Below, piece after piece: positions 1-47,013 of a stretch of 47,013 nt of DNA. The notes beneath the pieces are model-generated. The model was not told the origin of the DNA. It saw only the letters and a list, made by a program, of their open reading frames with translations, and made no database searches. The position numbers were made by a program, and so were the translations under genes. Numbering within the stretch: position 1 is the first letter of the stretch; each line of letters starts with the position of its first letter. Origin of the DNA: a virus; the IMG/VR virus record IMGVR_UViG_3300030060_002960, positions 5,819-52,831 of that record; one strand, written 5' to 3'.

Positions 1-138
1 CCTGATGTATCTTCAGAATCAAATAATATATTCTCATTTAGATTAAGATTTCAAGTAGATGCAAGTTCCGGGTCAGTTCCTGCTAGTTTTGAAATAAATG
101 ATATTTCTATAGTTTACAGAATGAAAAGCGTTAAATAA
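1..138 (+). CDS. C-terminal end of a virion/tail protein (5' truncated)
   Basis: An open frame runs in from the left edge and gives 45 residues before a TAA at 136-138. The tail ends in a hydrophobic stretch, FEINDISIVYR, typical in style of beta-rich phage tail or capsid-appendage domains; that is a judgement of style and not a family hit. Its stop overlaps the ATG of the next gene by one base (TAATG), so the two genes are translationally coupled. The start lies outside the window, so the full length and function are unknown. Confidence 0.6.
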   Translation, partial: PDVSSESNNIFSFRLRFQVDASSGSVPASFEINDISIVYRMKSVK

Positions 139-1577
139 TGTCATTGACAAGAGACGAAAGAAAATTAATACATCAAAAGTCTAAACAACCTACTTTTGGA
201 GTTGGTAAGCCAGATAAAAACTCTGGTAATGAAGGAGATATATCTTTTAGAAAAGTAGAAGGTTCTGGAACTGTTCAGTATTTAAAACAAGATGGCAACT
301 GGATAGCTCTATCATCTTCTGGAAACCTTCCTCAACAAAGACCAATAGGTCGTCGTCCGTCTTCCCTGACTTCTAACAATGTAATTGACCACAGTTCATT
401 ACAAGGACTAGGCTCCGATGACCATTCTCAATATTTATTAGTAGATGGTTCTAGGGCAATGAGTGGTAATTTAAATATGGCAACAAATGATATTGGCTCT
501 GTAGACACCTTAGATGTTGATGGTCACACTAAGTTAGATAGAACAACTATAGATACAGCAGATGGAGAGTTTTTAGCAAGTGGTGCTAATCCTATAACTT
601 TTACTACTACTGGAAGTAATGATATAAATTTAACAAGTGGAAATACATTAGATGTTGGTGTTGGCCTTGATTATGAACTGGATGTAGTTAGAACCTGCGA
701 TTGGAATACAGTTGTAACAGATTGGGATAACTCAAGCACGTTTACATTAACATCCTTAGCTAATATTACAATAGAAACAGATGGAACAGATGGAGACAGT
801 AGCGGTAATGACGATTCTTCAAATACTATTTTAATAAAAAATGCAAATAGCAATAATTCTGATTTTACAGGAATACATATAAAAACAGACTCTCAGGGAG
901 CTGGTTCCGCTTTCAATGGGATTTTAATAGAATGTGACAATGTTGCAGGCAAAGGGGGTACTGCTGGAGTTGATGTTAGAAGTGAAAATGGCATTAGATT
1001 GAGAGCTGAAAACGATAATACTGGAGGTAGTACAGGTTTGTTGATGAGAGCTACTGGCCCAATAGATATAGGAGTTGGTTCTAGCTTAACACCACATACG
1101 TCAGATTCAAGGGTAAAAATACATGGTTTATGTGAAATATCAAGATTATATAATAGTGGAAGCGATACAATAGATTGCTCAACTCATAGCGTTAAATTTG
1201 ACCAAATAGACACAAATCATTTAGTAAGAGCGCAAACATACAAGGCATCAGGTTCAAGCATAAGCGCTGGAAGCACATTTACAATTGTTTCTGCCGGGAA
1301 TGATGATAATGGATTAGGAACAGTGTGGTTAGTCACAATTGTTTGGCATCATGGAACACTAAATGACTGTATGCAGTCTTATATATGTTTTGGAGTTTCA
1401 ACTACAGCTCTCACAGCTACATTAGTTGCACAAGAATTATCAACAGATGCTGGTGGTTCTTTAAGTTGGACAAGTAGTAGTGGAATAGTTTTTAGAAATG
1501 ACCATTCTTCATCTGGTTCAATTACAACATTAAAAGCATCTGCACTAAGATTGCAAAGTAAGGACGATTTTTTATAA
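138..1577 (+). CDS. Tail fibre / spike-like protein
   Basis: 479 residues, rich in Ser, Thr, Asn, Asp and Gly, with few charged helices, as in beta-solenoid tail fibres. Around residues 92-118 it has the pattern DDHSQYLLVDGSRAMSGNL, a short motif seen repeatedly in phage tail fibre proteins. The middle (about residues 190-310) is a series of short Ile/Val/Asn-rich strands that could form a solenoid, and the C-terminus is a beta-rich domain that may bind receptor or drive trimerisation. It overlaps the preceding structural gene by one base and is followed after 11 bases by further virion genes with good ribosome sites. Role as an adsorption appendage is inferred from composition, motif and context. 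Confidence 0.65.
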   Translation: MSLTRDERKLIHQKSKQPTFGVGKPDKNSGNEGDISFRKVEGSGTVQYLKQDGNWIALSSSGNLPQQRPIGRRPSSLTSNNVIDHSSLQGLGSDDHSQYLLVDGSRAMSGNLNMATNDIGSVDTLDVDGHTKLDRTTIDTADGEFLASGANPITFTTTGSNDINLTSGNTLDVGVGLDYELDVVRTCDWNTVVTDWDNSSTFTLTSLANITIETDGTDGDSSGNDDSSNTILIKNANSNNSDFTGIHIKTDSQGAGSAFNGILIECDNVAGKGGTAGVDVRSENGIRLRAENDNTGGSTGLLMRATGPIDIGVGSSLTPHTSDSRVKIHGLCEISRLYNSGSDTIDCSTHSVKFDQIDTNHLVRAQTYKASGSSISAGSTFTIVSAGNDDNGLGTVWLVTIVWHHGTLNDCMQSYICFGVSTTALTATLVAQELSTDAGGSLSWTSSSGIVFRNDHSSSGSITTLKASALRLQSKDDFL

Positions 1578-1588
1578 AGAGGTAAAAT

Positions 1589-2665
1589 ATGACAACAAGA
1601 GAATTATTAGATATGTACGGAGGAGGAGCTAGACAAGCTAGCTCTGATGTAAACTTTTTAATACGAAAACTTAATAGAGATTTATTACTAGCACAGCAAG
1701 AAGATAAACAGCTAAAAAAGAATATTAAAAGTGCAGGTAAGACGGCTCTTGGAGGAATAAAAACAAGGCGTGAATTTCTTTTAGCTAAAAGATTTAAACC
1801 AGACCTAACATTTAAAGAGTTTTTGTTAGACCCTAAAACTGCTGGTCAATATATGTTAGAAGGCTCTAGAAAAATAGCTAGCGGAGAATCTTCACCTATA
1901 ACATTGCGAGAAACTTTTGGAATACCTCAAAGAACTAACAATGTTAGCATGGTCGATGATGGTATGGTTAATGTTCAAGAAGGTTTTGGAAAAATAACAA
2001 CTCCATCTTTTGGAACTAGAAATTCTTATGATTCTTTTACCTTGGGGCCACCAAACCCAGAAAGAGTTAGGAGTGGAGTTATGCTTGAGCAGGCAAGGTC
2101 AAAAGCAAGAAGCTCAGTACCTAGCGCTGATGCAGATATAATGCCAGATGTAGAAGTTGAGTCAATTATACCTCCTCCTCCTATGGGAGACGTTTCTAGT
2201 CAGGGTTTACAAAATATGTTAAGCGCAGGTAGAGTTCCTATAGTGCCACAAGTTGGATATGCAAATCCATCTCAAGTCGCAGAAATAACAAGGCAACAAC
2301 CTATTCAAATGCCTCAAGTAGATGTTATGCCAACACCTAAGCCAAATGTTGATGCTTTAAGAAGGGTTCAAAAATCTGGTGTAGAAAATTTAGGAATAGA
2401 ACAAGTAGGAGTAACCGACCCATTACAAGATGCGGCTCAAAAATCTTCTGCTTTAGGAACAGCAGGAAATGTTCTTGGCTCTATAGGTAGCTTAGCTAGC
2501 TTAGGTTCAGGTCTTTCTAATATTGCAAGAGGTAGAGGTAATTTATCTAATGTTTCTGGAGCAGCTTCAGGAGCTGCTGGGCTTGCTAGCGCAGCAGGTT
2601 TTGTAAATCCTCTTTTAGGTGCGGGTTTAGGTTTGTTAAGTTTAATATCGAAAAGGAGAAGATAA
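1589..2665 (+). CDS. Putative virion structural protein, unknown family
   Basis: 358 residues, preceded by AAAGAGGTAAA. The first 100 residues are basic and helical (RKLNRDLLLAQQEDKQLKK). The middle (about 100-270) is low-complexity, rich in Pro, Gln and Val. The last 70 residues are Ala/Gly/Leu-rich (about residues 290-350) with a basic end, KRRR, resembling a membrane-active segment. This layout, plus its place between a fibre gene and the very large internal virion protein, suggests an ejected or internal virion protein of a podovirus-like particle; that is inference. I do not recognise the family. Confidence 0.5.
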   Translation: MTTRELLDMYGGGARQASSDVNFLIRKLNRDLLLAQQEDKQLKKNIKSAGKTALGGIKTRREFLLAKRFKPDLTFKEFLLDPKTAGQYMLEGSRKIASGESSPITLRETFGIPQRTNNVSMVDDGMVNVQEGFGKITTPSFGTRNSYDSFTLGPPNPERVRSGVMLEQARSKARSSVPSADADIMPDVEVESIIPPPPMGDVSSQGLQNMLSAGRVPIVPQVGYANPSQVAEITRQQPIQMPQVDVMPTPKPNVDALRRVQKSGVENLGIEQVGVTDPLQDAAQKSSALGTAGNVLGSIGSLASLGSGLSNIARGRGNLSNVSGAASGAAGLASAAGFVNPLLGAGLGLLSLISKRRR

Positions 2666-2667
2666 TC

Positions 2668-3129
2668 ATGGCAAAATTTCACCCAGCATCAGGAAAATGG
2701 GGAATTTTAGGAGAAACTGCTGGCTCTAAACAAGCAAGAGATAATCTAAATCAAATAAATCAAATGATTTCTGATATAAATGCAAGAAGACAAAACATAA
2801 CATCATATTATAGAAGTTTAAGTGATATGCAAATGGAAGACATTGAATCTTCTACATTAAGTGATTTAGATAAATTTTTAGATGAGTCATATAATATAAA
2901 TATGGAATCAGATGAAAGAAGAGATAGAGTTGGTTTTGCAAATATATTGACGGGTGACGAATCAGAAAGAATGAAAAAACTAAGAGAAAATCAAGAAGAG
3001 TTAATTGAAGGTTCTAAAAGAAGGTTGGAAATGAGCGCACTTGATTTAGGTAGAAGAGAGCAAACTGAATTGTTTGGAATAGATGATTTATTAAGAAATT
3101 TAGAATTAACAAGAAGAGACTACAGTTAA
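2668..3129 (+). CDS. Small coiled-coil virion-associated protein, unknown
   Basis: 153 residues with a good ribosome site (AAAAGGAGAAG) just before the ATG, inside the end of the preceding gene. It is highly charged and predicted helical, with heptad-like Leu/Ile spacing at about residues 25-75 and 100-150. There is no signal peptide, membrane segment or recognised catalytic motif. It lies in a tight co-directional run (gaps of 2 and 9 bases) leading to the giant virion protein, so a virion or assembly role is likely but not shown by the sequence. Confidence 0.45.
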   Translation: MAKFHPASGKWGILGETAGSKQARDNLNQINQMISDINARRQNITSYYRSLSDMQMEDIESSTLSDLDKFLDESYNINMESDERRDRVGFANILTGDESERMKKLRENQEELIEGSKRRLEMSALDLGRREQTELFGIDDLLRNLELTRRDYS

Positions 3130-3138
3130 GAGGATATA

Positions 3139-3816
3139 ATGGCATATAGAGACCCAACATTTAATGCAAACCTTTTTACAGACTTATTGAGTACGTATTT
3201 AACAAATCAATCGTCAGAACGAGAAAAGTATTTTAAAGCTGAGCAAACATTATCAAAGCCACAATATAGGACATCTGGTGGTAACATTATAAAAATAGAC
3301 CCTAGAACAAATGAGGCTACAACTATTTATGAAGCTCCAAAAGAAAAAAAAGAACCAAAATTTGAAGAATTTCCACAAATGGACAAAGATGGCAATCCTA
3401 CTGGTATGACTATAAAAGGACAGTTTACTGGAACTAATGAATCATTTGTTGGTGTTCCTTTAGGTTATGAGCCTGTTGGTAAAAAAGCACAATTTAAACC
3501 AGAAGACCCTGAAAAAAGAGATATAGAAATACAAGATAAAAGAATTGCTAGATTAGTTTCTGACCGAAAACAATTATTAAGAAGAAAAAATAGGAACTTT
3601 GATTATAAAGAGAGCGAATTGATTCGGTTAGGATTGATTCCTAAAGATTTTTCAAATGAAGACGAAAAAAGACTTGAATTTATAGAAAAACAATTAACTT
3701 CATTTGGTTTTGAATTTTTTGATGAAGATGCAGAGGGCGGTCAATCGGGTGAAGGAAATAATAATTCTACGTCACCTAAAAAAATAAATTTTTGGGAAAG
3801 AAATGTCCAAGAATAA
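3139..3816 (+). CDS. Charged virion-associated protein, unknown
   Basis: 225 residues starting nine bases after the preceding gene, with AAGAGG upstream. The first third mixes polar residues and a short beta-like stretch; the rest is Lys/Glu-rich and probably helical (about residues 125-200), ending in an acidic, Asn/Ser-rich tail. It overlaps the start of the 1851-residue gene by 14 bases, which implies coupled translation and a matched role, perhaps as a chaperone or partner of that protein in the virion. Family not recognised. Confidence 0.45.
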   Translation: MAYRDPTFNANLFTDLLSTYLTNQSSEREKYFKAEQTLSKPQYRTSGGNIIKIDPRTNEATTIYEAPKEKKEPKFEEFPQMDKDGNPTGMTIKGQFTGTNESFVGVPLGYEPVGKKAQFKPEDPEKRDIEIQDKRIARLVSDRKQLLRRKNRNFDYKESELIRLGLIPKDFSNEDEKRLEFIEKQLTSFGFEFFDEDAEGGQSGEGNNNSTSPKKINFWERNVQE

Positions 3817-6800
3817 TCAAATACTTTATGATTATTTAAACGAAAATACTGATTTTCAATTTGGAACTTTTGACGAGTTTAATGAAAAGTTAAAAGAACC
3901 AAAAGACGCTGAAGCATTAAGAACCTACCTAAATAAAAATACCGAGTTTGATTTTGGCGACTCTGCTACTTTTTACAATAAGGTTAATACAGAAGACATT
4001 GAGCCAGAAGAGGTACTTAATGTTGATTCGGACTTTACATTAACAACAGTAGAAGATTCTAATCAAATTCTTAAAAATGAAATAGACAATCCCGGTTCCT
4101 CTGATGCGGTTTTAAAACAAATTACCAGTCCTACTTTTGAAGCTGGTCAAAAAGTAGATAGCTCAGATTATGGTTTGTTCCAAATAAATGATAAAACATG
4201 GAATAAAACATCTAATTCTATGTTTGGTAAACCTGTAGGTGACTTAAATGATATTGAAAATATTGAGCTAGCATCGTTTATAGCAAGAGAAGACCCTCGT
4301 TCTTGGAATAATTGGGTTGCTTATAACAAAGGTAATCACAAACAATTTAAAGAATTTACTGATGAGCAAATATCAGAAACTTATAACATACCATTAGATG
4401 TAATTGACTATATAAATCAATCTTTTGATAACCCTGCGCTAGCAAAACAAGTAATGTTAGCAGAGTCAGGTGGAAAATCTACTGCTGTAAATGTGAACTA
4501 TACTCCTCAGGAAGAGGGTCAGGAAACAATTTCTGACACAACAAAACAAGAAAGTAGACAGTTTACAGACGAGTTTGAAGCATCTGTTGCTCCTAAGAAA
4601 CCACCACCTTACATGACAAATGTTATGGTTCAAAAACTTGGTGAGCAAGGAATTGATATTGCAAGTCCTATAACAGGTACTAGCCTAGGGCCTGCACTGC
4701 AACAATATACAGAAAAAGCAATGAGATATGTATTTGATATTGAAGAACTGGCTACTAATCCTGAAGATAGAACTACGTTAAATGAAATTGCAAACTTAAG
4801 TGTAAACATAGTAAGTCACATAGCTGAAATGCCCGGAGTAGTTGCTGATATGCCAAGCGCATTTGCCGCAAGCCCCCTTGAAACAACTGTTGGTCTTTTA
4901 AAATTTATGCCAGAAGAATTTAATAATTTTGTAATAGCAGCAAATGTTTTAGACGTTATAAATCCTTTTTTAGGTCTTGTTGGTAAAGAATTTAGTAGAG
5001 AAGAACTTAATCAAATGAGAGCTAATGCTCAAAAACACATATTTGATACAGGTGGGGTATATACGTATTTTGCTGCGGCTGGATTGAAACACGCAGGAAA
5101 AAAGAACAGTAAGATTATAGAAAAAAATAAGGAATTTTCTGACATTATAGACCTTGCCAACGATAAACCTGTTTCTGGTAAGGTTACTCCAGAAATGAAT
5201 AAAGCAGTTGAAGTTCTAAAAAAGAATTCAGATTTAAAACAAAAAGCAGAAATTGTAAAAAACAACGAATTGCTTACTGACTATTTAGAACAGTGGGAGA
5301 TAGAAAATAGAACACAGAAAGCAGAGGTTCGCGCAGAGCAATTAGAACTTGGTTTAGACGTTGGAACAAAAGATGTTGGCCCACTAAAGCCTGTAAAAAA
5401 ATCTACTAAAGTAGAAAAACCTGTAAAAAAAGATGTTTCTGTAGAACCTGAGCTTCCTAGAAAACCAGATGGTACTATTGCTGAAAGAGATTTTTTTGGT
5501 CAAGTTATGAATGACGTTGCAGGCTTGGAAGGTAAGGTCGTTAAATCTGATGGAGGAGCTAGCGTTAAAATTATAAAAGAAACATCAAAGTCTTTTGCTG
5601 TTGAAATTTTAGATGGCCCAAATAAAGGTCTTAAAAAAACAGTTCAAAAAAGATTTATGGGTGCTAGAGGATTAAATCCAATTATAACAATAAAAAAAGG
5701 TAGAGATATTCTTGATAGTATTGAACTTAAACAACCAGTAAAGCCTAAACAAAAAACTAAATCTACAGAAATTGATTTAGACAGAGATATGCCTTCTCCA
5801 GAAAGTTCTTTATCTGTAAAGAAAAATAAAATAAAAAAAGAAGCAAAAAAGATTGAAGAAAAAGTTGCAGAAGTTTCTAAAAAAATAAAACAAGATAAAG
5901 TAAAAGCAGAAAAAACAAAACCCAAAGAGGTGGCAACTGAGCCTGTTGAGCAAATAAAACTAACAAAATCTTCTGATTTAAACATTGGTAAAAACATAGA
6001 ACCTATTAAAGGTGAATCTGCTAGAAGATTTAAAACAAAAGAAAAGTTAGATAACTATATAGAAACTAAACTTGGTGAATATGTTGGTCAAAATGTTATT
6101 GCTAGGTATGGTGAATTAGATAAAGGCGGGTTTGTTGTTAAGATATTTAAGAAAACAAAAGAACAACCATTGCCAGTTACGGCAACAAAGAGACCCGGAG
6201 TAAAAATTACCAAAGATATACCAGATGAAGTGGTTACTAAAATGAGAGACCCTAAAGGCCCAGCAGGGGAAACTGGTAGAAGAATACAAAATAATGACTT
6301 ATTAATAGAGAAGTATAAGGAAGAAATATCAGAACTTGGTAGAAATACATCAAGTATGCTAGCTGAGCTAGAAACTTTACAAAAACAAGTTCTAGAAACT
6401 GGTGTTGAGTCTCCAAGAATACAGATAATTAAAAACTCTATAGATGCTACAAACAAGCTAATAAATAAATCTCAAAATCAATTAAGACAAATAACGCCTA
6501 CAAAAGAGTTACTAAAAAGTGTTTCTAAAAATATCTTGAAAAGAACTGCAAAAGGTGCAGTTGGTAGGAATGTGGGTAAGTCAACAAAAGAAAAAGCTAA
6601 ACAAAGAATTGAAAATCAAAAACTTGTTAATGAAATAATGACTATATGGGAACGTGGTGAAACAGGTTTGAAGATGACAAAAAATAATTTAATTAATTAT
6701 TTAAAAGAGTTAGGTGCAGATAAGGTAATTATTAAACACGTAAACGAAAATTTTAAAGAGTTATATGATACAGCAACAATTCAATCAGCTAAAATAGCCG

Positions 6801-9358
6801 CTAACGAGATAGCAACAGAAATACCTCTTAGCCCCGGTGAGGTTGTTCCAACTAGGACTGCTAGAAGGGGGAAAGAAGAATATATTGATAATATAAGAGT
6901 GGATATTATAAGTGGCACAAAACGTAATGATGTTAAAATAGCAATGGTTGACTTGTTGGAGGTTATATCGGAAAATGTTGGCGGGGAGGCATCTGCTAAA
7001 GCAAAAGGAACAAGGGGGTTAGATGCTATAAAAAGAGGTTCAAACGAACAAAAAGTATATGCTCAAATAATAAACGAACTCCAAACTGGTAGACTATCAA
7101 TAGAATCTCTTCCTGAGAAACAATCTGCTTCTATAAATCTTACTTATCATCTTCTAGAACAATATGCTAGAACAAAAAATCCTGCTGTAAGAGAAATACT
7201 TATAGAATCATTATTAATGAGTAAGGCTTATATATCGGAACCTGCAAGGGCATTGAGAAATCTAAAAGACTTAAAAGCAGAAGGCATAAGGGATTGGAAA
7301 CAGTTTGAACAATTTTTTAATAATGATGCCGCCCTAATTGATATACTACGTGATGTTTATAATAATAAAGAAGTAAAAAGAAGCAGGTTGTTTAAGCTAG
7401 CAGAGTGGGCTAGAAATGCAAAACTAGCAACAGGTTCTTCTTTAGTTCGTAGTGTTGCTGGTAACGCATTTGCTACTGTTGACGCTTATGCTAGAATGCC
7501 TTTTGAGTTTGGTCTTGACTATGCTATAAGAAAAACAAGCGGTGCTTTATATGAGCTTACCAATGGATATTGGGGAAATCTTAGCCCAAATCAAATTACA
7601 GCATTAGAATTAGGCGCTCAGGTAACTGGATATACAAAAGGATTTAGAAAAACCGGCAATCTTCTTTATGATATGTTTTTAGAAAACGATGTTGCATTGA
7701 GAGAAAGTCCATTTTTTAGAAGAGAAGGATTTACAAATAAAGATATAAAAGGACTTAAAGGCAAAGTCATAAGAACACCTCAGAGACTACAAGGAATGAT
7801 TGATATTATGTATCGTGTTCCTATGACAAATGCTTATATGCATAGGTATGCTGTACGTCAAGCAATAAAAGAAGGTAGAAAAACACAAACTGAAATACTT
7901 CAAAGAGCAAATGAAATTATGGAAATGCAAGAACTATCTCCTGAACTACTTGAACAGGCAATTAAAGATGGTGAGTATGTTACATTTCAGAGAGAGCTTG
8001 GTGAGGTTGGTAAGTTTGTAAATAAACTTAGAACTGGGAACACAAGAATGAACGCTTTGACTCAGATTATGGTTCCCTTTTTTAATACTGCTGGTAATTT
8101 ATTTAAATATACAGTTGAACATACTCCTTTAAATGTTTTTACTAAAAATTTTAGACAAGGTTTTGTTGAGGCTTTTTCAAGAGAAGGCGCTGGTAGTCGC
8201 AAACTTGCTACTGAGTCAAGCAAAATGGTAACTGGTTTAGGTACTTTATATTTATTAAATGAGTTTCTTGTTGAAAATATGAAAGGAACTATTTCTGGAG
8301 ATTGGTCAAATCTTTCGCCAGAAGAAAGAAATATGAGAACTGTAATGGGTCAACAAGAATACTCAATAGAGTTTCCAGATGGCTCAACTGTAAGCTATAG
8401 AGGGTTTGAACCGGTTTCGACATATATTACAATGATTGAAGCTTTGCAAAGAAGTGATAAAGAAGCATATGAAAATCAAACTAGCATTGAAAGAACCGGT
8501 GAAACTGTTTATAATGTAACAAAAGAAGTTGCAAAACAATTTTTAGAAAATCCATTCTTAGCAGGAACTGGAGATTTATTTAAAGTTCTTAATGGCAGAA
8601 GAGACTTTCTTGATTATGGCTTTAATCAAATGGCTGGCGCTTTAGTTCCGGGTTCATATAGACAATGGCTTAGTGTTGTAGACCCGGTACGAAGAAGAAG
8701 ATTAAAATTAGTTGAAAGAAATGAAAATATTGATATAATTGATGTATTAGAAAGTCAAGCTGAAAATGTTTTACCTTGGTTTGTAGAAGGTAGCAATATG
8801 TCGGCTCTAGACCCCTTTGGCAACGAAATACCTAAGCCTGACCCTGTTGGTGGCTTGCTAGCATGGAGACAAACTCAAAGACTTAATGACCCAGTTTATG
8901 CTGAAATACAAAAAATATATTTTGATAATAAAAAAGGATTTAAGTCTGCTAGCGCGTTTTTTACATCTTCTGATTTAGCAACAATAAAACTTACTCCGGG
9001 CGAACATCAAGCTTTAATAAAAATATCTGGACAAAATTTATACAACTTTATTGATAATGCAATAAAAGTGGATGAGTGGTCTAATATGTCAGATGCTTTT
9101 AAAAGAAAAATAATAAACTCTGTAAAAGAAAAGTATGTTACTACCTATAGAGAAATTATGTTTTCTGAAGATTTGTCAGTTCCTGCTGAAATAATGAAAG
9201 TAAAGGAATTAAAAGGCGATTTTGAAACTCCAGAGGACAGAGAAGAGTATTTAAAGCAAATGAGAAGAGATGTTGGCTCTAAAAATATTGGCCCACTAAA
9301 GCCACAAAAAGAATATCAAGACCTTTTAGATAGCTTGTCTACTATATATAATCAATAA
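3803..9358 (+). CDS. Giant internal virion protein with lysozyme/transglycosylase-like motifs
   Basis: 1851 residues, typical in size of podovirus internal (ejection) proteins. Residues 9-27 and 38-59 form a tandem motif, Y-x-Y-L-N-x-N-T-[DE]-F-x-F-G followed by F. Residues 122-129 read DYGLFQIN, the substrate-groove signature of C-type lysozymes and SLT enzymes, followed by a Trp-rich WNNWVAYN stretch. At residue 221 a catalytic-looking AESGGKSTAVN motif appears, so the order of the two motifs is reversed from that usually seen. A hydrophobic segment lies near 369-396, a Lys-rich low-complexity linker near 530-730, and a helical C-terminal half includes NALTQIMVPFFN near 1415, similar in style to large polyvalent phage proteins. 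Proposed job: local cell-wall opening and genome entry during infection. Confidence 0.6.
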   Translation: MSKNNQILYDYLNENTDFQFGTFDEFNEKLKEPKDAEALRTYLNKNTEFDFGDSATFYNKVNTEDIEPEEVLNVDSDFTLTTVEDSNQILKNEIDNPGSSDAVLKQITSPTFEAGQKVDSSDYGLFQINDKTWNKTSNSMFGKPVGDLNDIENIELASFIAREDPRSWNNWVAYNKGNHKQFKEFTDEQISETYNIPLDVIDYINQSFDNPALAKQVMLAESGGKSTAVNVNYTPQEEGQETISDTTKQESRQFTDEFEASVAPKKPPPYMTNVMVQKLGEQGIDIASPITGTSLGPALQQYTEKAMRYVFDIEELATNPEDRTTLNEIANLSVNIVSHIAEMPGVVADMPSAFAASPLETTVGLLKFMPEEFNNFVIAANVLDVINPFLGLVGKEFSREELNQMRANAQKHIFDTGGVYTYFAAAGLKHAGKKNSKIIEKNKEFSDIIDLANDKPVSGKVTPEMNKAVEVLKKNSDLKQKAEIVKNNELLTDYLEQWEIENRTQKAEVRAEQLELGLDVGTKDVGPLKPVKKSTKVEKPVKKDVSVEPELPRKPDGTIAERDFFGQVMNDVAGLEGKVVKSDGGASVKIIKETSKSFAVEILDGPNKGLKKTVQKRFMGARGLNPIITIKKGRDILDSIELKQPVKPKQKTKSTEIDLDRDMPSPESSLSVKKNKIKKEAKKIEEKVAEVSKKIKQDKVKAEKTKPKEVATEPVEQIKLTKSSDLNIGKNIEPIKGESARRFKTKEKLDNYIETKLGEYVGQNVIARYGELDKGGFVVKIFKKTKEQPLPVTATKRPGVKITKDIPDEVVTKMRDPKGPAGETGRRIQNNDLLIEKYKEEISELGRNTSSMLAELETLQKQVLETGVESPRIQIIKNSIDATNKLINKSQNQLRQITPTKELLKSVSKNILKRTAKGAVGRNVGKSTKEKAKQRIENQKLVNEIMTIWERGETGLKMTKNNLINYLKELGADKVIIKHVNENFKELYDTATIQSAKIAANEIATEIPLSPGEVVPTRTARRGKEEYIDNIRVDIISGTKRNDVKIAMVDLLEVISENVGGEASAKAKGTRGLDAIKRGSNEQKVYAQIINELQTGRLSIESLPEKQSASINLTYHLLEQYARTKNPAVREILIESLLMSKAYISEPARALRNLKDLKAEGIRDWKQFEQFFNNDAALIDILRDVYNNKEVKRSRLFKLAEWARNAKLATGSSLVRSVAGNAFATVDAYARMPFEFGLDYAIRKTSGALYELTNGYWGNLSPNQITALELGAQVTGYTKGFRKTGNLLYDMFLENDVALRESPFFRREGFTNKDIKGLKGKVIRTPQRLQGMIDIMYRVPMTNAYMHRYAVRQAIKEGRKTQTEILQRANEIMEMQELSPELLEQAIKDGEYVTFQRELGEVGKFVNKLRTGNTRMNALTQIMVPFFNTAGNLFKYTVEHTPLNVFTKNFRQGFVEAFSREGAGSRKLATESSKMVTGLGTLYLLNEFLVENMKGTISGDWSNLSPEERNMRTVMGQQEYSIEFPDGSTVSYRGFEPVSTYITMIEALQRSDKEAYENQTSIERTGETVYNVTKEVAKQFLENPFLAGTGDLFKVLNGRRDFLDYGFNQMAGALVPGSYRQWLSVVDPVRRRRLKLVERNENIDIIDVLESQAENVLPWFVEGSNMSALDPFGNEIPKPDPVGGLLAWRQTQRLNDPVYAEIQKIYFDNKKGFKSASAFFTSSDLATIKLTPGEHQALIKISGQNLYNFIDNAIKVDEWSNMSDAFKRKIINSVKEKYVTTYREIMFSEDLSVPAEIMKVKELKGDFETPEDREEYLKQMRRDVGSKNIGPLKPQKEYQDLLDSLSTIYNQ

Positions 9359-9480
9359 TTTTTATTTTACTATAACAATATTGTGTACTTTATTATTATA
9401 TTCTAGCACAATTTATTATTGATGCGCCCATGTCAACTATTCTTGGGCGGTAAGGCGCACAAAACTACAAGGAGAATATT
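9359..9480 (+). promoter_or_regulatory. Leader region with promoter-like AT tract and two alternative hairpins
   Basis: The only sizeable gap in the left segment. An AT-rich stretch contains TTGTGT and TATATT elements that could form a promoter. Downstream, TGCGCC (9423-9428) can pair with GGCGCA (9454-9459), or CGCCC (9425-9429) with GGGCG (9445-9449); the two pairings exclude each other. A strong AAGGAG ribosome site follows just before the ATG at 9481. This could be an expression control point for the fibre cassette. Confidence 0.35.
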
Positions 9481-9846
9481 ATGGGTAATTATTTACCATC
9501 AAAATCACACAAGAAAAGTGTGGTTGAGTCCCTAAATGCTGATGTATCAGCTAGTTGGAGTGTTTCTAGCGCACTTGACATATCAAGCGCAGCTCATGCA
9601 TCTAAAACGTTAGATGCTAGCACAAACTCAATCCTAATTTACTCTGATTCAGATGTTTATATAAGATTTGACCAACTAACAAGCGACACAGTATCTACTG
9701 CTAACGATGTAATTATACCAGCTCAAACACTTATGAGCATTCGTGTCCCAAATGGCTTAAAAGCTAGCGCAGATACAGCAATTACAGTTCATTTTAAGCA
9801 AGTAGCTTCGGCTGGAACTAAATCCCTAAGATTAGTAGAGGTATAA
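9481..9846 (+). CDS. Short pre-fibre virion protein
   Basis: 121 residues, starting after AAGGAGAATATT. It is small and beta-rich, with an N-terminal stretch SKSHKKSVVESLNADVSASW and a C-terminal end SLRLVEV. It is a distant copy of the protein at 44428-44772, which has a similar length, the same core (a trailing ITV/YFS strand and a final RLVE[VI]) and the same position one base before a fibre gene that begins ATGTTT. The pairing suggests a fibre-base, capsid-decoration or adaptor protein tied to the long fibre. The function is inferred from synteny only. Confidence 0.6.
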   Translation: MGNYLPSKSHKKSVVESLNADVSASWSVSSALDISSAAHASKTLDASTNSILIYSDSDVYIRFDQLTSDTVSTANDVIIPAQTLMSIRVPNGLKASADTAITVHFKQVASAGTKSLRLVEV

Positions 9847-9847
9847 A

Positions 9848-12800
9848 ATGTTTCGTTCGATAACTAATAATACAACAAAAAATTTTAGTGCTGGAGGTAC
9901 AATTTCTGGCGATGTAACTATTGATGGTGATTTAACTGTAAATGGCAATGGCTCTGGTAATTACGATGAAATAGTAAACGGAAATATGTTTATTGTAAAT
10001 GGTGCTGGAACATTGCCTTCATTATTTACTGGACATCAACTTATTCTGCAAAATAATGATGATTCAGGTGACCAATCAAGATTAGCTTTAATTTCTGGCG
10101 GAGTAGGATATAGTGTTATTGATTTTGGTGATAATAGTGATGTAGATGCTGGTGGTATAGCTTATCAAAATCACGCTTCTGATGATGTAATGACTTTAAG
10201 AGTCAATGCCTCAGATTTTGTATTTATTAAGGATTCTGGAATGGGTATAGGAGTAACACCATCTTACCCATTACACGTTGAAAGCGCTAGTGATACAGTA
10301 GGTTATTTTAAAAGTACAGATAATAATGGACAAATAGCAGTAGTTGATGATGACACTACAGCATATTTTGGTGCAAATGGTAGCAGAGCATTTATGGGTA
10401 CAGCAAGTGGTTTGTCTGGTACTACAAATTTAGTTGTTGATAGCAATGGAAAACTTGGTATAGGAGTAACAAGCCCATCATCTCATATACATCTAGAAAA
10501 TGCAAGTAGTCCTACTATAAGAATTAAAGACACCACAAACAATGTAACACTTCTTGCTTTTGCACAAGACAGTGATGCTGGATTTGGCAGTTACTCTAAT
10601 CATCAAATGAAGTTTTATAGTAATAGCACTTTAGCGTTAACACTGGGTACTGACCAATCGGCTACTTTTGCTGGTGATATTCTTGGTGCAGATGGTAGTA
10701 ATAGTTCACCTTCTTTTAGTTTTTCAAGTGATACTGGTACAGGAATGTATAGAGAAGGCACTAACGAGATTGGTTTTGCAACTGGTGGCTCAAGAGCATT
10801 AAAACTGGATGCAAGTCTAAATGCAGTGTTTTCTGGAGATGTATTTATAAATAAATCATCTGATGGTGCTGATTCATCACTTACTATTAATAACTCAGCA
10901 TCTCACGGCTCTACTGATGAAACTGCATCTTTAAAATTTCAACAAGCTGGATATACTGGTGGTAAAATAGTTTCAAATAGAGCTTTTAATTATTCTTCTG
11001 CTGGTAATAGAGATAGCACATTACAGTTTTATACTTCTCAAGATGCTACAGATACTTTAGCTATGACCATAGATGCCAATCAAAATGTTGGTATAGGCGT
11101 TAGTTCACTTGAAACTCAAAATAGCCAATATGTAGCATTGCAACTTGGTGGAAATGCAAATATCATTGCTAAAACTTCTGACCAAGCAAGTAATCCTCTT
11201 AATATATTGCAAAATGCTTATTCTGCTCCAGATACAAATTGGAAAAAAATTAGAGAAGACCAATCTTCAAGATACTCACAACTTGATGGTGTTCACACAT
11301 TCTTTACAGATAGTGGAACTGGTTCGGCTGATTCTGTAATTACTTGGACAACTAACCTTGTACTTGACTCCAACTCCGTTATCTCACTATCTAATAATGA
11401 TGGTGGTTTTTCAAATACTATCTTTGGTAAAGATGCGGGTGACTCAGATGGGTCTGGCGATTTTAATGTATTTGTTGGGGAGACGGCTGGAGGAACTGGT
11501 ACTCAAACTGATGCTTGTGATAATAATGTCGGAGTTGGATACCTTGCATTGGAAGATTTAACACAAGGGCAAAAAAATAGTGCAATAGGTTCTGAATGTG
11601 CAAAAGGTTTAACGACTGGTTCTTATAATGTAGCTTATGGTGATTCAACTTTAGCTAACTTGACAACTGGTCAGCAAAATGCCGCACTTGGAAGAGCCGC
11701 CTTAACTGCCGTTGCTCACGATGAAGCAGATAATGTAGCAGTTGGTACAAGTGCAATGGAACAAGCAAAACAAGACGGCACAGCAAGTTCTACTAACAGG
11801 GAAGTAAAACAAAATATAGCACTGGGTACAGGGGCATTATATGGTGGTGCATTAACAGGGACTAATCACCTTGAAGGTAATATAGCGATAGGACATCAAG
11901 CAATGGATGCTACTGGAGCGAACAATCAAATAGGGACGATAGCGATTGGTACATCTGCATTAGGAGCGTTGACCTCTGGTGCAAGGAACACAGCAGTTGG
12001 ATACCAAGCAATGGATGAATTGACTGTGGGTGAAGACAATGTTGCTTTTGGTTATGGAGCATTAGGCGGGGCATCTACATCATCTGAAAATAAAAGAAAT
12101 GTAGCACTTGGTGTTTCTGCTATGGCTGGTTCAAATGCTGGGGCAAGTCAAAATGTAGCAATTGGATATGAGGCTCTTGATGCTAATATGACTGCCGATG
12201 CTGATAATAATACAGCAGTTGGATACATTTCCTTAGGTGCTGTTACCTCAGGAGCGAGCAATGTTGCAGTTGGAAGTAGTGCTTTAGCAGATAACACTAC
12301 AGCCAGATATAATACTGCAGTCGGAGCATCTGCTCTTCAGTATAATACTAATGGAGAACACAACGTAGCTATTGGATTATCTGCTGGAAGGTCTGATTCT
12401 TCAGGTAGCAATGTAACTTCCCCAGACCAATCCATGGCAATAGGTTCAGGCTCTCAATTTTCAAGTACCACTCCAACTAATCAAACAGTAATAGGATATA
12501 ATGCTATTGGCGGTGGAGATAATTCAGTTGTACTTGGAGATTCAAATGTTACTGCTGTCCTATGTGCATCAGATGGTGAAGCCCAAGTTTATGCAAGTGC
12601 AATTAGATTTCCAGCTACACAAGTTGCAAACAGCAATGCAAACGCACTTGATGATTACGAAGAAGGTGAACATACAGCAACTGTTACTTGTGGTACAAGT
12701 GGAACTATTACTGTTGGTTCTACTTACGAAAAATTATCTTATGTAAAAATTGGAAGTATGGTAACTGTTAATGGCTCTATTAGTATTGACTCTGTAAGTA

Positions 12801-13054
12801 GTCCAGTTGGATATTTTACAATAAGTTTACCATTTACAATCGGAAATGGAACTGGGCTTGCAAAAAGATGTAGCGGTAGTGTAACAGTTTATGGGGTTTC
12901 TGGGCTTGATGTAAGCGAATTTGTTGTACTTGGCATTGAAGATGAAGCTCGGATTCGTGTTTATGCGGGTAATGCTACTAGTTTAGTGTCAGATTCAGCA
13001 AATGCAATTATTTCAGGAACAGCTATGGCAGTAAATGTAACATACTTTGTATAG
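9848..13054 (+). CDS. Long tail fibre / trimeric adhesin with YadA-head-like repeats
   Basis: 1068 residues. The N-terminus has the ISGDVTIDGDLTVNG pattern of beta-prism fibre shafts. From about residue 520 to 910 there are many degenerate repeats of the kind N-x-A-x-G-x-x-A-L-x-x-x-T-x-G, the left-handed beta-roll repeat of YadA/Hep_Hag-type trimeric adhesins. The C-terminal domain after about residue 930 is beta-rich and may be a receptor-binding tip. It starts one base after the short pre-fibre gene. The exact 77-bp match at 11966-12042 to the right end of the window falls within a repeat, so this reading frame may combine the 5' part of one phage's fibre with the 3' part of another's. Function as host-binding fibre is well supported; integrity is not. 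Confidence 0.8.
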   Translation: MFRSITNNTTKNFSAGGTISGDVTIDGDLTVNGNGSGNYDEIVNGNMFIVNGAGTLPSLFTGHQLILQNNDDSGDQSRLALISGGVGYSVIDFGDNSDVDAGGIAYQNHASDDVMTLRVNASDFVFIKDSGMGIGVTPSYPLHVESASDTVGYFKSTDNNGQIAVVDDDTTAYFGANGSRAFMGTASGLSGTTNLVVDSNGKLGIGVTSPSSHIHLENASSPTIRIKDTTNNVTLLAFAQDSDAGFGSYSNHQMKFYSNSTLALTLGTDQSATFAGDILGADGSNSSPSFSFSSDTGTGMYREGTNEIGFATGGSRALKLDASLNAVFSGDVFINKSSDGADSSLTINNSASHGSTDETASLKFQQAGYTGGKIVSNRAFNYSSAGNRDSTLQFYTSQDATDTLAMTIDANQNVGIGVSSLETQNSQYVALQLGGNANIIAKTSDQASNPLNILQNAYSAPDTNWKKIREDQSSRYSQLDGVHTFFTDSGTGSADSVITWTTNLVLDSNSVISLSNNDGGFSNTIFGKDAGDSDGSGDFNVFVGETAGGTGTQTDACDNNVGVGYLALEDLTQGQKNSAIGSECAKGLTTGSYNVAYGDSTLANLTTGQQNAALGRAALTAVAHDEADNVAVGTSAMEQAKQDGTASSTNREVKQNIALGTGALYGGALTGTNHLEGNIAIGHQAMDATGANNQIGTIAIGTSALGALTSGARNTAVGYQAMDELTVGEDNVAFGYGALGGASTSSENKRNVALGVSAMAGSNAGASQNVAIGYEALDANMTADADNNTAVGYISLGAVTSGASNVAVGSSALADNTTARYNTAVGASALQYNTNGEHNVAIGLSAGRSDSSGSNVTSPDQSMAIGSGSQFSSTTPTNQTVIGYNAIGGGDNSVVLGDSNVTAVLCASDGEAQVYASAIRFPATQVANSNANALDDYEEGEHTATVTCGTSGTITVGSTYEKLSYVKIGSMVTVNGSISIDSVSSPVGYFTISLPFTIGNGTGLAKRCSGSVTVYGVSGLDVSEFVVLGIEDEARIRVYAGNATSLVSDSANAIISGTAMAVNVTYFV
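11966..12042 (+). repeat. 77-bp exact repeat, left copy (inside fibre gene)
   Basis: Every base from 11966 to 12042 matches 46937-47013. The match is bounded on the left by a mismatch (A at 11965 versus G at 46936) and on the right only by the end of the window. Both copies are in the same reading frame and encode the same adhesin repeat. A length of exactly 77 ending at the contig edge is what a de Bruijn graph break at k=77 would give (inference). Confidence 0.95.
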
Positions 13055-13087
13055 TGGATACTATACTGGAACTAACAAGGAGTAAAA

Positions 13088-13327
13088 ATGAGTTTAGAAA
13101 AGAAAAAAACATATGATTATGAAGTGCGTGGAGAATATAAATGTATTCAAGAACGCTGTAAAACATCTATTATGGAAGATGGTGAAGAAATATCATTTTC
13201 ATACCATAGAAAATCATTTATGCCAGATGCAGATATAAGTGCTGAATCAGATGAATTAAAAGCATTGGCAAATGCACTATGGACTGATTCAATTAAGAAA
13301 GCGTATGAGGATAGCAAGAAATTATAA
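13088..13327 (+). CDS. Small conserved-type hypothetical protein downstream of fibre
   Basis: 79 residues after AAGGAGTAAAA. The sequence is charged, with the N-terminal stretch DYEVRGEYKCIQERCKTSIM followed by an acidic, Ala-rich helix. No motif is recognised. Its tight placement after the fibre could mean a fibre chaperone or a host-takeover small protein, but nothing in the sequence proves either. If the genome closes at the 77-bp repeat, this gene belongs with the siphovirus (piece A). It still lacks GATC, like the DNA to its left. Confidence 0.55.
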   Translation: MSLEKKKTYDYEVRGEYKCIQERCKTSIMEDGEEISFSYHRKSFMPDADISAESDELKALANALWTDSIKKAYEDSKKL

Positions 13328-13328
13328 A

Positions 13329-13367
13329 ATGTGTAAATGCTGTAAATGTAAAGATTGTAATTGTTAA
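13329..13367 (+). CDS. Possible 12-residue Cys-rich micropeptide
   Basis: An ATG one base after the stop of the preceding gene opens a 12-codon frame reading MCKCCKCKDCNC, then TAA. Six of the twelve residues are Cys and four are Lys or Asp, a metal-ligating composition like metallothionein. There is no strong ribosome site, but the ATG sits immediately after a stop codon, so re-initiation is possible. The frame is short enough to arise by chance, although six Cys in twelve codons is unusual in AT-rich DNA. Presence of a real peptide is speculative. Confidence 0.3.
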   Translation: MCKCCKCKDCNC

Positions 13368-13385
13368 CTAAACAAGGAGAAAACA

Positions 13386-13601
13386 ATGGCTAAAAAAGAA
13401 AAAGAAAAGTCAGACATACTCACCTTAGATGATAAAAAGTATGAGATAGATAAAATGTCCAATGAAGAAAAAATGATGGTTGCTCATTTAAGAGATATAC
13501 AAAACAAACAAGCATCAAACAGATTTATTGCTGATCAATTACAAGTTGGTCACGATGGATTCGTTTCAATGCTTCGTGAATCGCTGGAAAAAGAAGAGTA
13601 A
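13386..13601 (+). CDS. Small hypothetical protein
   Basis: 71 residues after AACAAGGAGAAAACA. The sequence is Lys/Glu-rich: DDKKYEIDKMSNEEKMMVAH, then a helix ending LEKEE. Short proteins of this style (an xYEID strand followed by two helices) are common in tailed phages, but I cannot assign a family with confidence. The stop overlaps the next ATG by one base. The first GATC of the window lies in this gene, at 13533. Confidence 0.55.
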   Translation: MAKKEKEKSDILTLDDKKYEIDKMSNEEKMMVAHLRDIQNKQASNRFIADQLQVGHDGFVSMLRESLEKEE

Positions 13602-13891
13602 TGATTATACGATGCGCCTATGACAATGATGTTGTAATACATCTCAATAATAAAAAAGGTATGAAAAAGGACGTTCAATTGAGCGATGGATCGGTCATTG
13701 AGCTTACCTACCCAAGTACCAAGCAATATTTTTTACGCGTTAATGATAAGATTGTTAAGAGATCTGATAATTATAAAACGATTGAAGATGAGTATATAAA
13801 AGAATGTGAATCTCGTAAAGATAGTGATGATCATGGGCGCATCGATGTAGCGCTGCACAAGTTAGTGGATAATAAAGTGGCATTAATATGA
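13601..13891 (+). CDS. Hypothetical protein
   Basis: 96 residues, start coupled to the preceding stop (TAATG). The first 50 residues read as short beta strands (DNDVVIHLNN, GSVIELTYP, YFLRVNDKIV) and the rest as charged helix. There is no signal peptide or membrane segment. Codon use here includes CGC, GCG and GATC-containing codons absent from the left 13 kb, so composition changes at about this point. Function unknown. Confidence 0.5.
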   Translation: MIIRCAYDNDVVIHLNNKKGMKKDVQLSDGSVIELTYPSTKQYFLRVNDKIVKRSDNYKTIEDEYIKECESRKDSDDHGRIDVALHKLVDNKVALI

Positions 13892-13892
13892 T

Positions 13893-14219
13893 ATGGAAAA
13901 GCAATATAAAAATGGTGCTAGAAGTTTTAACGGAGCCGTCATTGATGACAGTTTCCAAATTAATTTAAATATAAAATGGCTGATACAAATCTTAGGACTG
14001 GTTGGAATGTTGGTGTATTCGTACTACCGATTAGAAACAAAGTTAAACGACTTAGAAAGAAACTTATCTCAGGCGCAAGCGCAGCTACAGGATCTAATAG
14101 ATCAGCACATTCAAGAGGATGTTGTGAAGGTCAAAGAGATGGAAGAGCAGCTGGCATGGTTTCAACGCGAGCTAAATCTAAATCCATTGTCTTGGACCAA
14201 AAAGCGCAAGAAGAAATAA
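13893..14219 (+). CDS. Single-pass membrane protein with coiled coil (lysis-type)
   Basis: 108 residues. Residues about 28-46 form one transmembrane helix (IKWLIQILGLVGMLVYSYY), followed by a long Gln/Glu/Leu coiled coil to about residue 95 and a very basic tail, KKRKKK. This architecture fits an inner-membrane spanin or a related membrane-anchored lysis or superinfection protein. A second frame (+2 relative) is open across much of the gene, but it has no lipoprotein signal and was not taken as a nested outer spanin. It is the first of three consecutive membrane/coiled-coil genes upstream of the lysozyme-like gene. The lysis role is inferred. Confidence 0.5.
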   Translation: MEKQYKNGARSFNGAVIDDSFQINLNIKWLIQILGLVGMLVYSYYRLETKLNDLERNLSQAQAQLQDLIDQHIQEDVVKVKEMEEQLAWFQRELNLNPLSWTKKRKKK

Positions 14220-14259
14220 TCGAAACACAGTATTGGATGAATAGAGAGGTACGCTGGAA

Positions 14260-14556
14260 GTGACGGAGTTAGCAGATTTATACTTGCAAGTTGGCGCAGC
14301 TGGTTTTGTTTTTTTACTATTTGGATTTATGATTTTTAATCTTATTCAAAGTCAAAAGGAACAAAGCGAAGATTTAGAATCTATTAAGCAAAGTATATCT
14401 AAGATGGAAAGCGAAATATCAAATAGTCAAAATATTATTATTAAGCTAGTTGATAGAAGCAATGCATCAGATTCAAAACGTGAAGACTTTTGGCGTGAGA
14501 TAAGCGATGATTTATCGTTTTTAAAAGGAAGGATAAACGGACATGGCCAACGATAA
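14260..14556 (+). CDS. Membrane protein with N-terminal TM helix and coiled coil
   Basis: 98 residues from a GTG start preceded by AGAGAGG. Residues about 10-30 are a strong transmembrane helix (AAGFVFLLFGFMIFNLI). The rest is a charged coiled coil (QKEQSEDLESIKQSISKMES) ending in a basic tail. It overlaps the next gene by 14 bases. Topology matches several holin-associated or spanin-like proteins. With its neighbours it forms a probable lysis cassette, but which member is the holin cannot be settled from sequence alone. Confidence 0.5.
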   Translation: MTELADLYLQVGAAGFVFLLFGFMIFNLIQSQKEQSEDLESIKQSISKMESEISNSQNIIIKLVDRSNASDSKREDFWREISDDLSFLKGRINGHGQR

Positions 14557-14758
14557 AGATTTATTTGCAATGATGGTCAAGTTTGATGAAAGACAAAGGA
14601 CCATATTTAATACATTGCATAGAATAGAGAAACATTTAGAAAAGTTAAATGGTAAAGTTGCAGATCACGATACCGCCATAACTAAGCTGCAAACAGTTGG
14701 CGCGGTAGCGGTAATTAGCATACCAGTAATAGTAAACGTAATAATGAGGTTAGTATAA
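14543..14758 (+). CDS. Holin-like (XhlA-type topology) protein
   Basis: 71 residues. A coiled-coil-forming N-terminal part (residues about 10-48, RIEKHLEKLNGKVADHDTAI) is followed by one C-terminal hydrophobic segment (VGAVAVISIPVIVNVIMRLV). Coiled coil plus C-terminal membrane anchor in about 70 residues is the layout of hemolysin XhlA-like phage proteins, which act with holins. The family call rests on topology, not on a profile match. Its stop overlaps the next ATG (TAATG). Confidence 0.45.
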   Translation: MANDKDLFAMMVKFDERQRTIFNTLHRIEKHLEKLNGKVADHDTAITKLQTVGAVAVISIPVIVNVIMRLV

Positions 14759-14985
14759 TGAAGAAACTACTTAAAATGCTCAAAGATCTATTAAATGGTC
14801 TAATTAAGTCTCAAGTAAAGGTACTGCAAAGTGAAGCATTTGAAAACAAACTAGCAGCTGATATCGCAGCACAAATTCCAGACGTTCCGGGTTTTGGCGA
14901 TATGGAACAAAAGATGGTTGCAAAGTTAGCGATTGATGCATGTACAGACAAGTTGGCAGAAGCTATTAACATGGAAGCTGATTGA
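14758..14985 (+). CDS. Hypothetical amphipathic helical protein
   Basis: 75 residues. The N-terminus is an amphipathic Lys/Leu helix (MKKLLKMLKDLLNGLIKSQV) that could lie on a membrane. The rest is Ala-rich helix with a short linker, PDVPGFGDME. No family is recognised. Placement between the membrane genes and the basic-protein run leaves a role in lysis or in virion packaging open. Confidence 0.4.
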   Translation: MKKLLKMLKDLLNGLIKSQVKVLQSEAFENKLAADIAAQIPDVPGFGDMEQKMVAKLAIDACTDKLAEAINMEAD

Positions 14986-14988
14986 TCT

Positions 14989-15243
14989 ATGATCAAGTAC
15001 CGAGGTGAAAGATTTTCTGGTTACAATAAGGTCAAGCGCACGCCCGGCAAGCGTAAGAAGTTTGCGGTGCTTGCAAAGCAAGGTAAGCGTGTTAAGCTTA
15101 TTCGCTTTGGCGATCCAAATATGCGTATTAAGAAATCGAATCCAGCTAGACGTAAATCATTTCGCGCTAGGCATAAATGTGATTCTCCAGCTACTAAGAG
15201 AAATAGATTAACGGCTAGATATTGGTCATGTCGCAATTGGTGA
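14989..15243 (+). CDS. Small very basic protein (DUF5754-like)
   Basis: 84 residues with a strong net positive charge. The C-terminal part has the pattern FGDPNMRIKKSNPARRKSF followed by RARHKC and a final YWSCRNW, which I recall as the signature of a small uncharacterised family (DUF5754) in tailed phages and large eukaryotic viruses. Two conserved Cys (in RHKCD and WSCRNW) could bind a metal or be structural. It opens a run of five tiny basic genes. The charge suggests DNA or RNA binding, perhaps genome condensation in the capsid, but the function is not established. Confidence 0.6.
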   Translation: MIKYRGERFSGYNKVKRTPGKRKKFAVLAKQGKRVKLIRFGDPNMRIKKSNPARRKSFRARHKCDSPATKRNRLTARYWSCRNW

Positions 15244-15247
15244 TATT

Positions 15248-15421
15248 ATGAAAATCAAAGGCGTGAATGTAACAGGACTTACTAAAAGACAAATTAGTGC
15301 AATGCGTAAGCATGCTCGTCATCACACTGCAAAGCATTTGCGTTCAATGGTAAGAGCTATGAAACGAGGTAGGACGTTTACACAAAGTCATAAATCAGCT
15401 ATGAAAAAGGTTGGCAGATGA
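15248..15421 (+). CDS. 57-residue basic protein
   Basis: ATG at 15248, TGA at 15419-15421. The product is helical and rich in Lys, Arg and His: LTKRQISAMRKHARHHTAKH followed by MKRGRTFTQSHKSAMKKVGR. The repeated pattern of Thr-x-x-x-His/Lys and the closing KKVG resemble small basic proteins I have seen in other marine phage gene runs, though I cannot name a family. Its stop overlaps the next ATG (ATGA), so it is co-translated with the next basic gene. Confidence 0.55.
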   Translation: MKIKGVNVTGLTKRQISAMRKHARHHTAKHLRSMVRAMKRGRTFTQSHKSAMKKVGR

Positions 15422-15637
15422 GAAAGAAAAGAAAAAGAAAAGCTAAGTCAAGAGTAAATGAAGCGGGTAACTACACCAAGCCAGCGCTTCGTAAAAGATT
15501 GTTTTACCGAATTAAGGCTGGGTCAAAAGGAGGTAGAGCTGGCCAATGGTCAGGACGACCCCTTTGGGGGCATCCAATTACGTAAAGCACAAATGTTAGC
15601 AAGAGCATATAAAAAAGCCGGTGGCGGGTATAAGTAA
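15418..15637 (+). CDS. Basic protein, gene split by a +1 frame change
   Basis: ATG at 15418 opens MRKKRKRKAKSRVNEAGNY, then TKPALRKRLF and GGRAGQWS, but this frame stops at 15583-15585 after 55 residues. The +1 frame takes over between 15553 and 15582 and ends RKAQMLARAYKKAGGGYK at 15635-15637, exactly overlapping the next ATG. Related small phage proteins, as I recall them, run GQWS straight into RKAQ-like and GGGYK sequence, so both halves look like one gene with a 28-bp insert. The insert holds CCCC (15559-15562) next to TTTGGGGG. CCC-C could allow +1 slippage, giving a 72-residue product; an indel or sequencing error in the G run is the alternative. Confidence 0.5.
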
Positions 15638-15882
15638 TGGCGCTTAAAAAGTCACAACGTAGTTTAAAGAAATGGACCAAGCAAGATTGGGGGTACGTTT
15701 CAAAAGGTGATGCAAAAAAGCCAAGACGCAAGCGTGGTAGATATTTACCAGCTAGCGTGCGTAAAGGTATGACAGCATCACAAAAAGCTTACGAGAACCG
15801 TAAGAAGCGTGCAGCAAGCCGTAAAGGTAAGCAGCGTGCTAAATACAGCAAAAGAACACGAAGTAAAGTAAGGAGGGCATGA
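15637..15882 (+). CDS. Small very basic protein (DUF5872-like)
   Basis: 81 residues. The opening MALKKSQRSLKKWTKQDW, the middle GRYLPASVRKGMTASQKAYE and the closing Lys/Arg-rich tail match the pattern I recall for the uncharacterised DUF5872 family of small phage and bacterial proteins. A strong ribosome site (AAGGAGGG) inside its 3' end serves the next gene, whose ATG overlaps its stop. Over a third of its residues are Lys or Arg. A nucleic-acid-binding role is inferred from composition and the company it keeps. Confidence 0.55.
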   Translation: MALKKSQRSLKKWTKQDWGYVSKGDAKKPRRKRGRYLPASVRKGMTASQKAYENRKKRAASRKGKQRAKYSKRTRSKVRRA

Positions 15883-15968
15883 TGCCGGGACATTACGGGA
15901 GTAAAATGAAAAAGAAGGGTAAGAAGAAGAAGAAAAGACGCATGGTGAAGATGAGGAAGCGCAAGTGA
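15882..15968 (+). CDS. 28-residue Lys/Arg-rich miniprotein
   Basis: ATG at 15882 (preceded by AAGGAGGGC), TGA at 15966-15968. The peptide starts MPGHYGSKMKKKGKKKKKRR and ends MVKMRKRK: 17 of 28 residues are Lys or Arg. The MPGHYG- or MPYGKG-type opening followed by poly-Lys recurs among tiny phage proteins (recalled, not searched). The very strong ribosome site argues that it is expressed. It is protamine-like in composition. The next gene starts with GTG overlapping its stop. Confidence 0.5.
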   Translation: MPGHYGSKMKKKGKKKKKRRMVKMRKRK

Positions 15969-16447
15969 TAAACGCATCCCAAATGCGTGAAGTTATCACT
16001 GATACATTAAATGCCTTGGGGTCCAAATACGCCGATCCCAAGGCTATTGAGCTTATATATAATACTGGCTTAGTAGAATCAAAGTACGTGTATTTAAAGC
16101 AAATTAAAGGCCCGGCTCGCGGCTACTGGCAAATTGAATATTTAACAGCAATGGATATTTGCTCAAACTACTTACAGTACCGACCAAGCTTGATGAAAAA
16201 AATAGCGAAAGTATCTATGGTCGATATTAAATACTTTTTAAATCCAAAAGAGGATGATTGGCAGCACATATTAACCAGTAATCTGTATGCTCAAATATGC
16301 ATGACGCGGATGCACTATAGACGCGTACCTAAACCTCTTCCACGTACCTTAGAGGAGCAAGCACTTTACTGGAAAAGTCACTTCAATACCTACAAAGGAA
16401 AGGGTACGCCACAACATTTTGCGGAAATAGTGAGTAAGTATGGATGA
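15965..16447 (+). CDS. Lysozyme/transglycosylase-like protein (endolysin candidate)
   Basis: 160 residues from GTG at 15965. Residues 30-58 show a muramidase-like active-site arrangement: GLVESKY with Glu38, followed by IKGPARGYWQIE (residues 47-58). This E-x(n)-G-P-A-R-G-x-W-Q-x-E pattern recurs in phage proteins of the lysozyme superfamily. There is no signal peptide, so as an endolysin it would need a holin; the membrane genes just upstream fit. It could also be a virion-associated lysin. Substrate would be the glycan backbone of peptidoglycan. Confidence 0.6.
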   Translation: MINASQMREVITDTLNALGSKYADPKAIELIYNTGLVESKYVYLKQIKGPARGYWQIEYLTAMDICSNYLQYRPSLMKKIAKVSMVDIKYFLNPKEDDWQHILTSNLYAQICMTRMHYRRVPKPLPRTLEEQALYWKSHFNTYKGKGTPQHFAEIVSKYG

Positions 16448-16625
16448 CGCACAACAAATAGATAGACTGATAGAGGTTATGCAGCAACTTAAAGAATTAG
16501 AGTTAATGTATGCAGAGTCAAGCGATTTTGTAATTATGAGTCTTATGATGGCGTTAATCCATACAGTACAGATACCAAATGTAACCATTTTAAGTAATAA
16601 TAAACCGACTATGGCACAAGCATGA
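16440..16625 (+). CDS. Small hypothetical protein
   Basis: 61 residues overlapping both neighbours (8 and 4 bases), which supports translation. It has an N-terminal charged helix (IDRLIEVMQQLKELELMYAE) and a hydrophobic stretch (VIMSLMMALIHTVQIPNVTI) that may be buried or membrane-associated. Function unknown; it lies between the lysozyme-like gene and the first tail/connector gene. Confidence 0.5.
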   Translation: MDDAQQIDRLIEVMQQLKELELMYAESSDFVIMSLMMALIHTVQIPNVTILSNNKPTMAQA

Positions 16626-17605
16626 GTAGATACGAAGCATTTTGCAACACGACAACAGATTTACAAGCGATCTGCGATATAGATTCTTACGATCGCAAGA
16701 GAGTACTACCAAACAACGCTTGGGTAGCTTCTAGTACGTCAAACCTATATTTTCTTCATAACTCCGGATTTTGCAGCGTTTTGTACCGAAATGGTAAAGA
16801 TCTTGGAGCTGCTCAAAGCAGTGAACCTAGTAGTAATCAAACATGGCGTTATGTTGCAGCTGATGATCGTTTAGAGTACTTTGAGACATCCAGCAGTGTT
16901 ACTGCATTAGAAGCGTTAAACTTTGAGGAAAGTCAGGATTTCAGCACATTAAAAACGCAAGTGGTTAATGAAAGCGCTGATCTAATTAGATCTTACATAA
17001 ATCGGCCTGTATACCGCAGAAAAAACGCAGACCTACAAGGTGCAAGCTCACGCGAATATGACTTCATTTTGGTGCGAATAAACGCGTTATTAGCCGCTTC
17101 TGATTTGGTCCGTAGATATGATGAAGAAAAAGCAGATGAGATATACTCTAAAGCTATTAGTGTTGATGGCGATGGATTATTAGATCGATTAAAACGCGGT
17201 GACTTTGCACTATGGCACGAAACTACAAATAGATCAGAGGATGGCATCGTTCAGATAGTTTCAATCGATAGCTCGACAACCGGTTATCCCAGAGATATAA
17301 AAATGCATGGTCCGCCAAACGTGGACTACGATGAGATCAGATTAGTGATTTCTACCGGCGGTAATTTTCAACCAAAATCAGCAAGTACTGTGAAATACGA
17401 TGTGCTGGTAAAAGATGACACTGGTTTGGGCATGAGCAAAGTAGTTGACGCTGAGATCATTACTGGCAGTTATCAAACGTGTGCCTATGGATCACAAGTA
17501 ATATGGCAGCCGGGATTATATGTTACAGGAGATGAATTTGCCGTTACGTTTCAATCGTCCGATGTAGCCGTTGGAAGTGTTAAATCTGGGCAAATGTATC
17601 GTTAA
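16622..17605 (+). CDS. Putative head-tail connector / adaptor protein
   Basis: 327 residues. The central helical part (residues about 110-200, including LIRSYINRPVYRRK and FILVRINALLAASDLVRRYD) resembles the helical core of head-tail connector (gp6-like) proteins. The C-terminal third is beta-rich (YDEIRLVISTGG, KYDVLVKDD), unusual for the minimal family and perhaps a separate domain. It starts the tail module and overlaps the tail terminator gene by one base. In the proposed circular genome it follows the capsid, fibre and lysis genes. Confidence 0.5.
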   Translation: MSRYEAFCNTTTDLQAICDIDSYDRKRVLPNNAWVASSTSNLYFLHNSGFCSVLYRNGKDLGAAQSSEPSSNQTWRYVAADDRLEYFETSSSVTALEALNFEESQDFSTLKTQVVNESADLIRSYINRPVYRRKNADLQGASSREYDFILVRINALLAASDLVRRYDEEKADEIYSKAISVDGDGLLDRLKRGDFALWHETTNRSEDGIVQIVSIDSSTTGYPRDIKMHGPPNVDYDEIRLVISTGGNFQPKSASTVKYDVLVKDDTGLGMSKVVDAEIITGSYQTCAYGSQVIWQPGLYVTGDEFAVTFQSSDVAVGSVKSGQMYR

Positions 17606-18039
17606 TGGCTATCACGTTTACCAATCATTTAAATACTAATGTTCTATCTGCATTAGAATCTTTGCTGGTTGCAGAGTTTACACAACAAGTAAGTTATGAT
17701 AGAGACTATGTACAACGCGGGACCAACTGGTTTAACCTAAAACCAATTAGCGACACTATTGAAGAAGAGCAAGCCAATGGCCATACAAGGCTTTACGAGG
17801 TGCTGGTCCAGTATTATAGAATTGTAGGTGGAGAATATAAAAGAGAAACCCACCTTGATACGCTTTCATCTATAATGGAGCGTGCTAAAAGACTAATTAG
17901 AAACAATACTTCACATAGCACATTTTTCTTTAATGGCAAGCTTGATAATATTAATTATGCACCAGATACTGGTGATTTGTCATCCGATGTGCTATTAGTA
18001 GAAGCAACATTCACAGCAAACGTATTTGAGGTTGTATGA
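17605..18039 (+). CDS. Tail terminator / completion protein
   Basis: 144 residues, start coupled to the preceding stop. Helix-strand pattern with RIVGGEYKRETHL, then IMERAKRLIRNN and a C-terminal strand, VEATFTANVFEVV, in the style of tail terminator proteins that cap the tail tube and bind the connector. Its position between the connector and the major tail protein is the usual one for siphoviruses. The call rests on pattern and synteny. Confidence 0.55.
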   Translation: MAITFTNHLNTNVLSALESLLVAEFTQQVSYDRDYVQRGTNWFNLKPISDTIEEEQANGHTRLYEVLVQYYRIVGGEYKRETHLDTLSSIMERAKRLIRNNTSHSTFFFNGKLDNINYAPDTGDLSSDVLLVEATFTANVFEVV

Positions 18040-18203
18040 AGATCAAGAAAAAAGACAAAGTAGAATCTGTGCCAAAATTTAATAGTCACAGTGGTTTTTC
18101 ACGCGAAAACTGGAACAAACTTAACAATGGTAAGGTTGTGGATGTCGATATGATTCCAGAAGTAGCAAAAGATTATGTAGAAGAGGTTAAGAAAGGTAAA
18201 TAA
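18036..18203 (+). CDS. Small basic protein between tail terminator and tail tube
   Basis: 55 residues, ATG at 18036 overlapping the preceding stop (ATGA), TAA at 18201-18203. It starts MKIKKKDKVESVPKF, has an aromatic middle (SGFSRENWNKLNNG) and ends in a charged helix. It resembles no named family I can recall. Tight packing on both sides (4-base overlap, 2-base gap) makes it a real gene. A tail-assembly role is possible. Confidence 0.5.
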   Translation: MKIKKKDKVESVPKFNSHSGFSRENWNKLNNGKVVDVDMIPEVAKDYVEEVKKGK

Positions 18204-18205
18204 TT

Positions 18206-19219
18206 ATGGCTAATAATAACGCAGCACATCAACCCAATGAATTTGGGATAGCAATAATAGCTGAAACAACACTTGGTACTCCGGAAGATAATCCGACACA
18301 ACTTTTCACAGATAGCGTAAGTCTGCCATCATTTGCGCCAGATCAAGATTTATCAGCGAAGTCAGGTAAATTTGTTGCAGACTTCGCAGAAATATATTCT
18401 AGCAATAAAAACACAGCTTCAGAGATTACAGCAACTGGTTTGTATAACGACACAGTTGGAACCTTATTTGAAGGTATTTTACATACTGCAAACTCTAGTG
18501 ATGTTATTACAGTAAGCGATTCGTATACAGCTCCAAATTTATTTCATGGAATGACCACCGCAGCTGCAACTAGAACATATACAATAAAGTTGATTTCTCC
18601 TACATTAACAAATAATAGTGGTTCAACTAGTCCGGGTTGTGTTGAGTTATTTGGTTGTTCAGTAACAGCGCTTTCTGTTTTTGCAGATGCTGGAACTGAT
18701 GGTGGTAGGTTAAAATATAGCGTAACATTTAAAACTGGATATTTACCAAACTTTTTACACTTACCCGGTACAGTTACTGCGCCGTTAACTGCTGGTATGG
18801 CCACGATTCACGACCTTTCATATCGCAAAATTGCTGGAGTAGAAGCACCGGTAATATCTAGTTTTAATTTAAATATAGAAAATCCAGCTGATTACGTTGG
18901 ATACGATCCAAATAATAATAGACCGTATAGCATAAGCCGAAGTGTACCAGAAGGACCAGTATGTACATTAAGCTCTACAGTAAAACTGGATCTTTCTACC
19001 AAAGATTTACTTGGTAATTTTATGAATGCATCAGCACAAACTGGATTAGCAAATCACATGTCAGATCGTAGCGATTTTGATATGTCTCAAGTTAGTAACT
19101 TTGCATTCGACTGCGACAAGGCCATCATTACCGGAATGAGCTTAAATGAACAAGCTGCAATGATGTACGATGTAGAACAAAAGCTTTTATTCGGGACACT
19201 AAAAGTTAGTATTACATGA
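18206..19219 (+). CDS. Major tail (tube) protein
   Basis: 337 residues, beta-rich, with FGIAIIAETTLGTPEDNPTQ at the N-terminus, like tail tube proteins that polymerise into the tail shaft. Its position just before the frameshifting chaperone genes and the tape measure is diagnostic for the major tail protein of siphoviruses. Residues about 95-190 (Ser/Thr/Gly-rich, two Cys) may be an added surface domain. It overlaps the chaperone gene by four bases. The name relies mainly on synteny. Confidence 0.7.
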   Translation: MANNNAAHQPNEFGIAIIAETTLGTPEDNPTQLFTDSVSLPSFAPDQDLSAKSGKFVADFAEIYSSNKNTASEITATGLYNDTVGTLFEGILHTANSSDVITVSDSYTAPNLFHGMTTAAATRTYTIKLISPTLTNNSGSTSPGCVELFGCSVTALSVFADAGTDGGRLKYSVTFKTGYLPNFLHLPGTVTAPLTAGMATIHDLSYRKIAGVEAPVISSFNLNIENPADYVGYDPNNNRPYSISRSVPEGPVCTLSSTVKLDLSTKDLLGNFMNASAQTGLANHMSDRSDFDMSQVSNFAFDCDKAIITGMSLNEQAAMMYDVEQKLLFGTLKVSIT

Positions 19220-19488
19220 AGCTAAAAACCGATCACGGTGACTTTGAGATCCGTGAGCTTACCTTTGCAGATAGGCGCAAAATCCATCGCATGGAAGTTG
19301 CCGCTATTGATCTTAAAACTGGAGAAATGAACAATGATAAATTTTATGATATGCTTGATTATATCATGAATTTTTCATTTACAAATCCAGAGAAACTATT
19401 TGCTGAAATGGATGACAACGTGATAGACGAAATTCTTATCGCAGCATATAATAAATATAAGTCTGGAGTCTCTAAAAAAAAGACTTAA
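19216..19488 (+). CDS. Tail assembly chaperone, short form (gpG-like)
   Basis: 90 residues, ATG overlapping the major tail protein stop. The N-terminal FEIRELTFADRRKIHRME pattern is typical of small tail chaperones. Its last codons are SKKKT and then TAA, with a slippery A_AAA_AAG at 19476-19482. A -1 slip there carries ribosomes into the frame of the next gene, whose ATG overlaps this stop. This reproduces the G/GT arrangement of lambda-like phages, where the short and fused proteins coat the tape measure during tail assembly. Confidence 0.75.
   Translation: MKLKTDHGDFEIRELTFADRRKIHRMEVAAIDLKTGEMNNDKFYDMLDYIMNFSFTNPEKLFAEMDDNVIDEILIAAYNKYKSGVSKKKT
19476..19482 (+). promoter_or_regulatory. 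Programmed -1 ribosomal frameshift site (A_AAA_AAG)
   Basis: Eight A residues (19474-19481) followed by G give the canonical X_XXY_YYZ heptamer in the correct phase of the short chaperone frame, two codons before its stop. Slipping back one base yields KKKDLMHRIGLW and continues into 19488-19871. Both position (between tail tube and tape measure genes) and phase match known tail chaperone frameshifts. Confidence 0.8.
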
Positions 19489-19871
19489 TGCACCGCATAG
19501 GATTGTGGTGTAGTATTAAATCAGCAAAACCAAACGATTTTCAATTTCCGTACACAGCAATAAGTCCAACATTGGGCAAGCCAATAACGTACACTGAAGA
19601 TGAGCTATGGAACGAGATAGATCGCATCATAGCCGAGGATCCTCAAGGTAAGTTTAGCGTTGGACAACAATGTTATTTTAACCTAATTCATTGTGCAAAT
19701 CCCGCGTACTTTTTATCAAACGAGGTTATCATCGCATTAGAAGAATATATGACGATGAAGCGCTTTAATATTCCATTTGCAAACAATATAGATGAAGCTC
19801 CTTACCATCGCTTAGTCATCTTTTCTGGTATTGATGAAGAGTATAATAAGGCGACAAAATTAGATGTCTAA
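19488..19871 (+). CDS. Tail assembly chaperone extension (T part of a GT fusion)
   Basis: 127 residues if started at its own ATG, but most likely made as the C-terminal part of a fused product through the -1 frameshift in the previous gene; fused length would be about 215 residues. It has conserved-looking Cys/Trp/aromatic positions (HRIGLWCSIKSAKPNDFQFP, FNLIHCANPAYF). The 3' end overlaps the tape measure start by eight bases. Partner would be the tape measure protein during tail-length-controlled assembly. Confidence 0.65.
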   Translation: MHRIGLWCSIKSAKPNDFQFPYTAISPTLGKPITYTEDELWNEIDRIIAEDPQGKFSVGQQCYFNLIHCANPAYFLSNEVIIALEEYMTMKRFNIPFANNIDEAPYHRLVIFSGIDEEYNKATKLDV

Positions 19872-22047
19872 ATTTATCATAGAAGTAAGGACCAAAGGTT
19901 TTGGCCAAGCAGAAACAGAGCTAAAACGAGTTGGGGAGCAAACTAGAACTTTTGCTAGAAGGGCAAATAAAAGTGCCGATGCTGGAGCAACATTTAGACG
20001 TGAAGTCAGTCAGTTAAGAAATAATATGTTGCTGTATACGTTTGCAATTGGTGGCGCGATTGCTGGTATGGGTAACTTTATTAAAGCTGCATCAGACGCA
20101 AGAGAACAAGCCAATCAATTTAAAGTAGTGTTTGGTGATTTTGCCGGTGAAGCAGACGCATTCGCTAGTGGTATACAAAATAGTTTTGGTATAGCAAAAT
20201 CCGAAATGGTTGCGTTACTTGCTGGATTGCAAGACACATTTGTACCATTAGGTTTTAGTAGAAAGCAAGCATCAGAATTATCAATGAGTATAGCGCAGCT
20301 ATCTCTAGATGTAGGTTCATTTAAAAATTTAGCTACTGGTGATGTTGCTAATCGATTTACAAGTGCGTTAATTGGTAATCATGAAGCAGTTCGCAGTTTG
20401 GGTATAAGTCTTACAGAAGCAAGAATTAAACAAGAAGCATTAAATATTGGTATTATAAAAGCAAATGAAGAAATGACCCAAGAAGCAAAAATACTAGGTC
20501 GTTTAAGTCTAATGTTTAAAGGTACTAGTGATGCTCAAGGAGACTTGGTAAATACACAAGAGGAGTTTGCAAATAGATTACGCGGTACAACTGGGCAATT
20601 AAAAACATTGCGGGAAGAAATTGGAAACGCATTAATTCCTCTTGGTCATTTTGCTTTAGATATTGTTGATTTTATGTCTAACAGTAGGCGCATGGTTCAA
20701 GTTTTAATTGGCGTTACAGCAGCCTTTACTGCTTACGCAGCTTCTGCAATAAAAGCTGCGATTGCCACTAATACGTTAAGCACAGCTATGCGTAGAAATT
20801 TAATTTTTGGAGCTATGACACTTGGAGTTATTGCGATAGATGTATTCTTAGAAAAAATTGGATTCTTTGGTGAAGAAGCTGAGAAAACCGTTCCGAAAGT
20901 CAAAGATCTTGGTGAGTTAGTTCAAGATTTATCAAATCAAAATTTAGATTTATCGGATGGCGTAAACGAAGCAACGGATAGTATAAAAAAACAAAAAGAA
21001 GCCGCAGAACAACTTGGACAAAGTATACAAAAATCCGAAAACGCTTTATTAATACGATTGGCGTTGATGCATGAAGAAACGGAGTTAGGCAAAGCAAGAG
21101 TTAGAACATTTGTAAATGAAAAAAGAGATTTAACTGATTTAGAAATTTCTCGTTTAAGAGAGATTGACAATATAAATGCGAAAATCGATGCACAAAAAAG
21201 ACAAATAGAAGTCGAACAACAGTTAAATAACATTAGAAAAGAATCTGAAATAATTCAATTACAACTTGATGGAGCTACTGATCTTCAAGTGCAACAAATG
21301 CAAATATTGCAAAACACAGCAATAGATTTAGCTAATGCTATTCCAGAAATTGATTATAAACATGTTATATCTGATATAAAAAACTTTACAACCGCTGAAG
21401 AATTATCAAATTTAGAAATAACTCATTCCGATGCTTTAACAGAACAACTTGCACAAAGTATTCGTGATTTAGCAGCTGATCAATTAGCGTTGGCAATTAT
21501 TATAGATCAAAAAAAACAAAAGCAAATAGCTGATAACCAAGCATCAAGGGACGCTGCTAATGCTGCTTCGCAACAGGCACGTAAAACTAGTATGCTTGCT
21601 GGTAGTATTATTGCAGTGGCTGGAGCATTAAAACAAGCTGGAGATGAATCTATGACGTTTGGGCAAAAAATGTCATTAGCAATGCAGACTATAGGTGGTA
21701 TTTTAATGGCAATTCCGGGCGGACAAATTGGTGGAGCGCTTTTACAAGCTGGATCAATGTTTGTAGGTCATACTGGTGGATTAATAACTAATGGGGGAAT
21801 ACAACGCTTTGCAAATGGTGGTGTGGTCCAAGGTCAAGATAACGTACCCATTATGGCGCAAGCGGGCGAGTTTGTTGTACGTAGAGAAGCGGTACAAAAC
21901 ATTGGTGTACAGAACTTAGCGCAGATGAATCGTACTGGCGATTCGGGTGGTGTAACAGTAAACATCTCCGCACCATTAGTCGATGAAACAGTCATAGATC
22001 ATATTATACCAGCAATTAACAAAGCAACGAATCGGAATCTTGCGTGA
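19864..22047 (+). CDS. Tail tape measure protein
   Basis: 727 residues, the longest gene of the tail block. The N-terminal 80 residues are a basic coiled coil (FGQAETELKRVGEQTRTFAR) followed by hydrophobic segments (LLYTFAIGGAIAGMGNFI). Another hydrophobic stretch lies near 295-325. Long coiled coils occupy about 340-590, and a Gly-rich hydrophobic segment near 600-640 is typical of tape measures (LAMQTIGGILMAIPGGQIGG). The motif GEFVVRREAVQNIGVQNL near the C-terminus recurs in phage tape measures. It is short for this role; by the rule of about 1.5 angstrom per residue the tail would be about 110 nm at most. Confidence 0.85.
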   Translation: MSKFIIEVRTKGFGQAETELKRVGEQTRTFARRANKSADAGATFRREVSQLRNNMLLYTFAIGGAIAGMGNFIKAASDAREQANQFKVVFGDFAGEADAFASGIQNSFGIAKSEMVALLAGLQDTFVPLGFSRKQASELSMSIAQLSLDVGSFKNLATGDVANRFTSALIGNHEAVRSLGISLTEARIKQEALNIGIIKANEEMTQEAKILGRLSLMFKGTSDAQGDLVNTQEEFANRLRGTTGQLKTLREEIGNALIPLGHFALDIVDFMSNSRRMVQVLIGVTAAFTAYAASAIKAAIATNTLSTAMRRNLIFGAMTLGVIAIDVFLEKIGFFGEEAEKTVPKVKDLGELVQDLSNQNLDLSDGVNEATDSIKKQKEAAEQLGQSIQKSENALLIRLALMHEETELGKARVRTFVNEKRDLTDLEISRLREIDNINAKIDAQKRQIEVEQQLNNIRKESEIIQLQLDGATDLQVQQMQILQNTAIDLANAIPEIDYKHVISDIKNFTTAEELSNLEITHSDALTEQLAQSIRDLAADQLALAIIIDQKKQKQIADNQASRDAANAASQQARKTSMLAGSIIAVAGALKQAGDESMTFGQKMSLAMQTIGGILMAIPGGQIGGALLQAGSMFVGHTGGLITNGGIQRFANGGVVQGQDNVPIMAQAGEFVVRREAVQNIGVQNLAQMNRTGDSGGVTVNISAPLVDETVIDHIIPAINKATNRNLA

Positions 22048-24239
22048 GTTTAACATTACCCGCGGTTTATAGCTCTTCATCAAAAGCAGCTAACATTGTT
22101 GAAAATTGGATTATTCAACTATATTATGGAGATGAAAGTAATTTTACTCCCATTGCATCAAACGATACTACTGTAGAAAATATTTTTTATCATGGTGTGG
22201 TTACTAATAGAAATTTAACAATAAGAAGTTCGATTGATTTAAATAACAGCACTGCTAAAACAGGAAATATTTCTATAACATTAGCAAACTTTCAATATAA
22301 AAGTAATGACTTTTCTGCTGAAATTTTTGGTGGTTCTAATAATTATTTAAATCGCACTGTAAAAATATATAGTCAATTAAATGGGGAAGACACGCTTTCA
22401 AATTGCTTACAAGTTTATAATGGTAGATTAGTTGATATATCTCATGACAACAATCAAATAAATTTAATGATTGTAGAAAGATCACCTTGGGATAATATAG
22501 AAATACCACAAACCAAAGCATCGGACACAAATAAATACTTTCCAATATCATATGGTAATTATACTGCTAATAGTACCTCTCAGGATTATAGAGCAAATAT
22601 GACCGTATTTCCTATACCCATAAATGAAATACGTGGTGATGAAGTGTTTGCATTAACTGGTATACATAGTATTTCTAGCACTGCATATCCTCATTACTAT
22701 GATCGCAACTTAGATAGGTTTTTACCAGTATACGTAGATGATTTCTCAAGTTTTGATACTGCTAATGAAAGTTATAAAAACGGTTTTGCAGTACGAGCTT
22801 ATCACAAAATTCCTAAAAAATTTAAAATAAAGCCTGTTGAAGATGTGTCAACAGATAGTTGGACTAACGGTGATAATGCGTTTGACACACCACTAGCCAA
22901 TGAAACAAGCACTAAGAATTCTATTATCATAACAAATAATACTCCAGGAAGTACAGTTACAAAGACTTTTAAAGCCAAGTGGCTAAGACCAGATCATAAA
23001 GTAAACGCGGTTACTATGACGATTTTATATGAATGGATTATTGTAAGACAAAATGCTTCAGATAGTGCTTTGCAAAATTGCACTTTCGTAAATAATACTT
23101 GGTCATTTAATGACACTTTTGACACCACAGATAATTCTAGTAAAAGTGATATAAGCGGATCGACAAATAGCGCCTCTGTTCAAACAGATGCCAGTGCAAG
23201 CATGTTATCGGTTTTTGATAGTTCAAATGGGTGGTCAGATTTAACAGAAATACAGGCACAATGTTTTATCTCTGCTGGTAATGCTGCCACAAGTGGACAA
23301 TGTACATTTACTCCTAGTATAAATGATATAAGAGCATTTGTATCTACCGAAATAGATTTTACCGACAAAGATCAAGGCTATCAGGCATTAAAAGGTATTG
23401 AATATTTATATTGTGGTGGCGATGGTTTAGATAAAAGTTATAATGGTGGTAGCGGTACTGCAACATGTGGATTAGAAGCACACAGAGATTTGTTAGTTCG
23501 CTTCACTGGTTACGATGATACAGATAATAATATTTATAATTGGAATAGTAATTTAGATATTGAAGACGCTAGAATTGATAGTAGTGCATGGAACATACGA
23601 GCTTGGGTATTAGAACCCACTTCATTAAAGAATATTTTAGAAAGAATACAGTACGAATTTAGTTTTATATTTAAGTTTCGTGCCGATGGTTCTGGTTCAT
23701 ATTGGTACATAAAAAATTCATATAGTTCTAATGATGTTGCGGTAATACTAAAGTCAGATGATATAAATAATTTAAACATAGCTACCACACCATTTAGTGA
23801 GTTAATTACAAAAATGGATATAGGATTTGAAAAGCACCCAGCGCAAAGCAGTTATATGAGTAATGTAACAGCTGAAGATTCAACTAACTCAACACGTTCA
23901 AATTTAAATATTGGAGCCAAAGAAAATATCCAACAAGTTAATTTAGATTATAATGTTAATAAAGCGGGTAACTCCGATGTTGGTAGCGGAAATCCAAATG
24001 ATGGTTTTGCAGATTACTACATGAATATTTATGGCGACATCAAAAAAATAATAAGTTGTAATATTATAAATCCAGCAAAAGCATTTATGTTGGAAACAGG
24101 AGATATAATACAATTTTCTAATACGTCAGGTGAAATGCCAATAGAACCATTTGGAGATAACTGGGGAGATTATTACATGATTACAGATTTAAAACGCTCA
24201 TTAGGAAAAGTGAGTATAACAGCACGTGAGGTAGGCTAA
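22044..24239 (+). CDS. Distal tail / baseplate hub-like protein
   Basis: 731 residues, overlapping the tape measure stop by four bases. The N-terminus has a beta-sandwich-like pattern (IIQLYYGDES, LTIRSSIDLNNSTAKTGNIS), resembling distal tail or hub proteins placed right after the tape measure. The middle (residues 270-470) is Ser/Thr/Asn-rich with predicted strands, possibly a carbohydrate-binding insertion. The C-terminal part (NIINPAKAFMLETGDIIQFS, KRSLGKVSITAREVG) resembles the ring-forming hub region of tail-tip proteins. Exact family not assigned. Confidence 0.55.
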   Translation: MSLTLPAVYSSSSKAANIVENWIIQLYYGDESNFTPIASNDTTVENIFYHGVVTNRNLTIRSSIDLNNSTAKTGNISITLANFQYKSNDFSAEIFGGSNNYLNRTVKIYSQLNGEDTLSNCLQVYNGRLVDISHDNNQINLMIVERSPWDNIEIPQTKASDTNKYFPISYGNYTANSTSQDYRANMTVFPIPINEIRGDEVFALTGIHSISSTAYPHYYDRNLDRFLPVYVDDFSSFDTANESYKNGFAVRAYHKIPKKFKIKPVEDVSTDSWTNGDNAFDTPLANETSTKNSIIITNNTPGSTVTKTFKAKWLRPDHKVNAVTMTILYEWIIVRQNASDSALQNCTFVNNTWSFNDTFDTTDNSSKSDISGSTNSASVQTDASASMLSVFDSSNGWSDLTEIQAQCFISAGNAATSGQCTFTPSINDIRAFVSTEIDFTDKDQGYQALKGIEYLYCGGDGLDKSYNGGSGTATCGLEAHRDLLVRFTGYDDTDNNIYNWNSNLDIEDARIDSSAWNIRAWVLEPTSLKNILERIQYEFSFIFKFRADGSGSYWYIKNSYSSNDVAVILKSDDINNLNIATTPFSELITKMDIGFEKHPAQSSYMSNVTAEDSTNSTRSNLNIGAKENIQQVNLDYNVNKAGNSDVGSGNPNDGFADYYMNIYGDIKKIISCNIINPAKAFMLETGDIIQFSNTSGEMPIEPFGDNWGDYYMITDLKRSLGKVSITAREVG

Positions 24240-25315
24240 TGGCAAACAATTTACCTATAGCAAAAGTAAGGTTTTACTGCGATCAAATATCTTATAGAAT
24301 TTCACGAGGTATAGCGGTAAACGGAAACTATGATGTACAGGCAACAAATACAGGAAGTAATCTAGTAGGTATTAAAAGCGGTTTTGGTACTGAGGAAGAT
24401 TTATTTGATATGCGCCCACACAACTTAGTGACGTTTGATACTGCTGCTTCAACCGCATCAAAAAGTGATCATGTGGTTTTAAGTTTAGATATGACCGGTG
24501 AAACTTTATCTAAACGATCCTTTATTGCAATTTTAAACCATAATTTAGCTACAGCAAATGGTAAAATTAGAATATCAGCTAGTGATACTGAAAGTCACAT
24601 TACTAATGATGATTTAACTGGAGCAACTGCAATAAACTGCACAGAAGTAGTAAACGCCGGTGGCGCAGATGGATCATCAAATATGTTTGCGCCGGCATCT
24701 GATGGTAGTACGTTAATAACGTCAGCAGAACACGATTTACGTTATGTTGGTATACAGTTTGAAGGTACATCTGGTCAAACTGGTGTTACTACTGGGGACG
24801 GATCTTTTGGGGGTACAAATCTTACTGTAGGCTGTGTACTTGTGGGAGAGTTTTTCGATGCATCTCCTGTAGATGTAAATTTAACTAGAACCATAGATTT
24901 TGATGGTGTAAATGTTCAAGAAAGCATAGGTGGGCAAAGATTTTCAACTATGTCAAATCACGGTCGTCAAGCATCTAGTACATCAAAATCTCCATTTGTT
25001 ACTACTACTACACAACAACAAGTGTTTGGCGGCCGTATGATTTATGAAATGACCATGTCTCACGTTCCACATGATGAGCTGATGCCAACTCAGTATAATA
25101 CGTATGATCCTACTGGAGATTCGTTTGTTAATGATGTGTGGAATATCACTAATGGTAATCACTTGCCATTTATATTTAGCATTGATAACACGCATACTGG
25201 AAGCAATGCGGAAAGTAGTCATATCTTTGCAAGGTTTGGTCAATCAGATTTAAAAATGCAGCAAGTGGCCAGTAATCGATTTAATTTAAACTTACGTATA
25301 GAAGAAGAGTTTTAA
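24239..25315 (+). CDS. Minor tail / tail-tip protein
   Basis: 358 residues, starting at the preceding stop (TAATG). It is beta-rich with Gly/Ser/Thr loops: an N-terminal IAKVRFYCDQISYRISRG region, then a jelly-roll-like middle (SFIAILNHNLATANGKIRIS). It ends with LRIEEEF. It is the last rightward tail gene before the integrase region and a terminator, so it is probably a distal structure or receptor-contact protein. Function inferred from position and fold style. Confidence 0.5.
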   Translation: MANNLPIAKVRFYCDQISYRISRGIAVNGNYDVQATNTGSNLVGIKSGFGTEEDLFDMRPHNLVTFDTAASTASKSDHVVLSLDMTGETLSKRSFIAILNHNLATANGKIRISASDTESHITNDDLTGATAINCTEVVNAGGADGSSNMFAPASDGSTLITSAEHDLRYVGIQFEGTSGQTGVTTGDGSFGGTNLTVGCVLVGEFFDASPVDVNLTRTIDFDGVNVQESIGGQRFSTMSNHGRQASSTSKSPFVTTTTQQQVFGGRMIYEMTMSHVPHDELMPTQYNTYDPTGDSFVNDVWNITNGNHLPFIFSIDNTHTGSNAESSHIFARFGQSDLKMQQVASNRFNLNLRIEEEF

Positions 25316-25317
25316 TC

Positions 25318-25336
25318 TGTGGAAAACTGTGGAAAA
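25318..25336 (+). repeat. TGTGGAAAA direct repeat pair, left arm
   Basis: Two copies of TGTGGAAAA at 25318-25326 and 25328-25336, ten bases apart and in the same orientation. An identical pair lies at 25511-25529 on the other side of the tRNA-like sequence. Paired, helically phased repeats on both sides of a tRNA-like core match integrase arm-type sites. Confidence 0.6.
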
Positions 25337-25392
25337 TACCATGCATTTTTGTGCTTTTTTGTGCATATTTAGCAAAATTAGCGTATAACAAA

Positions 25393-25416
25393 AAACCCAC
25401 TAAAATCAGTGGGTTT
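25393..25416. terminator. Hairpin terminator after the tail operon
   Basis: AAACCCAC (25393-25400) pairs perfectly with GTGGGTTT (25409-25416) across an eight-base loop. The stem is flanked by A-rich sequence on the left; the T-run on the right is short (TTT within the stem). It lies between the last rightward tail gene and leftward genes, so it may stop transcription from either side. Confidence 0.6.
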
Positions 25417-25437
25417 CTCGTCAGTAAATAACCAGTA

Positions 25438-25507
25438 GCGGAGGAGAGATTTGAACTCCCGACACATGGATTATGATTCCAAGTGTCTACCGAGGGTGGC
25501 ACTCCAT
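25438..25507 (-). other. attP candidate: tRNA-Met(CAT)-like 3' half
   Basis: On the minus strand a canonical T arm (GGGAG-TTCAAAT-CTCTC), variable region GTGTC and an anticodon loop ATCATAA (anticodon CAT) are followed by CTCCGCT, an acceptor 3' strand. The 5' part does not fold: no D stem forms, base pair 27-43 is mismatched, and the acceptor pairs only partly. A tRNA whose 3' half is good and 5' half is degenerate, 500 bp from the integrase, is what attP looks like when a phage integrates into a host tRNA gene and restores its 3' end. A weakly folding but functional phage tRNA is the alternative. No CCA is encoded. Confidence 0.6.
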
Positions 25508-25510
25508 TGC

Positions 25511-25529
25511 TGTGGAAAAATGTGGAAAA
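25511..25529 (+). repeat. TGTGGAAAA direct repeat pair, right arm
   Basis: Copies of TGTGGAAAA at 25511-25519 and 25521-25529, with the same ten-base phasing and orientation as the left pair; pair starts are 193 bp apart. Probably integrase or accessory-factor binding sites of attP (inference). Confidence 0.6.
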
Positions 25530-25563
25530 TTACTGTGTTTGTCTTCTGTTTCGTGGTTAATCA

Positions 25564-25983
25564 TTAGCCGAATACAAGCTCTCCAAATAGCGCAAATTGC
25601 ACAATCTCATCTGCGTCACCAGCATCAATATTACCCAAATCTAATGCTGTATCTCTGCGCGCACCGTCATAGTATACTTGTACTGAATTTCTATAAATCC
25701 AATGCTGTAAACCGCGTTGTAGATTCCTTTGATACAAAAAACCATGATTAAGCTCAAAGTGGTTATCTAAATCTTCACCTTTCCAGCCTATTGTAAGTCT
25801 ACCACCAATAGCAAGCCACTCATACTCATGTTCTACTTTTGTGCGGCCCTCTGGTAATTTAGAAGTGTCTCCGCCCTCACCAAAGATAGATGTAACCCAG
25901 TAGTTCACACCGCCCTCAAAAGCGGTGCAAAGCAGATCCATCATATCCTGTACAGATAATTCGACTTCTATATTTACTTTCAT
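25564..25983 (-). CDS. Conserved-type phage protein of unknown function
   Basis: 139 residues on the minus strand, directly after the integrase (its ATG overlaps the integrase stop). The pattern SVQDMMDLLCTAFEGGVNYW at the start, then GDADEIVQFALFGELVFG at the end, resembles a widespread phage protein that I have seen without an assigned function. There is no membrane segment or signal. It lies between integrase and attP, so co-expression with integrase is likely. Confidence 0.55.
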   Translation of the reverse strand: MKVNIEVELSVQDMMDLLCTAFEGGVNYWVTSIFGEGGDTSKLPEGRTKVEHEYEWLAIGGRLTIGWKGEDLDNHFELNHGFLYQRNLQRGLQHWIYRNSVQVYYDGARRDTALDLGNIDAGDADEIVQFALFGELVFG

Positions 25984-27110
25984 TACGCTACTCCCATTTT
26001 GCGTGTAAACGCACTATCTACGCTATCATTTATCTTATCCATGGTAGTATGCGATACTGGAGCATAATGCTTGGACACTACTGATTTTGTAGAATCGCCA
26101 ATAGCATATCCAGCAAGCTGTATATCGCCGTTTTCTTCTTCAGCCAACTGTGCCTTCAGCCTACGTAAATCATGGCACGTAAATTTGATATTTGTGATCT
26201 CGTTTATTTCAGCAAATATTGAACGTAGTTTTTTGTAACCAAACGGCAACGGTTTCTCTTTGCCTTCATCTTTCCATTTTTTGAATATGTCCATTACAAT
26301 TGGATGTTGCTTGGCAAGCTTTCTAGAATACTTACGTTTTGGTAATAGGCTAATTGTCCTTTCCGCAAAATCAATATGATGCCATTGCAACTCTTTTTTG
26401 CGGTTAAGATAGTTGTATCCAATAAGCTCTGAAGCTCGCGCACCAGTGTAGGTGTACACGGTCAGTAAGTCTTTCTGGAACTCGTTTAAATCTGTATGAT
26501 TAAATAAGCGCAATATTTCTTCATCGGTCCAGACTTTATAATTGGTTTCTTCAACCTCTGAAGAATTATACTTATCTGCTTTGGTAATTACTTCAAAGTT
26601 GACCATTCCTCTTCCTTGTGGTCCACCATTAGTTTGCGCCCAAGTAAAGATAGAGCGTAAATCACGTAAATAACTATTTACGCCATTCCTAGTACATTTC
26701 TGGCTTCTAATAGATTTGTATATCTCCCAACCAATAAGACCATTTTCTTTCATGCTGCGAATGTTTTCAACTGCTATATCACTGCCATATACATCGTAAG
26801 CAGATCTCATAACAGCTAAGTATTTATCTACGGTAAGTTGGTTTATTTTTTTACTAAGGACGTTGGTTTTATATGCATTAAACACGTCTTTTATCGTGAC
26901 CGTTTCATCGGTCATGTGATACATAGACTTCCAGATTGGGTTATTGGTTTTGTGATAATGCGCTATGTTTTCCCAGCGACGAAGCTCTTCATTAGCGTCA
27001 TGTTCATTGCTAAATGTAGCCTTCTGCCACTTGACCTTTACCGGGTCATAGTAGGATAGTACATATGGTTTTTTTGCGTTTTTTTCGGCTCTTTTATTAA
27101 TTGATGCCAT
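25983..27110 (-). CDS. int: Tyrosine-family integrase
   Basis: 375 residues. An N-terminal arm-binding-like domain (about 1-70), a SAM-like core-binding domain (about 70-160) and a catalytic domain (about 190-360). Catalytic signature: Arg225 in YTGARASEL, Lys in the LLPKRKYSRK hairpin, His313 and Arg316 in CHDLRR, and the nucleophile Tyr349 in SKHYAP. The second-His position, usually Gly-His, is Gly338-Asp339 here, a less common substitution. It catalyses site-specific recombination between attP and the host attB, probably in a tRNA gene. It is transcribed away from the repressor and toward attP. An ATG start is supported by AGGAG upstream. Confidence 0.9.
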   Translation of the reverse strand: MASINKRAEKNAKKPYVLSYYDPVKVKWQKATFSNEHDANEELRRWENIAHYHKTNNPIWKSMYHMTDETVTIKDVFNAYKTNVLSKKINQLTVDKYLAVMRSAYDVYGSDIAVENIRSMKENGLIGWEIYKSIRSQKCTRNGVNSYLRDLRSIFTWAQTNGGPQGRGMVNFEVITKADKYNSSEVEETNYKVWTDEEILRLFNHTDLNEFQKDLLTVYTYTGARASELIGYNYLNRKKELQWHHIDFAERTISLLPKRKYSRKLAKQHPIVMDIFKKWKDEGKEKPLPFGYKKLRSIFAEINEITNIKFTCHDLRRLKAQLAEEENGDIQLAGYAIGDSTKSVVSKHYAPVSHTTMDKINDSVDSAFTRKMGVA

Positions 27111-27145
27111 GGTATTGTCTCCTGTTTTGTTTTGTGGTGAAAAAA

Positions 27146-27946
27146 CTAATCAATTACGAATTTTATCTTAGATTCAATTTTCATATCTTTCCAGAAAACT
27201 TTATTGTACGTTACTGCTGGTACAATATTATTATCCTTATCTTTGTATATTAATGGCATGATAAAGAAATGATCTCCAAGCAGTGTTTTGAGTGCGCTAA
27301 TGATCATTGGAAATTTATCCATTTCTTCTTTCATTGCTCTGATGGTCTTTAATTCAAGTATTTCAAAAATCTTTCTTTCATCGTCAAACCATTTATCAAC
27401 GCCAACTTCCAGTACTTCAAATAGATAGTCTGTTGGATAGTTTAATTTTTTTGACAAAGCATCTAATTTATAAACGCTTTTTACTTTAGTACCAAATTTC
27501 AAACCATTTCTTAGAATTACTGTATCTGTTGAAAAATCAAATGCTATGGCCTTCCATTGTTTTGTAGATGGATTTTGATTTAACAGTAAATCATAAGAAG
27601 TCTTTTTTTCTTCAATTTGTTTTTCTAATTGCTCATTAGTCTTTTCTAATACAGCAATGTACTTTTGTTCAATCGTTTGTTGGTTTGTCATGTTTGTCTC
27701 CTCGTTTTTGATGTGGTGAATTTGAATTCCTTCTGGTGTTTTTATTATTTTTAAGTTAAATGCATTTGCTACGGCATATAGTGATTTATCATGTATTTGA
27801 GTAGCGCTTCCATTTAACCACCTATATATCTGTTGTCTGCCAATATTGGTTTGTAGACTTATTTCAGTGATGTTAGTGCCGGGTGACAAAAGTTGCTTTT
27901 GAATCATTGCAACAACTGCACTGTGTTTAGACGTGTATAGTTTCAT
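27146..27946 (-). CDS. CI-like lysogeny repressor, non-LexA type
   Basis: 266 residues. The N-terminal 65 residues form a helix-turn-helix (ITEISLQTNIGRQQIYRWLN) followed by a coiled coil at about 90-125. The C-terminal part (130-266) is a globular domain with no Ser/Lys autoprotease signature, so induction by RecA-stimulated self-cleavage is not expected. It is divergent from the Cro-like gene across 99 bases carrying promoters and AGCTACACAT repeats, the classic immunity arrangement. The strong AAGGAAAG ribosome site supports the ATG at 27946. Confidence 0.7.
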   Translation of the reverse strand: MKLYTSKHSAVVAMIQKQLLSPGTNITEISLQTNIGRQQIYRWLNGSATQIHDKSLYAVANAFNLKIIKTPEGIQIHHIKNEETNMTNQQTIEQKYIAVLEKTNEQLEKQIEEKKTSYDLLLNQNPSTKQWKAIAFDFSTDTVILRNGLKFGTKVKSVYKLDALSKKLNYPTDYLFEVLEVGVDKWFDDERKIFEILELKTIRAMKEEMDKFPMIISALKTLLGDHFFIMPLIYKDKDNNIVPAVTYNKVFWKDMKIESKIKFVID

Positions 27947-27970
27947 GTTTATCTTTCCTTAATGAGCATA

Positions 27971-27999
27971 ATATTACAACAAATATGCACAAATAACAA
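27971..27999 (-). promoter_or_regulatory. Predicted repressor promoter (leftward)
   Basis: On the minus strand, -35 TTGTTA (27999-27994), a 17-base spacer and -10 TAATAT (27976-27971), then AAGGAAAG and the repressor ATG. Sigma-70-like by eye only. Confidence 0.5.
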
Positions 28000-28007
28000 A
28001 AAAATAC

Positions 28008-28037
28008 TTGTAAAAGCTTCACATAATAAAATATATT
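28008..28037 (+). promoter_or_regulatory. Predicted early rightward promoter
   Basis: -35 TTGTAA (28008-28013), an 18-base spacer and -10 TATATT (28032-28037). The start point would fall near 28044, only two bases before the ATG at 28046, so the transcript may be leaderless. Operator-like repeats overlap the spacer and the start point. Confidence 0.55.
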
Positions 28038-28069
28038 AGCTACACATGAACAGTAAAAAAGCTACACAT
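28015..28069 (+). promoter_or_regulatory. Three AGCTACACAT operator-like repeats
   Basis: AGCTTCACAT (28015-28024), AGCTACACAT (28038-28047) and AGCTACACAT (28060-28069) are direct repeats spaced 23 and 22 bases, about two helical turns. The first lies in the promoter spacer, the second over the start codon and the third inside the Cro-like gene. The same element recurs inverted at 37471-37480 (one mismatch) and 37745-37754. Likely binding sites for the repressor and/or the Cro-like protein. Confidence 0.65.
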
Positions 28070-28279
28070 AACCAGTGGACAATTCCGAAATTGATGGAGA
28101 AATATCAGTACAGTTTACGTGATTTATCGCCAATGTCCGGATTGTCTCCCAGTATGTTATGTAGGTTGTTTAATGGAAATAGAAAGTTTTTAAGCAGACA
28201 TAAATCTGTCATTGCAAAAATATTTAATGTTGACGAGAAAAGTATTATATGGCCACAAAAAAACCAGAACATAAAGTAG
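28046..28279 (+). CDS. Cro-like helix-turn-helix protein
   Basis: 77 residues with a compact HTH: SLRDLSPMSGLSPSMLCRLF, then NGNRKFLSRHKSVIAKIF. Divergent from the repressor and driven by the early rightward promoter, it has the size and position of a Cro or antirepressor-type regulator. No ribosome site precedes the ATG, consistent with leaderless translation. The next gene begins inside it (30-base overlap). Confidence 0.65.
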   Translation: MNSKKATHNQWTIPKLMEKYQYSLRDLSPMSGLSPSMLCRLFNGNRKFLSRHKSVIAKIFNVDEKSIIWPQKNQNIK

Positions 28280-28473
28280 GTTGGATGACAATCAGACAAG
28301 CTGCTGAATACTTGGGCGTATCCGAGCGTGGTTTAAAATATGCAGTGGGACTAAAAAAGCAAAACATTGCAAATAAAGAATTACAGTTAAAAAGCTACGG
28401 TAATCGTACACTTATTAATGTAAAAAGTTTAGATGAAATTGAAGAAATTTATATCAATGCTCCGCAGCACTAA
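28249..28473 (+). CDS. Excisionase-like / MerR-type HTH protein
   Basis: 74 residues with a winged-helix HTH of the excisionase class: WMTIRQAAEYLGVSERGLKY, followed by ELQLKSYGNRTLINVKSL. Phage excisionases bend attachment-site DNA with integrase to leave the chromosome. Here it is in the early lytic operon just after the Cro-like gene, as expected for an Xis-type function, though a transcription regulator is also possible. The stop lies at the left arm of an inverted repeat. Confidence 0.6.
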   Translation: MATKKPEHKVGWMTIRQAAEYLGVSERGLKYAVGLKKQNIANKELQLKSYGNRTLINVKSLDEIEEIYINAPQH

Positions 28474-28534
28474 ACGGCGTCATTATATATATATGTTTAT
28501 CTTTCCTTCGATAACTATAGGCGTCGTTTAGTGC
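28467..28534. repeat. Inverted repeat GCACTAAACG ... CGTTTAGTGC
   Basis: GCACTAAACG (28467-28476) and CGTTTAGTGC (28525-28534) are perfect ten-base inverted copies, with GGCGTC also present as a direct repeat (28475-28480 and 28520-28525). The 48-base interior holds an ATATATATAT tract and a 16-base copy of the repressor's ribosome-site region. The arms contain the stop of one gene and the GTG start of the next. Could be a protein-binding site or an RNA hairpin. Confidence 0.5.
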
Positions 28535-28845
28535 AATATATTATTCACATACCAGATGAGCATGAGCGATACAAGTTTGCTGCTAAAATTAAAAAGATAC
28601 TTACTCAAGCAAAAATGAATCCAGAAGAATACATACCCGGTAACAATACTATATATAAAACAGATATCGGAATTAAAGCAAATGTATCTCAGAAAGTTTT
28701 GGCTCAAGTGTTGAGGCAAATAGAAGCGCGTGGCTATACAGTTATAAATGCAAAAGGCTCAGAAAATCCGAGCCTTCAGCACTCTGGATCGTCACCACAA
28801 CAATCACAGAAGACAATAGGAGAAATTACACATGGGATTATTTGA
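28531..28845 (+). CDS. Hypothetical early protein
   Basis: 104 residues from GTG at 28531, inside the right arm of the inverted repeat; no ATG is available before residue 30. The N-terminal 70 residues look like an alpha/beta fold (QYIIHIPDEHERYKFAAKIK, VLRQIEARGYTVINAKG) and the C-terminal 30 are Ser/Gln-rich linker. It overlaps the SSB-like gene by 14 bases. No family recognised. Regulated with the early operon. Confidence 0.5.
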   Translation: MQYIIHIPDEHERYKFAAKIKKILTQAKMNPEEYIPGNNTIYKTDIGIKANVSQKVLAQVLRQIEARGYTVINAKGSENPSLQHSGSSPQQSQKTIGEITHGII

Positions 28846-29389
28846 TGACAATTACGACTTACCAGAATCTGGTGGTTCTAATCTGTTTGCAAAGCTGGAA
28901 AACGGCGAAAACCGTTTCCGGGTTTTAGAGAAACCAACATATGGCTTTGTACACTGGGAAAATCAACAGCCTACTAGATATAAAGCTAAATCTGATGTAC
29001 CGTCCAGCGCAAAGGACGTAAAACACTTTTGGTTTTTTCCAGTATGGATGTACGATAAAAAAGCAAAGACTGGTAGCGTCAAGTTTCTTGACATATCACA
29101 AAAAACCATTATTAGAGAACTTTATGCATTCGATCAAAATGAAGATTGGGGCGATCTAAATCATTACGACATAATTATATATAAAGATGGCGAAGGCATG
29201 GAAACATCGTACAGAGCTATGCCAGTGCCAAAATCTGATATGCCAAAAGACGCTGCGAAGGCTTGGAAAGCAATGAAAGACAATTATATGCCAGAGGAAT
29301 TGTTTAATGACGATGGATCTGTTTATAAAGAAGATAACAGTGTTGAAGATTCGGACAAAGAAGACGACGACGATGGATTGCCGTTTTGA
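28832..29389 (+). CDS. Single-stranded DNA-binding protein (phage type)
   Basis: 185 residues with the ribosome site AATAGGAGAAA. The N-terminal part contains the NLFAKLENGENRFRVL motif common to phage SSB-like proteins, a beta-rich OB-like core (residues about 20-130) and an acidic tail ending DDDDGLPF, the hallmark tip by which SSBs recruit replication and repair proteins. It sits first in the replication block. It would coat ssDNA exposed by the primase-helicase encoded downstream. Confidence 0.75.
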   Translation: MGLFDDNYDLPESGGSNLFAKLENGENRFRVLEKPTYGFVHWENQQPTRYKAKSDVPSSAKDVKHFWFFPVWMYDKKAKTGSVKFLDISQKTIIRELYAFDQNEDWGDLNHYDIIIYKDGEGMETSYRAMPVPKSDMPKDAAKAWKAMKDNYMPEELFNDDGSVYKEDNSVEDSDKEDDDDGLPF

Positions 29390-29697
29390 TTAACGTCCAA
29401 AAAAAAGGGTATCGTGGAGAAGTCGAGGTTCTTAGCTTGTTTGAGAGCCTCGACATCGAAGCAGTACGCGCATGGGGTAGTGATGGTCGTAGTATTATGC
29501 AAAAAAGCGACGTTGATATATTAGCAAAAGTAGATGACATGGATTTAAAGGTACAAGTTAAACGTCGCAAAAAACTACCAGCTTATTTGAAGTTTAAGAA
29601 TTGTGATCTTGTAGCGACAAGGCAAGATAGAGGTCGCTGGATCTATATACTACGTGAATCCACATTTAAAAAATTATTAGAGAAATGTGTTTCGTAA
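29386..29697 (+). CDS. Holliday-junction-resolvase-like PD-(D/E)XK protein
   Basis: 103 residues from TTG at 29386, overlapping the SSB stop. The motif order of Hjc-type resolvases is visible: GYRGEVEVLSLF (Glu12), KSDVDILAK (Asp42, Asp44) and LKVQVKRRKKLP (Gln57-x-Lys59). The last motif has Gln in place of Glu, as in several Hjc-like enzymes. It would cut branched recombination or replication intermediates before packaging. Confidence 0.65.
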   Translation: MINVQKKGYRGEVEVLSLFESLDIEAVRAWGSDGRSIMQKSDVDILAKVDDMDLKVQVKRRKKLPAYLKFKNCDLVATRQDRGRWIYILRESTFKKLLEKCVS

Positions 29698-30074
29698 TTA
29701 ACAAAGAATATGCTGAAGAATTTAAAATGAAAAGCATGACAAATGATTTCATTAATGTTGGCGAACAGAAGAATTCTTCAGCAGATATTGCCGATCATGT
29801 CGCAGTGCATGAAAGCGGGGTCAAAAGTGTTGTAAAAACTGGTCAAGGGTCGGCGTTGGTGGTAACAGCCAAGGCCCCGCAAGCATTAGGAGATAATGAA
29901 ATGAATGCAAGAGCAAATTTAGTTGAAATCGTTGGTAGCAGCGTAGATAAAGTTTTAAAAGAGCATAAGGTAAAAAACAAAGATAAACGTATTGAGATCG
30001 CTATGGACGTTTGTGACGAAATATTAAGATTTTTAGACAATCCAAAAAACTTTAAAAAGAACGATGAACAGTAA
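29685..30074 (+). CDS. Hypothetical early protein
   Basis: 129 residues from an ATG that overlaps the previous gene; an in-frame ATG at 29727 with weaker signals is an alternative start. The central part is polar and low in motifs, and the C-terminal 50 residues are a charged helix (EIAMDVCDEILRFLDNPKN). Function unknown; lies between two nuclease-like genes and overlaps the following gene by 11 bases. Confidence 0.45.
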   Translation: MCFVINKEYAEEFKMKSMTNDFINVGEQKNSSADIADHVAVHESGVKSVVKTGQGSALVVTAKAPQALGDNEMNARANLVEIVGSSVDKVLKEHKVKNKDKRIEIAMDVCDEILRFLDNPKNFKKNDEQ

Positions 30075-30495
30075 AGAATTTAATCAGCTTAGAAAAGAAA
30101 TTTTTGAAAGAGCAATGTTACTGAGTGACGCCAAGAGCGTTGAGTATACTATATCTAATGAGGACCGTTTATTTAATTTTAAATTGGTAGCACAAAGACT
30201 TGGAATAAAAGCAATGCAAGCTTTGCTTGTATATGTTTTAAAGCATATGGACGCACTTTGTAATGACGCAAAAACTGGTAAGCAGTTTAGCGATGAAACT
30301 TTTATAGAACGATGTATAGACATAATCTGCTATATGGTGCTAGCAATAGCACTTTATACTGATTTACAACGAAAACCACAACCAAATGAAGATAACACTA
30401 AACCAGTTGGAACTGAGCATGGCTCTACTGAGCGGAGCGGAGAGACTGCTACAGAACCAAAAAAATGGAAAGAGTATACGCAAACAAAAACTTGA
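30064..30495 (+). CDS. Putative nucleotide-modification-associated (DUF1599/MazG-like) protein
   Basis: 143 residues. The pattern FNQLRKEIFERAMLLSDAKS, then EDRLFNFKLVAQRLG and VYVLKHMDALC resembles the small helical domain found in phage nucleotide-modification and MazG-like proteins (E-rich, Kx2D/KH motifs). The C-terminal 40 residues are Thr/Glu/Pro-rich and overlap, in another frame, the next gene by 110 bases. Assignment is tentative; a role in nucleotide pools is inference. Confidence 0.45.
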   Translation: MNSKEFNQLRKEIFERAMLLSDAKSVEYTISNEDRLFNFKLVAQRLGIKAMQALLVYVLKHMDALCNDAKTGKQFSDETFIERCIDIICYMVLAIALYTDLQRKPQPNEDNTKPVGTEHGSTERSGETATEPKKWKEYTQTKT

Positions 30496-30871
30496 TCCAG
30501 ACATAAATGGAATGGCTGGCGAAATTGCCGTAGCCAAAGCGTTCAATCGATTTCCAGATTTATCAGTAGGACCACATAGGCGTGGCTACGATCTTATCAT
30601 TACTGGCCGTAAGGTTGATGTAAAGACCACTACATATAACCCCGGTTATCTACAGGCAAAACTCAATAAAAGATTTGAAGATGCCGACATTTACTTATTA
30701 GTTACAGCTGATTTACCGCATTACACCATACAGGGCGGTGCTACAGCACAAGACTTACTGCGCTCGACCAATATAAAAGATACAGGGTATGGACAATTTT
30801 ATACTCTGGAACAAAATCAATTACAGAGTGTGCAGCAGCTATGGAGAAATCGCTATGCACAGCCTCAATAA
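30386..30871 (+). CDS. PD-(D/E)XK nuclease-like protein
   Basis: 161 residues. Core motif: GMAGEIAVAKAF (Glu46), GYDLII (Asp69) and VDVKTTTYNPGYLQAK (Asp78-x-Lys80). This is a restriction-endonuclease-fold signature. The start is uncertain: the ATG at 30386 lies 110 bases inside the preceding gene, and ATG 30419 is in frame. Either way the genes overlap in different frames. It could be a recombination nuclease, homing-type enzyme or host-DNA-degrading enzyme. Confidence 0.6.
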   Translation: MKITLNQLELSMALLSGAERLLQNQKNGKSIRKQKLDPDINGMAGEIAVAKAFNRFPDLSVGPHRRGYDLIITGRKVDVKTTTYNPGYLQAKLNKRFEDADIYLLVTADLPHYTIQGGATAQDLLRSTNIKDTGYGQFYTLEQNQLQSVQQLWRNRYAQPQ

Positions 30872-31241
30872 AGGTAAGATGGGTGAATTAGCTGTGCAAA
30901 AAAATTTAATACAACAAGGATATGGTATTTATGTACCAGTTGTGGATTCAAAACAAGTAGATCTTATTGTTGAATTAAATAACGGATCGATGAAGCGAGT
31001 TCAAATCAAAACTGTTACAGAATTAAAACGCGGTACGGCTGTGGAGGTTAGCCTTACAAAATATAAAAATACGAATAGAATTGACGTCGTCGCTGTGTAT
31101 TACATGCCAGATGACATTATTGCATATGTGCCTTATGAAAATACACATGCGCTATCGCTTGCATTAAAAACCAGTAAAAACAATCAAACAAAACATCGCA
31201 AGTGGTTTTACAGTTATGAACATTTTCCGGAGTTTAGTTGA
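30855..31241 (+). CDS. PD-(D/E)XK nuclease-like protein (small)
   Basis: 128 residues from ATG 30855, chosen because ATGGAGAAA just upstream is a good ribosome site and the motif begins at once; a longer frame is open back to 30789. GKMGELAVQKNLIQQGYGIY (Glu11), KQVDLIVEL (Asp36) and RVQIKTV (Gln50-x-Lys52) give a compact restriction-like core. A tight overlap with the preceding nuclease gene suggests a related function. Confidence 0.6.
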   Translation: MHSLNKGKMGELAVQKNLIQQGYGIYVPVVDSKQVDLIVELNNGSMKRVQIKTVTELKRGTAVEVSLTKYKNTNRIDVVAVYYMPDDIIAYVPYENTHALSLALKTSKNNQTKHRKWFYSYEHFPEFS

Positions 31242-31471
31242 TAAAACGTCATTATGCTGGCAGTATATCCTATGATAATGATGAAGGGGAGTGGGAAGAT
31301 GCGATGTTTATGGCGTTTTCTATTGAGGACTTGTGTAAGGACATGAAAGCGTTTATGAGTCGAAGACAAAATTCAGAAGTACACTTTGCTTCTTATGTAG
31401 ATAAGTGGGGCAAAGAACATGACATAACAAACGATGTAAAGGAGAGAATCGATGTTGCACTTAAAAAATGA
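31238..31471 (+). CDS. Small hypothetical protein
   Basis: 77 residues from TTG at 31238, whose first bases overlap the preceding stop. Acidic N-terminal part (SYDNDEGEWEDAMFMAFSIE) and mixed charged helix afterwards. The 20-base overlap with the next gene supports expression. Function unknown. Confidence 0.45.
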   Translation: MIKRHYAGSISYDNDEGEWEDAMFMAFSIEDLCKDMKAFMSRRQNSEVHFASYVDKWGKEHDITNDVKERIDVALKK

Positions 31472-31646
31472 AGAAACAAGAGGACGTAAACTTATTGTAG
31501 ATGATGTATTAAAGGCATGTGGCAAATGCGGTCAGGTTTGGGAAAAAGTTAATAAACGTGTATATGCGGTAGATCATATTATTTATCCTCATGGAGTAAT
31601 ACCTAGATATGGTAAAGAAATTAAAACATGTCCAAGGTGTAAGTGA
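31452..31646 (+). CDS. Small zinc-ribbon protein
   Basis: 64 residues. Four Cys in two pairs, CGKCGQVWE and a terminal CPRCK, form a zinc-ribbon pattern, with GRKLIVDDVLKA before them. Such proteins often act as transcription or nuclease cofactors. Its stop overlaps the ATG of the next gene by one base. Confidence 0.55.
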   Translation: MLHLKNEETRGRKLIVDDVLKACGKCGQVWEKVNKRVYAVDHIIYPHGVIPRYGKEIKTCPRCK

Positions 31647-31831
31647 TGTTTTTAATTGATGTAGCAGAGTGGTGCGTAGAAGCACTTGTGTTAGGTTTGT
31701 CTTTTTTCTTTTTTGCGATTGGAACATTCATTTTATTAATGGTCATAAGTGTCTGTAAAAATGCAATAACAAGAAATGATTATATAGCAGAGTTTAAGGA
31801 GTGGGTAAATGGGAAAAATATTAAAGCATAG
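31646..31831 (+). CDS. Single-pass membrane protein, small
   Basis: About 61 residues from ATG 31646. A long hydrophobic helix, VEALVLGLSFFFFAIGTFIL, is followed by a charged C-terminal part. There is no cleavable signal, so an N-out or N-in anchored protein is possible. It overlaps the following nuclease gene by 23 bases. Possibly a superinfection-exclusion or host-takeover protein; no motif supports a choice. Confidence 0.45.
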   Translation: MFLIDVAEWCVEALVLGLSFFFFAIGTFILLMVISVCKNAITRNDYIAEFKEWVNGKNIKA

Positions 31832-32537
31832 TAAGTTTAAAAAGCATGGTCAACATTACTTATTAGATGATGAAACCAAAGCACCAAGTGTTACTACGGT
31901 TATCGGAAATAATTTAGGTTGGAATAAAAATGCATTGATGAACTGGGCAAAGACACAAAGCGCTATGGGTAATGACGTAGATGCAATGCTAAGTGATGCA
32001 GCAGATACGGGTATATTACTTCACTTGCTTATTGAAGCTCATCAGCGTGGATTTGATGTTGATACCAGAGACTTTACAGCGAATCAAGAAGCAGCTGCAT
32101 TAAAATGTTTTACCGGGTATTTAAACTGGGCCAATAAAGTAAAATTTAAACCACTTGCAAGTGAAGTGATTATTGTAGATAATGATCAGCGTGTAGCGGG
32201 TACGGTAGATTGTATTGGTAAAGTGGGTGACGACTTAATTTTAATTGATTGGAAAACGAGTCGATATTTGTACCCAGAGCATAAAATTCAAGTGTCGCAA
32301 TACGTACATATGATGGAAAAGCCTGATAAAGTTAGCTATATAACCGTAAAAGATGGTAAGGCAAAGCGACTTACGCCAGAAAATAATAAACGCAAATTTG
32401 CCTATGCTATGATATTAAGATTTGATAAGACCGAGGTAAAGTACCACCAACATAAGGTAAAACGTGAAAAGATAGAAGCGGGTATCATTGCATTTCAAAA
32501 CCTTTTAAACCTACATAATATTAAGAAGTCAGTTTGA
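31809..32537 (+). CDS. PD-(D/E)XK exonuclease (Cas4/RecB-like)
   Basis: 242 residues. All four classic exonuclease motifs are present: ADTGILLHLLIEAH (His72), LASEVII (Glu119), RVAGTVDCIG (Asp134) and LILIDWKTSR (Asp147-x-Lys149), followed by the QVSQYVHMM helix (Gln161, Tyr165). This is the RecB/Cas4-type nuclease fold. In a phage replication block it would process DNA ends for recombination or packaging, or degrade host DNA. It overlaps the primase-helicase by four bases. Confidence 0.75.
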   Translation: MGKILKHSKFKKHGQHYLLDDETKAPSVTTVIGNNLGWNKNALMNWAKTQSAMGNDVDAMLSDAADTGILLHLLIEAHQRGFDVDTRDFTANQEAAALKCFTGYLNWANKVKFKPLASEVIIVDNDQRVAGTVDCIGKVGDDLILIDWKTSRYLYPEHKIQVSQYVHMMEKPDKVSYITVKDGKAKRLTPENNKRKFAYAMILRFDKTEVKYHQHKVKREKIEAGIIAFQNLLNLHNIKKSV

Positions 32538-34396
32538 AACCGCACTTTAGTCGCGTAAATGCGCGCGGCACTAGAGCGGTTTGCCCACAGCCAGATTGTG
32601 GAACAGACTTTAGTGTCAGTATACAAGAAGAGTTTAGCTACTGCCATCGATGTAAAAAGTCTTGGTCTCATGAAGAAAATAATCGTGTAGAAATAGAATC
32701 TTATGAACCGGTAAACACACGCACGCCAGTGTTCATTCGGGGTAATAAGGTGCGTGAAGAATCTAAATACGATGAAGCACGAAATAATTATGTAAAACAT
32801 TTTGAATTAGTAACTAAACATTTACAGTTACCATGGCCAGAAGCTGCAAAAGAATATGAAGTTGGAGCCATGAATAAGGGCGACGACGATATACAATTAG
32901 TTTTTAAAATTGAGGATGACCATTATAAATATCACAAAGGCAAGCAATTTGGTAATGCAGAATGTAAGATTTTCCCACGTAGTGTGCTTACACAACTACA
33001 ACCCCATAGCACGCTACTGGTCGTAGAAGGCGAAAAAGACGCGATTACGGCCAATTCCAACGGTGCGCCAGCTATAACCTTCACATCGGGTGCTGGCGCA
33101 CTACCCTCCAATATTGATTCGATCAAAGAGTTTACAAAGCTGGTACTTTGTTACGATAACGATCAGAAGGGTATAGAAGGTGCGGAAAAAGTTGCGATGC
33201 AGTTATATAAACAAAATAAAAACCGTAAGCTGAAAATATTAAAATGGTCAAACAAGCCAGACAAATATGATCTTACGGACTATTTTAGTGATGGATATAC
33301 GGCCAATGACTTGTATAGCTTGATTGATAAAATGCCGGTGTATGGAACAAGTGCGTCGGACTTTGGCGGTTTAAATGCGTATGATCCAGAAACATTTATT
33401 AATAGGTTTCAAGATGAAGTCGTACAAATATGTGAAGAAATACTTTTAGAGAATGGCACTTCTAGCATCTCTGGCCAATCAAACGTAGGCAAGTCTATAC
33501 TGGCTTTGCAGTTCGCTATGTCTGTGGCCATGGGAGTGCCATTCCTTACTTTTGATGTACCACGGCCACGTAAGGTGCTACTGGTCCAGTTTGAGATGAT
33601 GGACGCCCATATGCGGACCAGAGTTAATAAATGTATGGCCGGGATGTTATCAAAGTATCCTAATAAACAATCGTTATTGCGTGACAATTTGAAAATCACA
33701 TCTATGGAAAATATTAAAATATTTACGGACCAATACAAAGCGATCGAAGGTAACCTCATGTCAGGCGATTTTGATGTCTGTGTTGTAGACAATTTGTACA
33801 GTAGTTCTGGTACACAGCTACATAAGAATGATGCATTAACGCAGCTGATGAGCCGTATTGATGAGCTAAGAAAAGAATATCAGTGCGCGTTTATGATGAT
33901 TAGCCATCATAAGAAGCTGGAAGAGAAACGGCCGTTGGAGCATAGTATGGTGTATGGTGGATCGTACTTTGTTAACTTTCTGGACAATCTGGTCCAAGTG
34001 GCCAACACCGGGCGTCACAACCAGTTAAAAGTGTTTAAGATAACTAAGATCCGGACCGAGAACGAGTTCCATGAAGTTCCACTTGGGATCTGGCTGCATG
34101 CAGATGATGATGAATTGTATTTTCAGTATCGTAAGCCGTTGCCAAAAAACGAAGCGTATTGGTATACCGATCCGGAAGAGAATGCGGAAGAGCGAGTATT
34201 GAAAGCGTTGGATACTGAGGGTGACAATTTTTCATACATGCAGTTTGCAGATGCGCTGGAAAAGACGTTAAAAATTACCAGCATGAAGAGTGTATATAAA
34301 TGGTTAGATAAGCTAGAAAACATGGGGTATATCTTGAAGATTGAGCGCGGACATTACGTTAAATGTGCTAATGAACTGGATAACTTAATAAATTAG
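32534..34396 (+). CDS. Primase-helicase (Zn finger, TOPRIM, RecA-type ATPase)
   Basis: 620 residues from TTG. Zinc-binding Cys17, Cys22, Cys37, Cys40; TOPRIM primase core with LLVVEGEKDA (Glu165) and CYDNDQKG (Asp208, Asp210); then a RecA/RepA-type ATPase with Walker A SGQSNVGKS (313-321) and Walker B FDVCVVDN (Asp419). This is the gp4-like layout in which priming and unwinding are joined in one protein. It likely drives phage genome replication, with the SSB-like protein at 28832 as partner. The A-tract/T-tract inverted repeat immediately downstream may be its site of action. Confidence 0.85.
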   Translation: MKPHFSRVNARGTRAVCPQPDCGTDFSVSIQEEFSYCHRCKKSWSHEENNRVEIESYEPVNTRTPVFIRGNKVREESKYDEARNNYVKHFELVTKHLQLPWPEAAKEYEVGAMNKGDDDIQLVFKIEDDHYKYHKGKQFGNAECKIFPRSVLTQLQPHSTLLVVEGEKDAITANSNGAPAITFTSGAGALPSNIDSIKEFTKLVLCYDNDQKGIEGAEKVAMQLYKQNKNRKLKILKWSNKPDKYDLTDYFSDGYTANDLYSLIDKMPVYGTSASDFGGLNAYDPETFINRFQDEVVQICEEILLENGTSSISGQSNVGKSILALQFAMSVAMGVPFLTFDVPRPRKVLLVQFEMMDAHMRTRVNKCMAGMLSKYPNKQSLLRDNLKITSMENIKIFTDQYKAIEGNLMSGDFDVCVVDNLYSSSGTQLHKNDALTQLMSRIDELRKEYQCAFMMISHHKKLEEKRPLEHSMVYGGSYFVNFLDNLVQVANTGRHNQLKVFKITKIRTENEFHEVPLGIWLHADDDELYFQYRKPLPKNEAYWYTDPEENAEERVLKALDTEGDNFSYMQFADALEKTLKITSMKSVYKWLDKLENMGYILKIERGHYVKCANELDNLIN

Positions 34397-34399
34397 CGC

Positions 34400-34543
34400 A
34401 TGGGTAAAAAAAGTAAAAAAAGTAAAAAAAGTAAAAAACTTTTTTACTTGGCAACGCAGTTTCGCAGTAGTCGTCACGTCAATCTTTTTTACTTTTTTTA
34501 CTTTTTTTACTTTCTGGGGGTGTACGGTGTTTTTTTACACTAG
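34400..34543 (+). CDS. Possible 47-residue KKS/FYF-repeat peptide over the A-tract repeats
   Basis: ATG 34400 opens a frame with no stop until TAG 34541-34543. Because the DNA repeat is nine bases long, it encodes tandem KKS units followed by LFYLATQFRSS and a hydrophobic (FYF)-type tail. A basic start and aromatic hydrophobic end could make a membrane-interacting peptide. The alternative, favoured here, is that the repeat is a DNA structure and the open frame is incidental. No strong ribosome site is seen. Confidence 0.3.
   Translation: MGKKSKKSKKSKKLFYLATQFRSSRHVNLFYFFYFFYFLGVYGVFLH
34402..34513. repeat. Phased A-tract and T-tract inverted repeat array
   Basis: Left arm: GTAAAAAAA three times plus GTAAAAAAC, nine-base period, from 34404. 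It runs into a perfect 10+1+10 inverted repeat (AAGTAAAAAA-C-TTTTTTACTT). Right arm: TTTTTTTAC-type units, three copies, ending near 34512. The arms are inverted copies separated by about 40 bases holding CGCAGTTTCGCAG and GTCGTCACGTC. Helically phased A-tracts bend DNA strongly. Candidate replication origin or protein-binding array. Confidence 0.6.
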
Positions 34544-34745
34544 ATGTCCATTAAGCCATCAATATGATAAACAGTGTCAATTTGCGTATGATGGCGAAAA
34601 CGGCATTGAATGCCGATATATATTTGGCTGGTATCACGAGCTTAGTATTGCCAATTTGGATCGATGTTTTTTAAAAATGAAAACGCGTGACAAATTGGCG
34701 TGGCGTAACCGAATGATAAAAAAATTCGGCGAGCCTAAAATATAA
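34527..34745 (+). CDS. Small Cys-containing hypothetical protein
   Basis: 72 residues from a GTG at 34527 inside the T-rich repeat arm; no better start is obvious. Four Cys (positions 7, 17, 29, 47) in CPLSHQYDKQCQFAYDGENG and CRYIFG, plus DRCFLK, suggest metal binding. The C-terminal end is basic (KLAWRNRMIKKFGEPK). It is the last gene of the rightward replication block. Confidence 0.5.
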   Translation: MFFYTRCPLSHQYDKQCQFAYDGENGIECRYIFGWYHELSIANLDRCFLKMKTRDKLAWRNRMIKKFGEPKI

Positions 34746-35128
34746 AAACCTTCCAATCGAAAATATTAAAATCGACGTTTCTTGATCAAAACCAGCAAAA
34801 TTTTGATCAAATTTGACTTTTCGAGTATCATTTTGATACGGTGATTTTGAGAGTTTTGAACCAGTAAAAAACACGCTAAAAAAGGGCCAAAAATCGCCGG
34901 ATCTGGGACCACTTCCAGCGATCAAAAAAACCCGCGAAAATGGCCGGATTTGGCCGGCTGTGATCCGCTGTAAACGCCGGACCACGGAAAACCGGGTAGA
35001 TGATCCAAGTTTTAAAGCGATTCCAGGCGCTACAATGGCCTCAAATAAGCGCGTTTTGTCGTCGGGCGGGGTTAGGTATGGCCGGCGGGAATTCGTTTTG
35101 ATTTTGGCCATTTACGGAACAAAAAAAA
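34746..35128. other. Non-coding palindrome-rich region (candidate origin, right part)
   Basis: No convincing gene in about 380 bases. A frame open on the plus strand crosses the terminator, and a longer minus-strand frame has no ribosome site. Structured elements include TTGATCAAAA ... TTTTGATCAA (34782-34791 and 34801-34810), GTATCA-TTT-TGATAC (34825-34839) and two TGGCCGG copies ten bases apart near 34941 and 34951. A clear rise in G+C begins in this stretch. Confidence 0.4.
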
Positions 35129-35153
35129 ACCCGCATTTTTGCGGGTCTTTTTT
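35129..35153. terminator. Rho-independent terminator, bidirectional
   Basis: ACCCGC (35129-35134), loop ATTTTT, GCGGGT (35141-35146), then CTTTTTT. Nine A residues precede the stem, so it can act on either strand. It separates the rightward replication genes from the leftward minus-strand island. Confidence 0.8.
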
Positions 35154-35266
35154 CGGATCTGGTTTTCTAGTCTTGGTCCGGTGGATACATTCGATTGGCT
35201 ATGATATAGCCAGCAATCCAATACACGGCGCAAAATAGCCAGTAATATAGTTCGTTTAATGTCATA

Positions 35267-36199
35267 TCAATGTACCGGAATGACTATAGACACGCCGCCG
35301 AACTTTTCACGGTTGCCGCATGCGTGCGGATTTTCTTTAATAAGCGTACACTCGCCGCAATATTTCGGACAAATGAAAACTTTTTTAGCGTCCACCTTGC
35401 CGCGGATCTCGCGCCGGTCCGCTTTGGTTAGCTTCTGCTTGCTCCATCGCTTCACGGTGTCGCGGTCTACATCCACGGCGACGAAATCGCCGCGATATAC
35501 GGCCATATTCCGCACATATGCGCCGGTCTTGGTGTGTTCATGGATCCCGCCGCTACTCATGTTTAAAGCGTAATTTTGCGGCCACTGGTAGCCGGTTTGA
35601 TCTAGCTCTTTAAACAGGTGCAAGCTCTTGCTGTATCCGTATGCATTCAAGCGCGGAAACTTCTTTAGTGTATCCATCCAGAAACGCAGTACTTCCAAGG
35701 TTGGGAAATCGCCGTCTACATATAAACGAAGCGTAATGGGTCCCGGTGTGCTGGCTAGGATCCGCTCTAATTCGGCGTGTATGATCTGGCGGAACACCGG
35801 CCCGCTTTCCAAGACCGTATTTTGTAGTTGGCGCATAAATGCGGACGGATACCGCCACGCTTTGAAGCTATAGCACCAGCCTTTAACCAGACCAGCAACA
35901 ATCTTAAAACATGCACCAGCGCCGGGACAATTGAACCCCGGCAACGTGGACCAGCTAACAAATGGTAATTTAGAGTTACCAACTGTGAACATGGTAAACG
36001 GCGGCGCGCCGGCTGTGCTGGCTGGCTTAAGTAGCCATTGCCAGAGCTTTAACGCGTTTTGGATCCATGCGGATTTGTTTAGCCTATGCGCTTCGGCTGT
36101 GATCGCTTCGAGTGTCTTAATAACTCCGGCCCCTTTAAGGCCGTTTTTGGTGATCAGCCGCGCTAAAAATGCGCGGCTTATTGTCTTCTGTGATTTCAT
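35267..36199 (-). CDS. GP88-like Cys-rich protein
   Basis: 310 residues on the minus strand, second gene of a leftward pair. The region STLPGFNCPGAGACF with CYSFKAWRYPSAFMRQLQNT, LRLYVDGDF and AYGYSKSLH matches the pattern I recall for the Gene product 88 family of phage and plasmid proteins, whose function is not established. Cys91, Cys97 and Cys109 form one cluster; Cys277, Cys281, Cys284 and Cys294 form another with CX3CX2C spacing (CPKYCGEC), the spacing of Fe-S cluster ligands in radical SAM enzymes, though here it is C-terminal. G+C is well above the neighbours. Confidence 0.65.
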   Translation of the reverse strand: MKSQKTISRAFLARLITKNGLKGAGVIKTLEAITAEAHRLNKSAWIQNALKLWQWLLKPASTAGAPPFTMFTVGNSKLPFVSWSTLPGFNCPGAGACFKIVAGLVKGWCYSFKAWRYPSAFMRQLQNTVLESGPVFRQIIHAELERILASTPGPITLRLYVDGDFPTLEVLRFWMDTLKKFPRLNAYGYSKSLHLFKELDQTGYQWPQNYALNMSSGGIHEHTKTGAYVRNMAVYRGDFVAVDVDRDTVKRWSKQKLTKADRREIRGKVDAKKVFICPKYCGECTLIKENPHACGNREKFGGVSIVIPVH

Positions 36200-36202
36200 A
36201 AT

Positions 36203-37417
36203 TTAACCTCGAATTGATTGTTTTATTTCGCTTATTGCTTCAAGTTCCAGTTCAAGATCCTCGCCGCTATACTCTTCTTTTATTTCGTCAAGATCTCGCT
36301 CGATTACTTCTATGTGCTGCGGCGCGGTTATGTTTTGACACTTGTAAGACTCTTCATAATCTGGGTCTTGATCGGTCCAAGTCTCAATTAACACCGTATT
36401 TGCTGGCAAGCTTCCGCCGTTTATGGACTCGCCGCGAATGATCGCAAAAAACCAAGACGGCGGCATAATCTGTAAATGTTCCGGATCCGCTCCGAAGCAT
36501 TCCACATCTACCAGCTGCATGATCGCAGCGGCTCCGGTTACTAGATCCGCTTCGCTAATTAGCGCACCGGATTTTTTGCGGGTTTTCGCAGCTTCCTCAA
36601 CTACTTTTATTGCAGCTTTCCGGAATTCGTTCCGATCGCCAAAATCTAGGTTTTTTTCATTTTTTTCAATTTTAGATTTTGGTTGCTCCTCGGTGGCCGG
36701 TTTTGCGGACCCGGTCAACTGGTCATGCTTGGAGCCTTTAACGTATCCGTTAGCATTCAAAAAGTCTATTTCTTTTTGTACTTCTTTTTGACTGTTTACG
36801 GTTTTTAAGATCTGCCATTTTACAGGCTTGTCTTCCGCTTGTGTCTTCCAGTGATCTAGCTCCGCAATAAGTTCGGACCGGTCAAAAGATCCGAACTCAA
36901 CCGCATACTCTTCAAAGCTTTTAATGGCTAGGACGTAATATGGCGGGTTGTTTAGTTCATCTATGAGATCAGAAACGCGCACATTTGAAACGGTTCTAAC
37001 TACTTTCGTTTTTATTGCGTTTTCATATGCTGCGTTGTCTTCAACGTGCATTTGTTCCGCTACTACGTCTACTCGATCGTAAGCGCCGAACTCCCATTCC
37101 CAGCCGTTACCATAATCAACAAACAAAACGTGATACGGCTGCGGCTCTCTGTTCTGGTTATAGAATTCAACCAGACCCGCGGCCAGCTTCGGCCAATAGT
37201 CGCCGCTGGTCTTGGCTAGTTGTCCGCCTAGGTTATCTTGGAAGCGGCGGAAGTTTTCATTCACCCAGCTTTTACTTGGTCCGTGTGGATCTTTATCCAA
37301 GCATAAGCGGCCGAACTCCTCGCCGTTCATCTGTGAACACGCTTCATTTAAGATCTTGAGCGCTTCTTCCATTTGTTTTGGTGTTATTTTGCTGTGTAAA
37401 TCAGTGTTTTTATTCAA
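36203..37417 (-). CDS. Unknown protein with internal duplication
   Basis: 404 residues on the minus strand from TTG at 37417 after AAGGAAAGATAAG. Residues 94-156 and 159-221 are a tandem duplication with the shared pattern P-Y-x-V-L, E-F-G-[AS]-[YF]-D-R and a closing V..[LI]ID.LN. The C-terminal half is acidic helix (residues 240-300) followed by a globular region with WFFAIIRGESINGG and ends in a charged helix. No family recognised. It is first in a two-gene leftward operon with the GP88-like gene and shares its raised G+C. Confidence 0.55.
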   Translation of the reverse strand: MNKNTDLHSKITPKQMEEALKILNEACSQMNGEEFGRLCLDKDPHGPSKSWVNENFRRFQDNLGGQLAKTSGDYWPKLAAGLVEFYNQNREPQPYHVLFVDYGNGWEWEFGAYDRVDVVAEQMHVEDNAAYENAIKTKVVRTVSNVRVSDLIDELNNPPYYVLAIKSFEEYAVEFGSFDRSELIAELDHWKTQAEDKPVKWQILKTVNSQKEVQKEIDFLNANGYVKGSKHDQLTGSAKPATEEQPKSKIEKNEKNLDFGDRNEFRKAAIKVVEEAAKTRKKSGALISEADLVTGAAAIMQLVDVECFGADPEHLQIMPPSWFFAIIRGESINGGSLPANTVLIETWTDQDPDYEESYKCQNITAPQHIEVIERDLDEIKEEYSGEDLELELEAISEIKQSIRG

Positions 37418-37470
37418 CTTATCTTTCCTTTTGCGGCTGTGGCCGCGGTTGTTATGTATATAATATGAGC

Positions 37471-37499
37471 AGTGTAGCTTATTTGTAACTTATTGTCAA
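37471..37499 (-). promoter_or_regulatory. Promoter of the minus-strand pair, overlapping an operator-like site
   Basis: On the minus strand, -35 TTGACA (37499-37494, perfect consensus), a 17-base spacer and -10 TACACT (37476-37471). AAGCTACACT (37480-37471) overlaps the -10 and matches the AGCTACACAT element of the immunity region in nine of ten positions. It would be repressible by the same regulator. Confidence 0.6.
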
Positions 37500-37729
37500 C
37501 AGCTAAATAATACTTTTACTGGCAGCGATCGAGTCCAAAATAAGTGGGACGGCCAGCGGCCCGGATCCGGTCCAAATTTCCACAGTTTTACACAGCTTCC
37601 AAACGTACCGACTGCGGACCCGTGGACAAAGTATCCACCGTCTAATATTGATACACATTTTTTTCGGGTATACCAAGGCCAGCTAGGTCCGCGGTTCCTA
37701 TTGTGTCTCTAAATTTTTTTTACCCTTTT

Positions 37730-37765
37730 TTGTCAACACTTTGCATGTGTAGCTTCTGTAGCTTT
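37730..37765 (+). promoter_or_regulatory. Upstream region of the terminase operon with AGCTACACAT site
   Basis: TTGTCA at 37730-37735 could be a -35 element, but no convincing -10 follows at normal spacing. ATGTGTAGCT (37745-37754) is the exact reverse complement of the AGCTACACAT operator element, and a half copy (TGTAGCTT) follows ten bases on. The first gene starts at 37766. Probable control site for the late operon. Confidence 0.5.
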
Positions 37766-38104
37766 ATGAATAAAGAATGGCATAACCTATCGGATGCGGA
37801 TGCCACTTTATTAGAAGATGCTATAATTCAAAGTGAAGAATTCGCCGAGCGGCTTGCAGTGTTTCGCAGCGGTCTAATCTCGCCAGAACAACGCTGGTTA
37901 CAACTCAGCGCCCACAAGATCTATGATAATCTCAGCGCAAGAGAGCTGGAGGTCTTTAAAATGCGTACACTCAAGCACACGTTTCCGGTCATTGCAGAAG
38001 CTTTAGGTGTTAGTGTGTCCAGTGCAAAAACGTACTGGCGCCGATGCTTGGCCAAGTGTACAACCGCGTTTATGTCAACTAATGATAGTATAAGTGATGG
38101 GTAA
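37766..38104 (+). CDS. HTH regulator (sigma-70 region 4 / LuxR-like)
   Basis: 112 residues from ATG 37766; a longer GTG frame from 37703 would add a Cys/Phe-rich start but crosses the operator site. C-terminal HTH: LSARELEVFKMRTLKHTFPV, then IAEALGVSVSSAKTYWRRCL, like sigma region 4 or response-regulator DNA-binding domains. As first gene of the terminase operon it may activate late transcription. The stop overlaps the TerS start region. Confidence 0.55.
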   Translation: MNKEWHNLSDADATLLEDAIIQSEEFAERLAVFRSGLISPEQRWLQLSAHKIYDNLSARELEVFKMRTLKHTFPVIAEALGVSVSSAKTYWRRCLAKCTTAFMSTNDSISDG

Positions 38105-38501
38105 AAAAATTGACATAGATGGTAAAAAAGTTCGCATGCTCGCAAGCTTTGGCTGTACGTATATGGACATTGGTAAATATTACCAGTGCAACGAAAGCGT
38201 AATTCGTAAGCGTTTCAAGGCTGAATTTGAAGCTGGGCAAGAAGAATTAAAACTTTCCTTACGTAAAAATCTTATAAAAATGAGCCTAGAAGATCAAAAT
38301 ACAGCTGCGTCTATTTTTCTAGCAAAAAATTACCTCGGCATGTCCGACAAAACTGCGATCGACCTAACTGGTAACATAGAAAGCGTACTCAAAGAGTGCG
38401 GATTCGAGGACAACCCCATTGATCAAGCAAATACTGAACCGCGAGAAGCTCTGGAAGCTCTTGGGTTATCAGCCGACGCCACACCAACAGGACATTCATA
38501 A
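38097..38501 (+). CDS. terS: Terminase small subunit
   Basis: 134 residues from ATG 38097 (GTG 38094 is one codon upstream). HTH: RMLASFGCTYMDIGKYYQCN followed by a helical oligomerisation region (FLAKNYLGMSDKT) typical of TerS. It would recognise the packaging site and stimulate the large subunit. The 83-base overlap with TerL in another frame is notable. Confidence 0.65.
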   Translation: MGKKIDIDGKKVRMLASFGCTYMDIGKYYQCNESVIRKRFKAEFEAGQEELKLSLRKNLIKMSLEDQNTAASIFLAKNYLGMSDKTAIDLTGNIESVLKECGFEDNPIDQANTEPREALEALGLSADATPTGHS

Positions 38502-39726
38502 TAGCAAAGCACGATTCCGCGTGTGCAACATGGGCCGTCGCAGCGGTAAAAGTTGGATGGCAGCTCATGAAATCATCCCATGGTTACTTACACCAAACAC
38601 ACGCGGCTGGATTGTAGCGCCTAATTACAACTTAGGACAAAAGGTAGCTCGTGAGGTCAAGCGCATCGTGATCCGCGAGTTAAAACTACCCATAGAATCC
38701 AAAAAAGAAATTAGCGGTGATCTATACTTCATGCGCCTATCCGGATTAAACTCAGAACTAGCGGTTCGGTCCGCGGACTCCCCGGAAAGTCTCATTGGGG
38801 AAGGCGTTGATTATCTAGTAATAGACGAGATGGCTCTTATATCGCAGCAAGTATATGAGATGTTCTTGCGACCTACTCTGGCTGATAGGCAAGGCTGGGC
38901 GTTATTCTGCTCCACTCCGCGCGGATTCAACTATTTTGAGCAGCTCTTCCGCTATGGAGCCGACCCAAAACACCCGGAATGGGAGAGCTGGCAAGTACCT
39001 AGCTGGGAATCTCCATTCTTCAAAGATGACATAGAACAACTAAAAAGGACAATGACTCGTGAAACATTTTTACAAGAGGTCGGAGCCGAATTTACCAGCT
39101 ATGCTGGAAAAGTTTACGACTTTGATCGCTTTACCCAAGTTAAACCAGCACTCAAGTATGACCCAAACCTACCGACATACGTCAGTATCGATTTCGGCTT
39201 CAGGGCAAGCTGCGCTGTTGTGCTACAAATACAAAACAACCCAGATGGCCTATCCACGATTTACCAGATAGATGAAATATTTTTAGAAAATTGTACAACG
39301 GAAGAGCTTGCCAAGCTAGTCAAAGGTTTACCGTATCACATCATCGCCTATTTTGGCGACCCAGCTGGTGCGGGTTCTAATTTGCAGACTGGTCTATCGG
39401 ATTTTCAGCAATTTTCTAGAAAATATGGAATAAAGATACGCTGCCGAAAAGACCGCCATAATCGCGATGTGATCAATGGCATCACTCATGTGCGCCGTTG
39501 GTTTGAAGATGCAAATGGAGAGAAACATTTCTTTGTAGCCAAGCGCTGCAAGAAATCCATACAGAGCTATGAGAACTATCGCTACCCGGAGCATAAAAAG
39601 GATCAGCAGCTTAAAGAAATGCCATTAAAAGATGGTGTAAACGACCATATTTGCGATGCGCTCAGATTCGGTATTGTAAACTTATTTCCTATTAGAAGTA
39701 GAACCGCTGGATTAATAGATTGGTAA
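38419..39726 (+). CDS. terL: Terminase large subunit (ATPase-nuclease)
   Basis: 435 residues from TTG 38419. ATPase: Walker A GRRSGKS (39-45), Walker B LVIDEM (133-138, Asp136-Glu137), coupling motif near CSTPRG (164-169). RNase-H-like nuclease: Asp258 in YVSIDFGF, Asp314 in YFGDPAGAG, Asp413 in NDHICDALRF. It translocates and cuts DNA during packaging. Identity of the packaging strategy would need the TerL phylogeny. Confidence 0.9.
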   Translation: MIKQILNREKLWKLLGYQPTPHQQDIHNSKARFRVCNMGRRSGKSWMAAHEIIPWLLTPNTRGWIVAPNYNLGQKVAREVKRIVIRELKLPIESKKEISGDLYFMRLSGLNSELAVRSADSPESLIGEGVDYLVIDEMALISQQVYEMFLRPTLADRQGWALFCSTPRGFNYFEQLFRYGADPKHPEWESWQVPSWESPFFKDDIEQLKRTMTRETFLQEVGAEFTSYAGKVYDFDRFTQVKPALKYDPNLPTYVSIDFGFRASCAVVLQIQNNPDGLSTIYQIDEIFLENCTTEELAKLVKGLPYHIIAYFGDPAGAGSNLQTGLSDFQQFSRKYGIKIRCRKDRHNRDVINGITHVRRWFEDANGEKHFFVAKRCKKSIQSYENYRYPEHKKDQQLKEMPLKDGVNDHICDALRFGIVNLFPIRSRTAGLIDW

Positions 39727-41069
39727 TTTTAGAAAGTTTAAGTGAAGACGCGATCCACGCGTCACTAAAAGACGAACTCTCATACATAGAGGATGAGCGC
39801 ACACGAGAACGTGACTTCATGCTTGATTTTTATGAGGGGATCAATATTGATCATTACGTAGGCGACTATTTTAGCCGCGAAACACTAAAACAAGTTCCTA
39901 TTATGCAAGGTAACATTACAAAGCGTGTCGCTTCATTAGTTGCCATGACGTATATGCGTTCACCAAGATTACGTGTGAACGATAGATATAAAGAATTAGT
40001 AGATATGTCTAATCTACAAGCTCAACGACGGCTGGTTGAGCGCCTAACATTTTTACTCGGAACAATGGCGTTTAGATCGTACTGGGATGAAAACGTAGGT
40101 AAGATAAAGTATCAAACACTAAGCCACTTTACACCGCTATTTTTAGCGGGCGATAACCGCGATGAACCAGTTGGAGTAATGTACCCGATTGAATACCAAG
40201 GTAATGCACGCGTGGAGACTCCAGTTCACGCGGTTTGGACCAAAGATACTCCAGATACACAAGGTATGCATTACCTAGTGGACCAACATGGAGATAAAAT
40301 ATCTGTTAATGATCAAGATCGCAATCCTTATGGTGTATTGCCGATTACCTTTTGCCATCGCTATCCACCCATACGTGACTTTTACTCTGGATCTGGAGCT
40401 ATGGATGTCGTTACATGTGATTTAGCTACCTCTGTGGCCATGCATGAACTGCAACTCTGTACCAGATATGGCGCGATGGGGATCAAGTATCTTACGAATA
40501 TCGACGATCCATCTCGCGTAGAAATCGGCGTTGATAAATTATTATACCTTCCGCAAGATTCGGATCTAAGAGTTACAAGTCCCGGTGGTTCTCTTGTGGA
40601 AATCATTGACAGCATCCGATTCTTTGTAGAGTCCACATTGAACAACAATCATATCCGTGCAAAATATGCCCGTTCCGATTCTGGGAATGCGCCGTCCGCG
40701 GCAAGTTTGTCTATTTTGGAAATGGAAAATATGAACAATCGCACTGCAATGACAGAAGATACATGGCGGCCTTGGGAGCATCGTAGGTACGAAGTAGACC
40801 GCAGAATTTTACAAGTAGAAGCCAATGCCGACCCCGGACCAGACTACTCTGTGGATTTCTTAGAGCCTAATTATGCTCTCACTCCAGAATCAGAGATTGC
40901 ACTATGGTCATTTTATTTTGACCGGGGATTAGCTACTGAGGAATCTTGGTACCTATATAAAAATCCCGATGCTTCGCCAGAAGAGATAGCCAAGTTTCGT
41001 GAGCAACAAGAAGCGAAGCAAGAAGACCAGACCCCACAAAATCGTCTACTAAATAGACTACAGAGCTAA
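39720..41069 (+). CDS. Portal protein
   Basis: 449 residues from TTG 39720, overlapping the terminase stop. N-terminal helical region (EDERTRERDFMLDFYEGINI), a beta-rich middle (IKYQTLSHFTPLFLAGDNRD) and a long helical C-terminus ending in Gln/Glu-rich sequence. Position between TerL and the MuF-like gene is the usual portal place. It would form the dodecameric DNA channel at the head vertex. Confidence 0.8.
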   Translation: MVILESLSEDAIHASLKDELSYIEDERTRERDFMLDFYEGINIDHYVGDYFSRETLKQVPIMQGNITKRVASLVAMTYMRSPRLRVNDRYKELVDMSNLQAQRRLVERLTFLLGTMAFRSYWDENVGKIKYQTLSHFTPLFLAGDNRDEPVGVMYPIEYQGNARVETPVHAVWTKDTPDTQGMHYLVDQHGDKISVNDQDRNPYGVLPITFCHRYPPIRDFYSGSGAMDVVTCDLATSVAMHELQLCTRYGAMGIKYLTNIDDPSRVEIGVDKLLYLPQDSDLRVTSPGGSLVEIIDSIRFFVESTLNNNHIRAKYARSDSGNAPSAASLSILEMENMNNRTAMTEDTWRPWEHRRYEVDRRILQVEANADPGPDYSVDFLEPNYALTPESEIALWSFYFDRGLATEESWYLYKNPDASPEEIAKFREQQEAKQEDQTPQNRLLNRLQS

Positions 41070-41070
41070 T

Positions 41071-41853
41071 ATGGCCGTCCTAGACGACGCTTCATCTAGC
41101 TATCTAAAATCATTGGAGGTTGCAGAAGATGAATTCATTCAAGATGTCAAACAAATGGAAGAGGATGGTTTATCTGGAGATGAAATACTGGCAGCTCTCG
41201 CTGCGCTTAATGTTGCGACCTACTTTGTTGAAGATCTGGGTATGGCTTCCGCTATCAACACCCAGATGGATTTCACGGAATCTCTTCTTGATGATTTGCC
41301 GTTTTTTGGGTCTGTCACGGAAAACCAACTCGTGGCTTTACAGAATGTACAACGATCCTCAATGGTCAAATACACGGAACACTTAGGAGAGTTGGTCCGG
41401 CAAGAAATCATTACTGGCACACAACTTGGCTTAGATGCTGATGGTATAAAAGATCGATTAGCTCGCTCCGTAAATGTGAGTCGCATCGACAATGTAATTG
41501 AAACAGCGATGACAAATTATCAGCAGCAAGTTGTTTACGCAATGGCCGGTGAATTGTCGGAAGATCAAGAATATTATTACGAAGGTCCGTTGGATAATAA
41601 AACACGGCCTGTATGTCGAGAAATACTAGCAACCCAGCCATTTACCCGCCAAGAATTAGAATCGCGTTTTCCGGGTGCATTTACCGATAGGGGTGGCTAT
41701 AACTGTAGACACCTTATCATCCCAGTGTCGTCGAATGAAGAATATAAAAAGACTCGTGGTGCAGCGCAGAAAGAAATTGCTGATCTCAAAAAGTCAGGTA
41801 AATACAGGAAGCCAGAAACATTAAAGCAATATTATGAGCGTATTCAAAATTAA
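41071..41853 (+). CDS. MuF-like minor head protein
   Basis: 260 residues, one base after the portal gene. The C-terminal domain has the MuF signature: EGPLDNKTRPVCREI, then FPGAFTDRGGYNCRHLIIPV. The N-terminal 150 residues are helical. Minor capsid proteins of this type bind the portal and are often ejected with DNA. It overlaps the next gene by 20 bases. Confidence 0.75.
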   Translation: MAVLDDASSSYLKSLEVAEDEFIQDVKQMEEDGLSGDEILAALAALNVATYFVEDLGMASAINTQMDFTESLLDDLPFFGSVTENQLVALQNVQRSSMVKYTEHLGELVRQEIITGTQLGLDADGIKDRLARSVNVSRIDNVIETAMTNYQQQVVYAMAGELSEDQEYYYEGPLDNKTRPVCREILATQPFTRQELESRFPGAFTDRGGYNCRHLIIPVSSNEEYKKTRGAAQKEIADLKKSGKYRKPETLKQYYERIQN

Positions 41854-42358
41854 AGAAATGATGGAGTTTACTCCTTCCAACCTAAAAAAGTTTGGTAAGG
41901 ACATAGCGCTTACGCATATATCACAATCAAAAGATGGCATTGATGCGGATGGAGAGCAATTTAAAGCATACGAACCATCATATGCAGCTCGTAAAGGCGC
42001 CCGAAAAGCGGCAAAAAACCAGTTTAGCACAACAACCAACCCACCAGATTTAACGCTTACTAACAGCATGTTTAAAGAGTTTAAACTAATTAAAACTAGC
42101 GTAGGTGACGAATTATCTATTGATTATGGCATCACAAACCCACAACAAGCAAAAAAAATGAATGCGTTACGTCTTGGTCGCTTTGGTAAACCAAGTAAGC
42201 GTGGAAAAGTAACGATTAGAAAAGATAAGTCAAGAGTAATAGCAAAAAATCAAAAGCTGGGTCCAGAGGTGGAGGATGCCATTGCGTTTAACTTTGCAAA
42301 AAATATTGAAAAGAATTTAAGAAGACTTACAAACCGACCAACGATCATACGAATGTAA
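41834..42358 (+). CDS. Virion morphogenesis / gp10-like head protein
   Basis: 174 residues. Basic helical protein with DGEQFKAYEPSYAARKG, then LTLTNSMFKEFKLI, in the style of phage virion morphogenesis or HK97 gp10-like proteins. It overlaps the MuF-like gene and is followed by the scaffold gene. The exact role (tail completion or head assembly) is not settled. Confidence 0.5.
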   Translation: MSVFKIKEMMEFTPSNLKKFGKDIALTHISQSKDGIDADGEQFKAYEPSYAARKGARKAAKNQFSTTTNPPDLTLTNSMFKEFKLIKTSVGDELSIDYGITNPQQAKKMNALRLGRFGKPSKRGKVTIRKDKSRVIAKNQKLGPEVEDAIAFNFAKNIEKNLRRLTNRPTIIRM

Positions 42359-42370
42359 AAAGGAGGACAG

Positions 42371-42958
42371 ATGTCCGAAGAAGCAACCGTACAAACGGAA
42401 GCACCGCAGCCAGCGGAAGGTACTGAGCGACCACCAATAGAAAAAGCCGTTGCTCAAGAGGTGGCCCCTCAAAGCCAAGAACCAGCTGAAGAAACAAACT
42501 CCGAAGTTAATCAGTTGATAGCAGATGCTAAAAAATACAGAAAGAGGAGTCAAAACGTAGAAGCAGAGCTTGCACAGCTGCAAAAACAAATTGCTAGTGA
42601 TCGTGAAAAGCAATTAGAAGAGCAACAGCAATGGCAGCAACTTGCAGAAGAGCGTCAAGCTCGCATACAAGAGCTGGAACCTATTGTTGAGCAAGCCAGA
42701 TCTGAGGAATCGCAAATGCGTGAACAGATTCTTTCTACGTTAAGCGAAGAGGACCGTGAAACTTTTGGTGATTTACCGATGCCAAAGTTGCGCGCTCTTG
42801 CATCAAAATTAAATAATAATGAACAACGATTAGCGGTTGCATCTAATCCAGCTGTTCCAGCAAAAGAAAAGTTAAAAGACTGGACCAAAATGGATAAAAG
42901 TGAACGTGCTAAGAATTGGACGTCCATCGTAAACATGTACGCTAATCGCAAAAAATAA
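42371..42958 (+). CDS. Scaffolding protein
   Basis: 195 residues after AAAGGAGGAC. The first 60 residues are low-complexity Glu/Pro/Gln, followed by a long Gln/Glu coiled coil (VEAELAQLQKQIASDREKQL to about residue 120) and a basic C-terminus, the usual form of scaffolds that bind the capsid protein with their positive tail. Directly upstream of the capsid gene. Confidence 0.75.
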   Translation: MSEEATVQTEAPQPAEGTERPPIEKAVAQEVAPQSQEPAEETNSEVNQLIADAKKYRKRSQNVEAELAQLQKQIASDREKQLEEQQQWQQLAEERQARIQELEPIVEQARSEESQMREQILSTLSEEDRETFGDLPMPKLRALASKLNNNEQRLAVASNPAVPAKEKLKDWTKMDKSERAKNWTSIVNMYANRKK

Positions 42959-42969
42959 AGGAGCCTAAA

Positions 42970-43863
42970 ATGGCTTATACCGCTTTTGCTGGTGACGCTA
43001 CACAAGGTACTGGATCACACTTAGACAAGATGATACCAGAGCTATGGTCGGAGGCCATCATGCGTTATTTCGATAAACAGCTAGTTATGCGACCATTTTT
43101 TGATGACTACTCAAGTCTTGTGCAAGGAAAAGGAGATGTTATTCATCTTCCATCTATACAGGAAGTAGCTGTTGGAGATAAGACCGCTAACGAAGGTGTT
43201 ACTTACAGCGTAAACACTGAAACAGAAATTCAAATCTCAATTAATAAACACAAATTCAGCGCTAAACTTTTCGAGGATATAGCTCTCATTCAATCCAATG
43301 AGCAGCTTTTTGACAAGTATGCTGCTTCTATGGCTTATGGTCTTGCTAAGGCTGTAGATAGTGATATTATTACTGAGCTGAATTCTCTTGGAACAACACA
43401 AGCATTAGCAGCAGATAACACGTTATCAAATGCTGATGTGGAAACCGCCCTTGGCACACTGATGAATAACGATATACCAAAGGAAGAATGTGCTTTCTTT
43501 GTAAATCCATTGGTGTACGCTGACTTACTAAACTCACGCTCATTTAATGTGGGTGGCGGTAATGTCGGTGGTGCTGGTGCAACTGGTATTGGATTTGGTG
43601 GTGACATCTCTGGAAACTTTCCATCTCTTTTTGGAATTCCAGTATTTCAAACATCATTGATTGCTAGTGCTTTAGGCGCTGGTACTCATGCTGGATACTT
43701 AGCTCATCGCTCGTCGGTGGCTGTAGCTGTGCAGCAAGACATTAGAATGCAGAGTGAATATTCTGTTGATTACTTAGGCACTAAGGTAGTTGCCGACGTG
43801 ATTTACGGAGTAAAAGTAACTACTGCAAACCAAGTCAAAGGAATTGAGCTACTCAATCCGTAA
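42970..43863 (+). CDS. Major capsid protein (HK97-like)
   Basis: 297 residues with a strong AAAGGAG site. Features of the HK97 fold as seen in sequence: IPELWSEAIMRYFDKQLVM at the N-terminus, IHLPSIQEVAVGDKTANEGV, an E-loop-like beta hairpin region, ECAFFVNPLVYADLL and a C-terminal DYLGTKVVADVIYGVKVTT. No large N-terminal delta domain, consistent with a separate scaffold. It forms the icosahedral shell. Assigned from sequence style plus its position after the scaffold. Confidence 0.8.
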   Translation: MAYTAFAGDATQGTGSHLDKMIPELWSEAIMRYFDKQLVMRPFFDDYSSLVQGKGDVIHLPSIQEVAVGDKTANEGVTYSVNTETEIQISINKHKFSAKLFEDIALIQSNEQLFDKYAASMAYGLAKAVDSDIITELNSLGTTQALAADNTLSNADVETALGTLMNNDIPKEECAFFVNPLVYADLLNSRSFNVGGGNVGGAGATGIGFGGDISGNFPSLFGIPVFQTSLIASALGAGTHAGYLAHRSSVAVAVQQDIRMQSEYSVDYLGTKVVADVIYGVKVTTANQVKGIELLNP

Positions 43864-43878
43864 GCTAGGAACAATGTG

Positions 43879-43907
43879 CAATGGGCGGTGTTTGTCATCG
43901 CCCATTG
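43879..43907. other. Strong hairpin after the capsid gene
   Basis: CAATGGGCG (43879-43887) pairs with CGCCCATTG (43899-43907) across an 11-base loop. No T-run follows, so it is probably an mRNA processing or stability element rather than a full terminator; such a hairpin can keep capsid mRNA abundant. Confidence 0.55.
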
Positions 43908-43925
43908 TATAATATAGAGGATATT

Positions 43926-44087
43926 ATGATAGTATTACGAAAAGAAAACCATTACTGCCATGCTCACTCAAGAGAAAAGGCGCAAGAGCTTGTTAATGAC
44001 GGATATGAAGTCATCAAAAACAAATTAGGCGGTCCAAAAATTGTAAAAGAGCAGCCAAAGAAAAAGGCGACAAAAAAGAAAAAATAG
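43926..44087 (+). CDS. Small Lys-rich protein
   Basis: 53 residues from ATG 43926 (AGAGGATATT upstream). IVLRKENHYCHAHSREKAQE, then a very basic tail, KKKATKKKK. Placed between capsid and pre-fibre genes; might be a head decoration or DNA-binding protein. No family recognised. Confidence 0.5.
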   Translation: MIVLRKENHYCHAHSREKAQELVNDGYEVIKNKLGGPKIVKEQPKKKATKKKK

Positions 44088-44143
44088 TTTTTACGTCAGG
44101 CTCGTTCACGGTTTACCATTAACCTTAGAGATTAGGAGAATCA

Positions 44144-44428
44144 ATGGCAACATCAAACCTACATAGGTATACTGGTCAAGAAGCTCTAAACAGGCTTGGC
44201 GGCGGTGGATACGATTACGTCACCGACGCAACAGTAAACTCACACGTCTACGTTGCAATACAAGCATTATCAGTTGATTGTGTTATATCTGCAACATCAT
44301 CCGACACAGATATTTGGGACACCTTATCAAGTGTTACCATCAAAGCCGGTCAAACTATTTACGGAGAATGGACTTCCGTTACGGTTGCGAGCGGCGATTT
44401 TGCAATAGTTTACAGGAGGTCAAGCTAA
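44144..44428 (+). CDS. Small virion protein upstream of the fibre cassette
   Basis: 94 residues after TTAGGAGAATCA. Beta-rich: YDYVTDATVNSHVYVAIQAL, then TIKAGQTIYGEWTSVTVASG and DFAIVYRRS. Small proteins with this strand pattern are frequent after marine phage capsid genes; a decoration or fibre-base role is inferred. Stop overlaps the next ATG (TAATG). Confidence 0.55.
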   Translation: MATSNLHRYTGQEALNRLGGGGYDYVTDATVNSHVYVAIQALSVDCVISATSSDTDIWDTLSSVTIKAGQTIYGEWTSVTVASGDFAIVYRRSS

Positions 44429-44772
44429 TGGCTGATTTACATAAAAGATCCGTACAAGAAGCATTAAACGTCACCGTTGGTGGTGGATGGAGCGTGCAGA
44501 CCGCTTTGACAGCGGGATCAGAAGCAGATGTAACTAATACAATTCATAAACAGTTGGCAACGATGACCAGTACTATTGGCGTGCATTCAGCAGTAGAGAT
44601 TTATTTTAGTTTTGCAACAAGCGAAGTAGATATCGATAAGAGCAAAGATTTGATTATTCCAAAAAATACTATGATCTATCTCACAGTACCTCGTGGATTA
44701 GGCAATACTGTGTACTTCTCTATATTAAGTACATCCACGACTACTGGCGCAGTAAGGTTAGTGGAGATTTAA
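44428..44772 (+). CDS. Short pre-fibre virion protein (paralogue of the 9481-9846 gene)
   Basis: 114 residues from ATG 44428, coupled to the preceding stop. LHKRSVQEALNVTVGGGWSV, a central DLIIPKNTMIYLTVPRG region and a final AVRLVEI resemble the left-hand pre-fibre gene (DVIIPAQTLMSIRVPNG and SLRLVEV). Both are followed after one base by a fibre starting ATGTTT. A fibre-adaptor or decoration function is inferred. Confidence 0.6.
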   Translation: MADLHKRSVQEALNVTVGGGWSVQTALTAGSEADVTNTIHKQLATMTSTIGVHSAVEIYFSFATSEVDIDKSKDLIIPKNTMIYLTVPRGLGNTVYFSILSTSTTTGAVRLVEI

Positions 44773-44773
44773 T

Positions 44774-47013
44774 ATGTTTAATTCAATGGGGTCATCCAAT
44801 CCGCAAGACCTTGGTAATGGCGGAGAAATATCTGGAGACTTAACCGTAACCGGAAGTCTGAACGTAGGCGGTTCAATTGGCTTAACGCTATCAGAAGTAA
44901 TACAAGGCACATCAACAATAGATGTCGACTCAACAACAGCATTAGTGGTACGCAAGGATGGTGCATCTGGTGATGTATTTGTTGTAGATACAACTAATTC
45001 AGCGGTTGAGGTTGGTGGTCATTTAACCTTACCAGATGCAAGTGGTTCTGGTGGTGTTTTAAAACTTGGTGCGAGTGAAGATATTCAAATATATCACGAT
45101 GGTAGCAATTCATATCTTGACCATCTAAATACTGGTAACTTAAACATAAGAAGTTTAAGGCACGGAGGTGATATAAAATTTCATACTGAAGCAAGTGATG
45201 GCACTCAACATTCAATATTAACTCTTGCTAATGATAGTTTGGCTACGTTTTCTGGAAATGTTGGTATAGGCGTATCACCTTCAAGCAAACTCCACATTAA
45301 TGTTGGTACTAACCAAAATCTTGAAGTAACAACTGTTAGTTCTAAATTACACTTAATGGGTACTAACGATGCAAGAAATGCCAATATCCCACTTACTCTT
45401 GGTTTTACAGAGTATGATTTTGAAGGAGCAAGTGGCTCTACAATAAGGCTTAAATCTACTAATTCAAACATAACTGGTGCTGAACTTGTTGGAAAACTTG
45501 AAGCATATATATCTGATGCAAGTGGAAACTTACCGGGTGTAGCTGGTTCTATTGATTGGACAACAAGCGGTTCAATAGATGGTGGATCAACAAAAGGCAC
45601 AACTTTAACTTTAAAAAACTATCTTGAATCTGCTGGTTTACAAACTGTTCTCACAATAGACAAAGATAAAATGGCTACTTTTTCTGGTATTATTTCTCTT
45701 CCAGATGGTTCTGCTTCTGCTCCATCATTAACAAATACTGGCGATACTGATACAGGTTTATTTTTCTTAGCCGGTAACACGATAGCATTTACTACAGGTG
45801 GAACACAAAGAGGTTATTTTAGTGGTAGTGGAAACATTGAATGGTCTAATGGTGACCTTAGTATTGGCAATATAGTAGCATCTGGTGATGTAAGCCTTGA
45901 TTCTGCACTTACTTTAGGAGTGGGTGGATTAACTAATGGAAAAATAAACACGCCAGAAGCAATGTATTTCAACATTGATAGTGACAACAGTCAAACTGAT
46001 ACAGAGTTTGTATGGGGTTGCAATAGAACAGCAGATAGTGGTGGTTCTGAATTAATGAGATTGACAGAGTCGGGGAATCTTGGTATAGGAACGGCACAAT
46101 TTGGTAAGACTCACTTAGATGTGCAAAGCTATCAAGCTGATGGAATCACCATTGGTGCTGATAATGATGCTAACAGGACAAGAACAAATAGCACTTCTAA
46201 GAGTGGTGGCATTACTGGTGTTCATTATACCAATGCAGAAGAAAGCATAAGATTAATTGGATATTCTTCTTCATCTTCAGATAATACACTTCTTCTTGGT
46301 GGTGGTAATGGTGATTGGAACTCAGCAACTGTTATAAACTTTTATGTTGGTGCAAATACTACAACTACTACTGGTGATTTAAAATTTAAACTTGACTCTA
46401 ACTCTGTTATCTCACTCTCTAATAATGATGGTGGAAACACAGGCAATACAATATTTGGACATACTGCTTGGCAACAGTCAGGTAATGTAGGAGCTGATTA
46501 CAACACAATTTTTGGTCAAGAAGCAATGGGTTCTGGTAATATTAGTTCAGCAGAGCGTAATACTGGAATTGGAATGGCTGTTATGAGGAGCATTACTACT
46601 GGTGATTCCAACGTAGCTGTGGGAGCAGATTGTCTTTACGCTTTAACTACAGGAAGTTCAAACATTGCAGTTGGGCGAGATTCATTTAAAAGTGCCTCAT
46701 TTGGTGAAACTGGAAATGTGGCTATTGGACATTCAGCAATGTCAAGTTTAAACGAAGGTTCTATAGGTACTGCTGATAACAATATCGCAATCGGGCAACA
46801 AGCCTTACTTGGTGGAGCATTTGCTGGTAATCCTAAAGTCGTAAATGATAATATTGCTATTGGAGCCTTTGCATTGGATGCTACATCTGACAATTCTCAA
46901 ACAGGTACGATTGCTATCGGAAGAGATGCACTTGGGGCGTTGACCTCTGGTGCAAGGAACACAGCAGTTGGATACCAAGCAATGGATGAATTGACTGTGG
47001 GTGAAGACAATGT
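44774..47013 (+). CDS. Long tail fibre / trimeric adhesin (3' truncated at the window edge)
   Basis: 746 complete codons with no stop, running off the right edge. N-terminus: GGEISGDLTVTGSLNVGG shaft repeat; residues about 540-746 are YadA-head-like repeats (GNTIFG, NVAVGA, NIAVGR, NVAIGH, NIAIGQ). The last 77 bases equal 11966-12042. Joined there, the frame would continue to 13054 and give about 1083 residues, almost the same length as the other fibre (1068). Likely the receptor-binding fibre of the siphovirus. Confidence 0.8.
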   Translation, partial: MFNSMGSSNPQDLGNGGEISGDLTVTGSLNVGGSIGLTLSEVIQGTSTIDVDSTTALVVRKDGASGDVFVVDTTNSAVEVGGHLTLPDASGSGGVLKLGASEDIQIYHDGSNSYLDHLNTGNLNIRSLRHGGDIKFHTEASDGTQHSILTLANDSLATFSGNVGIGVSPSSKLHINVGTNQNLEVTTVSSKLHLMGTNDARNANIPLTLGFTEYDFEGASGSTIRLKSTNSNITGAELVGKLEAYISDASGNLPGVAGSIDWTTSGSIDGGSTKGTTLTLKNYLESAGLQTVLTIDKDKMATFSGIISLPDGSASAPSLTNTGDTDTGLFFLAGNTIAFTTGGTQRGYFSGSGNIEWSNGDLSIGNIVASGDVSLDSALTLGVGGLTNGKINTPEAMYFNIDSDNSQTDTEFVWGCNRTADSGGSELMRLTESGNLGIGTAQFGKTHLDVQSYQADGITIGADNDANRTRTNSTSKSGGITGVHYTNAEESIRLIGYSSSSSDNTLLLGGGNGDWNSATVINFYVGANTTTTTGDLKFKLDSNSVISLSNNDGGNTGNTIFGHTAWQQSGNVGADYNTIFGQEAMGSGNISSAERNTGIGMAVMRSITTGDSNVAVGADCLYALTTGSSNIAVGRDSFKSASFGETGNVAIGHSAMSSLNEGSIGTADNNIAIGQQALLGGAFAGNPKVVNDNIAIGAFALDATSDNSQTGTIAIGRDALGALTSGARNTAVGYQAMDELTVGEDN
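46937..47013 (+). repeat. 77-bp exact repeat, right copy (ends at window edge)
   Basis: Identical to 11966-12042 over its whole length and in the same codon phase (offset 2163 from the ATG at 44774, a multiple of three, versus 2118 from the ATG at 9848). The window stops at the last matching base. Most likely an assembly-graph junction. Confidence 0.95.

Follow-up and report, generated by a model that had tools for sequence, protein, structure and literature searches.

Why does a viral record end in an exact copy of a stretch of its own interior, with both copies lying inside fibre genes? We addressed this question in a window of 47,013 nucleotides, the whole stretch of DNA analysed here, which spans positions 5819-52831 of the 52,831-bp IMG/VR record IMGVR_UViG_3300030060_002960. 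Window and record end together on the right, whereas on the left the record has a further 5,818 bases; we read the whole record as the upstream locus L005 plus the window. Our analysis indicates that the record is almost certainly a metagenome assembly chimera, not a phage carrying a biological repeat, and that the repeat is an assembly-graph seam between two marine phages, here called T and C.

The repeat at the record end

Two intervals define the repeat.

11966-12042, plus strand: first 77-bp copy; putative node common to both fibre genes and chimeric seam, with a sharp left boundary
46937-47013, plus strand: second 77-bp copy, an exact match to 11966-12042; record end and putative re-entry point of a closed path

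The original prediction described these intervals as identical, preceded by a mismatch, ended by the window edge and in frame in both fibres, and each of these points was confirmed. The 77-mer occurs just twice in the window, both times in frame 0 of its fibre open reading frame (9848-13054, and 44774 to the edge). No other repeat in the window comes close in length, the remaining exact repeats of at least 20 bp being low-complexity copies of 20-26 bp at 34.4-34.5 kb. The base 5' of the repeat is mismatched between the copies; further upstream, 33-bp blocks agree at about 22, 21 and 18 of 33 positions, after which identity drops to background. Because this drop is complete within about 100 bp, the left boundary is a true divergence point; the right boundary is simply where the record stops. 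An assembly seam would be expected to leave an exact overlap running from a divergence to a contig end, and this is the arrangement we observed.

Next, we searched for similar repeats elsewhere. A terminal 21-mer recurred within its own locus in none of 192 other loci, whose ends are not always contig ends, so a repeat of this kind is not a usual property of ends among the loci compared. The exact 77-mer was found in no other IMG/VR contig, in a search that possibly left out the source record itself. Scans of the window for tRNAs and Rfam families found none.

De Bruijn assemblers break where several paths meet and leave end sequences of maxK length, and chimeric joins occur in their assemblies (PMC10914622). 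Our model suggests that two unrelated tailed phages were present in one sample and that their fibre genes had one or more stretches of no fewer than 77 bp in common. Such a stretch would form a graph node with two ways in, one from the T fibre (11965) and one from the C fibre (46936). The assembler would have entered from T, crossed the node, gone once round the 34,971-bp closed path of C, returned to the same node and stopped there, leaving a k-length overlap at the contig end. The post-fibre continuation of phage T itself would then be missing from the record. We infer the assembler as the cause of the repeat, and k = 77 from the number alone, which is consistent with a k-mer setting. The usual SPAdes k series (21, 33, 55, 77, 99; PMC10914622) includes this value. 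Since the overlap equals k whatever the true length, 77 bp of common sequence and several hundred would leave the same trace in the record.

Two phage families on either side of the probable seam

To the left of the seam lies piece T, which carries the following features.

1-11965, plus strand: window part of piece T, collinear with contigs G011, G013, G016 and G017 and not with the relatives of C
9481-9846, plus strand: gene directly 5' of the T fibre, a distant homologue of 44278-44772
9848-11965, plus strand: 5' part of the phage T fibre, with the T-type N-terminal anchor common to the G011, G017 and G013 fibres

The original prediction had seen this piece as a 12-kb tail hanging off a circle. 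The tail itself stood, and relatives further identify it as a fragment of another phage type; its size did not, because the 5,818 upstream bases were invisible to that reading. The whole piece covers positions 1-17783 of the record (17,783 bp, about 12 kb of them inside the window). It starts with a major head protein (phrog_1328, L005:10-1455), followed by proteins with weak tail matches, and the whole T-side fibre frame matched fibre-related PHROGs. The product of 9481-9846 is 99, 85 and 97% identical in amino acids to its counterparts in G011, G017 and G013, and the pre-fibre genes of T and C match across the families at 35-36%.

The four collinear contigs measure 43,280 bp (G011), 20,249 bp (G013), 45,953 bp (G016) and 44,069 bp (G017). 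These comparisons support phage T as a distinct type, having a head protein of its own and a genome size of about 43-46 kb, of which the record would hold the first third. G011 (IMG/VR 3300037963_000959) and G013 (IMG/VR 3300030107_000117) have head proteins 97% and 88% identical to that of T; they differ from piece T in the fibre beyond the anchor, and they are without the terminase, portal, head or replication genes of piece C. Matches of the T head protein among cultured phages are weak (Vibrio, Aeromonas, Roseobacter and other phages; 23-28% over about half).

The remainder of the window forms piece C.

11966-46936, plus strand: piece C, a path of 34,971 bp that closes on itself, collinear with G001, G005, G006 and G008
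12043-13054, plus strand: fibre 3' part and tip, predicted to complete the C fibre (1083 aa) when joined to 46936
25983-27110, minus strand: integrase (phrog_1, E 1.4e-19)
27146-27946, minus strand: HTH regulator, likely repressor (HTH_3 above the Pfam cut-off)
31809-32537, plus strand: exonuclease (phrog_298, E 4e-27)
32534-34396, plus strand: primase/helicase (phrog_239, E 6.5e-25)
38419-39726, plus strand: terminase large subunit (phrog_2, E 1.7e-44)
39720-41069, plus strand: portal protein (phrog_533, E 6.5e-5)
42970-43863, plus strand: major head protein (phrog_267, E 4.8e-34)
44278-44772, plus strand: gene directly 5' of the C fibre, 95% amino-acid identity in G001
44774-46936, plus strand: 5' part of the phage C fibre, with a C-type N-terminal anchor shared with relatives

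Terminase, portal and major head protein mark a tailed dsDNA phage, and the integrase and repressor-like regulator mark a temperate one. Piece C probably represents a single temperate phage with its full gene set. The independent contigs collinear with it measure 32,164 bp (G001), 35,487 bp (G005), 35,742 bp (G006) and 34,688 bp (G008). Two of them, L006/G001 (IMG/VR 3300029319_000262; head 96% identical) and L015/G005 (IMG/VR 3300030430_003920; head 94% identical), keep its gene order throughout, including the junction from head protein through fibre to post-fibre genes; unlike the record, they have no T genes, and their fibre tips differ. Matches of the C head protein to cultured phages are weak and cyanobacterial, for example Anabaena phage A-4L (27-33% over about 60%), and a scan of bacterial genome contigs for a prophage with this protein gave a single match, at 25%.

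Two further regions of piece C were noted. Directly 3' of the primase/helicase gene, 34404-34513 holds direct copies with a 9-bp period together with an imperfect inverted repeat (104 bp, about 75%); the region could be a replication origin. On the minus strand, the protein encoded at 35267-36199 matches the Pfam family Gene product 88 (PF17338) above the cut-off and adjoins a 404-aa minus-strand frame with no PHROG or Pfam match.

Are the two pieces ever found together? The two head proteins, one per piece, belong to different PHROGs, and IMG/VR holds many relatives of each. Whole-contig searches of 50 C contigs found no T head protein, and those of 50 T contigs no C head protein. As a control within the whole-contig search, the C query recovered its own family; the T query found its family in the IMG/VR search. 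GC content is 0.346 in T versus 0.389 in C. Between the two contig sets, nothing in common was detectable outside the fibre, the pre-fibre gene and a few small genes, mostly just after the fibre. The two arms therefore belong to different genomes elsewhere, as an assembly chimera predicts, and comparison with relatives supports a record that joins two unrelated phages.

These results bear on another reading, in which the record derives from a genuine linear phage exceeding 53 kb, with two fibres and two head proteins; gene conversion would have produced the 77-bp repeat, and the record would simply end there. The contig does exist as deposited, and phage fibres do recombine (PMC10579305). However, the two pieces are collinear with two different phage families, both head proteins occur together in 0 of 100 contigs, and the repeat would have to end exactly at the record end by chance. 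We consider such a phage highly improbable.

The predicted fibre junction and closed path

If the record is a chimera, position 46936 would continue into 11966. Joining them gives one open reading frame of 1083 aa with no internal stop, in agreement with the intact fibre of about 1083 residues originally predicted, and the circle length of 34,971 bp was also correct. In L006, L013 and L015, the equivalent of window positions 44.8-45.0 kb leads through the fibre to the equivalent of 13.1-19 kb, which is the predicted C junction. In these relatives the closed arm closes at the matching point of the gene order, one fibre linking the 44.8-kb side to the 13.1-kb side. The fibre of each of the three lies in one open frame, between about 940 and 1420 aa long, a range that brackets the predicted 1083.

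The two fibre starts are distinct, MFNSMGSSNPQDLGNGG (C-type) at 44774 and MFRSITNN (T-type) at 9848, and the first 225-228 bp of the C fibre are 91-92% identical in DNA to L006 and L009. Since the fibre N-termini are family-specific, each half-fibre belongs to a different virion. Of the C relatives, G004 and G005 match the part after the seam right to its end and G001 matches most of it, while T relatives match it only in its repeat-rich part. Among 20 contigs tested, full-length matches to 12043-13054 came only from C relatives. The tip is also present in other phages (L189, L195), and because it has spread in this way it may exist in phage T too. In the nearest C relatives the fibre tips differ (53% amino-acid identity at best among the main-family contigs), so the junction is without a close parallel at the nucleotide level; gene order and the intact frame are what support it.

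A fibre-switching or variable-fibre locus in one phage population, with two alternative 5' halves and one 3' end, would also fit the in-frame joining of two 5' parts to a single 3' part. The two 5' anchors come, however, from different virion families, as do the genes preceding them, and the sole inverted self-match of the record lies at 34.4-34.5 kb, away from the fibres; we regard this explanation as extremely improbable. A true recombinant in the sample, in which phage C carries a T segment at its fibre beside a normal 35-kb circle, would draw on sharing of fibre segments between the families that is real, and a minor recombinant is conceivable. Yet the T genes reach the seam in normal T order and stop, the record has no second T border, and a single shared node accounts for all of this with no additional genome. 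Such a recombinant is very unlikely, and we retain the assembly chimera.

Circularity, as we infer it, holds for the graph path, a graph circle being no proof of a physical one. Breaks in the C relatives fall near 18.1, 31.2 and 37 kb; a circular or permuted genome would account for such different points, but so would ordinary contig breaks. No terminal repeats were found in the relatives.

Fibre DNA shared between the families, and comparison with known systems

Finally, we compared fibre DNA across the two families. L052:4987-5465, from a C-family contig, and L175:10273-10754 (G011:25273-25754), from the T family, have 482 bp in common at 89.6% identity, with an identical run of 116 bp. L052 and G011 come from different samples, and the segment lies inside open fibre frames of opposite anchor type. 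Since relatives of both families share such a segment, collisions between their fibres in an assembly are to be expected. Some fibres in both families also carry the linker ISLSNNDSG followed by GN-rich repeats.

Fibre tip and next small gene (12617-13327; gene 13088-13327) were observed together in several phage types (L185, L187, L189, L195), a 111-kb contig among them, the small gene being up to 92% identical; tip and gene appear to be a mobile pair. In the C-family contig L066 (7805-11430), a 2-kb stretch of post-fibre genes is about 75% identical to T-family DNA, apparently a module exchange beyond the fibre.

Whether the shared stretch at the seam marks a real, recent exchange of fibre repeat and tip DNA between the two families, whose head proteins are unrelated, by a mobile fibre and post-fibre module among co-occurring marine phages with presumably a common host, we hold to be evenly balanced. 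If it does, chimeric records of this kind would mark exchange sites. The repeat itself is almost certainly an assembly artefact of low biological interest, and the only biology here is fibre-module exchange, a known phenomenon. Taken as deposited, the record would pass wrongly for a 53-kb phage having two capsids and two fibres. Cutting it at the seam yields a temperate phage of 34,971 bp, probably complete, together with an 18-kb piece of a second phage.

Both aspects have known counterparts. Like the contig-end overlaps described by the COBRA rule (PMC10914622), the repeat is an exact end overlap running from a path divergence to the contig end. In contrast to those overlaps, the partner of this end lies inside the same contig; because the two contig ends do not match each other, a simple two-end comparison misses the circle, and a search for a terminal k-mer recurring inside its contig would catch it. 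Exchange of host-recognition modules between unrelated phages is already known (PMC10579305): the distantly related Alteromonas phages A5 and V22 have tail-fibre modules in common. As here, host-recognition DNA is shared by phages that are not closely related. The phages and the fibre type differ from ours, and that case concerned isolates, whereas ours was read from sequence alone.
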